From contig CANGGG010000014.1 of NCBI GenBank assembly GCA_947453415.1, positions 1 through 46,468 on the forward strand: 46,468 nucleotides of DNA. Reading direction: 5' to 3'. The DNA comes from Bacteroidota bacterium (lineage in GTDB: Bacteria; Bacteroidota; Bacteroidia; UKL13-3). Position 1 is the first letter of the stretch; each line of letters starts with the position of its first letter. The notes under the pieces were generated by a model. The model had not been told where the DNA came from. It saw only the letters and a list, made by a program, of their open reading frames with translations, and did no database searches. Below are positions 1-46,468 of the stretch, piece after piece. The position numbers were made by a program, and so were the translations under genes.

Positions 1-443
1 AAAGAAGACACACTGTTTACTGGCATTTCAGCAATTGCCAAAGCAGCAATACCAGCGGTGAATGAAGGAGCAAAAACAGCTGGACAAAATTTGTATGGGT
101 TCAATAATGGATCATCCACAATTTTATTAATTACTTCCTTCACTTCATCTATTCCTAAAGGATGAATCAATAAAGCATCTATGGTGTTAATTTTCGGGGT
201 TATAACACGGTAACCCAATTTCACAAAGGCATTGTTTACCACTGCAATACGTTTATCTTGATATCCGCTCATAGAAAAGCCAGTAAGAGAAATAATAATT
301 CCTTTTTCTTTCCCAGATGGTGCATATAAAAGTAAAGGAGTTTTACCACTTGAAAGTAATAATTCACAATCCTTTCCTTTACTATAATTTTTCAGCAATG
401 AAGTATTTACAATAAACCTTAGCCCTGCTAAAAACGATATCAT
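1..443 (-). CDS. alpha/beta-hydrolase-like protein, C-terminally truncated by the window edge
   Basis: The reading frame runs from an ATG at 443 to the left window edge, giving 147 residues without a stop. Visible features are a beta-strand followed by TGFSMSGYQDKR near residues 54-65, typical of the oxyanion region of alpha/beta hydrolases, and FAPSFTAG near residues 131-138, which sits where the nucleophile elbow (G-x-S-x-G) is expected but has a degenerate first position. The rest of the active site lies outside the window. It starts 22 nt after the DUF1573 gene on the same strand, so the two are probably co-transcribed. The substrate is unknown. Family assignment is moderate; that it is a coding gene is fairly secure. 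Confidence 0.6.
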   Translation of the reverse strand, partial: MISFLAGLRFIVNTSLLKNYSKGKDCELLLSSGKTPLLLYAPSGKEKGIIISLTGFSMSGYQDKRIAVVNNAFVKLGYRVITPKINTIDALLIHPLGIDEVKEVINKIVDDPLLNPYKFCPAVFAPSFTAGIAALAIAEMPVNSVSS

Positions 444-465
444 AGTTGGATTTTAAATAAAATTA

Positions 466-912
466 CTAAAATCCTCCTTCAGCGGGCTGTGTTTTAACAG
501 GTGAAACTGGTTCACGGGGCTTGTCTTTTACCACGCCCTTTATAGTTAATACCAAACTATTATTGCTTGCATTGCTAGTAACGGTAATGGTTTTTGTAAA
601 TGCACTTCTTAATGAACCCGCACTATAAACAACAGTTATTTTAGCTTTTTGGCCAGGCATAATTGGCTCGCGGGGCCAGCTAGGAGCAGTACAGCCACAG
701 CTTGGTTGAACATTACTTAATATTAATGGTGCTTGACCTTTGTTGGTAAATTCAAAACTATATTCTGATGGAGCTCCATCCCAAATGGTACCAAAGTCAT
801 GTGTCATTTTTTCAAAAGCTATTTCTGCTTTTGGTCCATCTTTTTTATCTTGAGCAAATAATTGGCTAAATCCAACTAAAACTATAAAACTAAAAATTAC
901 TATTTTCTTCAT
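466..912 (-). CDS. DUF1573 domain secreted protein
   Basis: A 148-residue protein with a signal peptide (residues 1-20, cleavage after LFA) and one DUF1573 domain. The family hallmarks are present: HDFG at 38-41, the strand pattern of F.F.N.G, SCGCT at 71-75, then PG and TVTSNA at about 86-115. DUF1573 is an immunoglobulin-like beta-sandwich very common in Bacteroidota envelopes; its biochemical role is not established. The tail after residue 130 is Pro/Lys-rich and looks unstructured. It lies upstream of the hydrolase-like gene in the same direction. A weak -7-like element (TTACTTTG on the minus strand) is at 941-948. Identification of the family is confident; function is not known. Confidence 0.9.
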   Translation of the reverse strand: MKKIVIFSFIVLVGFSQLFAQDKKDGPKAEIAFEKMTHDFGTIWDGAPSEYSFEFTNKGQAPLILSNVQPSCGCTAPSWPREPIMPGQKAKITVVYSAGSLRSAFTKTITVTSNASNNSLVLTIKGVVKDKPREPVSPVKTQPAEGGF

Positions 913-963
913 GTGATTTGTATGGTAAAAATTGAAAGTTCAAAGTAAACTAAAATCTAAAAT

Positions 964-2082
964 TTAATGAAATGTTTTTTCAAAATAATATTTTAGGTAA
1001 AACGAATACGAATAATCAAATATTTGAGTTTGGATGTCAATAACAGGTTCAAACCTAGCACTCATTTGAATTTGATTGAACAAGGTTTTGTTATAAATTA
1101 TTCTTGGAATAATTAAGCTTCTACTATTGGGTTTGAATGTTGGATCATCAATGCTCTGACATTGGTATATAGCTGTTCCTCGTGGTGAAATAAAGTATTG
1201 ACTTTCAAAATAACTCAACATAAATTGCAGGTTACTATATTGATAAGTTAGGTTTCCATAAATAGCCTTGCCATCATTTTGATTGGCAAAAACTAAAGTA
1301 TCACCGGTGTCTTTATAGCCTAATAAGTATGATTCAAAAACCACTTTTTGTTTTTTAGAAATTTCATAACTAGTTTTCAATCCCAAAGTATAATTGGCAC
1401 GCATGGTTAATTTATTTACCATATCAGCATCTATTTGTCCGCCAGCATGGCTTAACATGCCTTGTAAAACTGAATAAACTTTAAATTTGTATGTTGGGTT
1501 ATTTAATAATTGCGTATAATTTAAACCAGCGGTAAATTGCTCCTTATATGGTGAGCCACGCTCAATGAATTTTTCCCAATTAATCCAAATATCCAAAAAC
1601 GTTTTTGGCTTTTGATATTTTAATTGAAAACCATTTTCTAATCTATGTTCTATGTTTCTAGCAATGTCGAACATGGGTTCAATGATTTGGTGACTAGTGG
1701 CGCCCTCTAAAGTACCCAAAAGCATTTCCAAATTGCGGTATTTAGTTTTTACAGTAAAAGTTGGAATAACAGTTGTTTCTCCACCAAAATCATTTCTAAC
1801 AAATACACCTGTTTGAATTTTTATATTACCTGTTGGCTGATACGAAAAGGAGGGACTTACTTGATATCCAAATAAGGTTCTTCCTAATTCTATGTCATTA
1901 AAATATTCAGTATTTCGCATGTAATTAAACACCGTTGCTGAAAAGCCAAACTTGCCGCTATCAGCTTCATTTACTGAAATGTGTTGGTTTAAATAACTGT
2001 TATCAACTTGCGCAAATAACCGAGCATTTACCCAAAACAAAATCGAAAAATAAATGAGTTTTAAAACCCTTGATTTAACCAT
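964..2082 (-). CDS. putative outer-membrane beta-barrel protein, uncharacterised
   Basis: A 372-residue protein with a signal peptide (cleavage after RLFA, about residue 24). The rest is rich in alternating hydrophobic/polar segments, Tyr, Phe and Asn, and ends in YYFEKTFH, which fits a membrane beta-barrel with an aromatic-rich last strand. I do not recognise a named family. It sits between the DUF1573 gene and the saccharopine dehydrogenase-like gene, all on the minus strand, with 51 and 63 nt gaps, so read-through is possible. The outer-membrane location is inferred from composition and from the signal peptide, not from a recognised domain. Confidence 0.7.
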   Translation of the reverse strand: MVKSRVLKLIYFSILFWVNARLFAQVDNSYLNQHISVNEADSGKFGFSATVFNYMRNTEYFNDIELGRTLFGYQVSPSFSYQPTGNIKIQTGVFVRNDFGGETTVIPTFTVKTKYRNLEMLLGTLEGATSHQIIEPMFDIARNIEHRLENGFQLKYQKPKTFLDIWINWEKFIERGSPYKEQFTAGLNYTQLLNNPTYKFKVYSVLQGMLSHAGGQIDADMVNKLTMRANYTLGLKTSYEISKKQKVVFESYLLGYKDTGDTLVFANQNDGKAIYGNLTYQYSNLQFMLSYFESQYFISPRGTAIYQCQSIDDPTFKPNSRSLIIPRIIYNKTLFNQIQMSARFEPVIDIQTQIFDYSYSFYLKYYFEKTFH

Positions 2083-2145
2083 AAAAATTATTGATTAGGA
2101 TTGCAATTTATGTAAAAAGCGAATGAAAAATGAATAAAGCAGTAT

Positions 2146-3468
2146 TTATGCTTCAATAAATTCAATTCCATTTTTTGCTAATTCAGCTAAAATAGGTTTG
2201 TAAAACTCAGCAGTAATTGGAATTTGAACACCTTTAGCTTTTATTTTATTTTGCAAAATTAATTTGCATGCTATTGCCATTGGCAACCCCACTGTTTTAG
2301 CCATGGCAGTGTAAGTTTTGTCTTCACCTTTTACTACCAATGTGCTATTAATTTTTTGCTTTTTGTTATTTAACTCAAATGCTATTTCATGTTTCATTAC
2401 AATCATGTCTAAATCTGTTTTTTCTAACAACCATTTTTGTTGTAATAAATACTGAAGTATTTGGGCTGGAGTAGCATTTTCAAGTCCAATCATTTCATTG
2501 GTAAATAATCCCAACCATTTTACTCTTTTAAAGTCTTTGCTAGCTTTTGAAATGTTAAAAAATGCACAAAATACTTCTTCTACATTGCCATGATTAGCAC
2601 CACTTAAAAACGATGCTACCAAGTCGCGATAGGTTAAAACATTACTATTATGAATGCAAAAACTATCGTCTGTTAAGCCTAATTTCACTAATAAATTCCA
2701 GCTTTGGCTAAATCCTTTTTTGCGCAAAGTTCCTCTAATTACGGAAGTAGCTTTTTGTAAACCATAGGGTTCAATATAACTTAAACTATCGCGGTTGGCA
2801 TACATTTCAAAAACACCATAATTGGCAATATTCACGCTAGCTGTTTGTTCAAAAATTCTATTTGGTGGTATAAATTTTATTAACCCATTTTCTAAATATT
2901 GAGCGGTAGCTTGTCCAGCTAAAATAACGTTTCTTGGGTTCCAAGTAAATTTATAGTTCCACGGATTGGTATCAAATTCAGGAGCAACCAAACCACCACA
3001 AAACGATTTGAAAGAGGTGATATTTCCCCCATCTTTTTGTATTTTGTGAATCATTTCCATAGCCGACAAATGGTCAATGCCTGGATCTAAACCTATTTCA
3101 TTTAAAAACAAAACATTAGCTTTCAAAGCTGCTTCGTTTAAACTTTGCATTGGAGGCGTTACATAACTGGCAGTTACCAAATTCTTTTTAAATTTAATAC
3201 AGTCGTGCGCTGCAATAATGTGTAAAGTAGGAGGTAAAAGTGAAACCACTAAATCTGTATTTTTTATAGCTTCTTCGCGTTCGTTTTGGTTATTAATATT
3301 AAATGCTAAAGCAATTCCTTGTTTACTACTTCCTATTTTTTGCTTGGCTAAATCAATGCTTTGATCAGCAATTGTAACTTGCCAATTTTCCTTTTTGGCG
3401 TTTGCCAATAAATATTTTATTAAGTATGAAGAAGATAGACCTGCGCCTATTACCAATATTTTTTTCAT
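2146..3468 (-). CDS. saccharopine dehydrogenase-like oxidoreductase (saccharopine reductase family)
   Basis: A 440-residue NAD(P)-dependent enzyme of the LYS9/saccharopine reductase family, which interconverts saccharopine with aminoadipate semialdehyde plus glutamate in lysine metabolism. It has an N-terminal Rossmann fold with VIGAGLSSSYL at residues 6-16, a second-strand region ending in VVSLLPP (74-80), the family motif GLDPGIDH at 126-133, and SFCGGL...APE at 155-164 at the start of the catalytic domain. The ATG at 3468 is chosen over one at 3495 because a consensus promoter -7 element (3493-3500) overlaps the upstream ATG, and because the Rossmann strand begins directly at MKKILVIGAG. 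In this phylum the enzyme is usually linked to lysine breakdown; that role here is inferred. Confidence 0.88.
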   Translation of the reverse strand: MKKILVIGAGLSSSYLIKYLLANAKKENWQVTIADQSIDLAKQKIGSSKQGIALAFNINNQNEREEAIKNTDLVVSLLPPTLHIIAAHDCIKFKKNLVTASYVTPPMQSLNEAALKANVLFLNEIGLDPGIDHLSAMEMIHKIQKDGGNITSFKSFCGGLVAPEFDTNPWNYKFTWNPRNVILAGQATAQYLENGLIKFIPPNRIFEQTASVNIANYGVFEMYANRDSLSYIEPYGLQKATSVIRGTLRKKGFSQSWNLLVKLGLTDDSFCIHNSNVLTYRDLVASFLSGANHGNVEEVFCAFFNISKASKDFKRVKWLGLFTNEMIGLENATPAQILQYLLQQKWLLEKTDLDMIVMKHEIAFELNNKKQKINSTLVVKGEDKTYTAMAKTVGLPMAIACKLILQNKIKAKGVQIPITAEFYKPILAELAKNGIEFIEA

Positions 3469-3492
3469 AAAAACCCCTTTTAAAATGCATTG

Positions 3493-3523
3493 CAAACATA
3501 TATTTCATTTACATGGAAACAAA
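3493..3523 (-). promoter_or_regulatory. Bacteroidota-type promoter of the saccharopine dehydrogenase-like gene
   Basis: On the minus strand TTTG (3520-3523) is followed after exactly 19 nt by TATGTTTG (3493-3500), a full match to the Bacteroidota consensus TTTG-N19-21-TAnnTTTG. It predicts a short leader ending at the ATG at 3468. Confidence 0.75.
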
Positions 3524-3544
3524 CTGTTTTTAAACAACAAAAAA

Positions 3545-3571
3545 CCGACTAATCAATTGCTTGATAGTCGG
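3545..3571 (-). terminator. hairpin terminator after the 44-residue lipoprotein gene
   Basis: CCGACTA/TAGTCGG plus TCAA/TTGA arms with one bulged base and a 4-nt loop, followed on the minus strand by a run of six T. It lies 60 nt downstream of the small gene at 3631-3765. Confidence 0.7.
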
Positions 3572-3630
3572 CTTTTGTAGGTAATTTAAATCTTATGAAG
3601 AGATATTATATAAGCTTACACTCGTACTTA

Positions 3631-3765
3631 TTATAATTTTTTATTTGAATTTTCTTCTTGTTGTTCGCTTACTGGTTTTTCTGTTTTATTAGATTTGCCA
3701 CAACCTTTGGTAAATGTTCCTAATGTTAAGCCACCAAATAATAATATAATCAAAGTTGTTTTCAT
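3631..3765 (-). CDS. small predicted lipoprotein, 44 residues
   Basis: A short reading frame of 44 codons with a positively charged start, a hydrophobic stretch (residues 4-18), and GCGKSN around residue 22, where the Cys may be a lipid-anchored residue although the preceding TKG is not a textbook lipobox. The remainder is short, charged and Gln/Glu/Asn/Lys-rich. The case for a real gene comes from context: a perfect -7 element (TATTTTTG on the minus strand, 3797-3804) precedes it and a hairpin terminator follows it, and it fills an otherwise empty gap of 450 nt. No function can be assigned. Small lipoproteins of this kind are common in Bacteroidota. Confidence 0.6.
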   Translation of the reverse strand: MKTTLIILLFGGLTLGTFTKGCGKSNKTEKPVSEQQEENSNKKL

Positions 3766-3796
3766 GTTTTTTTATCTTGTAGTCTATTAACGTTCA

Positions 3797-3804
3797 CAAA
3801 AATA
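3797..3804 (-). promoter_or_regulatory. -7 promoter element of the 44-residue lipoprotein gene
   Basis: TATTTTTG on the minus strand matches TAnnTTTG exactly, 31 nt before the ATG at 3765. I see no TTTG at the expected -33 distance. Confidence 0.45.
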
Positions 3805-3893
3805 AAATAGTTACATTGAATTAATATTTTTTTTTGATGAACTTGATTTATTGATTGTTAAAATAAAATACAATTAATTAGTACAAAAAAAAC

Positions 3894-3919
3894 CCGTTTT
3901 TCAACTGAATGAAAAACGG
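3894..3919 (-). terminator. hairpin terminator of the superoxide dismutase gene
   Basis: A perfect 10-bp stem (CCGTTTTTCA / TGAAAAACGG) with a 6-nt loop, followed on the minus strand by G and a run of eight T. It lies 26 nt beyond the sod stop codon. The plus strand also has a T run, so it could act in both directions. Confidence 0.85.
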
Positions 3920-3945
3920 ATTTTTTTTACAGGATTATCTAAAAA

Positions 3946-4551
3946 CTACAAAGCTTCTGCGTATAATTTTTCTACTTCTGCCCAATTTACTAGATTCCAA
4001 AATGCTGTAATATAATCAGGTCTGCGGTTTTGGTAATGCAAATAATAAGCATGTTCCCAAACGTCTAATCCTAAAACTGGAGTTCCTTTGCATTCTGCAA
4101 TGTCCATTAAAGGATTGTCTTGGTTTGGAGTGGAGCAAACACATAATTTTCCTTCTTTCAAACATAACCAAGCCCAACCTGAACCAAAACGGGTAGTTGC
4201 TGCTTTTGCAAATTCTTCTTTGAATTTATCCATTCCACCTAAGTCGGCATTAATGGCATCTAATAATTTTCCACTAGGACTTCCACCAGCATTTGGGCCA
4301 ATAATTTTCCAAAAGAAACTATGGTTAAAATGCCCGCCACCATTGTTGCGAACTGGCATTGGATATTTTGAAATATTTTTACAAATTTCTTCAATGCTTA
4401 AATTTTCAGCATCGGTTCCAGTCAAAGCATTGTTTAAATTGGTAACATAAGCTTGATGGTGTTTGCTGTGGTGAATTTCCATCGTGCGAGCATCAATATT
4501 TGGCTCTAGCGCAGTGTATTCGTAAGTAAGTTTTGGTAATTCGAATGACAT
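3946..4551 (-). CDS. sod: superoxide dismutase (Fe/Mn family, Mn-type residues)
   Basis: A 201-residue enzyme that converts superoxide to oxygen and hydrogen peroxide, with no signal peptide and so probably cytoplasmic. Metal ligands are visible: His27 (in MEIHHSKHH), His77 (in FNHSFFW), Asp163 and His167 (in DVWEHAYY). Gly72 together with Gln144 (in TPNQDNPLM) is the arrangement seen in Mn-type enzymes, where the active-site Gln comes from the C-terminal domain; cambialistic use of iron cannot be excluded. Length is normal for the family. It is monocistronic: its own promoter with an adjacent perfect inverted repeat lies upstream and its own terminator downstream. This is one of the firmest calls in the window. 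Confidence 0.97.
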
Positions 4552-4582
4552 AATATTTATGGGTTTTTAAAGTTTAAAATAA

Positions 4583-4625
4583 TGCATTATAAAATTGAGC
4601 AATTCAATTTTATAATGCAAATGTA
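4583..4625 (-). promoter_or_regulatory. sod -7 element with abutting 16-bp perfect inverted repeat
   Basis: On the minus strand TACATTTG (4618-4625) matches the Bacteroidota -7 consensus. It runs directly into a perfect inverted repeat: TGCATTATAAAATTGA (4583-4598) and TCAATTTTATAATGCA (4604-4619) with a 5-nt spacer. The predicted transcription start falls inside the promoter-proximal arm, so the repeat could be an operator or a 5'-end hairpin in the mRNA. Confidence 0.6.
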
Positions 4626-4726
4626 AAAATATAAACCAAATTTGGTAATGAAATGTTTTGTATAATTTACTGTTTTTTAGTTATTAGGTTGATTAGTTAA
4701 TTGAGTTCTGATATAAATATTTACCT

Positions 4727-4761
4727 ATTGCTCATTGCCAATTGACAATTTTCCATTGTAA
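4727..4761. repeat. degenerate tandem array of five 7-nt units
   Basis: Five heptamers lie in phase: ATTGCTC, ATTGCCA, ATTGACA, ATTTTCC, ATTGTAA. All start with ATT and four with ATTG. A second heptamer array with a similar consensus (ATnGnCn) occurs at 31456-31483. Confidence 0.5.
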
Positions 4762-4912
4762 GTTAGCTTCCGATTATCGTCCAATGTCTATTAAAAATTG
4801 TCCATAATACATTTCAAATAACAAAATATCTTGATAAATTGGTGTTTAGTTTCATAGTAAATACGGAAATCAAAGCTAAAATTTGTTTTTTTAAATATAT
4901 ATCAAAATCAAC

Positions 4913-5857
4913 ATGAAAAACTGCATTTCATTTGCACTATTATTTATTAGTACTTTAACAGTATTTGCTCAGGTAGAAAATCCAAGAGGTGTAATTAAAA
5001 ATCCAAAGGGATTTAAAGAAAAATCTCATAATTTTTTGATGAGTAAACGATTTAAAACTGCAACTGGACAGCGGGATAGTTTGCAAGCTATTAATTTGTT
5101 ATTTAACAAAGACACCACTCAACGTGGTATTGAATACAGAGCTTTAGACTCAGTTTATCGTGATTTATTATCAAAATATAATGAGTTAAATAGAAAGCAT
5201 AAATCATTACAAACCGATTATACTGAAATGAACCAACGCTACACCGATTTACTAAAAACGGCATTAAGTAAAACGGAGCAATTAAACTTGGCATTGAAAC
5301 AAAAAGAAGACATGCTTTCATTAAGAGAAAAACGCTTGGTTGAATTGGAAAGTATTATTCGCAGACAAGATTCAATTACCAATGCTTTAAATGAAATAGT
5401 AAAACGTGCTTTGTTAAGTTTTAACAGCGAAGAACTAACTGTTGAAATGAAAAATGGTAAAGTTTATGTTTCTTTAAGTGATAAATTATTATTCAAATCA
5501 GGAAGTGCGGATATTGAAGAAAAAGGCCAAGAAGCAATCAAAAAATTAGCTGATGTGTTAAATAAAAATCCGGAAATAGATGTGTTAATTGAAGGTCATA
5601 CAGATAATGTCCCTTTGCGAAGCTCTATAAATTTTAAAGATAATTGGGAATTAAGTACAGGTCGTGCAACTAATATAGTTAGAATTATAAGTGATGTTAG
5701 TAAAGTAAATCCTAAGCGATTAACTGCTGCGGGCCGCAGTGAATACATGCCAAAAGTGAGTAATGATTCTCCTGAGGGAAGAGCTAAAAACCGTAGAACT
5801 GAAATTATATTAACGCCTAAGTTAGACGAGTTATACAAACTAATTGATAAAAAGTAA
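4913..5857 (+). CDS. OmpA/MotB-type peptidoglycan-associated protein with coiled coil
   Basis: A 314-residue envelope protein. Residues 1-19 form a signal peptide (cleavage before QVEN). Residues of about 75-155 are strongly heptad-like and charged, predicting a long coiled coil. Residues of about 180-305 are an OmpA C-terminal domain, with FKSGSA at 194-199, EGHTDNVPLR at 227-236, LSTGRA at 247-252 and NRRTEI at 293-298, the elements that bind diaminopimelate in peptidoglycan. No beta-barrel precedes the domain, so it probably anchors the coiled-coil part to the cell wall from the periplasm. It stands alone, followed by a hairpin terminator. Confidence 0.9.
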   Translation: MKNCISFALLFISTLTVFAQVENPRGVIKNPKGFKEKSHNFLMSKRFKTATGQRDSLQAINLLFNKDTTQRGIEYRALDSVYRDLLSKYNELNRKHKSLQTDYTEMNQRYTDLLKTALSKTEQLNLALKQKEDMLSLREKRLVELESIIRRQDSITNALNEIVKRALLSFNSEELTVEMKNGKVYVSLSDKLLFKSGSADIEEKGQEAIKKLADVLNKNPEIDVLIEGHTDNVPLRSSINFKDNWELSTGRATNIVRIISDVSKVNPKRLTAAGRSEYMPKVSNDSPEGRAKNRRTEIILTPKLDELYKLIDKK

Positions 5858-5870
5858 ACATAAAAACTTT

Positions 5871-5908
5871 AAAATAGCTGCCATTATTGACAAAATAGCA
5901 GCTGTTTT
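5871..5908 (+). terminator. hairpin terminator of the OmpA-type gene
   Basis: An 11-bp stem (AAAATAGCTGC / GCAGCTGTTTT, one G-U pair) with a 16-nt loop and a T-rich 3' side, 14 nt after the stop codon. Confidence 0.65.
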
Positions 5909-5971
5909 TAAATTTTATTAGTATCAATATATCAATGCTTTGAAATATAAAATAAATTCTATTTACAATAA

Positions 5972-6003
5972 TTTGATACAAAATATAAATAATAGTATCA
6001 TTT
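5972..6003 (+). promoter_or_regulatory. possible promoter of the DUF4834-FkbM operon
   Basis: TTTG (5972-5975), a 20-nt spacer, then TATCATTT (5996-6003), which matches TAnnTTTG at six of eight positions and is followed by TTG. It lies 41 nt before the ATG at 6044. Confidence 0.35.
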
Positions 6004-6043
6004 TTGCATCTTAGTATTTATTCATAAAATTAGCCATTAAATC

Positions 6044-6268
6044 ATGTTCAAATTCTTAGTATATTTATTTTTGTTTTACACCGCATCGCGCTTTATTTTT
6101 GGCACTTTACTTGGTTACAAAAAGAGTAATCAAATTCCAAATCATTCACCAAATTCAATGGAAGATGAAGAAATAAAAGTTAAACCTAAAAAAGCTTCAT
6201 CGAGTAATAATAACCAAAAAACAAATTCCAACATAGGAGAGTATGTTGATTTTGAAGAGATAAAATAA
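6044..6268 (+). CDS. DUF4834 family small membrane protein
   Basis: A 74-residue protein: one hydrophobic N-terminal helix (about residues 3-22, with the FIFG motif following) and a hydrophilic tail ending in GEYVDFEEIK, the conserved C-terminal signature I associate with DUF4834 in Bacteroidota. The Ser/Asn/Lys-rich middle is probably disordered. The function of the family is unknown. The stop codon is separated from the FkbM methyltransferase ATG by 3 nt, so the genes are almost certainly co-transcribed. Confidence 0.85.
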   Translation: MFKFLVYLFLFYTASRFIFGTLLGYKKSNQIPNHSPNSMEDEEIKVKPKKASSSNNNQKTNSNIGEYVDFEEIK

Positions 6269-6271
6269 ACC

Positions 6272-7018
6272 ATGATTGAAAAAGTAGTACGTAGTATTTT
6301 ATTAAAATCGTTTGGCTTAGAAGGATATTTAGCCATTGTAAGTGATGCTTATTTACGCATTACAAATCTTGGTTTTTTAAAAAATAAATATCCTGAATTA
6401 TTTTTTTTAAAAAAAATTATAAAGCCAGGTTTTGTAAGTATTGATATAGGTGCAAACGTGGGTTATTATAGTACCAATATTTCAAAATTAAGTGGTACCA
6501 CGGGTAAGGTTTTAGCTATTGAGCCAGTTCCTCTTTTTGCCAATGTTTTTAAACGCAATGCACATAAATTTGCATTGAAAAATATTACACTTCATCAAAC
6601 TGCTTTAGGTGCTGAAAACAAAAATATAGAAATGGGAACGCCAGTAATTGATGGTGTTTTCAGACATGGATTAACACATGTTTTAAATGCCGAAAACGAC
6701 AATACTGCATTAGAAACTTTTGAAGCAGAAATGAAAATTCCTGATGAATTATTTGCCAATATTACTCAACTTGATTTTATTAAATGCGATGTAGAAGGTT
6801 ATGAAATATACTTATTTCCTCATTTGATTAATACAATTAAAAAGTTTAACCCACTTATTCAAATAGAAATTAGCACTTCAGAAAATCGTAAAATCATATA
6901 CGAATTGCTGTCACCATTGGGATACAACGCCTTTGGTTTGAAAAATAATGAATTGTTCAAATTATCTTCAAATGAAAGCTTGAATTATACTTTAGGCGAT
7001 TTATATTTTAAAAATTAG
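6272..7018 (+). CDS. FkbM family SAM-dependent methyltransferase
   Basis: A 248-residue class I methyltransferase. The S-adenosylmethionine-binding loop is SIDIGANVGYYS (residues 56-67), followed by the acidic end of strand 2 in AIEPVP (82-87) and the FkbM signature DFIKCDVEGYE (168-178). FkbM proteins methylate hydroxyl groups of sugars or polyketides; here a sugar or glycan acceptor is plausible because a sugar nucleotidyltransferase lies convergently next door, but that is inference. No signal peptide. It is the second gene of a two-gene unit with DUF4834 and shares a bidirectional terminator with the convergent gene. Confidence 0.92.
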   Translation: MIEKVVRSILLKSFGLEGYLAIVSDAYLRITNLGFLKNKYPELFFLKKIIKPGFVSIDIGANVGYYSTNISKLSGTTGKVLAIEPVPLFANVFKRNAHKFALKNITLHQTALGAENKNIEMGTPVIDGVFRHGLTHVLNAENDNTALETFEAEMKIPDELFANITQLDFIKCDVEGYEIYLFPHLINTIKKFNPLIQIEISTSENRKIIYELLSPLGYNAFGLKNNELFKLSSNESLNYTLGDLYFKN

Positions 7019-7090
7019 GCTAAAAAGTTTAATTTTTAATGCAACTTCAAGCAATCGTTTTTGTATTTACATTAATAAATAAACACAAAA

Positions 7091-7123
7091 AAAGCTGCTC
7101 CAAAAATATTTTGGAGCAGCTTT
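7091..7123. terminator. bidirectional terminator between convergent genes
   Basis: A perfect 15-bp stem (AAAGCTGCTCCAAAA / its complement) with a 3-nt loop, flanked by A and T runs on both sides. It serves the FkbM gene on the plus strand and the nucleotidyltransferase gene on the minus strand. Confidence 0.9.
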
Positions 7124-7151
7124 TTTATTACAAATTATGATCAACTGACAA

Positions 7152-8162
7152 CTACAACACAGTTGTAAAATCACCAATACTTAAATCTTTTGCTTCACCA
7201 TGATATTCTACACTATTTCCAATCATGGCATTGTCAATAACAGCATTTACTAACTTGGTATTAGTTTGAACAATACAATTACTTACTACTGAGTTTTGAA
7301 CAGTACAACCATCGCCAATGCTAGCAAATGGGCCAACTACACTGCGATTTAATTTTACATTTTTGCCAATATAACTTGGTTGAATGATTACCGAACCATC
7401 CATTTTAACCGATTCATGAACCATGTTTTCATGGTCGTTTTGCATGTATGAAAGTATACGGCCATTGGTAAAAACAGTAGAATTTTTATTGCCACAATCC
7501 AACCATTCAGTCACTTTTCCAGGTTCAAATTGAGTACCTTTTGCTTTCATGTTTTCCAAAGCATTTGTTAATTGATATTCACCTTTTTCAGTAACATTAT
7601 TGTCTAATAAATACTGTAATTCTGAACGTAAATAAGCCCCATCTTTAAAATAATATATCCCAATAATGGCTAAGTCCGACACAAAATTTTCGGGCTTTTC
7701 TATAAAATCGGTAATTACATTATCAGCATTTACTTTAACCACACCAAACGGACGAGGATCTTCTACTTTTTGAACCCAAATAATTCCCTCTTTGCTTCTA
7801 TCTAATACAAAATCAGCTTTAAATAAAGTATCGGCAAATACCACCAATACATTTCCATCCAAACTTTCCTTAGCACACATAATAGCATGCGCGGTTCCTA
7901 AAGCTTCATGTTGGTAATAAATACTTCCTTTAGCCCCTAATTTTTCGGCAATAGCTATCAAATTTTCTTCCACTGCTTTTCCAAAACTTGGTCCTATAAT
8001 AAATGCAACCTCTTCTATTCCTTTACCACAAACTTTTTCTAAGTCTTCTATTAATTTTTGAACAATAGGTTTGCCAGCTACAGGCACTAAAGGTTTAGGA
8101 GTAGTTAAAGTATGAGGTCTCATTCTCTTTCCCATGCCAGCCATTGGAACTATTATTTTCAT
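7152..8162 (-). CDS. sugar-phosphate nucleotidyltransferase with C-terminal left-handed beta-helix
   Basis: A 336-residue enzyme that transfers a nucleotide to a sugar-1-phosphate. The N-terminal Rossmann-like domain has GMGKRMRP at 9-16 and PKPLVPVAGKP at 22-32 (nucleotide-binding loop and catalytic Lys), QHEALGTAHA at 84-93, and the metal-binding Asp111 in FADT. From about residue 250 the sequence shows hexapeptide-like turns (SVVGPFASIGDGCTV, SVVSNCIV), a left-handed beta-helix as in RmlA-long, GlmU and GlgC-type proteins. Which sugar and nucleotide it uses cannot be told; a glucose-1-phosphate thymidylyl- or uridylyltransferase is most likely. No signal peptide; monocistronic with a shared terminator. 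Confidence 0.9.
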   Translation of the reverse strand: MKIIVPMAGMGKRMRPHTLTTPKPLVPVAGKPIVQKLIEDLEKVCGKGIEEVAFIIGPSFGKAVEENLIAIAEKLGAKGSIYYQHEALGTAHAIMCAKESLDGNVLVVFADTLFKADFVLDRSKEGIIWVQKVEDPRPFGVVKVNADNVITDFIEKPENFVSDLAIIGIYYFKDGAYLRSELQYLLDNNVTEKGEYQLTNALENMKAKGTQFEPGKVTEWLDCGNKNSTVFTNGRILSYMQNDHENMVHESVKMDGSVIIQPSYIGKNVKLNRSVVGPFASIGDGCTVQNSVVSNCIVQTNTKLVNAVIDNAMIGNSVEYHGEAKDLSIGDFTTVL

Positions 8163-8268
8163 ATCTTTTAAGTTTTAAATTTATGCATGCAATTATAAAA
8201 TAAAAAAACAATTAATTTGATGATGTTTTTGAACCATGTTTTTTGTAATTATTAATTTATTTTTAAAA

Positions 8269-8310
8269 AAAAGGCCATTTTCATTGCAAAAGCAACAAAA
8301 ATGACCTTTT
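8269..8310 (-). terminator. terminator of the tandem ssb operon
   Basis: An imperfect stem of about 19 bp (AAAAGGCCATTTTCATTGC against GCAACAAAAATGACCTTTT, three mismatched or wobble positions) with a 4-nt loop, followed on the minus strand by a run of eight T, 24 nt after the second ssb stop codon. Confidence 0.75.
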
Positions 8311-8334
8311 GGTAATCAAATAAATACTGGTGAT

Positions 8335-8676
8335 TTAGTCGGCTTTTCCTCCAAGCATCATAAATTCATTGACAATTATTTCGGTAACATAACGTTTTAC
8401 GCCATCTTTGTCGGTGTAATTGCGGTTACTTAACTTACCCTCAATGGCTATCTCACTGCCTTTTTTTAAATACTTGGCAGCAATATCGGCTTGCTTGCCC
8501 CAAACTGTTAAGTTATGCCACATGGTTTCTTTCACTTCTTTACCGTTTTCATCGCGGTAACTTTCGTTGGTAGCTACACTGAATTTTGCTAATTTTTTTC
8601 CGTTAGTAGTTTCTTTAACTTCTGGATTTTGGCCTAAATTTCCTATTAGGCGGACGCTGTTTTTTAAATTGTTCAT
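8335..8676 (-). CDS. ssb: single-stranded DNA-binding protein, short form, copy 2 of a tandem pair
   Basis: A 113-residue OB-fold SSB. The family pattern is clear: N-terminal NSVRLIGNLGQNPEVK, FSVATNESY, WHNLTVWGKQADIAAKYLKKG and the closing strand with VTEI.VNEF. It lacks the long disordered linker and the acidic tip (usually ending DIPF) through which canonical SSBs recruit replication and repair partners; it stops at MLGGKAD. It differs from the neighbouring copy at six residues (8, 76, 85, 101, 106, 113). It lies 29 nt downstream of that copy and ends at a terminator, so it is the second gene of the pair. Binding of ssDNA is expected; a specific job is unknown. Confidence 0.93.
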   Translation of the reverse strand: MNNLKNSVRLIGNLGQNPEVKETTNGKKLAKFSVATNESYRDENGKEVKETMWHNLTVWGKQADIAAKYLKKGSEIAIEGKLSNRNYTDKDGVKRYVTEIIVNEFMMLGGKAD

Positions 8677-8705
8677 AGGTGTTTTTAAAATTTATTTATT
8701 TTTTA

Positions 8706-9047
8706 CTAGTTAGCTTTTCCTCCAAGCATTAAAAATTCATTGACAGTTATTTCGGTTACATAACGTTTTACGCCATCTTTATCGGTGTAATTGAGGTTAC
8801 TTAACTTCCCCTCAATGGCTACTTCACTGCCTTTTTTTAAATACTTGGCAGCAATATCGGCTTGCTTACCCCAAACTGTTAAGTTATGCCACATGGTTTC
8901 TTTCACTTCTTTACCGTTTTCATCGCGGTAACTTTCGTTGGTAGCTACACTGAATTTTGCTAATTTTTTTCCGTTAGTAGTTTCCTTAACTTCTGGATTT
9001 TGGCCTAAATTTCCAATTAGGCGAATGCTGTTTTTTAAGTTGTTCAT
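8706..9047 (-). CDS. ssb: single-stranded DNA-binding protein, short form, copy 1 of a tandem pair
   Basis: A 113-residue SSB with the same OB-fold elements as its neighbour and 107 of 113 identical residues. The nucleotide sequences differ at only about twenty positions by eye, which means a recent duplication or continuing gene conversion. The repeat period is 371 bp. Like copy 2 it has no acidic C-terminal tip (it ends MLGGKAN), so neither is likely to be the housekeeping SSB; that gene should be elsewhere. It is the promoter-proximal gene. Its upstream region contains two CGTAT-TTATCC direct repeats (9162-9208) that could be regulator sites. Confidence 0.93.
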   Translation of the reverse strand: MNNLKNSIRLIGNLGQNPEVKETTNGKKLAKFSVATNESYRDENGKEVKETMWHNLTVWGKQADIAAKYLKKGSEVAIEGKLSNLNYTDKDGVKRYVTEITVNEFLMLGGKAN

Positions 9048-9161
9048 ACGTGTTGTTTTTTGTTTTTTTTAATTTAATAAATTGAACTTGTTGTTGACCA
9101 TGCATTTCAATTGTTTTTGTAAATCAACACTGCAAAGATGTGGCGGCTTCAAAACACGATT

Positions 9162-9208
9162 CGTATATTATCCATTTAGTTCCGTTAATAACCGTATTTA
9201 TCCGTTTG
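9162..9208. repeat. two direct repeats in the divergent ssb upstream region
   Basis: CGTATATTATCCATTTAG (9162-9179) and CGTATTTATCCGTTTG (9193-9208) repeat with a 31-bp offset, about three helical turns. They lie 115-161 bp upstream of the first ssb gene and 100-146 bp upstream of the plus-strand gene at 9308. No other feature is evident in this 260-nt spacer. Confidence 0.4.
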
Positions 9209-9307
9209 CAATCGAATTTTTTATTTCGTAGTTTAATTAAAAATATTTAATATTGTGTTAAAAATACAATTAAATTATTATATACTCAAGCAAAAATTTT
9301 AAAAAAC

Positions 9308-9511
9308 ATGAAAAACGAGAATATTATTTCAACATTATGCGCACTAGTAATAATAACAGGAGCCATTTTAAAAATAATGCACTTACCTTATTCCAACCAA
9401 TTATTATTGCTGGGCTTTTTTTTAGATACCATTTATAAAAGTTGGATAATTAAAAAACTTAAAAATATCAAAAAGGAATTAGAAGCTAAATTAAAAGTTC
9501 AAAATGATTAA
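9308..9511 (+). CDS. small membrane protein resembling the GldL N-terminus
   Basis: A 67-residue protein with two predicted membrane helices (about residues 7-23 and 29-44) and a basic, charged C-terminal helix. The segment GAILKIMHLP between the helices resembles the membrane part of GldL, the gliding and type IX secretion motor protein, whose corresponding loop reads KIMH-P. The protein is far too short to be GldL itself. It is followed 8 nt later by the zinc-ribbon gene, so the two form an operon. Function unknown; the resemblance is to a motif I recall and needs a profile search. Confidence 0.7.
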   Translation: MKNENIISTLCALVIITGAILKIMHLPYSNQLLLLGFFLDTIYKSWIIKKLKNIKKELEAKLKVQND

Positions 9512-9519
9512 TTATTATT

Positions 9520-9882
9520 ATGGAAGCTAAAACATGTGCCAGTTGTGGCGAAATAATAAAAGGCCGAATCGACAAAAAGTTTTGTGATGATGCCTGTCGA
9601 AGTAATTTTAATAACAGACTGAATAGCGATACTAGTGCTTTGATGAAAACCATCAATAATGTGCTGCGTAAAAACCGCAGAATATTAGAAAGTTTAATTC
9701 CAATAGGGGAAGGAAAAACTAAAGTAACTTTAAAAAAACTACAAGAAAAAGGATATAATTTTATTTTCCAAACCCATAATTACACCACAAAAGCTGGAGC
9801 TAATTATGTATTTTGCTACGAGTATGGTTATTTGCCTTTAGAAGGAAATATGTATATGTTGGTGAAAAGATTGGAAAGTTAA
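9520..9882 (+). CDS. zinc-ribbon protein of unknown function
   Basis: A 120-residue protein starting with a compact zinc-binding motif: Cys6-x2-Cys9 and Cys22-x3-Cys26 around KGRIDKKFC. A helix (residues 27-50) and a mixed alpha/beta part (60-120, with KVTLKKLQEKGYNF and CYEYGYLPL) follow. No DNA-binding or enzymatic family is recognised with confidence. It ends 5 nt before the stop codon of the convergent SPFH gene, with no room for a terminator. It is transcribed with the 67-residue membrane protein, and a joint role is possible but not shown. Confidence 0.8.
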   Translation: MEAKTCASCGEIIKGRIDKKFCDDACRSNFNNRLNSDTSALMKTINNVLRKNRRILESLIPIGEGKTKVTLKKLQEKGYNFIFQTHNYTTKAGANYVFCYEYGYLPLEGNMYMLVKRLES

Positions 9883-9887
9883 AAACC

Positions 9888-10814
9888 TTACTTAGCCTCA
9901 TTTTCTTTCTTAATCATCATGGCTTGAATTTGCTTCATGGTAGCTTCCATTCCATTTGGGCTTCCATCTAAGAAAATAACGTTTCCTTTGCCATATTCAG
10001 CAAAGTTTTTAACAGCTTCGGTCCACATGCTAAATAAAATTACATTGGTATCTAAGTTAGCTTGTTTCATTTCCTCGGCTGCATTCGACATTCCTTTTGC
10101 CACTGCTTGGCGGAATAAAGCTACACCTTCCCCACGTAATAATGCTGCTTGTTTTTCGGCTTCAGCCGATATTTTTATTGCGTTTCCTTCAGCTTCAGCA
10201 GCTTTAGTTTTTGTAATTAATAATGCTTGTCCTTCATTTTCAGCTGCAGCTTTCAAATTATTTGAAGCCACCACTTTGCTCATGCTCTCTATAATAGCTT
10301 GGTCAAAAGTTATATCGTTAATTTGAAGATCTTGCAAATGATATCCCCAAGTAGATAAAGTATGGTCAATTTGGTCTTTTACAAAGTCAACAATTTCTTT
10401 TCTGGAAGCCAATACTTCAGCTTGTTTTTTAGAAGCCACAAAAGCACGAATACTTCCTTCAATGGTGCGAATTAATGCTTGCATCAAATCCTTTTCACTA
10501 AAAAATTTAAATGCTACACGTTGTATTGTATCGTCCTCCTGGTCCATTACACTGAACAATAACATCGATTTAAAATACACATTTGCTTGGTCAATGGTTA
10601 CCGCTTGGAACTCTAATTCTACCGAACGATTTTGAATTGAAATTCGCTTGTAAACTTGTTCAATAATTGGGATTTTTAAATTTAAACCGGGCTGCATAAT
10701 TCGTTTGTATTTACCAAAAACAGTAATTACAGAAACGGTGCCTTGTTGAACAGTTTGTACAGATGTCAAAATGATTAAAATTGCAGCTACAAAAATGATT
10801 AATACAAAATACAT
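9888..10814 (-). CDS. SPFH/Band 7 family membrane protein (stomatin/slipin-like)
   Basis: A 308-residue protein with one N-terminal membrane helix (about residues 2-20), then the SPFH/Band 7 domain: TVQQGTVSVITVFGKYKR, PGLNLKIP, RSVELEF and the region with FVASKKQAEVLASRKEIVDFV. From about residue 195 a long Ala/Glu-rich coiled coil follows (AAAENEGQALLITKTKAAEAEGN), as in stomatins and flotillins. Such proteins form ring-like membrane assemblies and often act with NfeD or membrane proteases; no such partner gene is next to it. The ATG at 10814 puts the membrane helix directly at the N-terminus; an ATG at 10841 would add nine residues. Confidence 0.9.
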   Translation of the reverse strand: MYFVLIIFVAAILIILTSVQTVQQGTVSVITVFGKYKRIMQPGLNLKIPIIEQVYKRISIQNRSVELEFQAVTIDQANVYFKSMLLFSVMDQEDDTIQRVAFKFFSEKDLMQALIRTIEGSIRAFVASKKQAEVLASRKEIVDFVKDQIDHTLSTWGYHLQDLQINDITFDQAIIESMSKVVASNNLKAAAENEGQALLITKTKAAEAEGNAIKISAEAEKQAALLRGEGVALFRQAVAKGMSNAAEEMKQANLDTNVILFSMWTEAVKNFAEYGKGNVIFLDGSPNGMEATMKQIQAMMIKKENEAK

Positions 10815-10954
10815 AATTTTAGTTTTTAAATAAGAATGCAAGCTTAAATAAAAAATTGATTTATTAATAGTTTTAATATTTAAATGGAAAATATCTTCTT
10901 TAAGATTTTACCATTACTTAACATAACATATTTCGTTTTTTTTTGAATAAAATA

Positions 10955-10962
10955 TACCTTTG
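10955..10962 (+). promoter_or_regulatory. -7 promoter element before the CxxCH T9SS cargo gene
   Basis: TACCTTTG is an exact match to TAnnTTTG, 22 nt before the ATG at 10984. No TTTG stands at the expected -33 spacing. Confidence 0.45.
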
Positions 10963-10983
10963 GCGCTATATTTAATGTAATTT

Positions 10984-12078
10984 ATGAAGAAAATTTCTAT
11001 TCTAACTTGTTTAGTCTTAGGTGCACTATTTATTGGTTTTAACCAATTAAACTCTTATCCAACTGGAGCTCCTGCCGGTTATTCTGGCTCACCTGCCGAT
11101 GGACAAACATGTGCTAATTGTCATGGTGGGACAGTAACTACAGCTTCAAATGTTTTAACAACCAATGTGCCTACAGCAGGATATACACCTGGACAAAGTT
11201 ATACCATTACAGTTGCCATAGCTGGTTCCTCAGCTAGAAAAGGTTTTGAAGTTTCAGTTCAAAATAGCAGTGGAAATATAGTAGGAACTGTAGCCTCAGG
11301 AACTGGTTCTATGGTAGTAGGAACTAAATACGTTACGCATACCTCTGCTAAAACTTCAAATCCATCAACATGGACATTTACTTGGACGGCTCCTGCCAAA
11401 GGAACAGGAACGGTAAATATATATGGTGCATTTGTAAATGGATATTCAGTTATTTCAAAACAAATGATAAGTGTTGCTGAAGCAAATGGCGTTCCACTTC
11501 CACCAATAGTTTCAGCTACAAATGTAAGTGAGTTAAGCGCTACTGCTGCAAATATTGATGCAAGTATTAACGCAAATGGTAGAATTTTCAATGCTGCTTT
11601 TCAATACAAAGATTCACTAAGTTCAATATGGAATATTGTTACTGCTGTTCCTGGAACTGTTTCGGGAAATACACCTACCAATATTTTTTATACTGTCACT
11701 AATTTAACTAAAAATGCTTATTATCAATACAGAGCTTGTGCTTGGAATGTTGGTGATACTGTTTGGGGTGCCACTAAAACATTTAAAATTAGTTCAGGAA
11801 CTGCAATTAATGAAAATAAAAACAACTTTGTTTTCCATGTTTTTCCAATTCCTTCCAACGATTTATTGCAAGTTGATTTTACACTTTTTCAAAATTCAAA
11901 TACAGTTATAAACTTAATAAGCATTGATGGTAAAACAATCAGAACATTGTTTGATGATCAATTATTAAAAGGTGCAAACACTTTGAAATTAAACGTAAAT
12001 GATTGCAAAGCTGGAGTTTATTTTTTACAAATAAATGCTAATAACAACAACAGTTATATGAAAATAATTATTCAATAA
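10984..12078 (+). CDS. secreted T9SS type A cargo with N-terminal CxxCH (choice-of-anchor V-like) domain
   Basis: A 364-residue exported protein. Residues 1-24 are a signal peptide. Next comes YPTGAPAGYSGSPADG and the motif Cys43-Ala-Asn-Cys46-His47, the c-type haem attachment pattern seen in the domain annotated in Bacteroidota as choice-of-anchor V, with a Reelin-like beta-sandwich to about residue 165. Residues of about 175-270 look like a fibronectin type III-like domain. The last 80 residues are a type A T9SS sorting domain (VFPIPSND, ISIDGKTI, CKAGVYFLQI), which targets the protein through the T9SS to the surface. Whether haem is attached is not known. A strong terminator follows. Confidence 0.87.
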   Translation: MKKISILTCLVLGALFIGFNQLNSYPTGAPAGYSGSPADGQTCANCHGGTVTTASNVLTTNVPTAGYTPGQSYTITVAIAGSSARKGFEVSVQNSSGNIVGTVASGTGSMVVGTKYVTHTSAKTSNPSTWTFTWTAPAKGTGTVNIYGAFVNGYSVISKQMISVAEANGVPLPPIVSATNVSELSATAANIDASINANGRIFNAAFQYKDSLSSIWNIVTAVPGTVSGNTPTNIFYTVTNLTKNAYYQYRACAWNVGDTVWGATKTFKISSGTAINENKNNFVFHVFPIPSNDLLQVDFTLFQNSNTVINLISIDGKTIRTLFDDQLLKGANTLKLNVNDCKAGVYFLQINANNNNSYMKIIIQ

Positions 12079-12109
12079 AATATAGATCTTTATTTTCCAA
12101 AAGTAACAA

Positions 12110-12144
12110 AAAGGGTTTTTAAAACATTGTTTTAAAAACCCTTT
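12110..12144. terminator. bidirectional terminator between the T9SS cargo and U32 genes
   Basis: A perfect 16-bp stem (AAAGGGTTTTTAAAAC / GTTTTAAAAACCCTTT) with a 3-nt loop and T runs on both strands, between convergent genes. Confidence 0.9.
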
Positions 12145-12181
12145 TTTGCTTAAATATTATTTCAGAAAAGTTTTGTAGAAA

Positions 12182-14044
12182 CTATTCTTCTTCTTCAAAA
12201 GTTAATTCTGCATCTTTTTCCCAAATTTCCATTTCACATGGCTTGCAATTAAATTTCAATTTGTATTCATTTTCTCCGTGTTTTAAAGTTAATGGTTCCA
12301 CCAATTTTTCACCCATGGTCTCTTTGTTAAATCTCCAACATTTACCTAGTTCATATTTTACACAATACTTGGTAGTCATTACCCTCGATTTGCCAGGATC
12401 CCATTGTAATTCAAAAGCTTTTTCTATTTCTGTAACACCATGTCTTTTGTAAAATGCCCTAGCTAATTTATTGGCTACATTATAGGTAAAATCAAGCTGT
12501 GTAACCGGATATGGATGATCGGTTTTTGTGATTTGAAATTCCTCCCTATGGTATTCATTGATCCTGATATCAATTAATTGTTCCAATACCAATCTTCTGA
12601 TATCGTTAATTTTTGATATTGGTAAAAACCAATTTTTAGTAAATTCTACTGAAATATCATCAACAATAAAGGGTGTATTACCCGTTTTTGAAAGATTTTT
12701 TTTGATATTTGGAATAGTAGATTCTTCATTTTTAGCCAACTCTTTTTCTGTTTGAAAACTAGCTACACTTTCATGACCATCTTCATCAATTGCTAATAAT
12801 TGAAATCCCTCGTTGGTTTCTGTAAATTTTAATGAAACACTAATTTTTCTAATTGCGCTGTCATCTCGCTCCACTAATCTGTTAAAATTAGCATCAGAAT
12901 TTCTGTAAATAATAGTTCCAGGTTTTAAAGGTTTAAAAGTATTTGGAACCACTATGTCATTGATAATAATATTTATTTGCGCCCCATCTGGTTCATTGTT
13001 TTCATTCAGAAAAAATAGTCCGTCACCATTATTTAACAACTCACTATTTTCAATTACATAACCATTGGCTTTTACTTGTAAAACCTTGCCTATTAACTGT
13101 CCTTGCGATTTTGGGCTTTCCCATGAACCAATTTTTTCAGTGCGTTTATTTACAAAATAATCAGTGTAACCCCTGTTGAAACTTCTATCCATTTCAGCCT
13201 CAAAATTATATTGAGTTCGGCCAGATGAAGCTTTTTGATAATTTTCGTTATTTTCTAAAAAAGCATCTAATTTTTTACGTAAAAAAGAAGTGTTGTTTTT
13301 AACATAAACCATGTCTTTTAAACGGCCTTCAATTTTAAAAGAAGTGATTCCCGCTTCCACCAAATTTGGCAATTGCTCACTTAAATCTAAATCCTTAATG
13401 GATAATAAATGGCTATTTTCAATTAATGTTTTTCCAGTTCCATCTATTAAGTTATAAGGCAACCTGCAGTTTTGGGCACAAGAACCTCTGTTTGCACTTC
13501 GTTCGCCATTGGCTACACTCATGTAACAATTTCCACTGAACGAAACACAAAGTGCACCCGATACAAAAAATTCTAATTCTACATCTGTGGCAGTGCTAAT
13601 GTCTTTTATCTGATCTAAATTTAATTCACGGGCTAAAACCACACGTTTCATTCCCGCATCTTTAAGGAATTTTACATGCTGAGGATCTCTATTATTGGCT
13701 TGTGTACTTGCATGAATAACTATTGGAGGTAAATCCATTTCCATAATGGCCATGTCTTGAACAATGAGTGCATCTACACCAATGTCATACAAGGTGTAAA
13801 TCATTTTTTTACAATCGTCTAATTCGTTGTCATATAAAATTGTATTTACCACCACAAAGACTTGCGCTTTAAATAAATGAGCATATTTTACTAATTCTGC
13901 CACATCTTCCAATGAGTTTGTAGCATTTGAACGAGCTCCAAATTGCGGAGCACCTATATAAACTGCATCTGCACCGGCATTGATGGCTGCTATTCCTTGA
14001 ATTAAATTTTTAGCAGGTGATAAAATTTCTACTTTCTTTTTCAT
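12182..14044 (-). CDS. peptidase U32 family protein (RlhA/TrhP-type RNA hydroxylation factor)
   Basis: A 620-residue protein of the U32 family. It has the TIM-barrel start (EILSPAKN, GADAVYIG), the signature ELEFFVSGALC...GNC.MS, and four cysteines (166, 173, 189, 193) spaced as in the iron-sulfur cluster site. The C-terminal part (about 540-610) carries the extra Cys motifs YCVKYELGKC and CKPCEME found in the YdcP branch. Although first called collagenases, characterised E. coli members RlhA (YdcP) and TrhP (YegQ) make 5-hydroxycytidine in 23S rRNA and 5-hydroxyuridine in tRNA. The length and C-terminal domain favour the RlhA type; the exact substrate here is inferred. Cytoplasmic, no signal peptide. 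Confidence 0.9.
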   Translation of the reverse strand: MKKKVEILSPAKNLIQGIAAINAGADAVYIGAPQFGARSNATNSLEDVAELVKYAHLFKAQVFVVVNTILYDNELDDCKKMIYTLYDIGVDALIVQDMAIMEMDLPPIVIHASTQANNRDPQHVKFLKDAGMKRVVLARELNLDQIKDISTATDVELEFFVSGALCVSFSGNCYMSVANGERSANRGSCAQNCRLPYNLIDGTGKTLIENSHLLSIKDLDLSEQLPNLVEAGITSFKIEGRLKDMVYVKNNTSFLRKKLDAFLENNENYQKASSGRTQYNFEAEMDRSFNRGYTDYFVNKRTEKIGSWESPKSQGQLIGKVLQVKANGYVIENSELLNNGDGLFFLNENNEPDGAQINIIINDIVVPNTFKPLKPGTIIYRNSDANFNRLVERDDSAIRKISVSLKFTETNEGFQLLAIDEDGHESVASFQTEKELAKNEESTIPNIKKNLSKTGNTPFIVDDISVEFTKNWFLPISKINDIRRLVLEQLIDIRINEYHREEFQITKTDHPYPVTQLDFTYNVANKLARAFYKRHGVTEIEKAFELQWDPGKSRVMTTKYCVKYELGKCWRFNKETMGEKLVEPLTLKHGENEYKLKFNCKPCEMEIWEKDAELTFEEEE

Positions 14045-14096
14045 TAAGCGGTAAAGGTCAGTTTTTATTTGCTAGTTTACAAGAATGAGCCAAAAG

Positions 14097-14129
14097 ATTA
14101 ACAATTTTGCAATAATTTTAATTGTTAAT
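14097..14129 (-). terminator. possible weak terminator after the HhH outer-membrane gene
   Basis: A perfect 10-bp inverted repeat (ATTAACAATT / AATTGTTAAT) with a 13-nt loop, 15 nt past the stop codon of the gene at 14144. The stem is AT-rich and the following T run is short, so it may instead belong to the upstream region of the U32 gene. Confidence 0.3.
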
Positions 14130-14143
14130 TGATTGTAACAGCT

Positions 14144-16234
14144 TTAAAAACTTATTTGAAATTGTATGATTAAATCGCTTTGTGTGTCCCCATTTATTTG
14201 CTCTAATCCGCTACCAATTGAATTTATATTGTTATATTGGGTATATGAAAATCGCGCAAAAAATTTTATATTTTTATTAATTTTATAATTAGCCATCAAG
14301 TAAAATCGTGTACCACTATTTTGAAACATTGGCACACTATAAGTATAAGGCACATTGTCTTCAAAAGCATAAATGCGGGCATTGAATTCATCAACGTCAA
14401 ATAATGCCAAACGAGTATTAATGGTAAATTTGTTTTTATAAAACTTAAATTTTAAATCTTGGTAAATGAGCGTTCCATAAGTATTGGAAGTATTTCTAGT
14501 GCTATATTCTGATTGTTCAAAACGGCTTTCAGTCTCTATAAATAAACTGATTTTATATTTTAAATGGAACCTAAATTGTTGGCGAATTTGTTCGGCTAAA
14601 ACAGGATTTAAAGCAATAATATTACTGCTTTCATTTTTCTGATTATTTTCAAATTTATATCGAATATAAATATTTATAACTTTACTAGGATTATATTGAA
14701 CTTCGCTCAATAAATCGAATCCTTTGCTTGGTGCCTCTATTTGAAAACGCAACCAAGCCGATTTATAAAAATCAATATAACTATTAAAGGTAAATGCTTT
14801 TACTGGCTTGTAACTAATACCACAATAAAAACCAGTTTCATTTTTACCATCACTATTTTCCGCAAAAGGATTGTTAAATGTAGTTTGATAATTTGGTTCA
14901 AAATGTCGATATAGTAAACATAAATCGAGTTTACTGTCAAGTGTTAGCAGTAAAGAATTTGTAGTTGCAAATCCACCATTTTCACTTTTCGAAAATTCCC
15001 CACTAAAAAATGCATTTCCTAATGAAAGTTTATAATCTAATCCTGCATTCATTAATTGATTACCACTAAAATTATACAATTGATATAATTGATTGCCAGG
15101 CAAAAATGGTAAGTTATAATTGGTTTTAATTCCGGTAAACCCAATCTGTAAAAAATTAAAATCTTTTTGAACATGAACTCCCAAAATGCTTTGTTTTACA
15201 TTGTCTTTGTCTAATATTTCATTGTCCGTTCTGTTAAATCCTGTATAATTAAATCCAGTAAAACCGTCATACGAATTGATATTATTGGTATCGGCATTTT
15301 GAAAATTAGTATTGATGTTTTTATAAGATATAAATGAAACAAATTGCCAACTTTTATATTTGTAATCAATGGCAGCACCACGCATAAACTCAAATTCATT
15401 TACACTTCTATAAGGCCTGATATTTTGGTAGTATCTATTAATGTTTAATACATATGCAGATTTACGAGCAGAAAGGCCACTTCCAAATGTTAAACCTTGT
15501 CCAAAATTTGCTTGGTAATCACCAATAATTATGGAACTAAAATGTCCAATATTTTTAAAATGAACATGGGCTGAATTAAAGTCAAATCCGCTGCTTTGAG
15601 CACCACTTAAAAACTGTTCACCAGCGTCTTTTTCTCCTGTAAAACCAATATCAATTCGTTTTCCAATTTTTTGTTTTGCGCGTAACACATATCTGTACGG
15701 TGAACCCAAATAATACTGCTTATTGAGTGGTTTTAATTCGCTTGTTTTATATCCCAATTTTTGTTGAAAATCGTTTTCGTGTTGGAGTACAATTTCGGTT
15801 TTCCCCACCTGTGTAAGTTCAATTAATTTAAGCTGCTTATTTGTTTCATTTACAGTGGTAAAATGTTTTAAATAAAATATGGTTTCATCACTTAAATTAT
15901 CAATTGCTTGAAGTTCATAAATACTTTCAAAATCACCATATTTTTTTGGGTGATTTAAAATTGAATTTATCTCACTTTGCTTTAAAAACAATAACTGTTG
16001 TAATTCATTTTCCGAGCATTTGTTCAAGTTTATTTTTGTATCAAAATAATAGGCTAATTGAGCTTGTAAATCGGTGTAGTCTAATTGAGCTTCTTGATTT
16101 TCAATTAGCTTTTCAATGATGCTTGAAATGACATCATTTTTTTGTTGTAACTTTTGTGCAATCAAGATTTTACTTGAATAAATGAAAGCTAAAATGAGCA
16201 AATATTTAAATATATATTTTAATTTATTTACCAT
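14144..16234 (-). CDS. helix-hairpin-helix outer-membrane beta-barrel protein
   Basis: A 696-residue envelope protein. Residues 1-26 are a signal peptide. Residues of about 68-120 form a ComEA-like helix-hairpin-helix region (INLNKCSENELQQL, then YELQAIDNL). The remainder, from about 150, is beta-rich with many Tyr, Phe and Asn and ends in SDLIIQFQISF, with a C-terminal Phe as in outer-membrane barrels. This combination recurs in Bacteroidota and is annotated only as helix-hairpin-helix domain-containing protein; DNA uptake has been suggested by the ComEA part but is not shown. Its ATG overlaps the stop of the upstream gene by 11 nt (ATGGTAAATAA), implying translational coupling. Confidence 0.85.
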   Translation of the reverse strand: MVNKLKYIFKYLLILAFIYSSKILIAQKLQQKNDVISSIIEKLIENQEAQLDYTDLQAQLAYYFDTKINLNKCSENELQQLLFLKQSEINSILNHPKKYGDFESIYELQAIDNLSDETIFYLKHFTTVNETNKQLKLIELTQVGKTEIVLQHENDFQQKLGYKTSELKPLNKQYYLGSPYRYVLRAKQKIGKRIDIGFTGEKDAGEQFLSGAQSSGFDFNSAHVHFKNIGHFSSIIIGDYQANFGQGLTFGSGLSARKSAYVLNINRYYQNIRPYRSVNEFEFMRGAAIDYKYKSWQFVSFISYKNINTNFQNADTNNINSYDGFTGFNYTGFNRTDNEILDKDNVKQSILGVHVQKDFNFLQIGFTGIKTNYNLPFLPGNQLYQLYNFSGNQLMNAGLDYKLSLGNAFFSGEFSKSENGGFATTNSLLLTLDSKLDLCLLYRHFEPNYQTTFNNPFAENSDGKNETGFYCGISYKPVKAFTFNSYIDFYKSAWLRFQIEAPSKGFDLLSEVQYNPSKVINIYIRYKFENNQKNESSNIIALNPVLAEQIRQQFRFHLKYKISLFIETESRFEQSEYSTRNTSNTYGTLIYQDLKFKFYKNKFTINTRLALFDVDEFNARIYAFEDNVPYTYSVPMFQNSGTRFYLMANYKINKNIKFFARFSYTQYNNINSIGSGLEQINGDTQSDLIIQFQISF

Positions 16235-17033
16235 GAAAAACCATTCCTAAGTGTGGCGTTAAACCTAAGTTTTGATTAAAACTACTTGCAAATAATAAAT
16301 CAAATTGTTTTAGTTTAGTACTGAATCCAAAAGTGATATAATTTGGATTGTTGGCATAACCCAAACTTAACTCAAAATTAGGCTGCAAAGCGTAATTTAT
16401 TCCACTTCTAAGTATTAATTTTTGCGCTAAAGTTTTATCCGCATCAGCCGTTAAATATACATTTTTATTTATTAAATATTTAACTCCAATTCTTCCAAAA
16501 GTTATTACATTTCCATGTGAATTTATATTGTATTTGCTTTGAGTAGGGTTAAATATTAAAAGTCCAAATTGAAGATTTTTGTTTGCCTTAAAAAAAGCAC
16601 TTAAACTTCCTGCAAAAGCACTTGTATTTTCTTGCTCCGCTATATTTATGGCAATATAATTTAAAGTAATTCCTAAACTAAAACTGTTGTTTAGTTTTTT
16701 GGCAATACCAATGCTCATGTTTTGCTGGTTAAATTTTTCGTAACCAAAATGATTGATATTTGTACCAATTTGCAACCATTTTTTTGAAAAAATTAAACAT
16801 GTATTAATAGCGTTAAGTTGTTTTAACCCAAACCTTGTTTGATTGTATATTCCAAATTGAATTGATTTTATTTCTGTACTTGAAGCCATGTTATTAGCAC
16901 ATGAAAAAATATTGCTTTCAGCTGTAGAACAACCACCTAGACTCCATGATTTAGTACCAATTGGATCAAATATTGGCTGCGCAAATGCAATGGGAATTAC
17001 ACCTATTAAAAAAAATAAGCAAAACATTTTCAT
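16224..17033 (-). CDS. PorV-like or FadL-like outer-membrane protein, uncharacterised
   Basis: A 269-residue protein with a signal peptide (cleavage after IAFA, residue 18) and a beta-rich body. Repeated strand patterns (FGIYNQTRFGLKQL, WLQIGTNINHFGY, SLGITLNYIAI, HLGMVFHGK) resemble the barrel of PorV and related proteins; N-terminal SWSLGGCSTA is like the start of PorV-type proteins. I cannot name the family firmly. It overlaps the HhH barrel gene by 11 nt, so the two are made together and may act together in the outer membrane. An inverted repeat (17050-17078) lies 17 nt upstream of the ATG. Confidence 0.72.
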   Translation of the reverse strand: MKMFCLFFLIGVIPIAFAQPIFDPIGTKSWSLGGCSTAESNIFSCANNMASSTEIKSIQFGIYNQTRFGLKQLNAINTCLIFSKKWLQIGTNINHFGYEKFNQQNMSIGIAKKLNNSFSLGITLNYIAINIAEQENTSAFAGSLSAFFKANKNLQFGLLIFNPTQSKYNINSHGNVITFGRIGVKYLINKNVYLTADADKTLAQKLILRSGINYALQPNFELSLGYANNPNYITFGFSTKLKQFDLLFASSFNQNLGLTPHLGMVFHGK

Positions 17034-17049
17034 GGTAAAATCTAATATA

Positions 17050-17078
17050 GATTATTGATATATTAAAATTCAATAATC
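17050..17078. repeat. 9-bp inverted repeat upstream of the PorV-like gene
   Basis: GATTATTGA (17050-17058) and TCAATAATC (17070-17078), 11-nt spacer. Imperfect pairing continues outward with one bulge. It lies 17-45 nt before the ATG at 17033 and could be an operator or a leader hairpin. No consensus promoter is visible beside it. Confidence 0.4.
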
Positions 17079-17117
17079 ATATATTTTATTTGTATTAAAA
17101 AATATAATGCTAAATAT

Positions 17118-19883
17118 TTATCTTATTAATGTAATTGTTCCGTGAAGTTTTACAGTAGATTCATTTTGTTTTTTAAAACTTCCTAAATAAAAATATACCC
17201 CTTCACTAACGGGTTCCCCGTTTGTAGTTTTTCCATCCCATTTAAAATCTTTGTCACTGCTTGTAAAAATTTCTTGCCCCCAACGGTTATAAATTATAAT
17301 TTCAGCCTCCCCGCATTTCGACAATCCTTCTAATTTAAAATAATCATTGATTCCATCGTTATTTGGAGTAAATACGTTGATAGTTTTTACTTTATTTAAA
17401 CTGTCAGCATAATGAATAGTAGTTTTTGCCGTATCTGCACAATTAGTTCCACTATTTATTATTAAAACTATTTCTTGATTATTTATTTCATCAATTAGTA
17501 ATGTTGGATTTTTTAAATTACTGGTTTTCCCATTGGGTAAAAGCCATAAATAATTTAATGCATTTTCTGTTGGTGTATTAAAAGTTACTGTATTTGAACA
17601 GGTATCAAAATTGTAAAAAATGTTTGCATCTTTGAATTTAAACGACATTTTAAAAGCTGCATTGCTACACCTTGGACTTACATTGGTTTTAAAAACAGCA
17701 TCAGAACTTATTGGAAAATCACTGATTGATGTTTGTCCACTAAAATCAGGGCAACTTGCACATACTGATTGATATATATAACCTTTTTTATCAAACCTAC
17801 TTGTTCCACCATCAACGTGGTCGCCAGTAATATTCCCACCAAAAAAAGTTGCATATAATAATTTTTCAGCATTTTGGCTCATCACCATTAAGTAAAAATC
17901 ACGGCCATCGGTAGTTTTTTGGTATGCATCGGTAGTTACAGTTAAACCATTTGTATTTCCTACATTATTTATTCCACCCCAACCGCTCATATATAATCGT
18001 CCGCAGTCATCTAATAAAAAAGCATTAATACTAATATCAAAACTCACATTACCTCTACCAAAAGTACTAATAAAAGCTATTGTATCAAATGCTTTAGTTA
18101 TTTTACTGATAAATTGTTTTCCGTTTTTTACAGAATATACATTTCCAATTGGTTGAATATTTCCCATTGAATTTCCTACCACATATATATTTTCATCGTT
18201 GTCTAATTCCAAACTAAAAATTTGATCGCTTGAACTTGTTCCAAAATATTTTAACTTTAAAATAGTACTTCCATCGTTTTTTATTTTAGCAAAAAACCCA
18301 TCACTTTTACCACCAAAATAGGAGTTTGTTGCATTAATAATTCCCATATCTTTATTGGTGCTTCCTGCAATAAAAATATCTTGATTGCTATTTAAATCTA
18401 CGCTATAAATTACATCATCGCTTAAATTTGGAATGGCCGAACTAAAAATTAATGAATTGCAATTTGGACTTAATTTAAAAACTACACCTTTTTGTAATGA
18501 ATTGGCATTAGCCGCACCAAAAGAACCCGTTGTAATAGGAAAATTATACGATTTACTACAACTTCCAACTATAATATTATTATCTTTATCAATGATTACA
18601 TCACCTTTAAATTCATCGGCATAAAAAATATTTAGGTCAGCATTTAAATTCAAACCATCATCCAAACTTCCTCCTAAGAAAGTGGAGCCCAAAAGTGCAG
18701 TTCCATCAGCATTGAATTTGGTTACAAAAAAATCGTAATTCCCATTGTGACTGGTGTCGTAACCGTTTGTATTTATTGGAAAATCAACTGATTTGGTAGT
18801 TCCCATTACTACTAAATTGTCGTTATTGTCAACCACTAAGCTATGAGGATTTTCATTTTGCTTTCCTCCCAAATAAGTGGCATAAACTAACTGTTTTCCA
18901 TCGCTACTGTATTTGCTAATGGTAATGTCACAGGGTAAATAAACTGGTGCTTCTACAATACCACCTTTATATATTAGTTGAAAAGCTCCAGGAGTTACAG
19001 GATAAGTTCCACCAAACTCATTGGTAGTTATGCCACCTGCAAATAAATTTCCTTTACTATCATAAGTAGCAGTATATCCAAAATTATCTTCTGTTGAACC
19101 GCTATAGGTACTAAAAACCAAATCTGGATCAATCACTAAATTGTAATTTGGGTTGTAATGTTCGGCTTCAAAACTGATACAATTGTTTTTTATAACATAT
19201 TTTACATTTACCAAAAATCGTTTTCCTTCTATAATTTGATAAGCAAATGGTTTTTGTTCCTTTATAATTCCTTGTGAATGTGAAATAAATAATTCGTCAT
19301 AGTTTAAATAAACACTATCAGCTCCAGTTATTTGTAACTGAATATCAGCCAAATTAGCATTAGGTTTTAAAATCCAATCGTATTTTAAAACATTGCTTCT
19401 GGAAGCATTTATTTGTAAATCTATTTGCTTATAAATGTTTGGATAAATGATATTTTGGTAAGTATGAACATTGATTTTCCATTTACTTTTATCGTTTCCT
19501 AAAAAGTAGTTTTTGTAGGAGTTTTCTGCTACGCCATTTGAAATTGGAATACAGTTTTTGCCTATATTTTTAAATAAAACAGCTAAATAATTCCCGTTAA
19601 TTATAATTTCTTTTTTTTCTATTTTATCCAAGTGATCATTCGCATCTGCCACGTTTTTTTGATTTAGAAAATAGTAAGAAATACTTTCATCTTTCAATAA
19701 AATATGGAAGGCTGAACTGCTGTATTTGAATTTGATATCTTTGTTCCATTGACCTTTATTTTCTGTAAAATTTATAATGTTTCTTATTGCCTCCGGCAAA
19801 ATATTCACTTGTGCCAAAATTTTATTTTGACAAGCAAATTGCGCAGCAATTAAAAAAATAATATATTGGAGTTTTTTGAACAA
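17118..19883 (-). CDS. secreted SBBP-repeat protein with T9SS type B sorting domain
   Basis: A 921-residue protein when read from a TTG at 19883. That start gives FKKLQYIIFLIAAQFACQNKILAQ, an ordinary signal peptide; an ATG at 19949 would add 22 hydrophobic residues before it and is less likely. The mature part begins with an ENKGQW domain (DUF7948-type), then SBBP/beta-propeller-like repeats (FSTYSGSTEDNFG, YATYLGGKQNEN, LGSTFLGGSLDDG) and a PKD-like stretch. The last 85 residues are the gliding-motility-associated type B domain (NVFTPNNDGINDYF, IYNRWGQEIF, WDGKTTNGEPVSEGVYFY). It is divergent from the sigma factor gene, 147 nt away. A surface or secreted role via the T9SS is expected; ligand unknown. 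Confidence 0.88.
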   Translation of the reverse strand: MFKKLQYIIFLIAAQFACQNKILAQVNILPEAIRNIINFTENKGQWNKDIKFKYSSSAFHILLKDESISYYFLNQKNVADANDHLDKIEKKEIIINGNYLAVLFKNIGKNCIPISNGVAENSYKNYFLGNDKSKWKINVHTYQNIIYPNIYKQIDLQINASRSNVLKYDWILKPNANLADIQLQITGADSVYLNYDELFISHSQGIIKEQKPFAYQIIEGKRFLVNVKYVIKNNCISFEAEHYNPNYNLVIDPDLVFSTYSGSTEDNFGYTATYDSKGNLFAGGITTNEFGGTYPVTPGAFQLIYKGGIVEAPVYLPCDITISKYSSDGKQLVYATYLGGKQNENPHSLVVDNNDNLVVMGTTKSVDFPINTNGYDTSHNGNYDFFVTKFNADGTALLGSTFLGGSLDDGLNLNADLNIFYADEFKGDVIIDKDNNIIVGSCSKSYNFPITTGSFGAANANSLQKGVVFKLSPNCNSLIFSSAIPNLSDDVIYSVDLNSNQDIFIAGSTNKDMGIINATNSYFGGKSDGFFAKIKNDGSTILKLKYFGTSSSDQIFSLELDNDENIYVVGNSMGNIQPIGNVYSVKNGKQFISKITKAFDTIAFISTFGRGNVSFDISINAFLLDDCGRLYMSGWGGINNVGNTNGLTVTTDAYQKTTDGRDFYLMVMSQNAEKLLYATFFGGNITGDHVDGGTSRFDKKGYIYQSVCASCPDFSGQTSISDFPISSDAVFKTNVSPRCSNAAFKMSFKFKDANIFYNFDTCSNTVTFNTPTENALNYLWLLPNGKTSNLKNPTLLIDEINNQEIVLIINSGTNCADTAKTTIHYADSLNKVKTINVFTPNNDGINDYFKLEGLSKCGEAEIIIYNRWGQEIFTSSDKDFKWDGKTTNGEPVSEGVYFYLGSFKKQNESTVKLHGTITLIR

Positions 19884-19969
19884 ATAAATATAATTTTTAA
19901 GTAAGCAAAGTAAATGAATTTTAAAATAAATAGCTTGCAATAAAAGCATTTAGAAAATTTTAAGTTTTT

Positions 19970-20002
19970 TTTGCAAATACTTGCAACTAAAAAATACTTT
20001 AA
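19970..20002 (+). promoter_or_regulatory. possible promoter of the ECF sigma operon
   Basis: TTTG (19970-19973), 21-nt spacer, TACTTTAA (six of eight matches to TAnnTTTG), 28 nt before the GTG at 20031. The spacer contains the near direct repeat TTGCAAATAC-TTGCAACTA, which could be part of a special promoter. Confidence 0.35.
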
Positions 20003-20030
20003 TTAATCATCCACAATAGCAATAGAAAAA

Positions 20031-20567
20031 GTGAGCCAAAATATAAGTCAAGAATTGATAGATAAATGCATACAAGGGCAAGCCAAGGCTCAAAAACAAT
20101 TGTATGAATTTACCGTAAGACAAATGTATGGAATATGCTTAAGATATTGCAAAAATCCTGAAGATGCAAAAGACATCATGCAAGAAGGTTATATTAGGGT
20201 TTTTAGTAAAATGAAGCAATTTGAAGGTAAAGGAGTTTTAGAAGCATGGATGAGAAGAATATTTGTTAACTGTGCTTTAGAAAATATAAGAGTCAATAAA
20301 TTTAATACTGAAACGAGTGATATTGCAGAAGAATATAATTTAGGCTTTGAAAATTTAACCATTGACAAAATGAGTCAAAAGGAAATTATGGAAATCTTTC
20401 AAAAGCTTGCAAATGGATATAGAACTGTTTTGAATTTGTTTGCAATTGAGGGCTATTCACATGCTGAAATAGCCGAAATGTTAGGAATAAGTGAAGGAAC
20501 TTCAAAAAGCCAACTAGCTAGGGCAAGAGGTGCTTTTTTAAAAGAATATAATAAGTTAAAAAATTGA
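20031..20567 (+). CDS. RNA polymerase ECF sigma factor
   Basis: A 178-residue sigma-70 family ECF protein beginning with GTG. Region 2 is at about residues 10-80 (YEFTVRQMYGICLRYCKNPEDAKDIMQEGY, the core-binding and -10 recognition part), with the W-R-x-FVN segment at 88-95. Region 4 is at about 115-170 (YRTVLNLFAIEGYSHAEIAEMLGISEGTSKSQL), a helix-turn-helix. No extra C-terminal domain. Its stop overlaps the start of the next gene by 4 nt (TTGA), the usual arrangement of an ECF sigma and its anti-sigma. It probably directs transcription of the giant surface protein downstream, its own operon, or both. Confidence 0.95.
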   Translation: MSQNISQELIDKCIQGQAKAQKQLYEFTVRQMYGICLRYCKNPEDAKDIMQEGYIRVFSKMKQFEGKGVLEAWMRRIFVNCALENIRVNKFNTETSDIAEEYNLGFENLTIDKMSQKEIMEIFQKLANGYRTVLNLFAIEGYSHAEIAEMLGISEGTSKSQLARARGAFLKEYNKLKN

Positions 20568-21457
20568 ATAAATTAGATAATATATTAAAAAAACAAATGG
20601 AAACTTTTGCTCCTGATGCGCCAAATATTTGGGCAGGAATAGAGCAAGGTGTTCAAGCGAATGCTGCTGCGCAAACTGCTACAATTACCAAAACTATTGG
20701 CAGTAAATTAGTCAATACAATTGCTAAAATTGCTGCTTTTGTAGTGATTCCCGCAAGTGTAGTGGTTTATTTTATAAGCAATGAAAAAAACAATATTGTA
20801 GAAAGTCCAAAAGTGGAAAACAGTATTTTATCCTCAAACTCAAATACCGAAAAAGTAAAAACAGTTGAAACGCCAAAAATAGCTTCAGTTAATACTGAAA
20901 ATAAAGCTATAAAAATTAATGAAAATAAAACAACGATTTCAAATAATAATAATAGCACTTCAAATACCTCAGAAAAAACTGTTAATGAATTTGTTAGTAT
21001 CAATAAAATAATCACTTTAGAACAAATTAATAAGGCAAAAAATGAAAATGTAATGATTGTTTCGAAAGAATCTAATAAAGACATTTCAAATGAAGATATT
21101 GCTGAAAATAAAGAAGTGGAAATGATAGAAGAAAATGAAAGTAAAGAAGATTTTTCAAATTCAGGGAATGAAGCGGGTATCAGAATTTTTCCGAATGTGT
21201 TTACTCCAAATAATGACGGAATTGATGATAAATATGTAATAGATTTAGAAGGTGAAAAATTCTATAATTTGAAAATTTACAATTATAACAATGAATTAGT
21301 TTTTGAAAGTAATGATAAAAATAACAATTGGGATGGAATAAACTATAAAACTGGACAAGCCTGTAACAGTGGAACTTACTATGGAATTTTTCAGTTTAAA
21401 TTTTACAATGAAGAAAAAAATTCCACACGAATGACAAAAATAAAATTGATTCGATAA
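20564..21457 (+). CDS. anti-sigma-like membrane protein with C-terminal T9SS type B domain
   Basis: A 297-residue protein starting with TTG inside the sigma factor stop (TTGA overlap). Residues 1-48 form a cytoplasmic segment with LKKQMETFAPDAPNIWAGIE, the pattern of Bacteroidota anti-sigma N-termini. Residues of about 54-71 are a single membrane helix. Residues 72-205 are a low-complexity Asn/Glu/Lys/Ser linker. Residues of about 206-297 match the gliding-motility-associated type B sorting domain (FPNVFTPNNDGIDDKY, KIYNYNNELVF, NWDGINYKTGQACNSGTYYG). There is no cleavable signal peptide, so the sorting-type domain should stay tethered in the periplasm. Proposed role: holding the sigma factor and sensing the envelope or T9SS. 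The domain order is read directly; the role is inference. Confidence 0.85.
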   Translation: MNKLDNILKKQMETFAPDAPNIWAGIEQGVQANAAAQTATITKTIGSKLVNTIAKIAAFVVIPASVVVYFISNEKNNIVESPKVENSILSSNSNTEKVKTVETPKIASVNTENKAIKINENKTTISNNNNSTSNTSEKTVNEFVSINKIITLEQINKAKNENVMIVSKESNKDISNEDIAENKEVEMIEENESKEDFSNSGNEAGIRIFPNVFTPNNDGIDDKYVIDLEGEKFYNLKIYNYNNELVFESNDKNNNWDGINYKTGQACNSGTYYGIFQFKFYNEEKNSTRMTKIKLIR

Positions 21458-21467
21458 ATCATAATAC

Positions 21468-21497
21468 TTGTAATTTAATTTAAAAATATTATGTTAG
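21468..21497 (+). promoter_or_regulatory. possible promoter of the 2006-residue surface protein gene
   Basis: TTG (21468-21470), 19-nt spacer, TATGTTAG (21490-21497; seven of eight matches to TAnnTTTG), 34 nt before the ATG. It may be read by the housekeeping sigma or by the ECF factor encoded just upstream. Confidence 0.4.
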
Positions 21498-21531
21498 CAA
21501 ACTGTTTAAAATATAAAATAATAATAATAAA

Positions 21532-24500
21532 ATGAAATATATGTACTTTAAATTATCCATCCGAAAGCTAAAACACAGTGCTGTTTTGGTTTTTCTATTG
21601 TTTACATCTATCTTGGTTAAAGCCCAGGCAGATTTTACAATATCCCCCACAATAGCTTGTGCCGGTGTAGATAGAACACGTGTTAACATTACAACACCTG
21701 GTATTGCCGCAGCTGATTTAATTTCATTTACTGTACGTTGGGGAATACCTAACGACACTGCTGTAAATGCAAGAATTGCTGGGCAACCACCAATTCCTTT
21801 GTTTTCAAAACAATATTTTAATGGTGGAACTTATAATATAACAGTTGTAGTTAAAAGAAATGGCGGACCAGATATAGTTATTACTAAATCTATTAAGATT
21901 TGGCAACGCCCTACTACTTCATTTACGCTTGCTAGTTCTGATAACCAATGTTTCAAAAACAATCAATATTGTTTTAACAATACTTCACATCAAGGAACAG
22001 CTCCATTAGTTAAGTACGAATGGACTTTTGGAGATGGTAATTATCGTTTAATAACTGATACCAATAACAGAAATATTTGTCATCAGTATGCCTTAAATAA
22101 TCCTGCTTATCAAGTTGGATTAAAAGTAACAGATTCTGTGGGTTGTACTACTGATCCTGTTACGGATTTATTAAGTGCTAAAGGTGTAAAATTAGCACCA
22201 GATATTAATCCTAAATTTGAAATTACAGGTAAAGCGCAGTGTGATACTACTTTTTATATTTATAAAAATACTACTGCCATGAGTTTTGCAAATGTATATT
22301 CATTTACTTTTGATTATGGTGATGGTACAACATATGTATCTGGTCCACCTCATACTGTAACTGAAGATTTTAACAGATGGTCAAAACCATATACACATGG
22401 ATATACAACTAATAACGTATTTCGTCCTTCACTAATTGTTAAAGATAAATCTTCAGGATGTATCGATACCTTTTATTATGAAAGTACAGGATTACAATTA
22501 CCTGAAAATATTATTTTCCAAATTGAGTTATTAACCAAACGTAGCATTCCTAACGATTCAATAGCCGATTCAGTTTGTTTAATGACTCCAGGAGCAGCAA
22601 CGCTAACTTTGTATAACAAATATGATTTACAGGGTCCCGGTGGAACTCCATTAGATATACAATGGCATTTTCATGATCCAAATGCAAATCCTCCAGGATC
22701 AGATGTAAATCCATTTAGAAATGTGTTTCAACCTACTTATGACTATAAAGGAATGGGTCAGTTTTTCCCAACTTTAACAGTTAAATGTCCGGGTGCTACT
22801 GCCAAATCAAGAACATATACTTTTTATTCAAAAATTGATACCCTTCCAAAAGATTTAAACAGGTATCAATATCAAGATTATTGGGCAGCTCCAGATCCAA
22901 AATATCCTCAATGGACAAATCCAAATGGACCACAATTAAATCCAATTTTATATACAAAAAACGGTAGATTATTAACACCAAATACTGCTACAAATCCTCA
23001 GTATTACAATTATAATGGTAAAATATCTTCTTATGCATACGATACAACATACAGTTCAGTTGATCCAACTGTTATATTAAGTATTCATGCTCGTCATATT
23101 GGCTGGACTGATTCAATGAGTTCAAGTTGGGATTTCTTTTACATAAATGATGATGCATGTATTAATAAATGGATTGATACAGGTGTTACTACTTTTAGAA
23201 ATCCTTTTACCAGTGCTTTAAATACCGTTCCATTTTACAGGGATTTTTGTAATCCAATATCTCGTGTAATAAGAACTGCAGATACATTATTTAGGGATAA
23301 ATTAATTGGTTTAGGAGTACAAATTTTAGGTCCTTTTGTAAGAATTGAAAATCCATTTCCAGCTGGTGGTCCACCTCCTCCAGATGATGTGGTTTTACAA
23401 TGGCAAAAATTACAATGCGGCCCTTCTTATCCAGTTTATTTTGTAAATAATTCGTTAACTTATCAATCAAATAGAATTTGGATTCGTTGGGATTTTGCGG
23501 AAGATGCATTTGCTCCCGCTTGTACTTCATATTCTATTCCAAATCCTTCTCAAGCAAATGGTGGTTTAGAACCTTATACAAGTGCTGGTGATTTAAAAAA
23601 TAGAACTATAGGTGCATTCATTGCCAATGGAAAAGCTTATTTGGGAAGATTAGATATTTGTAATTATTCTCACGATACGATGCCTACCCATACGTACACA
23701 AATTGGGATGTTGCATTTGATTGGTATAGATATGGACACGATTTCCCTCCTTATGATTCAACAAAATGGACAAAAGGATATACAGTTTGGCCCACATCAC
23801 AAGCGCCACCAGCTGGTTTTACTTGGGTACAACCTAGAGATACAATTGGTTCACAAGGATGGAACAAACCAATGACAGCAACTGGTCCTACTCCAACTCG
23901 TATAGATACAATGGTGAAAATTTGGCCTGCCGATATTCCTGCTAATAACGTTATTACTTTAAATAGGGGAATTCCAGATCCGATTTCAAGTTCAAGAGGA
24001 AATTGGATGGATGTAATTCCTGCTGGAACAAGAATTGACACAGGTTTATTAGTCATTAATTTATCACAAAAAGCAAATGATGGAAGAACTAGAACTTATA
24101 GAGGTTCTGACATTATACCTGGAATTTCTCCTCCTAAAACCTTATATAGATATGCGTTTGACCGCCAGGTTATACAAGATATTACAGTTACTTTAAGAAT
24201 GAAAGATTCATTGAATAATATTTCTGGTGATCCTGGATTTAGAAAAATAAAGTTGAAATTTGATACCATTCAAATTTATGATCCTATTACTAATGGTACT
24301 AAAGATTCTATTGTCAGAGATTCATTATTCTTAGATGATTGGGATTGTAATGGTTCAAGTAGTGTAACATTAAGTTTTACTCGTCCCGATGCATTTGGTT
24401 TAAGTCAAGATGGTAAAATTTGTCCTAACTTTAAATCAGGTTCTTCAGGTGGTGATCCTCAATTAATATTTAATAGAAATGGTTATTTAGATTCTGCACG

Positions 24501-27500
24501 AACTAATCAAGGTGCGGGTATTTTACCTTCTAGCGATAGAACCATGTTATTAATTAATTACGATTCATTACTAGATAGAAATGACAATACACCTTGTAAA
24601 TTAGATAATTTTGTGGATTGGTCTGGCACAAATCCTGATCCAACAAATCCTGGTGGTTTAACTATGCCTATGATGTATAAAGCAGTAAATTATCCTCCTC
24701 AACCACCAAGACAATGGAGCAGTTCTGCTGGAACAAAAGCTTGGTTACATTATTGGCCAAGTGGACCAACTGGTGGTGGGGTTAATAACATGCCAGTAGA
24801 TCCTAAAGGTTGGGTAACATTAGGTTTAATAGTTGGAACAGGATGTTTTTCTCCTACCAATTGTAATTTACCATCTTGTTACAGTGATACAGTTTGGTAC
24901 CATCGTTTCTTTAGATTTATAGAATTAAATGCAAACTTTACCATTGAAAATTTTGCTTATGAATTCCCTAATCCTCCACCTTTTTGTTACTTAAGAGGAA
25001 GAGGAGATGATGTGGTATTCCATTATTACGATTCTATACAAGATAATGTAATTGCCGATGTTTGGGATTGGGGTGATGGAACTGCAACTGTAGATTCATT
25101 TTACTACCAACCAGAAGAAGATATTCCATTTAATAGAATTAGATATATATTTAATTCAAATGACCTTCCATGGACACTATCAAGTACTCAATATTTCCCA
25201 ATTGGTTTAAGAATTTCTACTGATACAGTGATTAATAAAATTTATCGTTGTGATGATTTAAATAAAGTTTTTCCACCACAAAGAATAGATACGATTATCA
25301 CGCACCGTGATTCAAGTTTAATGTTTACTCCTATTCACCATAAATACTTAAAAACTACTTTTGAACAAATGGTAGTGGGTGGAAATGGTCAATTAGAAAG
25401 AAGAGGTGACATTACCCCTGTACTTCATAACATGGTAACAAATAGTTATTTTAAATGTGAAAACAGAATTACTAAGTACATTGTTATTGGTGTAATTGAT
25501 ACATTTGATATTAAAAATGCAGCTGGCGAATGGGATACAGTATTTTGCCAAGGTGAAACAGTTTATTTCTATGATTCCATCAGGTATTGGTATCCTTCAT
25601 CTAATTGTTCAAGACCTTTAAATATTCCAGCTAATGAAAATGATTTATTGAATAATGACCATGGAGATATGCATAATTGGGCTTATACAAAAGACAATTA
25701 TCCAATTGATTCAATTCAAACAAATGTTACTTACGATTTAACTGATTATTTAATTTTCCCTGGAACTACTGCTGTTTGTCCTATTACTCATAATAATTTA
25801 AGAGTAGTTGGTGTGGGAGGTGATGGATTTTCTCCAGTTGTTCGCTGCTTTAAAAACAGAAATTATTTCCATGAACGAATTTATTGGGATTTTGAATCTG
25901 ATGGTGTAATTGATGCCAATGGACCATTTAGAGTTACTAACCCTGTTACTCATAAATACCCTAAATATGGTAGATATAAAGTATCAATGATTTCAATTGA
26001 TAGTATTGGCCGTTGGGATACTTGTTTCCAATATGTAAACGTTGTAAAACCAATTGCAGCTATTCAAGCTAAAGATCTTTACATTTGTGGAGATAACTTT
26101 ACTTTCAAAGATTCTACTACAATCCTAGATGATTATTGGGCTACTACAGGCATAGATTCTTTAGATAGAATTGCTTCTTGGAAATGGTGGTTTGGCGATA
26201 GACCTTATTATCCTTTAGCTCCACAATCTATTTTGAAAAATCCTGTTTATGATTATAGAAAAAATGGTAAATATACTTTGCGTTTGGCTATAAGTACTGA
26301 ACAAGGTTGTACTGATACTGCTTTTAAAAATATCTTTATCAGTGGTCCACGTCCTCATTTAGTAATTCTTGACGATACGCTTGGCTGTGCACCTCACAGG
26401 GTTAGAATAGTAAGTATTCCTGAACGTGAACCTTGGGCAAATGCTAAAGATACGCCAACTAAATCTACTTTTATACTTTCTGGAAGACCAGATGGTGCCT
26501 CTGATTTTTTTACATACTCTGTAATTGACACAGCTACTTTCTATTATGATCAGCCAGGAACATATTATATTTCAGCAATTGCTTATGATAATGTAAATGG
26601 TAGTGGTGGAGTTTGTAAACCAGTAATCACACCTGATACCGTTGATGGTTTTGAAAAACCAATTAGAATAACTGTAAATGTGCCTTACAAAGTTGATTTC
26701 TTGTCTTCTAAAGATACAGTTTGCGTTGGTGAGGTATTTACTATATCTAATCTATCAGATAGAGATACCATTAACAGATATAGAATGGACGTATTTGATG
26801 GTAAATACAATGCAAGGTTAGATTCAATATTGAAAACTAACTACATAGCTGATACCTCTTGGCAATATAGATTTAACAATGTTGGTCAATATAAATTAGT
26901 ATTAAACTCTACTAGATTTAATAAAGGATTTTCGCCTTGTTCTTATCAAGATACCATTGCTATGGTAGCAACAAAAGCAAAAGCAGACTTTACCGGTTCT
27001 TCACCAAGTGAAGCTACTTATAGAGTTATTAATACTTCGGATACATCACTATCTGATAAGTATACTTGGAAAATATATAATTTAGATGGTACGTTATTAA
27101 ATGGATTTCCAATTGATTTTGATGAATCAAGTCCTTTAAATAATAAACTATTTGAATTTTATGATCTTGATTCAACTAAATCGTTTGTTGTTTGTATCAT
27201 AGCCGATGTTGCTGGAACACATTCTTGTCCGGACTCAGTTTGTAAAACAATAGAAATTATTGTTCCAAAAAGTAAATTAAAAATACCTAATGTATTTACA
27301 CCTAATGGAGATGGAGTAAATGATGTATTTAAAATTGATATTTCTGGATTCAAAAAATACAGTTTAGTTATTTGGAACAGATGGGGTAATAACGTTTTTG
27401 AAAGTGATAATCCTGATAAAATGTGGAATGGTAAAACTAATAATGATGGAGGTGAAAACCCTGCAGGAACTTATTACTACCTATTCAATTATCAATTAAG

Positions 27501-27552
27501 AGGAGAACAAGAACAAACAGTTCGTGGTTCAATCACACTGATTAGAGAATAG
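21532..27552 (+). CDS. giant PKD-domain surface protein with T9SS type B sorting domain
   Basis: A 2006-residue exported protein. The signal peptide ends at about residue 33 (SILVKAQ). PKD-type sandwiches are marked by WTFGDGNY (about 164), FDYGDGTTY (about 260), WDWGDGTA (about 1178), WDFESDGVID (about 1452) and KWWFGDRPYYP (about 1553). Between them are large inserts rich in Pro, Asn, Asp and Cys, including GWVTLGLI (about 1092) and CYSDTVWYH, a module also found in the two giants at 35885-44451. The C-terminal 85 residues are the type B domain (NVFTPNGDGVNDVF, IWNRWGNNVF, WNGKTNNDGGENPAGTYYY). Adhesion or a gliding-related surface role is plausible. It follows the sigma/anti-sigma pair by 74 nt and ends at a strong terminator. 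Confidence 0.9.
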   Translation: MKYMYFKLSIRKLKHSAVLVFLLFTSILVKAQADFTISPTIACAGVDRTRVNITTPGIAAADLISFTVRWGIPNDTAVNARIAGQPPIPLFSKQYFNGGTYNITVVVKRNGGPDIVITKSIKIWQRPTTSFTLASSDNQCFKNNQYCFNNTSHQGTAPLVKYEWTFGDGNYRLITDTNNRNICHQYALNNPAYQVGLKVTDSVGCTTDPVTDLLSAKGVKLAPDINPKFEITGKAQCDTTFYIYKNTTAMSFANVYSFTFDYGDGTTYVSGPPHTVTEDFNRWSKPYTHGYTTNNVFRPSLIVKDKSSGCIDTFYYESTGLQLPENIIFQIELLTKRSIPNDSIADSVCLMTPGAATLTLYNKYDLQGPGGTPLDIQWHFHDPNANPPGSDVNPFRNVFQPTYDYKGMGQFFPTLTVKCPGATAKSRTYTFYSKIDTLPKDLNRYQYQDYWAAPDPKYPQWTNPNGPQLNPILYTKNGRLLTPNTATNPQYYNYNGKISSYAYDTTYSSVDPTVILSIHARHIGWTDSMSSSWDFFYINDDACINKWIDTGVTTFRNPFTSALNTVPFYRDFCNPISRVIRTADTLFRDKLIGLGVQILGPFVRIENPFPAGGPPPPDDVVLQWQKLQCGPSYPVYFVNNSLTYQSNRIWIRWDFAEDAFAPACTSYSIPNPSQANGGLEPYTSAGDLKNRTIGAFIANGKAYLGRLDICNYSHDTMPTHTYTNWDVAFDWYRYGHDFPPYDSTKWTKGYTVWPTSQAPPAGFTWVQPRDTIGSQGWNKPMTATGPTPTRIDTMVKIWPADIPANNVITLNRGIPDPISSSRGNWMDVIPAGTRIDTGLLVINLSQKANDGRTRTYRGSDIIPGISPPKTLYRYAFDRQVIQDITVTLRMKDSLNNISGDPGFRKIKLKFDTIQIYDPITNGTKDSIVRDSLFLDDWDCNGSSSVTLSFTRPDAFGLSQDGKICPNFKSGSSGGDPQLIFNRNGYLDSARTNQGAGILPSSDRTMLLINYDSLLDRNDNTPCKLDNFVDWSGTNPDPTNPGGLTMPMMYKAVNYPPQPPRQWSSSAGTKAWLHYWPSGPTGGGVNNMPVDPKGWVTLGLIVGTGCFSPTNCNLPSCYSDTVWYHRFFRFIELNANFTIENFAYEFPNPPPFCYLRGRGDDVVFHYYDSIQDNVIADVWDWGDGTATVDSFYYQPEEDIPFNRIRYIFNSNDLPWTLSSTQYFPIGLRISTDTVINKIYRCDDLNKVFPPQRIDTIITHRDSSLMFTPIHHKYLKTTFEQMVVGGNGQLERRGDITPVLHNMVTNSYFKCENRITKYIVIGVIDTFDIKNAAGEWDTVFCQGETVYFYDSIRYWYPSSNCSRPLNIPANENDLLNNDHGDMHNWAYTKDNYPIDSIQTNVTYDLTDYLIFPGTTAVCPITHNNLRVVGVGGDGFSPVVRCFKNRNYFHERIYWDFESDGVIDANGPFRVTNPVTHKYPKYGRYKVSMISIDSIGRWDTCFQYVNVVKPIAAIQAKDLYICGDNFTFKDSTTILDDYWATTGIDSLDRIASWKWWFGDRPYYPLAPQSILKNPVYDYRKNGKYTLRLAISTEQGCTDTAFKNIFISGPRPHLVILDDTLGCAPHRVRIVSIPEREPWANAKDTPTKSTFILSGRPDGASDFFTYSVIDTATFYYDQPGTYYISAIAYDNVNGSGGVCKPVITPDTVDGFEKPIRITVNVPYKVDFLSSKDTVCVGEVFTISNLSDRDTINRYRMDVFDGKYNARLDSILKTNYIADTSWQYRFNNVGQYKLVLNSTRFNKGFSPCSYQDTIAMVATKAKADFTGSSPSEATYRVINTSDTSLSDKYTWKIYNLDGTLLNGFPIDFDESSPLNNKLFEFYDLDSTKSFVVCIIADVAGTHSCPDSVCKTIEIIVPKSKLKIPNVFTPNGDGVNDVFKIDISGFKKYSLVIWNRWGNNVFESDNPDKMWNGKTNNDGGENPAGTYYYLFNYQLRGEQEQTVRGSITLIRE

Positions 27553-27570
27553 TTTTAACACTAAAATCAA

Positions 27571-27602
27571 AAAAGCTGCTTCAATATTTTGAAGCAGCTT
27601 TT
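27571..27602. terminator. bidirectional terminator after the giant surface protein gene
   Basis: A perfect 14-bp stem (AAAAGCTGCTTCAA / TTGAAGCAGCTTTT) with loop TATT and T runs on both strands. It serves the plus-strand giant gene and the convergent LamG gene. Its core is nearly the same as the terminator at 7091-7123. Confidence 0.92.
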
Positions 27603-27633
27603 TTTATGTTATTTGGTAATTTTTATGATTGTT

Positions 27634-28377
27634 TTATTGAATAAATAAAGCATTTATTTCTTCATTATTGATCACACGATTATATATTTTCACATCATCA
27701 ATTGCTCCTTGAAAATAATAATATTTACCATATCCACCACCATTTCCTATAATAAAATGCTTGTCTGTATTTGCAAATTCTTCGTTGTTTTTGTTGTCAA
27801 AGTTTGCTTGTAATACTCCATTGTTATATACTTTTAATTGATTGCCATTGGCAATAAAAACAATGTGCTGCCATGAGTTTAACTGAATAGGAGCGGAAGC
27901 ATTTAATGGATCTATTCCATAAACTGTATTTGTTCCATTTATATTCCAATTGTCAAAATTAAAATATTGCTTATTTCTAAAATGATTATCAATACTGTAT
28001 TCAAATCCACCATAAGGACTACGTTTACTTAGTATAGCACAAGGTTTAATAGTATCTTCTAAATTTACCCAGCAACTTATACTAAATATTGCATTGGTAA
28101 TAGATGCAAGGTTTAAATCACCAAAATCAACTAAAGCCGAATCATTTCTGTTTAAATTAATAGCTTGGTTTGCTTGTTTCTTTCTATCTTGTATAAATAT
28201 AGTTTTTGAGTTCATTCCTTCCGTATTACTTATAGTTTCAAGGTATGAGTTACTAAATGGAATATTTACTACTAAACCTTCGTTTAAATTAATAATATTT
28301 TCTTTTGTTGTAATTTTTTCTGAATTACAAGAGGCAAAAATACCTAAGCAATAAATTATATATAAGGAGTTTTTCAT
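27634..28377 (-). CDS. LamG-like (concanavalin A-like) domain lipoprotein
   Basis: A 247-residue lipoprotein: the signal peptide ends in GIFAS with lipidated Cys17. Residues of about 35-245 form a LamG/laminin-G-like jelly-roll: FSISCWVNL, SWQHIVFIANGNQLKVYNNGVL and the terminal GAIDDVKIYNRVINNEEINALF, all standard for this fold, which binds carbohydrates or calcium. Only one domain is present, with no catalytic module, so it is probably a surface or periplasmic binding protein. It converges on the giant surface protein gene and shares its terminator. Ligand unknown. Confidence 0.88.
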   Translation of the reverse strand: MKNSLYIIYCLGIFASCNSEKITTKENIINLNEGLVVNIPFSNSYLETISNTEGMNSKTIFIQDRKKQANQAINLNRNDSALVDFGDLNLASITNAIFSISCWVNLEDTIKPCAILSKRSPYGGFEYSIDNHFRNKQYFNFDNWNINGTNTVYGIDPLNASAPIQLNSWQHIVFIANGNQLKVYNNGVLQANFDNKNNEEFANTDKHFIIGNGGGYGKYYYFQGAIDDVKIYNRVINNEEINALFIQ

Positions 28378-28512
28378 ATTGCAATATGAAACGAAAAAGC
28401 ATCATTTTTATTACCTGATTTTTATAATGTCAATATTCAAGTATGCTATTTTATTAAGTAATTGATTAGAAGCAAAAAGCCATATTTATTTTTTTAAAAA
28501 TTACAATTGATT

Positions 28513-28520
28513 TAAATTTG
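28513..28520 (+). promoter_or_regulatory. -7 promoter element of the FixL-like/receiver-CRP operon
   Basis: TAAATTTG matches TAnnTTTG exactly, 55 nt before the ATG at 28576. No clear -33 TTTG is present, which would fit an activator-dependent promoter, though that is speculative. Confidence 0.4.
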
Positions 28521-28575
28521 AAAACAAGTTTAATTCCATTACTTATGCATCTTATTTTTATTAGTTACAAAACTT

Positions 28576-30225
28576 ATGAATAACAATTCATTAATAAATG
28601 AAGAAACACTGCGAGCCATTTTTAATAATGCGGTAGATGGTATGATAGTTATTAATAATAGAGGTATTATTCAATCAGTTAATAATTCTATCACTAACAT
28701 GTTTCAGTTTTCAAATGAGGAAATGATAGGAAATAATATTAGCATGTTAATGCCAGAACCAGATCATTCAAAACACGATGGTTATTTAAAAAAACACCAT
28801 GAAACTGGTGAAAAAAAGATAATTGGAATAGGCAGAGAAGTAGTTGGCAAAAGAAAAGACAACACCACTTTTCCTTTTTTTTTAAGTATTTGTGATGTAG
28901 AAATGCAAAATGGTGAAAAGCTTTTTGCAGGTGTTATACATGATATAAGTGTTTTGAAAAAAGCACAAAATGACCTTGAAGATTATAGCAAAATATTAGA
29001 GAAAAATAATTCAGATTTAGAAAAACATGTAAGCGAGAGAACTGCTCAATTAAGTTCAGCAAATATTGAATTAGAGAGTTCAAATGTATTATTAGCAAAA
29101 CAAATTGATGAAAACAAAAAAGCAAATATTGAACTATTAAAATCACAGCAAATGCTTTCTATTATTGCACAAAATTACCCAAATGGAATTATTAGTGTTT
29201 ATAATAAAAGCCATATTTGTGAGTTTATTGAGGGCTTAGAATTGAAAAAACTTGGATTAAGTAAAGAAGATTTTTTAGGTAAAACAATAGCCGAAACTTT
29301 TGATAAAGAAATTAGTGATATTCATACTTATCATTTCAATAAAACAGTTAATGGTGAAAGTACCATGTATGAATTAGTTATAAATAATAATAATTATTTG
29401 TTTTATACCACTCCAATTAAAGATGATTATTATTTAATTGACAGAATAGTAGTAGTTTGTTTAAATATTAGTTTGGTAAAAGAAGCGGAAGAAAAAACCA
29501 GACATGCATTAGATAAAGCCAATGAATTAAGTGAATTGAAATCTAGATTTATTTCTATGGCATCGCATGAATTTAGAACACCTTTAAGTACTATACTTTC
29601 ATCGCTTAATTTAATGGTAAAATATAAGGAACTTAATGAACACGTAAAATTTGCTTCACATGGTGTAAAAATTAAAACATCAATTATTAATTTAACTGAA
29701 ATTTTAGAATATTTTTTATCAGTAGAAAAACTAGATTCAGGACATTTTAAAATAGAACCTACCACTTTTGATTTGGTAGATTTTATCAATACAAATATTG
29801 ATGAGGTGGTAAACGATTTAAAAGACAAACAAAGAATAGTATTACAGCTTTCTCTTAAAAAAATTATGATTAATCATGATAAAAAGATAATCAGAACTAT
29901 TTGGCAAAACTTAATTACTAACGCAATAAAGTATTCTCCCGAAAACGGTGAAATTATTGTTCATTTACAAGCAAATGATGATAGATTTATTTTAAGTGTA
30001 ATTGACAATGGAATTGGCATTCCCGAAAATGAACAAAAACACTTATTTGAAAGATTTTACAGAGCAAATAATGCTGCCAATATTCAAGGAACAGGTATTG
30101 GTTTAAATATTATAAAAAAATACATTGAACTTTTAGGAGGTAATATTACATTTACCAGCAAAATAAACGAAGGAACAACTTTTACAATTAACCTCCCATT
30201 GGTTTTAAATCCAATATCAAATTAA
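28576..30225 (+). CDS. FixL-like haem-PAS sensor histidine kinase
   Basis: A 549-residue soluble kinase with no membrane helix. The first PAS domain (about residues 12-128) has the FixL haem-pocket pattern: MPEPDHSKHDGYL, where His67 aligns with the proximal haem His200 of Bradyrhizobium FixL, and IIGIGREVVGKRKD, where Ile82 and Arg87 align with the distal Ile215 and Arg220. A coiled coil (130-190) and a second, weaker PAS-like domain (about 193-300) follow. The kinase core has the H-box FISMASHEFRTP (phospho-acceptor His331), N-box NLITNAIKYSP, G1 VIDNGIGIP and G2 GTGIGL. It is followed 7 nt later by its presumed partner regulator. Oxygen or NO sensing is inferred from the haem-pocket residues. 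Confidence 0.92.
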   Translation: MNNNSLINEETLRAIFNNAVDGMIVINNRGIIQSVNNSITNMFQFSNEEMIGNNISMLMPEPDHSKHDGYLKKHHETGEKKIIGIGREVVGKRKDNTTFPFFLSICDVEMQNGEKLFAGVIHDISVLKKAQNDLEDYSKILEKNNSDLEKHVSERTAQLSSANIELESSNVLLAKQIDENKKANIELLKSQQMLSIIAQNYPNGIISVYNKSHICEFIEGLELKKLGLSKEDFLGKTIAETFDKEISDIHTYHFNKTVNGESTMYELVINNNNYLFYTTPIKDDYYLIDRIVVVCLNISLVKEAEEKTRHALDKANELSELKSRFISMASHEFRTPLSTILSSLNLMVKYKELNEHVKFASHGVKIKTSIINLTEILEYFLSVEKLDSGHFKIEPTTFDLVDFINTNIDEVVNDLKDKQRIVLQLSLKKIMINHDKKIIRTIWQNLITNAIKYSPENGEIIVHLQANDDRFILSVIDNGIGIPENEQKHLFERFYRANNAANIQGTGIGLNIIKKYIELLGGNITFTSKINEGTTFTINLPLVLNPISN

Positions 30226-30232
30226 CACAAAA

Positions 30233-31291
30233 ATGAAGAAAATATTAGTAATTGAAGATAACAAAGATGTACGTGAAAACATTGCTGAAATACTTGAACT
30301 TTCAGGTTATAAAGTAGAACAAGCTATAAATGGAAAAGAGGGTGCTACTAAAGCTAAATATTTACTTCCAGATTTAATTGTTTGCGATATTATGATGCCG
30401 GAATTAGATGGTTATGGTGTTTTAAATTTGTTATCTTCAGAAAGTATTACTTCGTCTATTCCATTTATATTTTTAACTGCAAAGGCGGAGTTAAATGACA
30501 TGCGAAAAGGCATGAACATGGGCGCTGACGATTATATTACCAAACCTTTTGAAGATGCTGAATTATTAAAAGCAATAGAAGTTAGATTAGGTAAGGTTAG
30601 TGCTATTAAATCTGATTTCCATAAATCAATTGAAGGCATTGAATCATTCATTGAAACTGCAATGACTTTGGAAGATTTAGACAAAATATCGAAAGACAGA
30701 AAAAGAATTTTGTTTAAAAAGAAACAACCTATTTATAGCATTGACAATGTGCCAAGAGGAATATATTTTATAGAAAAAGGCTCTGTAAAAACTTATAGAA
30801 CTAGCTTAAACGACAAGGATTATATTTCTAAAATTTATAATGCAGGGGAATTTTTTGGATATATTAATTTATTAGAAAATGCAAATTACTCCGACAATGC
30901 TGAAGCATTAGAGGAAACTGTTACTTATTTTATTCCTAAAGACGATTTTTTTGAACTGATTTCTAAAAACAGATTAGTAGCAAACTCATTTATAAAAATG
31001 CTTGCTGGAAGTGTAGTGGAACACGAAAATAGAATGATGAAATTGGCTTATAATTCTGTTAGAAAACGCATTGCAGAAAGTTTAATAATGCTTGATAAAA
31101 CTTATAATACCAAACAAGAAGAGCATTTTGTTATTAATGTAAACAGACAAGATTTGGCAAGTTTAGTAGGAACCGCGGCAGAAACTGTCATTAGAACTTT
31201 ATCGGACTTTAAAGAAGAAAAATTAATTGAAGTAAAAGGCAGCGCAATTACTATTTTAGAAAAAAATAAGCTTTTGAACATGAGAAATTAG
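30233..31291 (+). CDS. response regulator: receiver domain fused to CRP/FNR-type transcription factor
   Basis: A 352-residue protein. Residues 1-120 are a receiver domain: Asp9 (acidic pocket), phospho-acceptor Asp52 in VCDIMMP, Thr82 and Lys104 (ITKPF). Residues of about 157-275 are a cyclic-nucleotide-binding-type beta-roll (RGIYFIEKGSVKTYR, YNAGEFFGYINLL). Residues of about 285-345 are the CRP/FNR winged helix, with the recognition region NRQDLASLVGTAAETVIRTLSDF at about 302-326. There are no FNR-type N-terminal cysteines, so no iron-sulfur sensor. It lies 7 nt after the FixL-like kinase, so phosphorylation by that kinase is the simplest model. In rhizobia the same pathway uses two proteins, FixJ and FixK. 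Confidence 0.93.
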   Translation: MKKILVIEDNKDVRENIAEILELSGYKVEQAINGKEGATKAKYLLPDLIVCDIMMPELDGYGVLNLLSSESITSSIPFIFLTAKAELNDMRKGMNMGADDYITKPFEDAELLKAIEVRLGKVSAIKSDFHKSIEGIESFIETAMTLEDLDKISKDRKRILFKKKQPIYSIDNVPRGIYFIEKGSVKTYRTSLNDKDYISKIYNAGEFFGYINLLENANYSDNAEALEETVTYFIPKDDFFELISKNRLVANSFIKMLAGSVVEHENRMMKLAYNSVRKRIAESLIMLDKTYNTKQEEHFVINVNRQDLASLVGTAAETVIRTLSDFKEEKLIEVKGSAITILEKNKLLNMRN

Positions 31292-31340
31292 CTGTTTTTA
31301 AAATTACTTTATTATAGTTCAATGTAAACATTGAAAAGTT

Positions 31341-31406
31341 GTCATTGCGAAAGAAATGAAGCAACCTTAAACTTAATATGAGATTGCTTCACTTTGTTTG
31401 CAATGA
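31341..31406. repeat. dispersed palindromic repeat (GTCATTGCGA...GAAGCAA family), copy 1
   Basis: GTCATTGCGA...TGAAGCAACCT (31341-31367) and AGATTGCTTC...TTGCAATGA (31381-31406) form an imperfect inverted repeat, 21 of 26 positions pairing, around a 13-nt loop. The same words occur at 45658-45696. It lies 50 nt after the receiver-CRP gene and may also act as a transcript end. Confidence 0.7.
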
Positions 31407-31455
31407 AATTTATATTTTGTGTGCATTTAATACTGAAGAATTTCCACTAAAATCA

Positions 31456-31483
31456 ATAGTCTATGGTCTATCAACTAAATACT
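31456..31483. repeat. degenerate tandem array of four 7-nt units
   Basis: ATAGTCT, ATGGTCT, ATCAACT and AAATACT lie in phase. The first two share AT(A/G)GTCT. It resembles the heptamer array at 4727-4761 in unit length and in the loose consensus ATnGnCn. Confidence 0.45.
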
Positions 31484-31520
31484 ATTAAAAATAATAATTA
31501 GGTTAATGGCTTAATTGGCT

Positions 31521-31556
31521 TACTTTTGTATGCTTTTATTCTGAAATAAAAGCATA
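31521..31556 (+). promoter_or_regulatory. DEAD-box helicase -7 element with abutting 12-bp inverted repeat
   Basis: TACTTTTG (31521-31528) matches TAnnTTTG exactly and is directly followed by TATGCTTTTATT (31529-31540), 4 nt, and AATAAAAGCATA (31545-31556), a perfect 12-bp inverted repeat. The predicted mRNA would begin within or just before the hairpin, 20 nt ahead of the ATG. The layout is the same as at the sod promoter. Confidence 0.55.
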
Positions 31557-31575
31557 TATAACAAATAATTAATTA

Positions 31576-32835
31576 ATGAAATTTACTGAATTGCAGTTAA
31601 TAGAGCCTATTTTAAAGGCATTAACTGACGAGGGTTATACAACCCCAACTCCTATCCAACAACAAGCCATTCCGATAGTATTAAACAAAATAGATTTATT
31701 GGGCTGCGCCCAAACAGGAACAGGAAAAACGGCAGCTTTTGCCATTCCAATGCTGCAAAATTTATATAAAACTAAAAGTAACGAAAAAGGATTTAAAAAA
31801 ATAAAAGCTTTGGTGCTTACACCAACGCGTGAGCTTGCCATTCAAATAGACGAAAGTTTTAAAGCTTACGGACGCTATACTGGAATTACAAGTACTGTAG
31901 TTTTTGGTGGAGTAGGGCAGAAGCCTCAAACCGATGCTTTGCGCAGAGGAATTGACATTTTAATAGCTACACCAGGCCGTTTGCTTGACTTAATGAACCA
32001 AGGTTATGTGGACTACAAAAGCTTAGAAGTTTTTGTTTTAGACGAAGCCGACAGAATGTTAGACATGGGTTTTGTGAATGATGTGAAAAAAGTAATTGCA
32101 AAGTTACCTTTCAAACGCCAAACTTTGTTCTTTTCGGCTACTATGCCGCCAGAAATTGTGAAGTTAGCAAACACTATTTTAACTAAACCCGAAAAAGTAG
32201 AAGTTACTCCAGTTTCATCAACAGCAGAAACCATTAAACAAGCCATTTATTTTGTAGATAAAAACAACAAACGAGACCTGTTGATTGATATTTTAAAAGA
32301 TAAAAACATAAAAACAGCTTTAGTATTTACTAGAACTAAACATGTAGCCGATAAAGTTTCAAAAGAATTAGCCAAAGCAGGTATTAAATCGGCTGCCATT
32401 CATGGCAATAAATCGCAAAATGCAAGACAAAAAGCATTGAACGATTTTAAAGAAAATACCATTAGGGCTTTAGTTGCAACTGATATTGCTGCGCGTGGTA
32501 TTGATATTGACGATTTAACACACGTTATTAATTACGATTTGCCTAATATTCCAGAGTCATACGTTCATAGAATTGGTAGAACTGGCCGCGCTGGTGCAAA
32601 TGGAATTGCTTTATCGTTTTGTGATTTTGAAGAAAAAGCATATTTAAAAGATATTCAAAAATTAATCAATATCTCTATTCCTGTAATTGAAGACCATGAT
32701 TACCCAATGAAAGATTTTGAAGTAAAACCAAAAGAACCACAAAGAGGCCGAGCGCCCAGAAATGATAAGCCTAGAAGTAATACTAGTCAATCAAAACCGA
32801 GCAACGGAAGTTCAAAACGATACGGAAATAGATAA
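31576..32835 (+). CDS. DEAD-box ATP-dependent RNA helicase (RhlE-like)
   Basis: A 419-residue RNA helicase with all core motifs: Q motif [11 protein letters not shown] (23-33), motif I AQTGTGKT (45-52), Ia PTRELA, Ib TPGR, II DEAD (156-159), III SAT, then in the second RecA domain [24 protein letters not shown] and HRIGRTGR. The C-terminal 40 residues are basic, with Arg, Pro, Ser and Asn, as in the RNA-binding tails of RhlE-type proteins. It acts on structured RNA in ribosome assembly or decay. It is monocistronic, with its own promoter, leader hairpin and terminator; such helicases are often cold-induced through their leader, so the hairpin may matter. Confidence 0.95.
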
Positions 32836-32838
32836 ATA

Positions 32839-32874
32839 AATAATCCTGATTGAAGCATTTCAATCAGGATTATT
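32839..32874 (+). terminator. hairpin terminator of the DEAD-box helicase gene
   Basis: A perfect 16-bp stem (AATAATCCTGATTGAA / TTCAATCAGGATTATT), loop GCAT, 3 nt after the stop codon, with TTATTTTAT downstream. Confidence 0.85.
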
Positions 32875-33088
32875 TTATGAAATATAAGAGTTGATTATTT
32901 TCTGTACTTTCATATTTTCTTCGTTTTTTAAGTCAATTTATAAAGGTCAATTGTGTACTATAAGTGAAGTCAATGATGGTTGCCAAGGAAAGAAGATGCT
33001 TACTGCATGACGATTTTTAGGATTTTTTAATGGAATGTAAAAGTCTGAATCCCTGCTACGTATAGGCTTTTCAATCGTCTGACTTTGT
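32875..33088. other. spacer between convergent helicase and sppA genes
   Basis: About 214 nt with no gene that I can support. It contains three AAGTCAAT/AGGTCAAT words near 32930-32975 but no strong hairpin near the sppA stop codon, so sppA has no clear terminator. Confidence 0.4.
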
Positions 33089-34852
33089 TTACTGAACATT
33101 TACATCAAAACTCATGCGGGCTTGTATACCTCGGTAATGCATTATTTTTTCAAAATCGGTGTATAATTTAAACTGCTCAGCTGTTAAACTTTTTTTAGTT
33201 AAAAATATATTTGCTTGCCCCGACATATCCGAAATTAAAGTTTCAATGGGATCCTTCATTTCAGGGAAATTTATTATTCTACAATCAGTAATTTTAGCTT
33301 TAGTTTTAGCTATTGCTATTGCTTTGTCTAATCCACCAAATTCATCTACCAAACCTATTTTTTTAGCATCAATGGCAGCCCAAACTCTACCTTGCGCAAT
33401 GCTATCCACTTGTTCTTTATTAAGTTTTCTGCCTTCCGCAACTTTGGTAATAAAATCATCGTAAATTCTATCAACTCCTCTTTGAATAATAGCTCTTTCG
33501 GCTGAGGTCAAAGGTCTGTCAATAGAACCTAAGTCGGCATATTCGCCAAATTTTACTGTTTCTACATTTATTCCTAACTTATTATTTAATAATTCTTTGG
33601 CATTTATCATTAAACCAAATACGCCAATAGAACCTGTGATGGTATTTGGTTCCGCTACTATCACATCGGCCGGAGCAGCTATGTAATAACCGCCACTTGC
33701 AGCTACACTACCCATGCTTACTATTACTGGTTTTGCCTTTTTAGCTAACACCACTTCGCGCCAAATCACATCACTTGCCATGGCACTTCCGCCAGGTGAA
33801 TTAATGCGTAAAACAATTGCTTTATACTTATCGTCTAATCTTACTTTTTTTATTGCCTTGGCAATGGTTTCGCTTCCCATATTGTCATCACCACTTTCGC
33901 CACTTACTATTTCACCATCACAATAAATAATTGCTATTTTATCATCACTTGTACTTACATTAATATTTGGAGTATTACTGAATTTTTCTAAGGTTATAAA
34001 TTTCAAATTTTCATCATTACCTATCAATTTTTTAAACTCAGTTTCTATTTCATCATCGTACTTTAAACCATCGGCCATTCCTAATTTTACTGCATCTTCT
34101 GGGTGTTGAATCAATAGTTGATCAATGATATTTTCTACTTCACTTATTTGTTTTTTTCGTGCGGTAGCAATACCATTTACCATGGTATGATACAAACTTC
34201 CCAAATAGGAACTGATTTGTTCTCTGTTGGCATCACTCATTTTGTCGGCTATTAAAGGTTCACCAGCCGATTTGAATTTTCCATGACGAATCAATTCTGG
34301 ATTAACGCCTATTTTTTCAAACATATTTTTCAAATACATTACATTACTCGATAAGCCATTTAACACCAATTCTCCTGCTGGATTTAAATAAACTTTATCG
34401 GCTACTGAACATAAATAATACGATTTTTGGTCGGCCAATTCTCCATAAGCTATTACAAACTTTTTCGATTTTTTAAAGGCAATAAGTTCATTTCTAATTT
34501 CTTCTAATGTGGCAAAACTGTTCATGTTAATGCCTAATTCAAGGTAAATCCCTTTTATATTATCATCGGCTGCAGCTTTTATTATATTTTTTAAAATATC
34601 GTCTAAACCCGCATCATTCTTGCTTTCAAACGTTTGAAAATTAAAGTTTTCAAACGAATTGTTGCTGGTTCTTTCAGGAATAGCATAGTTTAAGTTAAGT
34701 TTTAAAATAGAGTTTGTTTCAGCATTTACTTCTTGTTTTTTGCCTTTTGAAGCCAAACCCGCAATTGCACCTACAAGTACAAAAATGAGTATTACTCCAC
34801 TAATAACAAAGCCTAACATACTAGCAAACATGAATTGGAAAAATTGTTTCAT
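33089..34852 (-). CDS. sppA: signal peptide peptidase SppA, 67K type
   Basis: A 587-residue membrane protease that degrades cleaved signal peptides. One N-terminal membrane helix (about residues 13-34) anchors it. As in E. coli SppA, there are two tandem ClpP-like domains: the first carries the general-base lysine, Lys194 in GKFKSAGEP, and the second the nucleophile, Ser386 in SVAASGGYYIA, preceded by RINSPGGS. Length is close to the family norm, so it is the full double-domain form rather than the short SppA36K. The many T9SS and Sec substrates nearby would supply its substrates. It has a good promoter at 34893-34924 and no visible terminator. Confidence 0.95.
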   Translation of the reverse strand: MKQFFQFMFASMLGFVISGVILIFVLVGAIAGLASKGKKQEVNAETNSILKLNLNYAIPERTSNNSFENFNFQTFESKNDAGLDDILKNIIKAAADDNIKGIYLELGINMNSFATLEEIRNELIAFKKSKKFVIAYGELADQKSYYLCSVADKVYLNPAGELVLNGLSSNVMYLKNMFEKIGVNPELIRHGKFKSAGEPLIADKMSDANREQISSYLGSLYHTMVNGIATARKKQISEVENIIDQLLIQHPEDAVKLGMADGLKYDDEIETEFKKLIGNDENLKFITLEKFSNTPNINVSTSDDKIAIIYCDGEIVSGESGDDNMGSETIAKAIKKVRLDDKYKAIVLRINSPGGSAMASDVIWREVVLAKKAKPVIVSMGSVAASGGYYIAAPADVIVAEPNTITGSIGVFGLMINAKELLNNKLGINVETVKFGEYADLGSIDRPLTSAERAIIQRGVDRIYDDFITKVAEGRKLNKEQVDSIAQGRVWAAIDAKKIGLVDEFGGLDKAIAIAKTKAKITDCRIINFPEMKDPIETLISDMSGQANIFLTKKSLTAEQFKLYTDFEKIMHYRGIQARMSFDVNVQ

Positions 34853-34892
34853 AAATATATTGATTGTTTAAATTATTAGGCAATATATTTAT

Positions 34893-34924
34893 AAAATATA
34901 CTTCAGCCTAACTATTTATTCAAA
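34893..34924 (-). promoter_or_regulatory. promoter of sppA
   Basis: On the minus strand TTTG (34921-34924), a 20-nt spacer and TATATTTT (34893-34900; seven of eight matches to TAnnTTTG), about 40 nt before the ATG. Confidence 0.6.
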
Positions 34925-34990
34925 CGAATTTGCCAAACGATAAATGGTATATATTTAGGATAGTTATAAAAAACAACTTGAATTAAGCAA

Positions 34991-35503
34991 TTATTTTGCA
35001 CTTCTAATTAAATACTTCACCATGCTTTTACCTCTTCTCAAATCACGTTTTTGAATATTAAAAAAATACAAATCGTTTTGATTTTCCCATACTTTCCATT
35101 TCAAATCCTTTTTGGTTTGAGTTAAATTACATGCTAATAAAAGCGCTTGAACATCTTTATTAAAATATGGAATTAGCGATGTTCTTTCACCACCAATATG
35201 CGCTAATCCACTCACCGAATATGATTCAACTTTCAAGTTTAAATTGAACTGAAAAGCAACTTTTTTATCGCTTACTTTATATCCTTTTTTTAGTAATTGT
35301 TTTTGGCAAGTAGCCAATATTATTTTTTGAAAATCAGGTGAAATTAATTTTGGACTTTCGTTAATAATTGAAATGTTCACTGGAATATCATTTTTGGAAT
35401 TTGACCAAACAAATGATCTATACCAATATCGCCTATGGCAACTGCTTAAAAAAAGCAGGTTTAGCAGCGTAATAAAAAGCAATATAAAAGCACGAAATTT
35501 CAT
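34991..35503 (-). CDS. predicted lipoprotein of unknown function
   Basis: A 170-residue protein with a lipoprotein signal peptide: hydrophobic residues 5-19 then LSSC with lipidated Cys22. The rest is basic and mixed alpha/beta with no recognised domain; FNLNLKVESYSVSG and DLKWKVWENQNDLYFFNIQKRDLRR look like beta-strand pairs. Its start lies 17 nt after the NTF2-like gene stop, which itself lies 10 nt after a giant PKD gene, so all three are probably one transcript. That links it to surface protein export or display only by position. Confidence 0.75.
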   Translation of the reverse strand: MKFRAFILLFITLLNLLFLSSCHRRYWYRSFVWSNSKNDIPVNISIINESPKLISPDFQKIILATCQKQLLKKGYKVSDKKVAFQFNLNLKVESYSVSGLAHIGGERTSLIPYFNKDVQALLLACNLTQTKKDLKWKVWENQNDLYFFNIQKRDLRRGKSMVKYLIRSAK

Positions 35504-35520
35504 TTTAACAACGTAACTAT

Positions 35521-35874
35521 TTACCCATGATAAACCCTAGATGCTATTATTTTTCCGTTTTCTATTTCCAAAACTTCAGCCACTAACATGTCATTTTCGT
35601 TTGGAACTTGCCTTATATATTCCATAAAAACCCTTTGGTTATTTGCTGTTAAACTTGTTACAGCATAATGCAAATTTGGCAATCTTAAAAAAGCATCTTC
35701 CCACCATGTTCTAAGTGCATTTTTTCCTATAATAAGTCCGTTTGTTTCTGGTAATCTTATTTTTAGTTTTGGACTAAAATGTTTGGCATTTTCATGGTAT
35801 AAACTCAATAAGTTTTCTAAATGATGTTCGTTAAATGCTTCAAACCATTTAATTGCTATTTCCTCGTTAGTCAT
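35521..35874 (-). CDS. NTF2-like/SnoaL-like small protein
   Basis: A 117-residue protein with the cone-shaped NTF2-like fold signature: an N-terminal helix EEIAIKWFEAFNEHHLENLLSLYHENAKHF, then the WWEDAFLRLPNLHYAV helix and strand and closing strands VFMEYIRQV, VAEVLEIENGKIIASRVYHG. The family includes SnoaL-like cyclases, ketosteroid isomerases and many binding proteins; no catalytic residue set is complete enough to choose one. No signal peptide, so cytoplasmic. It lies in the middle of a unit of giant PKD gene, this gene and lipoprotein gene with gaps of 10 and 17 nt. Confidence 0.85.
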   Translation of the reverse strand: MTNEEIAIKWFEAFNEHHLENLLSLYHENAKHFSPKLKIRLPETNGLIIGKNALRTWWEDAFLRLPNLHYAVTSLTANNQRVFMEYIRQVPNENDMLVAEVLEIENGKIIASRVYHG

Positions 35875-35884
35875 TATTAAAAAA

Positions 35885-38800
35885 CTACTCGTTAATTAAA
35901 GTAATGGTGCCATGCAATGTTTTTTCACTGTCGTTTAAATCAAATTTATATTTAAAAGTGTAAAAATAAACTCCAGCGGAATTTGGCAAACCATCATTAT
36001 CGGTTTTCCCGTTCCAATTATTTCCATCGTTTCCTTTTCCATCGGTATTTCCTTCAAAAACCTTATTACCCCAACGGTTATAAATTTTTATTTCATAAAA
36101 AACTTCCCCTAAAATATCTATATCAAATGCATCATTTATGCCGTCACCATTAGGAGTAAACACATTTGGAACTTGAATTAAACGCGATACTGGAATGATA
36201 ATTTTACATGTAGTGTCATAACAATCAGTTGAATTTTTTACTGCTAAACATACTTTAAAACTATCGTTTAAACTTTTGTAATCGTGGGTTGGATTTTGGC
36301 TATTTGAAACATTGTTTGTACCTGAACTAGGTTGGCCAAAATTCCAATAATAATTGGTGGCATTTGTTGATTTATTTATAAATGAATACAAAGGAGTATT
36401 GGCTGCATTGATATCAAAATCAGCTTTTATATTTCTAACATAAATGGCGTGAATAGCCGTATCAATGCAAGTAATATTTATTTTTGGAGTAGGAATTAAT
36501 TTAACAAAATAATTCCCTGTATCTTTAAAACTATAGTTAAAAGTGGTGTCTGTTCTTGGTTTTATTCCAGAACTAAATCCAGTACTTGTTTGCCATAAAA
36601 ACTGACTATACAAAGTATCTGCTCTTGCTGTTAATGTAAATATTTCACTAGGACAAACACTATCTGGACCAATTAAATTAACTTTTGGTTTATCGAAAAC
36701 GGTAACATATACCGGACGAGAATTTGGATTCAAAGTATCAGGATAAACAGAGGTACAATAAATAGTTTGTCCCGTAACTTCATTTACTAAGGAGTCCGTT
36801 CCTAATAATAAAAGTCTGTACCTTCCTGATTTTACTAAGGTAAAATTAGTAGCGGTATCTTTATCGGTTGACAAAATAAAATTAGTTGGTCCATTCACAG
36901 TCCATTGCCAACTTTGTAATTGAACTCCTGTGGTATTGTTCAGCTTTAATTTTACTGGACTGCATCCTAAAGTATCGCCACTGGCAAAAGTATAAAATGG
37001 TTTTGGTCCTTTAATTGTTAAAGGCAACAAAATGCTGTCGGTACAACCATTTTGTGTTAATACTACTAGTTTTACTGTAAAAGTTCCATTGCTTGTATAA
37101 TCATGAAGTGGATTTTTCAGTAAACTCTCCACTTTTAAATCGCCAAAATTCCAACGCCAATTTACAATACTATCGTTTTTTGAAACACCAGTAATATACG
37201 ATGAATCCAAAATTTTAGAATTGTCTAAAAAAGGAATAATTTTAGGGGCGCAAATTAAATTTCCGCTTATTGGACTGATACCTGCTTTTACGTCTAAAAC
37301 CTTTATTTTATCTAAAACAGTTATGGTATCTCTACAACCCAAACTATCTTGAACAGCTATTTTTATGGTGTAATTACCAAATTTCTTGTATTTATATTTA
37401 GGCAATGGACCTGTTTTTGTAAATGCATTGGTATCACCAAAATTCCATGATATTTTTTCAAAATTTGCACGGCTGCTCATCCGCCAATAACCCGTATAAC
37501 GAGAATTATAATCTATGCTATCTAAAAATGTTACGGAATCGTTTAAACAAACAATAGGTTTTTTGAAATTTACTCCTGCAAAAAAACCTAAATATAAAGT
37601 GGTATCGTATGATTGAGAACAGCCTTTTCTATTGGTTAAAGTTACTTTCAATGATTTTATTCCCATGGTTTTAAAAACATAGGACTTTTGATGTATTACA
37701 TTTTGAGTGACAGTAAAATTTTGGATACTATCAACACCATTAAAACTAATTCTTGCTGTTGTTAAACTATCTTGAATTGAATCTAATAGACTAATTGTAA
37801 CTTTATAAGGTGCACATGTTCCCTCAATTTTTGTGGTAAATTGAGGTTTTATTTTTATTAATTGAAACATGTTATGATACCAAGCTGTATCGTAACAAAT
37901 TCCGTTTTTTATAATTAAGCCTACTGTAACCCATCCGTTCGAATCGGCAGTATTTGAATACCTATTCATAAAAAAATTGTCTGAATGCCTAACAGAATCC
38001 CAATTATTTTTTCCAGCAGCAGAATCAATATTTATCCAAATTTTTTCTCGCCCACAGTCGGGTAAAGTTTCATCAAATTGAAACATAAAAGAACTTGTAT
38101 AACAATTCAATGGAGGCTGTCCAATTCCTGGTGGAATGGTATAATAATACAAACCTTTTCTTGCCGGCAAATTTGGTTTTGCATTAGGCTGGCCCATTAC
38201 TACAAGCGTTGAATCACTATCACTACAATCCCTAATTGGGTCGGAAATGGTAAGTCTAACGGTATAGCATTTAGTAACTGTTGAATCATATTTGTGATTA
38301 ACCCTAATGCTATCTTTACTGTATCTACAGTTCCTTCCAACGTTTATTCCATTTTTTGTATCTGTGGTGCAAGGAGGTGCATAGGTATCATCAAAATCCC
38401 AAAGCCAATTAGTAACATTTTTATAAAAACATGAAATTTCTGGTGGAGGCGTTCTAAAATAGACCGTATCTTTTGCACTGCATTGTGCTGAATTAATGGC
38501 TTTAACTGTATCGTTTGTTAAAATGGTGTTTGGTCCAAAAACATCAATTAACGTATCAATTTGAACTTTACAACTACCCATAACAATATAAACTTTTACT
38601 TTGTATTGGCCACAACTAAATCTTCTATTTGGTTGTTGTGAGAATGCGTCATAAATTAAAGTGTCAAAAAATTTATTTTGTGAGTCATAAATAGCCCAAT
38701 AAATTTTTGCGCCAGCAGAATTAGGAACCGAAAAGCTATAGTTTTGCTGACTAAAGCATTTGCTATCGCTACGAACAGTTATGGTACTATCTAATTTTAC

Positions 38801-39664
38801 GTTTTGCGCTCCATTATATAATAAATAAGTTTGCACACAGTCGTTTAAATCTGTTATAGTTAGCCTTGGTGAAAAAAATCCACCTTGGGTGTAAATATGA
38901 ACAAAATTGGTCCATTTAGTGCTTGATGAATCAGCAGTTCCATCGCCAAAATCCCATGTAAATTTTTTAACTTTTGCCAATGCTAAAACCGATGTGTTTA
39001 AAAATGTAACTGGGGTAGTATTACACTGAGGAACATATTGCGTATAAAAACTAATTGAACCTGGTTTTGGTCTAATTACAATGGCATTATTTAGTTCAAC
39101 TCGTGTTAAACAGTTATTGGCATCTGTAACTTCTATTACCAATGAATTAGTACTTCCTAACACATTTGTATAACTGTGGCAAAGTGTTTTATTGGTAATT
39201 GCAGTATTGTCAAAACCTCCATCTCCCCATAAAAAAGTTCTGTAAGTTAAAGGGCTTCCACTTGGTCCTGGTTTTGACGAATCGGCAATACAAACTGAGT
39301 TGCCATTAAAACATTGGGTGCTTGGTGTTATTATTCTAAAATTAGCTATAGGTAAAGCCACCACTTGAATAGGTGTTCCACTTACAATACATTGAGAATT
39401 ATTGGTAAAAGTAATTTTTAAAGTTGGGGTAAATGTGCCTGTTACAGGGTAATTATATGTTGGACTTGCTTGTGTATTTGTTACGCCATTTCCAAAATTC
39501 CAATCGTAACTACTAGGGGTTAAACCAGCTGTATAAGTAGCACTAAAATTCAATGCATTGTTTATGCAAACTATATTTGAACTAGTAATTATGGTACATG
39601 TTTGTGCAAATAATTTAAAAGTAAAAAACAAATAAAATAAAATTATGTAAAGCCTTTTAATCAT
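35885..39664 (-). CDS. large PKD-domain surface protein with T9SS type B sorting domain, paralogue A
   Basis: A 1259-residue exported protein. The signal peptide ends near residue 20 (LFAQ). PKD-type sandwiches are seen at YDWNFGNG (about 53), FTWDFGDGTAD (about 238), WLWDFDDTYAPPC (about 420), ISWNFGDTNAF (about 740) and WRWNFGD (about 840). The Cys-rich middle includes CGREKIWINIDS and GWVTVGLIIKNGICYDTAWYH (about 574-594). The last 95 residues are the type B domain (NVFTPNGDGINDAF, IYNRWGNKVFEG, NWNGKTDNDG). It is a paralogue of the gene at 40636-44451, with near-identical first 110 residues and tail. It heads a transcript including the NTF2-like and lipoprotein genes. A surface adhesin or matrix protein is likely. 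Confidence 0.9.
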   Translation of the reverse strand: MIKRLYIILFYLFFTFKLFAQTCTIITSSNIVCINNALNFSATYTAGLTPSSYDWNFGNGVTNTQASPTYNYPVTGTFTPTLKITFTNNSQCIVSGTPIQVVALPIANFRIITPSTQCFNGNSVCIADSSKPGPSGSPLTYRTFLWGDGGFDNTAITNKTLCHSYTNVLGSTNSLVIEVTDANNCLTRVELNNAIVIRPKPGSISFYTQYVPQCNTTPVTFLNTSVLALAKVKKFTWDFGDGTADSSSTKWTNFVHIYTQGGFFSPRLTITDLNDCVQTYLLYNGAQNVKLDSTITVRSDSKCFSQQNYSFSVPNSAGAKIYWAIYDSQNKFFDTLIYDAFSQQPNRRFSCGQYKVKVYIVMGSCKVQIDTLIDVFGPNTILTNDTVKAINSAQCSAKDTVYFRTPPPEISCFYKNVTNWLWDFDDTYAPPCTTDTKNGINVGRNCRYSKDSIRVNHKYDSTVTKCYTVRLTISDPIRDCSDSDSTLVVMGQPNAKPNLPARKGLYYYTIPPGIGQPPLNCYTSSFMFQFDETLPDCGREKIWINIDSAAGKNNWDSVRHSDNFFMNRYSNTADSNGWVTVGLIIKNGICYDTAWYHNMFQLIKIKPQFTTKIEGTCAPYKVTISLLDSIQDSLTTARISFNGVDSIQNFTVTQNVIHQKSYVFKTMGIKSLKVTLTNRKGCSQSYDTTLYLGFFAGVNFKKPIVCLNDSVTFLDSIDYNSRYTGYWRMSSRANFEKISWNFGDTNAFTKTGPLPKYKYKKFGNYTIKIAVQDSLGCRDTITVLDKIKVLDVKAGISPISGNLICAPKIIPFLDNSKILDSSYITGVSKNDSIVNWRWNFGDLKVESLLKNPLHDYTSNGTFTVKLVVLTQNGCTDSILLPLTIKGPKPFYTFASGDTLGCSPVKLKLNNTTGVQLQSWQWTVNGPTNFILSTDKDTATNFTLVKSGRYRLLLLGTDSLVNEVTGQTIYCTSVYPDTLNPNSRPVYVTVFDKPKVNLIGPDSVCPSEIFTLTARADTLYSQFLWQTSTGFSSGIKPRTDTTFNYSFKDTGNYFVKLIPTPKINITCIDTAIHAIYVRNIKADFDINAANTPLYSFINKSTNATNYYWNFGQPSSGTNNVSNSQNPTHDYKSLNDSFKVCLAVKNSTDCYDTTCKIIIPVSRLIQVPNVFTPNGDGINDAFDIDILGEVFYEIKIYNRWGNKVFEGNTDGKGNDGNNWNGKTDNDGLPNSAGVYFYTFKYKFDLNDSEKTLHGTITLINE

Positions 39665-39923
39665 CTATTTTTTAATGAGTATTTTTTAAATAATTTAATA
39701 GCACAATAGCTTTTTTAAAAATTGAAAAACGAATATATGAAAGTTTATATTATAATTTTAAAACTTGAGCTTAATTTTTAATAAAAATGATAAAGACGCC
39801 CAAATTTTGCTCTTTTTTTACAAAAGTCTTAAATCAATGCATTGTAAAAGGTTGAATTTTAAAATGATTTTATTCTAAAATATATGATATTGCAAACATA
39901 AAAATTAATGAAAACCAACTAGT
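39665..39923. other. divergent spacer between PKD paralogue A and a T9SS type A gene
   Basis: 259 nt, very AT-rich. It must carry the promoters of both flanking genes. I see no full consensus promoter, only a weak TTG-N21-TAAAATAT on the plus strand near 39853-39884. No small gene is supported. Confidence 0.4.
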
Positions 39924-40619
39924 ATGAAAGTCAATTTTATAAAAACATTTTTCTGTTTTATTTTAATTATAGCAGCCAGCAAAATGCTTACTGCTCAACT
40001 TTCTTTTCCAAATGGAAATGTATTAAATTTAAAAACAGCTGAACAGTATTTATACATTGAAACTCAAATATTATTTAACACTGGAAAATTTAAAGCAAAT
40101 GATTACAGTTGGGACAAAAAATTAGATTCAATAGATAGTAAGTGGTTTGTTACTGCATGCTTTAATGGCGACTGTAAAAACGACTTATTGCAAAGCGGAA
40201 CATTTATAAAAGATTTTGGTTTAAATGACACCACCTGTTTTATTGCTTTTCATGTGGAAACACACGAATACACTGGTACTTCAAAAATAATTTACCGTGT
40301 TTTTAATAAAAACAATCCGCTTGATAGTGCCACTTTATACTTTAACATTTCATACTCAAAACCATCAGGAATGAATGATTTAATGGAAAATAATTTAAAC
40401 ATTTACCCTAACCCTGTTACCAATAAAATAAATATTGAAACAATGCTTGATTTACAAAATGCAACATTGAAAATTGTAAATTCTTTAGGTGAAATTGTTA
40501 TGAAAAAACAGCTAATTAGTGATACTGAATTTGATGTTTCAAACTTAAAAAATGGAGTTTATTTTTTAAATATAGTTTCAAATAATTATACAGTTTTTCA
40601 TAAATTTATCAAACAATAA
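39924..40619 (+). CDS. secreted protein with T9SS type A sorting domain
   Basis: A 231-residue protein. The signal peptide covers residues 1-24 (MLTAQ). The middle (25-150) is a beta-rich domain with WFVTACFNGDC and YRVFNKNNPLDSATLYFNISY, of a type seen alone in front of sorting domains in Bacteroidota but without a name I can give. Residues of about 158-231 are the type A sorting domain: LNIYPNPVTNKINI, KIVNSLGEIV, NLKNGVYFLNI. It lies alone on the plus strand between two minus-strand giant PKD paralogues and converges on the second with a 16-nt gap and no obvious terminator. Exported by the T9SS; role unknown. Confidence 0.85.
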   Translation: MKVNFIKTFFCFILIIAASKMLTAQLSFPNGNVLNLKTAEQYLYIETQILFNTGKFKANDYSWDKKLDSIDSKWFVTACFNGDCKNDLLQSGTFIKDFGLNDTTCFIAFHVETHEYTGTSKIIYRVFNKNNPLDSATLYFNISYSKPSGMNDLMENNLNIYPNPVTNKINIETMLDLQNATLKIVNSLGEIVMKKQLISDTEFDVSNLKNGVYFLNIVSNNYTVFHKFIKQ

Positions 40620-40635
40620 TTGCTAATTATTTGCT

Positions 40636-43600
40636 TTATTGCCTTATTAAAGTAATGCTGCCATGTACTGTTTTTTCTGATTCTTTGTCGTTGAACTTGT
40701 ATTTAAATACATAAAAATAAACACCATCCGTATTTTGATTGCCATCATTATCGGTTTTGCCATTCCAATTGATTCCATCATTTCCTTTGCCATCGGCATT
40801 TCCCTCAAAAACTTTATTTCCCCAGCGGTTATAAATTTTTATTTCATAAAAAGTTTGACCTAAAATTTCAATGTCAAAAGCATCATTTATTCCATCATTA
40901 TTGGGCGTAAAAACATTGGGAATTTTCAGTAATCGGGCAGTAGGAATGATAATTTTGCAAATTGTATCAAAGCAAGCGCCTGCATTTTGGGCCACCAAAC
41001 AAACTTTAAAACTATCAACTAAACTTTTGTAGTCGTGCGTAGGATTTTGAAGATTAGAAAAATTATTTATACCTGAACTAGGTTGTCCAAAATCCCAAAA
41101 ATAACTGGTTGCACTGATAGATTTATTTATAAAAGAATCGATTGGTGATCGAGATTCATTTATATCAAAATCGGCTTTTATGTTTCTTACATAAATGGCG
41201 TGAATGCCAGTGTCAATACAGGCAATGCTAATTTTTGGGGTAGGAATTAATTGAATTATATAACTACCAGAATCTTTAAAACTATAGTTAAATACTGAAT
41301 CTGTTCTGGGTGATAATGGTAAAGAAAAACCGTTACTAGCTTGCCATAAAAACTGGCTATACATGGTATCTGCTTTAGCTAAAATAGTAAATACATCGTT
41401 TGCACAAATAGTATCTGGACCAAATAATTGAACCAAAGGTTTATCAAAAACAGTAATATAAACTGGCTTTGCATTTGGGTTTAAAGTATCAGGAAATACG
41501 GAAGTGCAATACACTGTTTGACCTGTAATTTCATTCACCAATGAATCGGTGCCTAATAACAAAACTCGATATCTGCCGGCCTTTACCAATGAAAAATTAG
41601 TATTTGAATCTTTATCGGTTGAAACAATAAAATTTTCAGGGCCGTTAATAGTCCATTGCCAACTCTGTAATTGAACGCCAGTGGTATTATTCATTTTAAA
41701 CTTTACTGGGCTACAGCCAATGGTATCGCCACTTAAAAAGCTATATTTTGGAGTTGGGCCTTTAATAACTACTGGCAAAGTGATGCTATCTATACAACCA
41801 TAATTGGATGTAACTACCAGCTTAACTTTAAACGAGTCGTTAGTGGAATAATCATGTACAGGATTTTGTTCTAAACTAATGGTTTTTGAATCACCAAATT
41901 CCCAATGCCATGTTATAATTTTTTGTTTTACATAATAATTAGGTAAAGAATCGTTCACCTGAGAAGCATCATGAAAACGAACTACTTTTGGTGCGCAAAT
42001 TAAATTATCGCTAATTGGCGCTATAGCTGCGTTGATATCTACTACATTTATATTTCTAAAATTTATTAATGTATCTTTACATCCATTGCTGTCTTGAACT
42101 ACCAATGATATTTTAAAGTTCCCTACGGTTTTATACTTATGTTTTGGTATAATGCCATAGAATGCATAGCCAGTTGTGTCGCCAAAATTCCACCAAATTT
42201 TTTCCAGATTTGCAACTGCCCTTTCAACTTTTTTCCAGTTTCCAGTATAACCAGAATAATATTCAAAGTTATCTTCAAAAGGCACAGCATCTTTTAAACA
42301 ATAAACAATGGTATCATTATCGGTAGTTTTACCAAAACCAAGATTAATTGTGTATTCATAACTTAACGAACAGCCTTGTCTATTTGTTAAAGTAACTATT
42401 ATTGTTCTGCATCCAGAAGAGTTAAAAACATAATTTCGTTGATGAATGATAGAATCGGTTAAAGAAAAATTTTGAACGTCATGAAATTGATTGGCATTAT
42501 ATAAACAAGGGCGAACATCGAAGGTTGCTGAAACCAAACTATCTTGAATAGAATCAACCATCGTTAATGTAACATGATATGGTTTGCATTTATCAGCTAC
42601 TTTAATTTCAAACATGGGTTTTAACTTTAAAATTTGAAACATGTGATGGTACCAAGCAGTGTCGTAACAATTGCCGTTTTTAATGATTAATCCTACAGTA
42701 ACCCAACCCTTATCATCTGCCACATTGTTGTAAAAAGTATCTAAAAAATTACTATCAACTTTTATGTTTATCCAATTATCTTTTCCAGCAGCTGAGTCCA
42801 AATTAATCCAAATTTTTTCTCGTCCACAAGCGGGTAAAGTTTCCTCAAATTTAAACACAAACGCATTATTAATACAATGCTTTGGTGGTCCATTTTTACC
42901 CGGAGGAAAAGTATAATAATATAATCCTCTTCTATTAGGTAAATCTGGTTTTGCATTTGGTGAATTGATAATGACTAAAGAAGAATCAATATCACTGCAA
43001 TTTTTGATGGTGTCTTTTAAAATCAATTTTACATTATAACAGCTAGGATTTACTTGATTATACTTGTGTTTTACTTGCGTACTATCTTTGCTGTATCTAC
43101 AATTTATTCCTACATTTATTCCTCGTTTGGTATCAGTGGTGCAGGGCGGGGCAAATCCATCGTCAAAATCCCAAAGCCAATTGGTTACATTTTGATAAAA
43201 ACATGAAATTTCTGGAGGAGGAACCCTAAAAAAAACAGTATCGTTTGATGCACATTGAAATTCGTTTATTGGCCTAACATCTACATTTGCTATTATTGCG
43301 TTTGGGCCATATATTTCAATGGTTGTATCAATCCTTATTTTGCAATTTGATCCATAAAAAGCATACATGCTTACATGATATAAACCGCAATTAAATAACC
43401 TAATTGAATCTGTTTTATAGTCTTTAACATACCTAAAATTAAATACAGAATCCATCAATTCACCATCAGCATTCCTAATTCCCCAAAATATTTTATCACC
43501 ATACACGGCATCTTTGTATGAAAAAATAAAGTTTTGTTTGCTGTAGCATTTATTAACAGATGTAATGGTAATTTTATTATCAAATACTTTTTTATTTACG

Positions 43601-44451
43601 CCAATATACCTAATAAAAGTTTCACTACAATTATCAATATCAATCACATATAAACTAGGATAATAAAGGTCTGGTAAAGCGTAACTATGGTTAAAAATAG
43701 TCCATTTTGTGTTGGAAGAATCAATATTTCCATCACCAAAATCCCAAACAAATTTTTTAACTTTTGAAAAGGGTATGGTGGAGGTGTTTTGAAAAGTTTG
43801 AATGGTAGTATCACATCTAGTAGAATAACTATCGAATGCTATTAAATCCATTTTTGGTAAAATGGTTATTGCGTTGTTTTTTTCTAAACGAGTTAAACAT
43901 CCATTAGAATCGGTAACTTCCAAAATTAAGGAATACAAACCACCCGCAATATTTTTGTAGTTATGGCAAATGGTATCAGTAAAATTTACCGTTGTATCAA
44001 AATCTCCATCGCCCCAAAGGAAAGTATGCTTTGCAATTTTACTGCCACTTGTTCCAGCCCTTGAGGTATCTTTTATGCAAACTAAATTGCCTTTAAAACA
44101 TTGTTTGATATTGGAAAGAATTCTGAAATCAGCTATTGGTAAAGCCACTACTTGAATTGGATTTCCGGTAATGATACATTGTGAATTATTGGTAAAAACA
44201 ATGGTTAATGTAGGTGTAAACGTTCCAATTATTGGATAATTATAGGTAGGATTTGGCTGTGTATTAGTTAATCCATTTCCAAAATTCCATGCATAAGTGC
44301 TTGGCGTAAGTCCTGCGGTATAAGTGGCACTAAAATTAAGGGCGTTATTAATGCAAACTACATTAGAACTAGTAACAATGGTACAAGTTTGTGCGCCTAA
44401 TTTTAAAAAGGGAAATAGTAAAAATAGGAATATGTAATTTTTTTTTACCAA
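40636..44451 (-). CDS. large PKD-domain surface protein with T9SS type B sorting domain, paralogue B
   Basis: A 1271-residue paralogue of the gene at 35885-39664, same order of parts: signal peptide (LGAQ), YAWNFGNG, FVWDFGDGNID, WLWDFDDGFAPPC, the Cys-rich CGREKIWINLDS and GWVTVGLIIKNGNCYDTAWYH module (about 582-602), further PKD units (IWWNFGDTTGY, WHWEFGDSKT) and the type B tail (NVFTPNNDGINDAF, IYNRWGNKVFEG, NWNGKTDNDG). N- and C-terminal parts are nearly the same as paralogue A, while residues of about 270-380 and 620-760 diverge, so variation is concentrated in the middle. It is followed by no terminator before the convergent gene. Surface display by the T9SS is expected; binding partner unknown. 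Confidence 0.9.
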   Translation of the reverse strand: MVKKNYIFLFLLFPFLKLGAQTCTIVTSSNVVCINNALNFSATYTAGLTPSTYAWNFGNGLTNTQPNPTYNYPIIGTFTPTLTIVFTNNSQCIITGNPIQVVALPIADFRILSNIKQCFKGNLVCIKDTSRAGTSGSKIAKHTFLWGDGDFDTTVNFTDTICHNYKNIAGGLYSLILEVTDSNGCLTRLEKNNAITILPKMDLIAFDSYSTRCDTTIQTFQNTSTIPFSKVKKFVWDFGDGNIDSSNTKWTIFNHSYALPDLYYPSLYVIDIDNCSETFIRYIGVNKKVFDNKITITSVNKCYSKQNFIFSYKDAVYGDKIFWGIRNADGELMDSVFNFRYVKDYKTDSIRLFNCGLYHVSMYAFYGSNCKIRIDTTIEIYGPNAIIANVDVRPINEFQCASNDTVFFRVPPPEISCFYQNVTNWLWDFDDGFAPPCTTDTKRGINVGINCRYSKDSTQVKHKYNQVNPSCYNVKLILKDTIKNCSDIDSSLVIINSPNAKPDLPNRRGLYYYTFPPGKNGPPKHCINNAFVFKFEETLPACGREKIWINLDSAAGKDNWINIKVDSNFLDTFYNNVADDKGWVTVGLIIKNGNCYDTAWYHHMFQILKLKPMFEIKVADKCKPYHVTLTMVDSIQDSLVSATFDVRPCLYNANQFHDVQNFSLTDSIIHQRNYVFNSSGCRTIIVTLTNRQGCSLSYEYTINLGFGKTTDNDTIVYCLKDAVPFEDNFEYYSGYTGNWKKVERAVANLEKIWWNFGDTTGYAFYGIIPKHKYKTVGNFKISLVVQDSNGCKDTLINFRNINVVDINAAIAPISDNLICAPKVVRFHDASQVNDSLPNYYVKQKIITWHWEFGDSKTISLEQNPVHDYSTNDSFKVKLVVTSNYGCIDSITLPVVIKGPTPKYSFLSGDTIGCSPVKFKMNNTTGVQLQSWQWTINGPENFIVSTDKDSNTNFSLVKAGRYRVLLLGTDSLVNEITGQTVYCTSVFPDTLNPNAKPVYITVFDKPLVQLFGPDTICANDVFTILAKADTMYSQFLWQASNGFSLPLSPRTDSVFNYSFKDSGSYIIQLIPTPKISIACIDTGIHAIYVRNIKADFDINESRSPIDSFINKSISATSYFWDFGQPSSGINNFSNLQNPTHDYKSLVDSFKVCLVAQNAGACFDTICKIIIPTARLLKIPNVFTPNNDGINDAFDIEILGQTFYEIKIYNRWGNKVFEGNADGKGNDGINWNGKTDNDGNQNTDGVYFYVFKYKFNDKESEKTVHGSITLIRQ

Positions 44452-44509
44452 AATGATTCACCAAATTGTTTAAAAAGTATTTTCAAGAAGCTTAAAAATA
44501 TACTTATAA

Positions 44510-44517
44510 CAAATATA
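44510..44517 (-). promoter_or_regulatory. -7 promoter element of PKD paralogue B
   Basis: TATATTTG on the minus strand is an exact match to TAnnTTTG, 58 nt before the ATG at 44451. The -33 position has no TTTG. Confidence 0.4.
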
Positions 44518-44594
44518 TGTTAAATCAAATAGACTATAGAGTTAAAAAACTTAAAAATTTATTAAAAATTATGAGGTTTTAAAAGTAAATATAC

Positions 44595-45110
44595 TTACTT
44601 TATTTGAAGCAATTTGGCTAAATCATCTTCTAATGTAACAAGAGGTTTTTCAATGATTCTGCCTAATTCTTTTCCATCTTTAAAAAATATAAAAGTTGGA
44701 ATATTTGAAACCTGAATAACGGAAATATTAAATGCCGCTGTATTCTTGTTTTCGTCCACCATGATCATTTCAATTTGGTTATTGGGAACACCTATTGAGT
44801 TCATTATTTTAAAAAATCGGGACAATTCTCTTTGTGTATCACCGCACCATGAACCCGCAATTACAAGCACTTTTATTTCATTTTTTAAAGGTTTTAAACT
44901 GTTAATTATTCCTAGGTTTGGAACATAATTATTATATTCTTCATCAAACCAACTAAAATTTTTGTTGCCAGTTAAAATGGCTTGAGTTGTTATACCATTT
45001 AATATCATTTTGGAGTTGCTGTTTTTATTAAAAATACTACACGAACTAAATGTAATTATGCTTAAAAATATTCCTATTTTTATATAATATTTATTCAAAA
45101 CCTTATTCAT
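44595..45110 (-). CDS. thioredoxin-fold lipoprotein with a single active-site cysteine
   Basis: A 171-residue lipoprotein (FSSC, lipidated Cys24). Residues of about 60-170 form a thioredoxin fold: VLVIAGSWCGDTQRELSRFFK, MIMVDENKN, and SNIPTFIFFKDGKELGRI, which contains the conserved cis-Pro. The active site reads Cys89-Gly-Asp-Thr92: the first cysteine is kept but the resolving cysteine is Thr, so it cannot form the usual internal disulfide. It could be a monothiol redox, peroxidase-like or binding protein. Its ATG overlaps the stop of the CxxCH lipoprotein gene by 8 nt (ATGAATAA), so the pair is translated together, which hints at a shared envelope redox role. Confidence 0.85.
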   Translation of the reverse strand: MNKVLNKYYIKIGIFLSIITFSSCSIFNKNSNSKMILNGITTQAILTGNKNFSWFDEEYNNYVPNLGIINSLKPLKNEIKVLVIAGSWCGDTQRELSRFFKIMNSIGVPNNQIEMIMVDENKNTAAFNISVIQVSNIPTFIFFKDGKELGRIIEKPLVTLEDDLAKLLQIK

Positions 45111-45576
45111 TTATTGGCATTTTATTGATTCTTTTCAATGGACCGCTGCAGTAATTTTGGTGGCAGGCCACGCATTTTCCAATATACAAATTATAATATT
45201 TTTTTTGTTCAGTTGGATGATTAAAAACTTCGTAATATGCCTTTTGAAAAACCTTGGCATGTTCAAAAAAAGAAGGCTCTAACACATTTTTATCGGTAGG
45301 TTCTACTAAGTAAAAACGAAGGAAAGGATACTGCAAACTATCTAATTTTTCTCCACGTAATATTTTAGCTTTTATACTGTCGGCATTTGCTGCCATGCTG
45401 CGCATCATTAACGCCATTGGTTTTGGCGTATTTGGATCCATAATGGTAGGTTTACTACAGCTTGCAGCACTGTCTTTTTTAATTGCTTCTTGTTTTGGTG
45501 CTTGGTTATTAGCACATGAATTTACAAACAGAAAACTAGCAAATAATAGACTAGATAAGAAAAATATTTTTTTCAT
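45103..45576 (-). CDS. cytochrome c-like CxxCH lipoprotein
   Basis: A 157-residue lipoprotein counted from the ATG at 45576, which starts an ideal signal (MKKIFFLSSLLFASFLFVNSC, lipidated Cys21). A longer reading from 45645 would add 23 residues before the signal and is unlikely. After a linker, an alpha-helical region (about 50-125) precedes Cys135-Val-Ala-Cys138-His139, a c-type haem attachment motif placed near the C-terminus, followed by another Cys in NYC. Helix length and the late CxxCH resemble periplasmic cytochrome c' -like proteins, but family membership is uncertain. It overlaps the thioredoxin-fold gene by 8 nt. Confidence 0.82.
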   Translation of the reverse strand: MKKIFFLSSLLFASFLFVNSCANNQAPKQEAIKKDSAASCSKPTIMDPNTPKPMALMMRSMAANADSIKAKILRGEKLDSLQYPFLRFYLVEPTDKNVLEPSFFEHAKVFQKAYYEVFNHPTEQKKYYNLYIGKCVACHQNYCSGPLKRINKMPINE

Positions 45577-45633
45577 GAAATGGATTTTAAATGAGGCAAC
45601 AAGGATAATTTTTGTTGTTATTGAATGAGAAAA

Positions 45634-45669
45634 AAGCAATCTCACTATAATATTACAGTGAGATTGCTT
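45634..45669 (-). terminator. hairpin terminator after the DUF4920 gene
   Basis: A perfect 13-bp stem (AAGCAATCTCACT / AGTGAGATTGCTT) with a 10-nt loop, followed on the minus strand by a run of six T. It is built from part of the dispersed repeat at 45658-45696 and lies 42 nt past the DUF4920 stop codon. Confidence 0.75.
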
Positions 45670-45696
45670 CTCACGCTTTGGCGTGATCGCAATGAC
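45658..45696. repeat. dispersed palindromic repeat (GAGATTGCTTC...GCAATGAC family), copy 2
   Basis: GTGAGATTGCTTC, an inner hairpin TCACGC-TTTG-GCGTGA, and TCGCAATGAC. The outer words are the right half of the element at 31341-31406. The same words are known to me as intergenic repeats in many bacterial genomes, but I cannot name the family with certainty. Confidence 0.65.
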
Positions 45697-45710
45697 GTTT
45701 GATTTTTAAT

Positions 45711-46220
45711 TTATTTTAAAATAACACCGCTTGCTTCAAAAACCAATTCGCTTTTTGGTTCTTTAATAGCAGCTATTTCCTCTTTAGTTTGGTTGTCATC
45801 TTTTGCAAATTCTTTTAAATCGGCAATGCTTGTCACTTCAATTTTTGCCACACCATCTACAATGGCAGTTTTACCGGAACAATCCATAGGCATAAAAAAT
45901 GCATAATCTTTAAAAGTTACTCTCATGCTTTCGCCATTAGCACCTTTAATATTCATCCAACAGCCTTTCTTTTGGCAAACTGCTTCTACTTCTCCAGTTA
46001 ATTTAACTGCAAATTCTTTTTTGTCGCCCATAGCAGCTTTCAAATCGCTAAATGCAATTGCGCTATCTGCTGTAATTTTAGCACCGTAATATGTTTCTTG
46101 TGTTGAGGTGTCTTTTGTTTGAGTTGTGTCAGAGGTTGTTCCTTCTGGTTTTGTTGCACTTCCGTTTCCACAAGAAAATAGGGTAAATGCCACTGCTGAT
46201 AATAATACTATTTTTTTCAT
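45711..46220 (-). CDS. DUF4920 domain lipoprotein
   Basis: A 169-residue lipoprotein (LFSC, lipidated Cys17) with a Thr/Ser-rich linker (residues 20-42) and a DUF4920 domain. Hallmarks are YYGAKI at 44-49, VEAVCQKKGCWMNI at 78-91 with Cys82 and Cys87, VTFKDYAFFMPMD at 101-113, and Cys114. The conserved CxxxxCWM segment and the aromatic FKDY motif suggest a metal or small-ligand site, but the family has no assigned function. It has its own terminator downstream. The upstream -7 candidate, TTAATTTG on the minus strand at 46244-46251, is one base off consensus. Confidence 0.9.
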   Translation of the reverse strand: MKKIVLLSAVAFTLFSCGNGSATKPEGTTSDTTQTKDTSTQETYYGAKITADSAIAFSDLKAAMGDKKEFAVKLTGEVEAVCQKKGCWMNIKGANGESMRVTFKDYAFFMPMDCSGKTAIVDGVAKIEVTSIADLKEFAKDDNQTKEEIAAIKEPKSELVFEASGVILK

Positions 46221-46323
46221 AATTTTTTCAATAATTTATGTTGCAAATTAACTGTTTTAAAGTTTAATAAATAACCAAAAATTTTCTTAATTATTTTTTT
46301 TGTATGTGCTAGTATTTATAAAT

Positions 46324-46360
46324 AAAAAAGCCCTTCAAAATATTTTTGAAGGGCTTTTTT
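46324..46360 (-). terminator. strong hairpin terminator of the right-edge gene
   Basis: A perfect 17-bp stem (AAAAAAGCCCTTCAAAA / its complement) with a 3-nt loop, ending in a run of six T in either direction. It lies 16 nt beyond the stop codon of the truncated minus-strand gene at 46376. Confidence 0.9.
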
Positions 46361-46375
46361 ATAGTTGAAAATTAA

Positions 46376-46468
46376 TTATAAACCTGCGCTGATTGCGTTT
46401 AGTTTATCGCCTAATTCTTTAGCTACAGCTTCTTGTTTATTCATTTGAGCTACTTGCATACAATAGGT
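46376..46468 (-). CDS. C-terminal end of an unidentified protein, truncated by the window edge
   Basis: Thirty codons and a stop on the minus strand, continuing beyond the right edge. The visible part has a Cys near its start, then MNKQEAVAKELGDKLNAISAGL, an amphipathic helix. A strong terminator 16 nt downstream supports a real gene end. Too little is visible to name it; small helical lipoproteins with Cys motifs are common in this phylum. Confidence 0.55.
   Translation of the reverse strand, partial: TYCMQVAQMNKQEAVAKELGDKLNAISAGL

Follow-up and report, generated by a model that had tools for sequence, protein, structure and literature searches.

The anti-sigma factors FecR and FlgM are coupled to events at the outer membrane or in export, and it is the export of FlgM that frees sigma-28. 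A further plan is that of the Dma family, whose first paper reportedly appeared in PNAS in 2024. In Bacteroides thetaiotaomicron, these dual membrane-spanning anti-sigma factors consist of an anti-sigma module, a membrane helix, a tether, and a beta-barrel, and they control the neighboring ECF21 sigma factor (PMC13088901). PorA of Porphyromonas gingivalis is a surface protein with a T9SS CTD that acts upstream of PorXY-SigP, and its CTD binds PorV (PMC7712824). As for T9SS type B substrates, each of five conserved type B motifs was required for the export of SprB, and complex predictions for true CTD/shuttle pairs reached an ipTM above 0.8 (PMC12618676). A cognate PorP/SprF gene beside the type B substrate is common but not universal.

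The locus described here lies in a stretch of 46,468 nucleotides from a Bacteroidota bacterium (the window). An earlier note on this DNA knew of no characterized system of such a design. A precedent does exist in Dma, which has the matching plan with a beta-barrel in the place of the tail (PMC13088901). What differs from Dma is a CHU_C domain instead of the beta-barrel on a putative anti-sigma factor.

Organization of the locus

The sigma factor gene, ORF2, the gene of a giant protein, and a divergent gene were found at the coordinates of Table 1, which confirm the 4-nt overlap between sigma and ORF2, the TTG start of the latter, the exported protein of 2006 residues that comes next, and the divergent third protein, all of them described in the earlier note. 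The sigma factor had a match at E ≤ 1e-20, either orthologue or paralogue, in 56/58 genomes, and it scored below the cut-off of the NCBIfam equivalogs (e.g., 86.3 versus 130 bits for sigma_PG0214). CHU_C reached 83.7 bits in the giant and 76.3 bits in the product of the divergent gene (Pfam). The element ahead of the giant gene resembles the consensus of housekeeping-type promoters.

Table 1. Positions of the genes, predicted ORF2 segments, and candidate promoters in the window
Feature	Position	Strand	Details
Divergent SBBP/DUF7948 protein gene	17118..19949	-	943 aa; cargo-type CHU_C tail
Putative ECF promoter of the sigma operon, TGCAACY-N17-RTC	19982..20008	+	Genome motif match
ECF sigma factor gene	20031..20567	+	178 aa, GTG start; Pfam Sigma70_r2 48.1 bits and Sigma70_r4_2 58 bits, both above cut-off
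ORF2, putative trans-envelope anti-sigma factor	20564..21457	+	297 aa, TTG start; 4-nt overlap with sigma
N-terminal anti-sigma-type module, ORF2 residues 1-35	20564..20668	+	Two helices around conserved W23
Single membrane helix, ~residues 53-73	20720..20782	+	Kyte-Doolittle 2.33 at residue 53
Disordered tether, ~residues 75-203 (~130 residues)	20786..21172	+	pLDDT <50 over 32-203
C-terminal CHU_C (T9SS type B-like) domain, residues 206-297	21179..21454	+	PF13585
N-Y-N-N, residues 240-243, at the position of cargo N-R-W-G	21281..21292	+	Cargo motif lost in ORF2
Candidate housekeeping-type promoter of the giant gene, TTG ... TATGTTAG	21468..21497	+	Conserved within the genus (alignment, 10 loci)
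Giant exported protein gene	21532..27552	+	2006 aa; PKD domains; cargo-type CHU_C tail with NRWG

Architecture of ORF2

The AlphaFold model of ORF2 has two helices (residues 3 to 13 and 21 to 35), themselves of low confidence, a low-confidence stretch from 32 to 203, and, starting at about residue 211, a beta domain predicted with confidence, in which the ten-residue blocks have pLDDT values of 88 to 96. W23 is invariant across the 26 rows of the alignment of ORF2 members. There is one hydrophobic segment, starting at about residue 53 (Kyte-Doolittle value of ~2.3, 19-residue window), preceded by some 50 residues that hold the two helices and show no evident signal peptide by eye and hydropathy. 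The stretch from membrane helix to tail has a median of 145 residues (range, 119 to 283; 60 proteins).

The type B domain that had been placed at residues 206 to 297 in the earlier note was recovered, with residues 209 to 283 matching Pfam CHU_C (PF13585) at 49.7 bits (cut-off, 27). Against NCBIfam TIGR04131, ORF2 alone scored 32.5 bits, slightly below the cut-off of 35, while in a whole-genome search its stretch reached 34.8 bits and was counted above the cut-off together with its neighbors. CHU_C was detected at E ≤ 0.01 in all 26 aligned members, six of which have PKD domains ahead of it.

Among PDB sequences, a profile search had its top match (E = 1.5e-9) near the C terminus of the grappling-hook protein of Aureispira. 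When the ORF2 model was compared with PDB folds, only generic Ig-like folds were retrieved, none of them at E ≤ 0.001; the T9SS proteins 8gl8_D and 6za2_B are among these weak matches. The generic Ig-like folds, together with the FlgD_ig match obtained in 10/26 aligned members, favor a reading in which the tail is an Ig-like ligand-binding domain derived from surface proteins, sensing a periplasmic or cell wall ligand or the linked giant, unrelated to T9SS traffic. The domain of the window does pass the CHU_C threshold, which counts against it, and on the whole we regard this explanation as unlikely, although it is the rival to be taken most seriously.

Like Dma, ORF2 has an adjoining sigma gene, one membrane helix (by hydropathy), and a long disordered tether. 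Judged by its family, the N-terminal module of ORF2 may be sigma binding as that of Dma is, and the C-terminal domain would in both cases face the outer membrane if the topology proposed for ORF2 is right. In contrast to Dma, ORF2 ends in CHU_C and has no beta-barrel, and in the family of the window it is linked to giant CHU_C surface proteins; hence, it may work like Dma without being filed as one.

N-terminal module and sister proteins

Trained on CHU_C-ended members only, a profile of the N-terminal module recovered, at E ≤ 1e-3, 46 of the 53 sigma-adjacent ORFs with other ends and 1/1450 background ORFs. This single background match, at locus L145, starts 283 nt after the sigma match of that locus and ends in a barrel domain. 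The N terminus, which the earlier note had called anti-sigma-like, thus belongs to a sigma-linked protein family. At E ≤ 0.01, the sister proteins end in OMP_b-brl_2 (20/53) or OMP_b-brl (13/53), two sets that may overlap. One of the sisters (L120) has predicted helices at residues 5 to 17 and 25 to 36, another at 44 to 66, disorder from 68 to 215, and long strands, i.e., it is predicted to follow the plan of ORF2 with long strands where ORF2 has CHU_C.

In a tree of 100 sigma factors (80 from the wider sample, 19 picked from 40 fetched regions, and that of the window), 7 changes of C-terminal type were needed, compared with a mean of 32 after shuffling, and the starred branches force 2 of them. 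The tail tree, built without the RWG columns, also required 7 changes, and a single clade of anti-sigma tails was not rejected (p-AU of 0.52, with few columns). A separate, single case is L167, where a sigma-adjacent membrane protein carries a type A T9SS tail, a hint that other export tags may be used likewise.

Conservation of the pair and linkage to giant proteins

At least one pair of sigma and CHU_C-ended ORF2 was present in 34/35 genomes of the family of the window, as against only 18 TIGR04131 matches in the 2.9 Mb of the window's genome; therefore, the pairing is not due to chance. Neither of the outcomes that the earlier note named as refuting, namely a tail that is no type B domain or an N terminus outside any anti-sigma family in a pair that is not conserved, was observed. 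Alternatively, ORF2 could be a plain T9SS type B cargo that has an unusual start and a sigma gene beside it by accident. This would explain its C-terminal CHU_C, but we give it hardly any credit, considering the pair in 34/35 genomes, the 4-nt overlap, an N terminus common to sigma-adjacent proteins with other ends, and the absence of RWG from all 60 anti-sigma tails (see below).

Within the family, the gene after ORF2 codes for a complete giant CHU_C protein in 30/34 loci, and in the other four it is an ORF cut at the contig end. A divergent CHU_C gene is present in 25/34. Beyond the family, CHU_C ends 25/78 sigma-adjacent ORFs, a fraction that does not represent prevalence, since the loci are the best 80 of at least 593 in the database and since all 25 sigma factors in the query alignment came from loci with a CHU_C ORF2. 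Carriers of the pair include the cultured non-pathogens Fluviicola chungangensis (L171) and Crocinitomix catalasitica (L151). In this wider sample, a CHU_C cargo is the immediately next gene in 8/25 CHU_C loci versus 0/53 non-CHU_C loci, counts that ignore kinship and in which the next gene is cut at the contig end in two loci per group; in 4/53 non-CHU_C loci, such a cargo is found elsewhere in the locus. In the remaining 17/25 CHU_C loci, no CHU_C cargo was detected within the locus; in two of these 17, the contig ends inside a long next gene. The linkage to a giant cargo, which the earlier note had suggested checking, is therefore not universal: it holds throughout the family of the window, but it fails as a general rule in the wider sample. 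The 17 loci without detected cargo are in line with an Ig-like ligand-binding tail, against which speaks the cargo as next gene in 8/25 CHU_C loci and in none of the others.

The tail of ORF2 is distinct from cargo tails

The RWG motif was found in 71/77 cargo tails and in 0/60 anti-sigma tails. The latter keep the P, D, N-D, W-x-G, G, and Y landmarks at 88 to 100%, whereas a late G (87% in cargo versus 32%), a T (79% versus <14%), and one Y (71% versus 35%) are weakened. The tail of ORF2 is thus a distinct form of CHU_C and, without the RWG of the cargo, it is not the "same tail" as that of the giant, as the earlier note had it. Since RWG is lost, the tail of ORF2 is probably non-exportable, which is consistent with the non-exportable copy envisaged in that note. 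The loss of RWG and the weakening of the last-strand G and T would also remove a shuttle contact made through these residues, as expected from a ligand-binding Ig domain, while the landmarks kept at 88 to 100% argue against such an origin.

ORF2 resembles T9SS type B substrates in having CHU_C/TIGR04131 at the very C terminus and, in 6/26 members, PKD before the tail (PMC12618676, PMC9143113, PMC10202324, PMC10994853). It departs from them in being membrane tethered, with no evident signal peptide, with RWG lost, and with no adjoining PorP/SprF gene; none was found on the contig of the window, while the five TIGR03519 matches of the genome fall on three other contigs (C1, C6, and C33), with four PorP/SprF proteins scoring above the cut-off. 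As in the case of PorA, a T9SS CTD-type protein is tied to an ECF sigma factor, putatively so for ORF2. Unlike PorA, which is a surface protein acting through a two-component system, ORF2 has its tail fused to a putative anti-sigma factor (PMC7712824).

One could imagine that ORF2 is itself exported, the T9SS pulling the tail through the outer membrane so that the tether spans both membranes and the pull or a surface contact frees sigma, much as FlgM export does for sigma-28. The tether (median of 145 residues) would be long enough to cross the periplasm, many type B landmarks are kept, and PorA (PMC7712824) exemplifies a surface CTD protein that can have a sigma factor acting downstream of it. 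Nevertheless, we find this highly improbable in view of the loss of RWG in 60/60 tails, with each of five motifs needed for SprB export (PMC12618676), the lack of an evident signal peptide with about 50 residues and two helices before the membrane helix, and the lack of an adjoining PorP/SprF gene.

Co-variation was analyzed in 16 loci (31 with a giant, 21 of them with a divergent CHU_C gene and passing the start filter, and 16 after thinning). Given sigma distance, the partial r was 0.37 between the tails of ORF2 and the giant, 0.47 between the tails of ORF2 and the divergent gene, 0.47 between the ORF2 tail and the body of the giant, and 0.49 between the tails of the giant and the divergent gene, each value being reached in 0/2000 permutations. 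Because the other pairings covary as much or more, a specific coevolution of the ORF2 and giant tails was rejected. The suggestion of the earlier note that the tail may sense T9SS occupancy or bind cargo gains no support from this analysis. The lack of special covariation with the tail of the giant is what an Ig-like ligand-binding domain would also show.

Upstream motif and candidate regulon

The strict motif GCAAC[CT]-N17-[AG]TC was found upstream of sigma in 27/34 family loci (counted from the longest ORF start, so that the searched stretch is displaced at some loci) and in 23/25 CHU_C loci of the wider sample. The span searched was about 200 to 220 nt ahead of sigma, where resampled sequences gave means of 0.03 and 0.045 loci, respectively. 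The motif is also ahead of 13/53 non-CHU_C sigmas and was missed ahead of 7/34 family sigmas, i.e., it is neither specific nor universal. Its position ahead of the sigma gene suggests autoregulation.

At the genome level, the excess is modest. The window's genome has 16 matches versus 7 for the reversed pattern, most of the 16 within open frames, and the clear gene-proximal ones precede the sigma gene and a barrel-like protein of 208 aa (Pfam matches below cut-off). The motif of the latter is kept in 8/8 orthologues, with two of ten genomes having no match; however, conservation at this site extends over the entire intergenic stretch, and the motif reaches the first bases of the gene on the opposite side. 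UKL13-3 has 32 matches versus 9 for the reversed pattern, and loci were obtained for 30/32. An intergenic filter, under which the match of the sigma gene itself was lost, left six, and two of the six precede ORFs (one of 902 aa and one of 211 aa, the latter maybe a fragment) that match the CHU_C profile. No likeness was found between the small outer-membrane-like proteins behind the motif in the window's genome and in UKL13-3. We take the regulon defined by this motif as a lead.

A putative trans-envelope anti-sigma factor

The explanation that we favor, and consider reasonably probable, is that ORF2 is a Dma-like trans-envelope anti-sigma factor that reads an outer-membrane or T9SS partner. 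The two-helix N-terminal module would be cytoplasmic and hold the sigma factor, the single helix would cross the inner membrane, and the disordered tether of ~130 residues would cross the periplasm. The CHU_C domain, replacing the beta-barrel of Dma, would be the sensor on the outer side, most likely docking on the SprA translocon, a shuttle of the PorP/SprF type, or the surface protein of the linked gene. A change in this contact would free the sigma factor, which would then drive more expression from the GCAACY-N17-RTC promoter, both of its own operon and, at loci where the genes follow on, of the giant CHU_C surface protein.

SprA was present in the 58 genomes searched. In a comparison covering 50 of the 80 loci, it was found in 25/25 wide CHU_C genomes and in 22/25 non-CHU_C genomes, the latter hand-picked and mostly with barrel-like ends; being nearly universal, its presence is uninformative as a discriminator of CHU_C loci.

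A more specific proposal, which we advance only tentatively, is that the tail is an ancient side branch of type B domains made non-exportable by the loss of RWG. In T9SS-bearing Bacteroidota, ORF2 would then be a tethered cargo mimic through which the ECF sigma factor is directly informed of how the T9SS or its shuttles are doing, so as to match the supply of giant surface proteins to export capacity.

Implications for Bacteroidota

To our knowledge, there is no account in Bacteroidota, outside P. gingivalis, of how the production of giant surface proteins is matched to the secretion machine. In the conserved pair described here, a putative anti-sigma factor bears a cargo-like domain, and there are a sharp mark, the loss of RWG, and a predicted promoter, which together make the idea testable by simple deletions in cultured species. 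The findings suggest that the Dma plan is modular, with the same cytoplasmic module and tether carrying either a barrel or a T9SS-type domain; hence, what the family reads at the outer membrane may not be limited to a single kind of state. In many Bacteroidota, a modified type B domain on a probable anti-sigma factor may serve to sense the T9SS or the outer surface of the cell.

ORF2 and its neighborhood

The earlier note had placed four genes in this region, and all four lie where it put them (see the table): the ECF sigma factor gene, ORF2 (encoding a putative trans-envelope anti-sigma factor), the giant gene and the divergent gene. The type B domain claimed at the C-terminus of ORF2 is likewise borne out by Pfam, with CHU_C covering the final ~90 residues at 49.7 bits (cut-off 27), while TIGR04131 scores slightly below its own cut-off; the CHU_C tails of the giant and divergent proteins score higher than that of ORF2. 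In the AlphaFold model of ORF2, built on an alignment of 26 CHU_C anti-sigma proteins, a pair of short helices at the N-terminus is followed by a disordered stretch and then by a beta domain predicted with confidence; CHU_C is matched at E ≤ 0.01 in all 26 aligned members. PKD domains are matched too in 6 of the 26, as in cargo proteins.

Features located in the window
Feature	Position	Strand	Remarks
PorV/PorQ-family-like protein (under cut-off) overlapping a helix-hairpin-helix protein	14144-17033		just past the divergent gene
Divergent gene	17118-19949	-	CHU_C tail
GCAAC[CT]-N17-[AG]TC motif	19982-20008	+	genome match in window
Sigma gene	20031-20567	+	ECF sigma factor
ORF2	20564-21457	+	overlaps sigma gene
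Giant gene	21532-27552	+	CHU_C tail
Sensor histidine kinase, then response regulator fused to CRP-type DNA-binding protein	28576-31291		
PKD/CHU_C protein, 1259 aa	35885-39664		
Small type A (Por_Secre_tail) protein			between the two PKD/CHU_C genes, opposite strand
PKD/CHU_C protein, 1271 aa	40636-44451		similar size and same strand as the 1259-aa protein

Conservation and spread of the gene pair

Separate searches with the sigma factor and with ORF2 covered 58 genomes, of which 35, counting the window's own, belong to its family, and 40 regions were fetched. As a pair we counted a sigma gene with, directly after it, a gene whose product has a hydrophobic stretch close to the N-terminus and ends in CHU_C. 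The pairing of a sigma gene with a membrane/type B gene proved to be conserved, being present at least once in 34 of the 35 family genomes; in two of these (G020 and G022) the pair sits elsewhere than the best sigma match, which adjoins a barrel-like partner. The sole family genome without it (G012) has other partners at the three of its five sigma matches that were examined. Four regions come from outside the family: L077 contains the pair, L079 breaks off within ORF2, the sigma gene of L078 has a different kind of partner, and no sigma factor in the L076 region exceeded the threshold.

Database genomes were also scanned with a sigma factor alignment, and among the best 80 of at least 593 loci, 78 have an ORF directly downstream by our distance rule. 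CHU_C ends 25 of these 78 ORFs, including those of Fluviicola chungangensis, Crocinitomix catalasitica, and Bacteroidetes bacterium UKL13-3. Matches to OMP_b-brl_2 occur in 20 of the other 53 and to OMP_b-brl in 13 (E ≤ 0.01). The sigma-adjacent membrane protein of locus L167 (10523-12202) combines a PKD domain with a T9SS tail of type A (Por_Secre_tail at 32.4 bits against a cut-off of 27), and its N-terminus fits the anti-sigma profile weakly (E 0.26).

That profile, built from residues 1-60 of 58 CHU_C members and run on 1548 ORFs of the loci, matches 46 of the 53 non-CHU_C sigma-adjacent ORFs against 1 of 1450 background ORFs (E ≤ 1e-3); its 25 CHU_C matches follow by construction. The lone background match starts 283 nt after the sigma match of its locus (L145), outside the distance rule, and has a barrel-domain end. 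RsgI_N, an anti-sigma N-terminus, was weakly matched in 2 of the 53. Some sigma-adjacent proteins (L080, 3-1571; L092; L079) have two or three tandem copies of the anti-sigma N-terminal motif before the membrane helix.

The earlier note knew of no characterized system of this design, but the design has a precedent. The Dma anti-sigma factors of Bacteroides thetaiotaomicron are described as an N-terminal sigma-binding domain, a membrane helix, a long disordered tether and a beta-barrel, and as repressing the adjacent ECF21 sigma factor (PMC13088901). ORF2 resembles this published layout, with a putative sigma-binding module at its N-terminus, and so does a sister protein (L120), whose prediction repeats the helices, the membrane segment and the tether of ORF2 ahead of long strands; the likeness is one of description rather than of Dma sequence. 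ORF2, however, ends in a CHU_C domain where Dma ends in a barrel. We rate ORF2 as a new form of the Dma kind. Among the titles and abstract openings of the open-licence literature matches listed, none describes a CHU_C anti-sigma factor, an absence that is weakly supported.

The tail of ORF2 differs from cargo tails

The earlier note spoke of the same tail on ORF2 and its cargo. The CHU_C domain is common to both, but over all loci the RWG of the cargo motif N-R-W-G occurs in 71 of the 77 cargo tails and none of the 60 ORF2 tails (57 of them different). Within the fetched regions, N[RK][WF]G is found in 29/31 giant tails and 24/25 divergent-gene tails vs. 0/35 ORF2 tails. In ORF2 this site corresponds to residues 240-243, which lie between the predicted strands 231-239 and 245-249. 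Other positions are kept in ORF2 tails (P 98%, D 98%, ND 88 and 95%, W 100%, two G 100%, Y 95%), whereas a late G falls from 87 to 32%, the last-strand T from 79% to <14%, a Y from 71 to 35% and the F of FTP from 99 to 75%, part of which may reflect local alignments that end early. In Flavobacterium johnsoniae SprB, five conserved type B motifs are each reported as required for export (PMC12618676). Given this requirement, the loss of RWG and the N-terminus of ORF2, export of the protein seems unlikely. When the RWG columns are left out, the tail tree is compatible with a single clade of anti-sigma tails, so one loss may explain them all.

Links to cargo and to the T9SS

The proposed linkage to a giant type B cargo is strong inside the family and partial outside it. 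The ORF after ORF2 is long or cut in 34/34 family loci, complete with a CHU_C end in 30 and running off the contig in 4, and 25 of the 34 also have a divergent CHU_C gene; in the wide sample, a CHU_C cargo is the next gene in 8 of the 25 CHU_C loci vs. none of the 53 others (Fisher 4.6e-5, without correction for kinship; in two loci of each group the contig ends inside the next gene). Such a cargo lies elsewhere in the locus in 4 of those 53. Two to three CHU_C cargo genes follow the sigma and CHU_C anti-sigma genes in tandem at L119, L128 and L164. No special covariation was found between the ORF2 and giant tails. SprA is encoded in 58/58 genomes searched and in 25/25 wide CHU_C genomes, as well as in 22 of the 25 non-CHU_C genomes tried; the window's contig has no PorP/SprF gene.

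A putative autoregulated promoter

The motif GCAAC[CT]-N17-[AG]TC occurs in the ~200-220 nt before the sigma gene in 27/34 family loci, 23/25 wide CHU_C loci and 13/53 non-CHU_C loci, against means of 0.03, 0.045 and 0.08 loci, respectively, in first-order resampled sequences. It resembles an autoregulated ECF promoter. Alignment within the genus also revealed a conserved block upstream of the giant gene, resembling a housekeeping promoter. Genome-wide scans for the motif gave weak leads. A small barrel-like membrane protein of the window's genome (L196, contig C72, 802-1428) has the sigma-type promoter motif in 8/8 genus orthologues. In UKL13-3, a 902-aa protein with a CHU_C match (L235, 6841-9549) lies behind a motif match, and at L215-L217 the match repeats every 846 bases, suggesting a long tandem repeat.

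Possible role of the type B domain

The picture fits a Dma-like anti-sigma factor in which the outer-membrane module would have been replaced by a nonexportable type B domain. Since type B domains bind the T9SS, shuttles or surface proteins, and some of the loci have linked cargo, a natural guess is that the domain of ORF2 would contact the T9SS, one of the shuttles or the surface protein encoded alongside. That the tail is merely an Ig-like ligand domain is a live alternative to such contact. In Porphyromonas gingivalis, PorA, a T9SS CTD protein described as acting upstream of PorXY-SigP, binds PorV through its CTD (PMC7712824); a CTD protein can thus feed into a sigma pathway.
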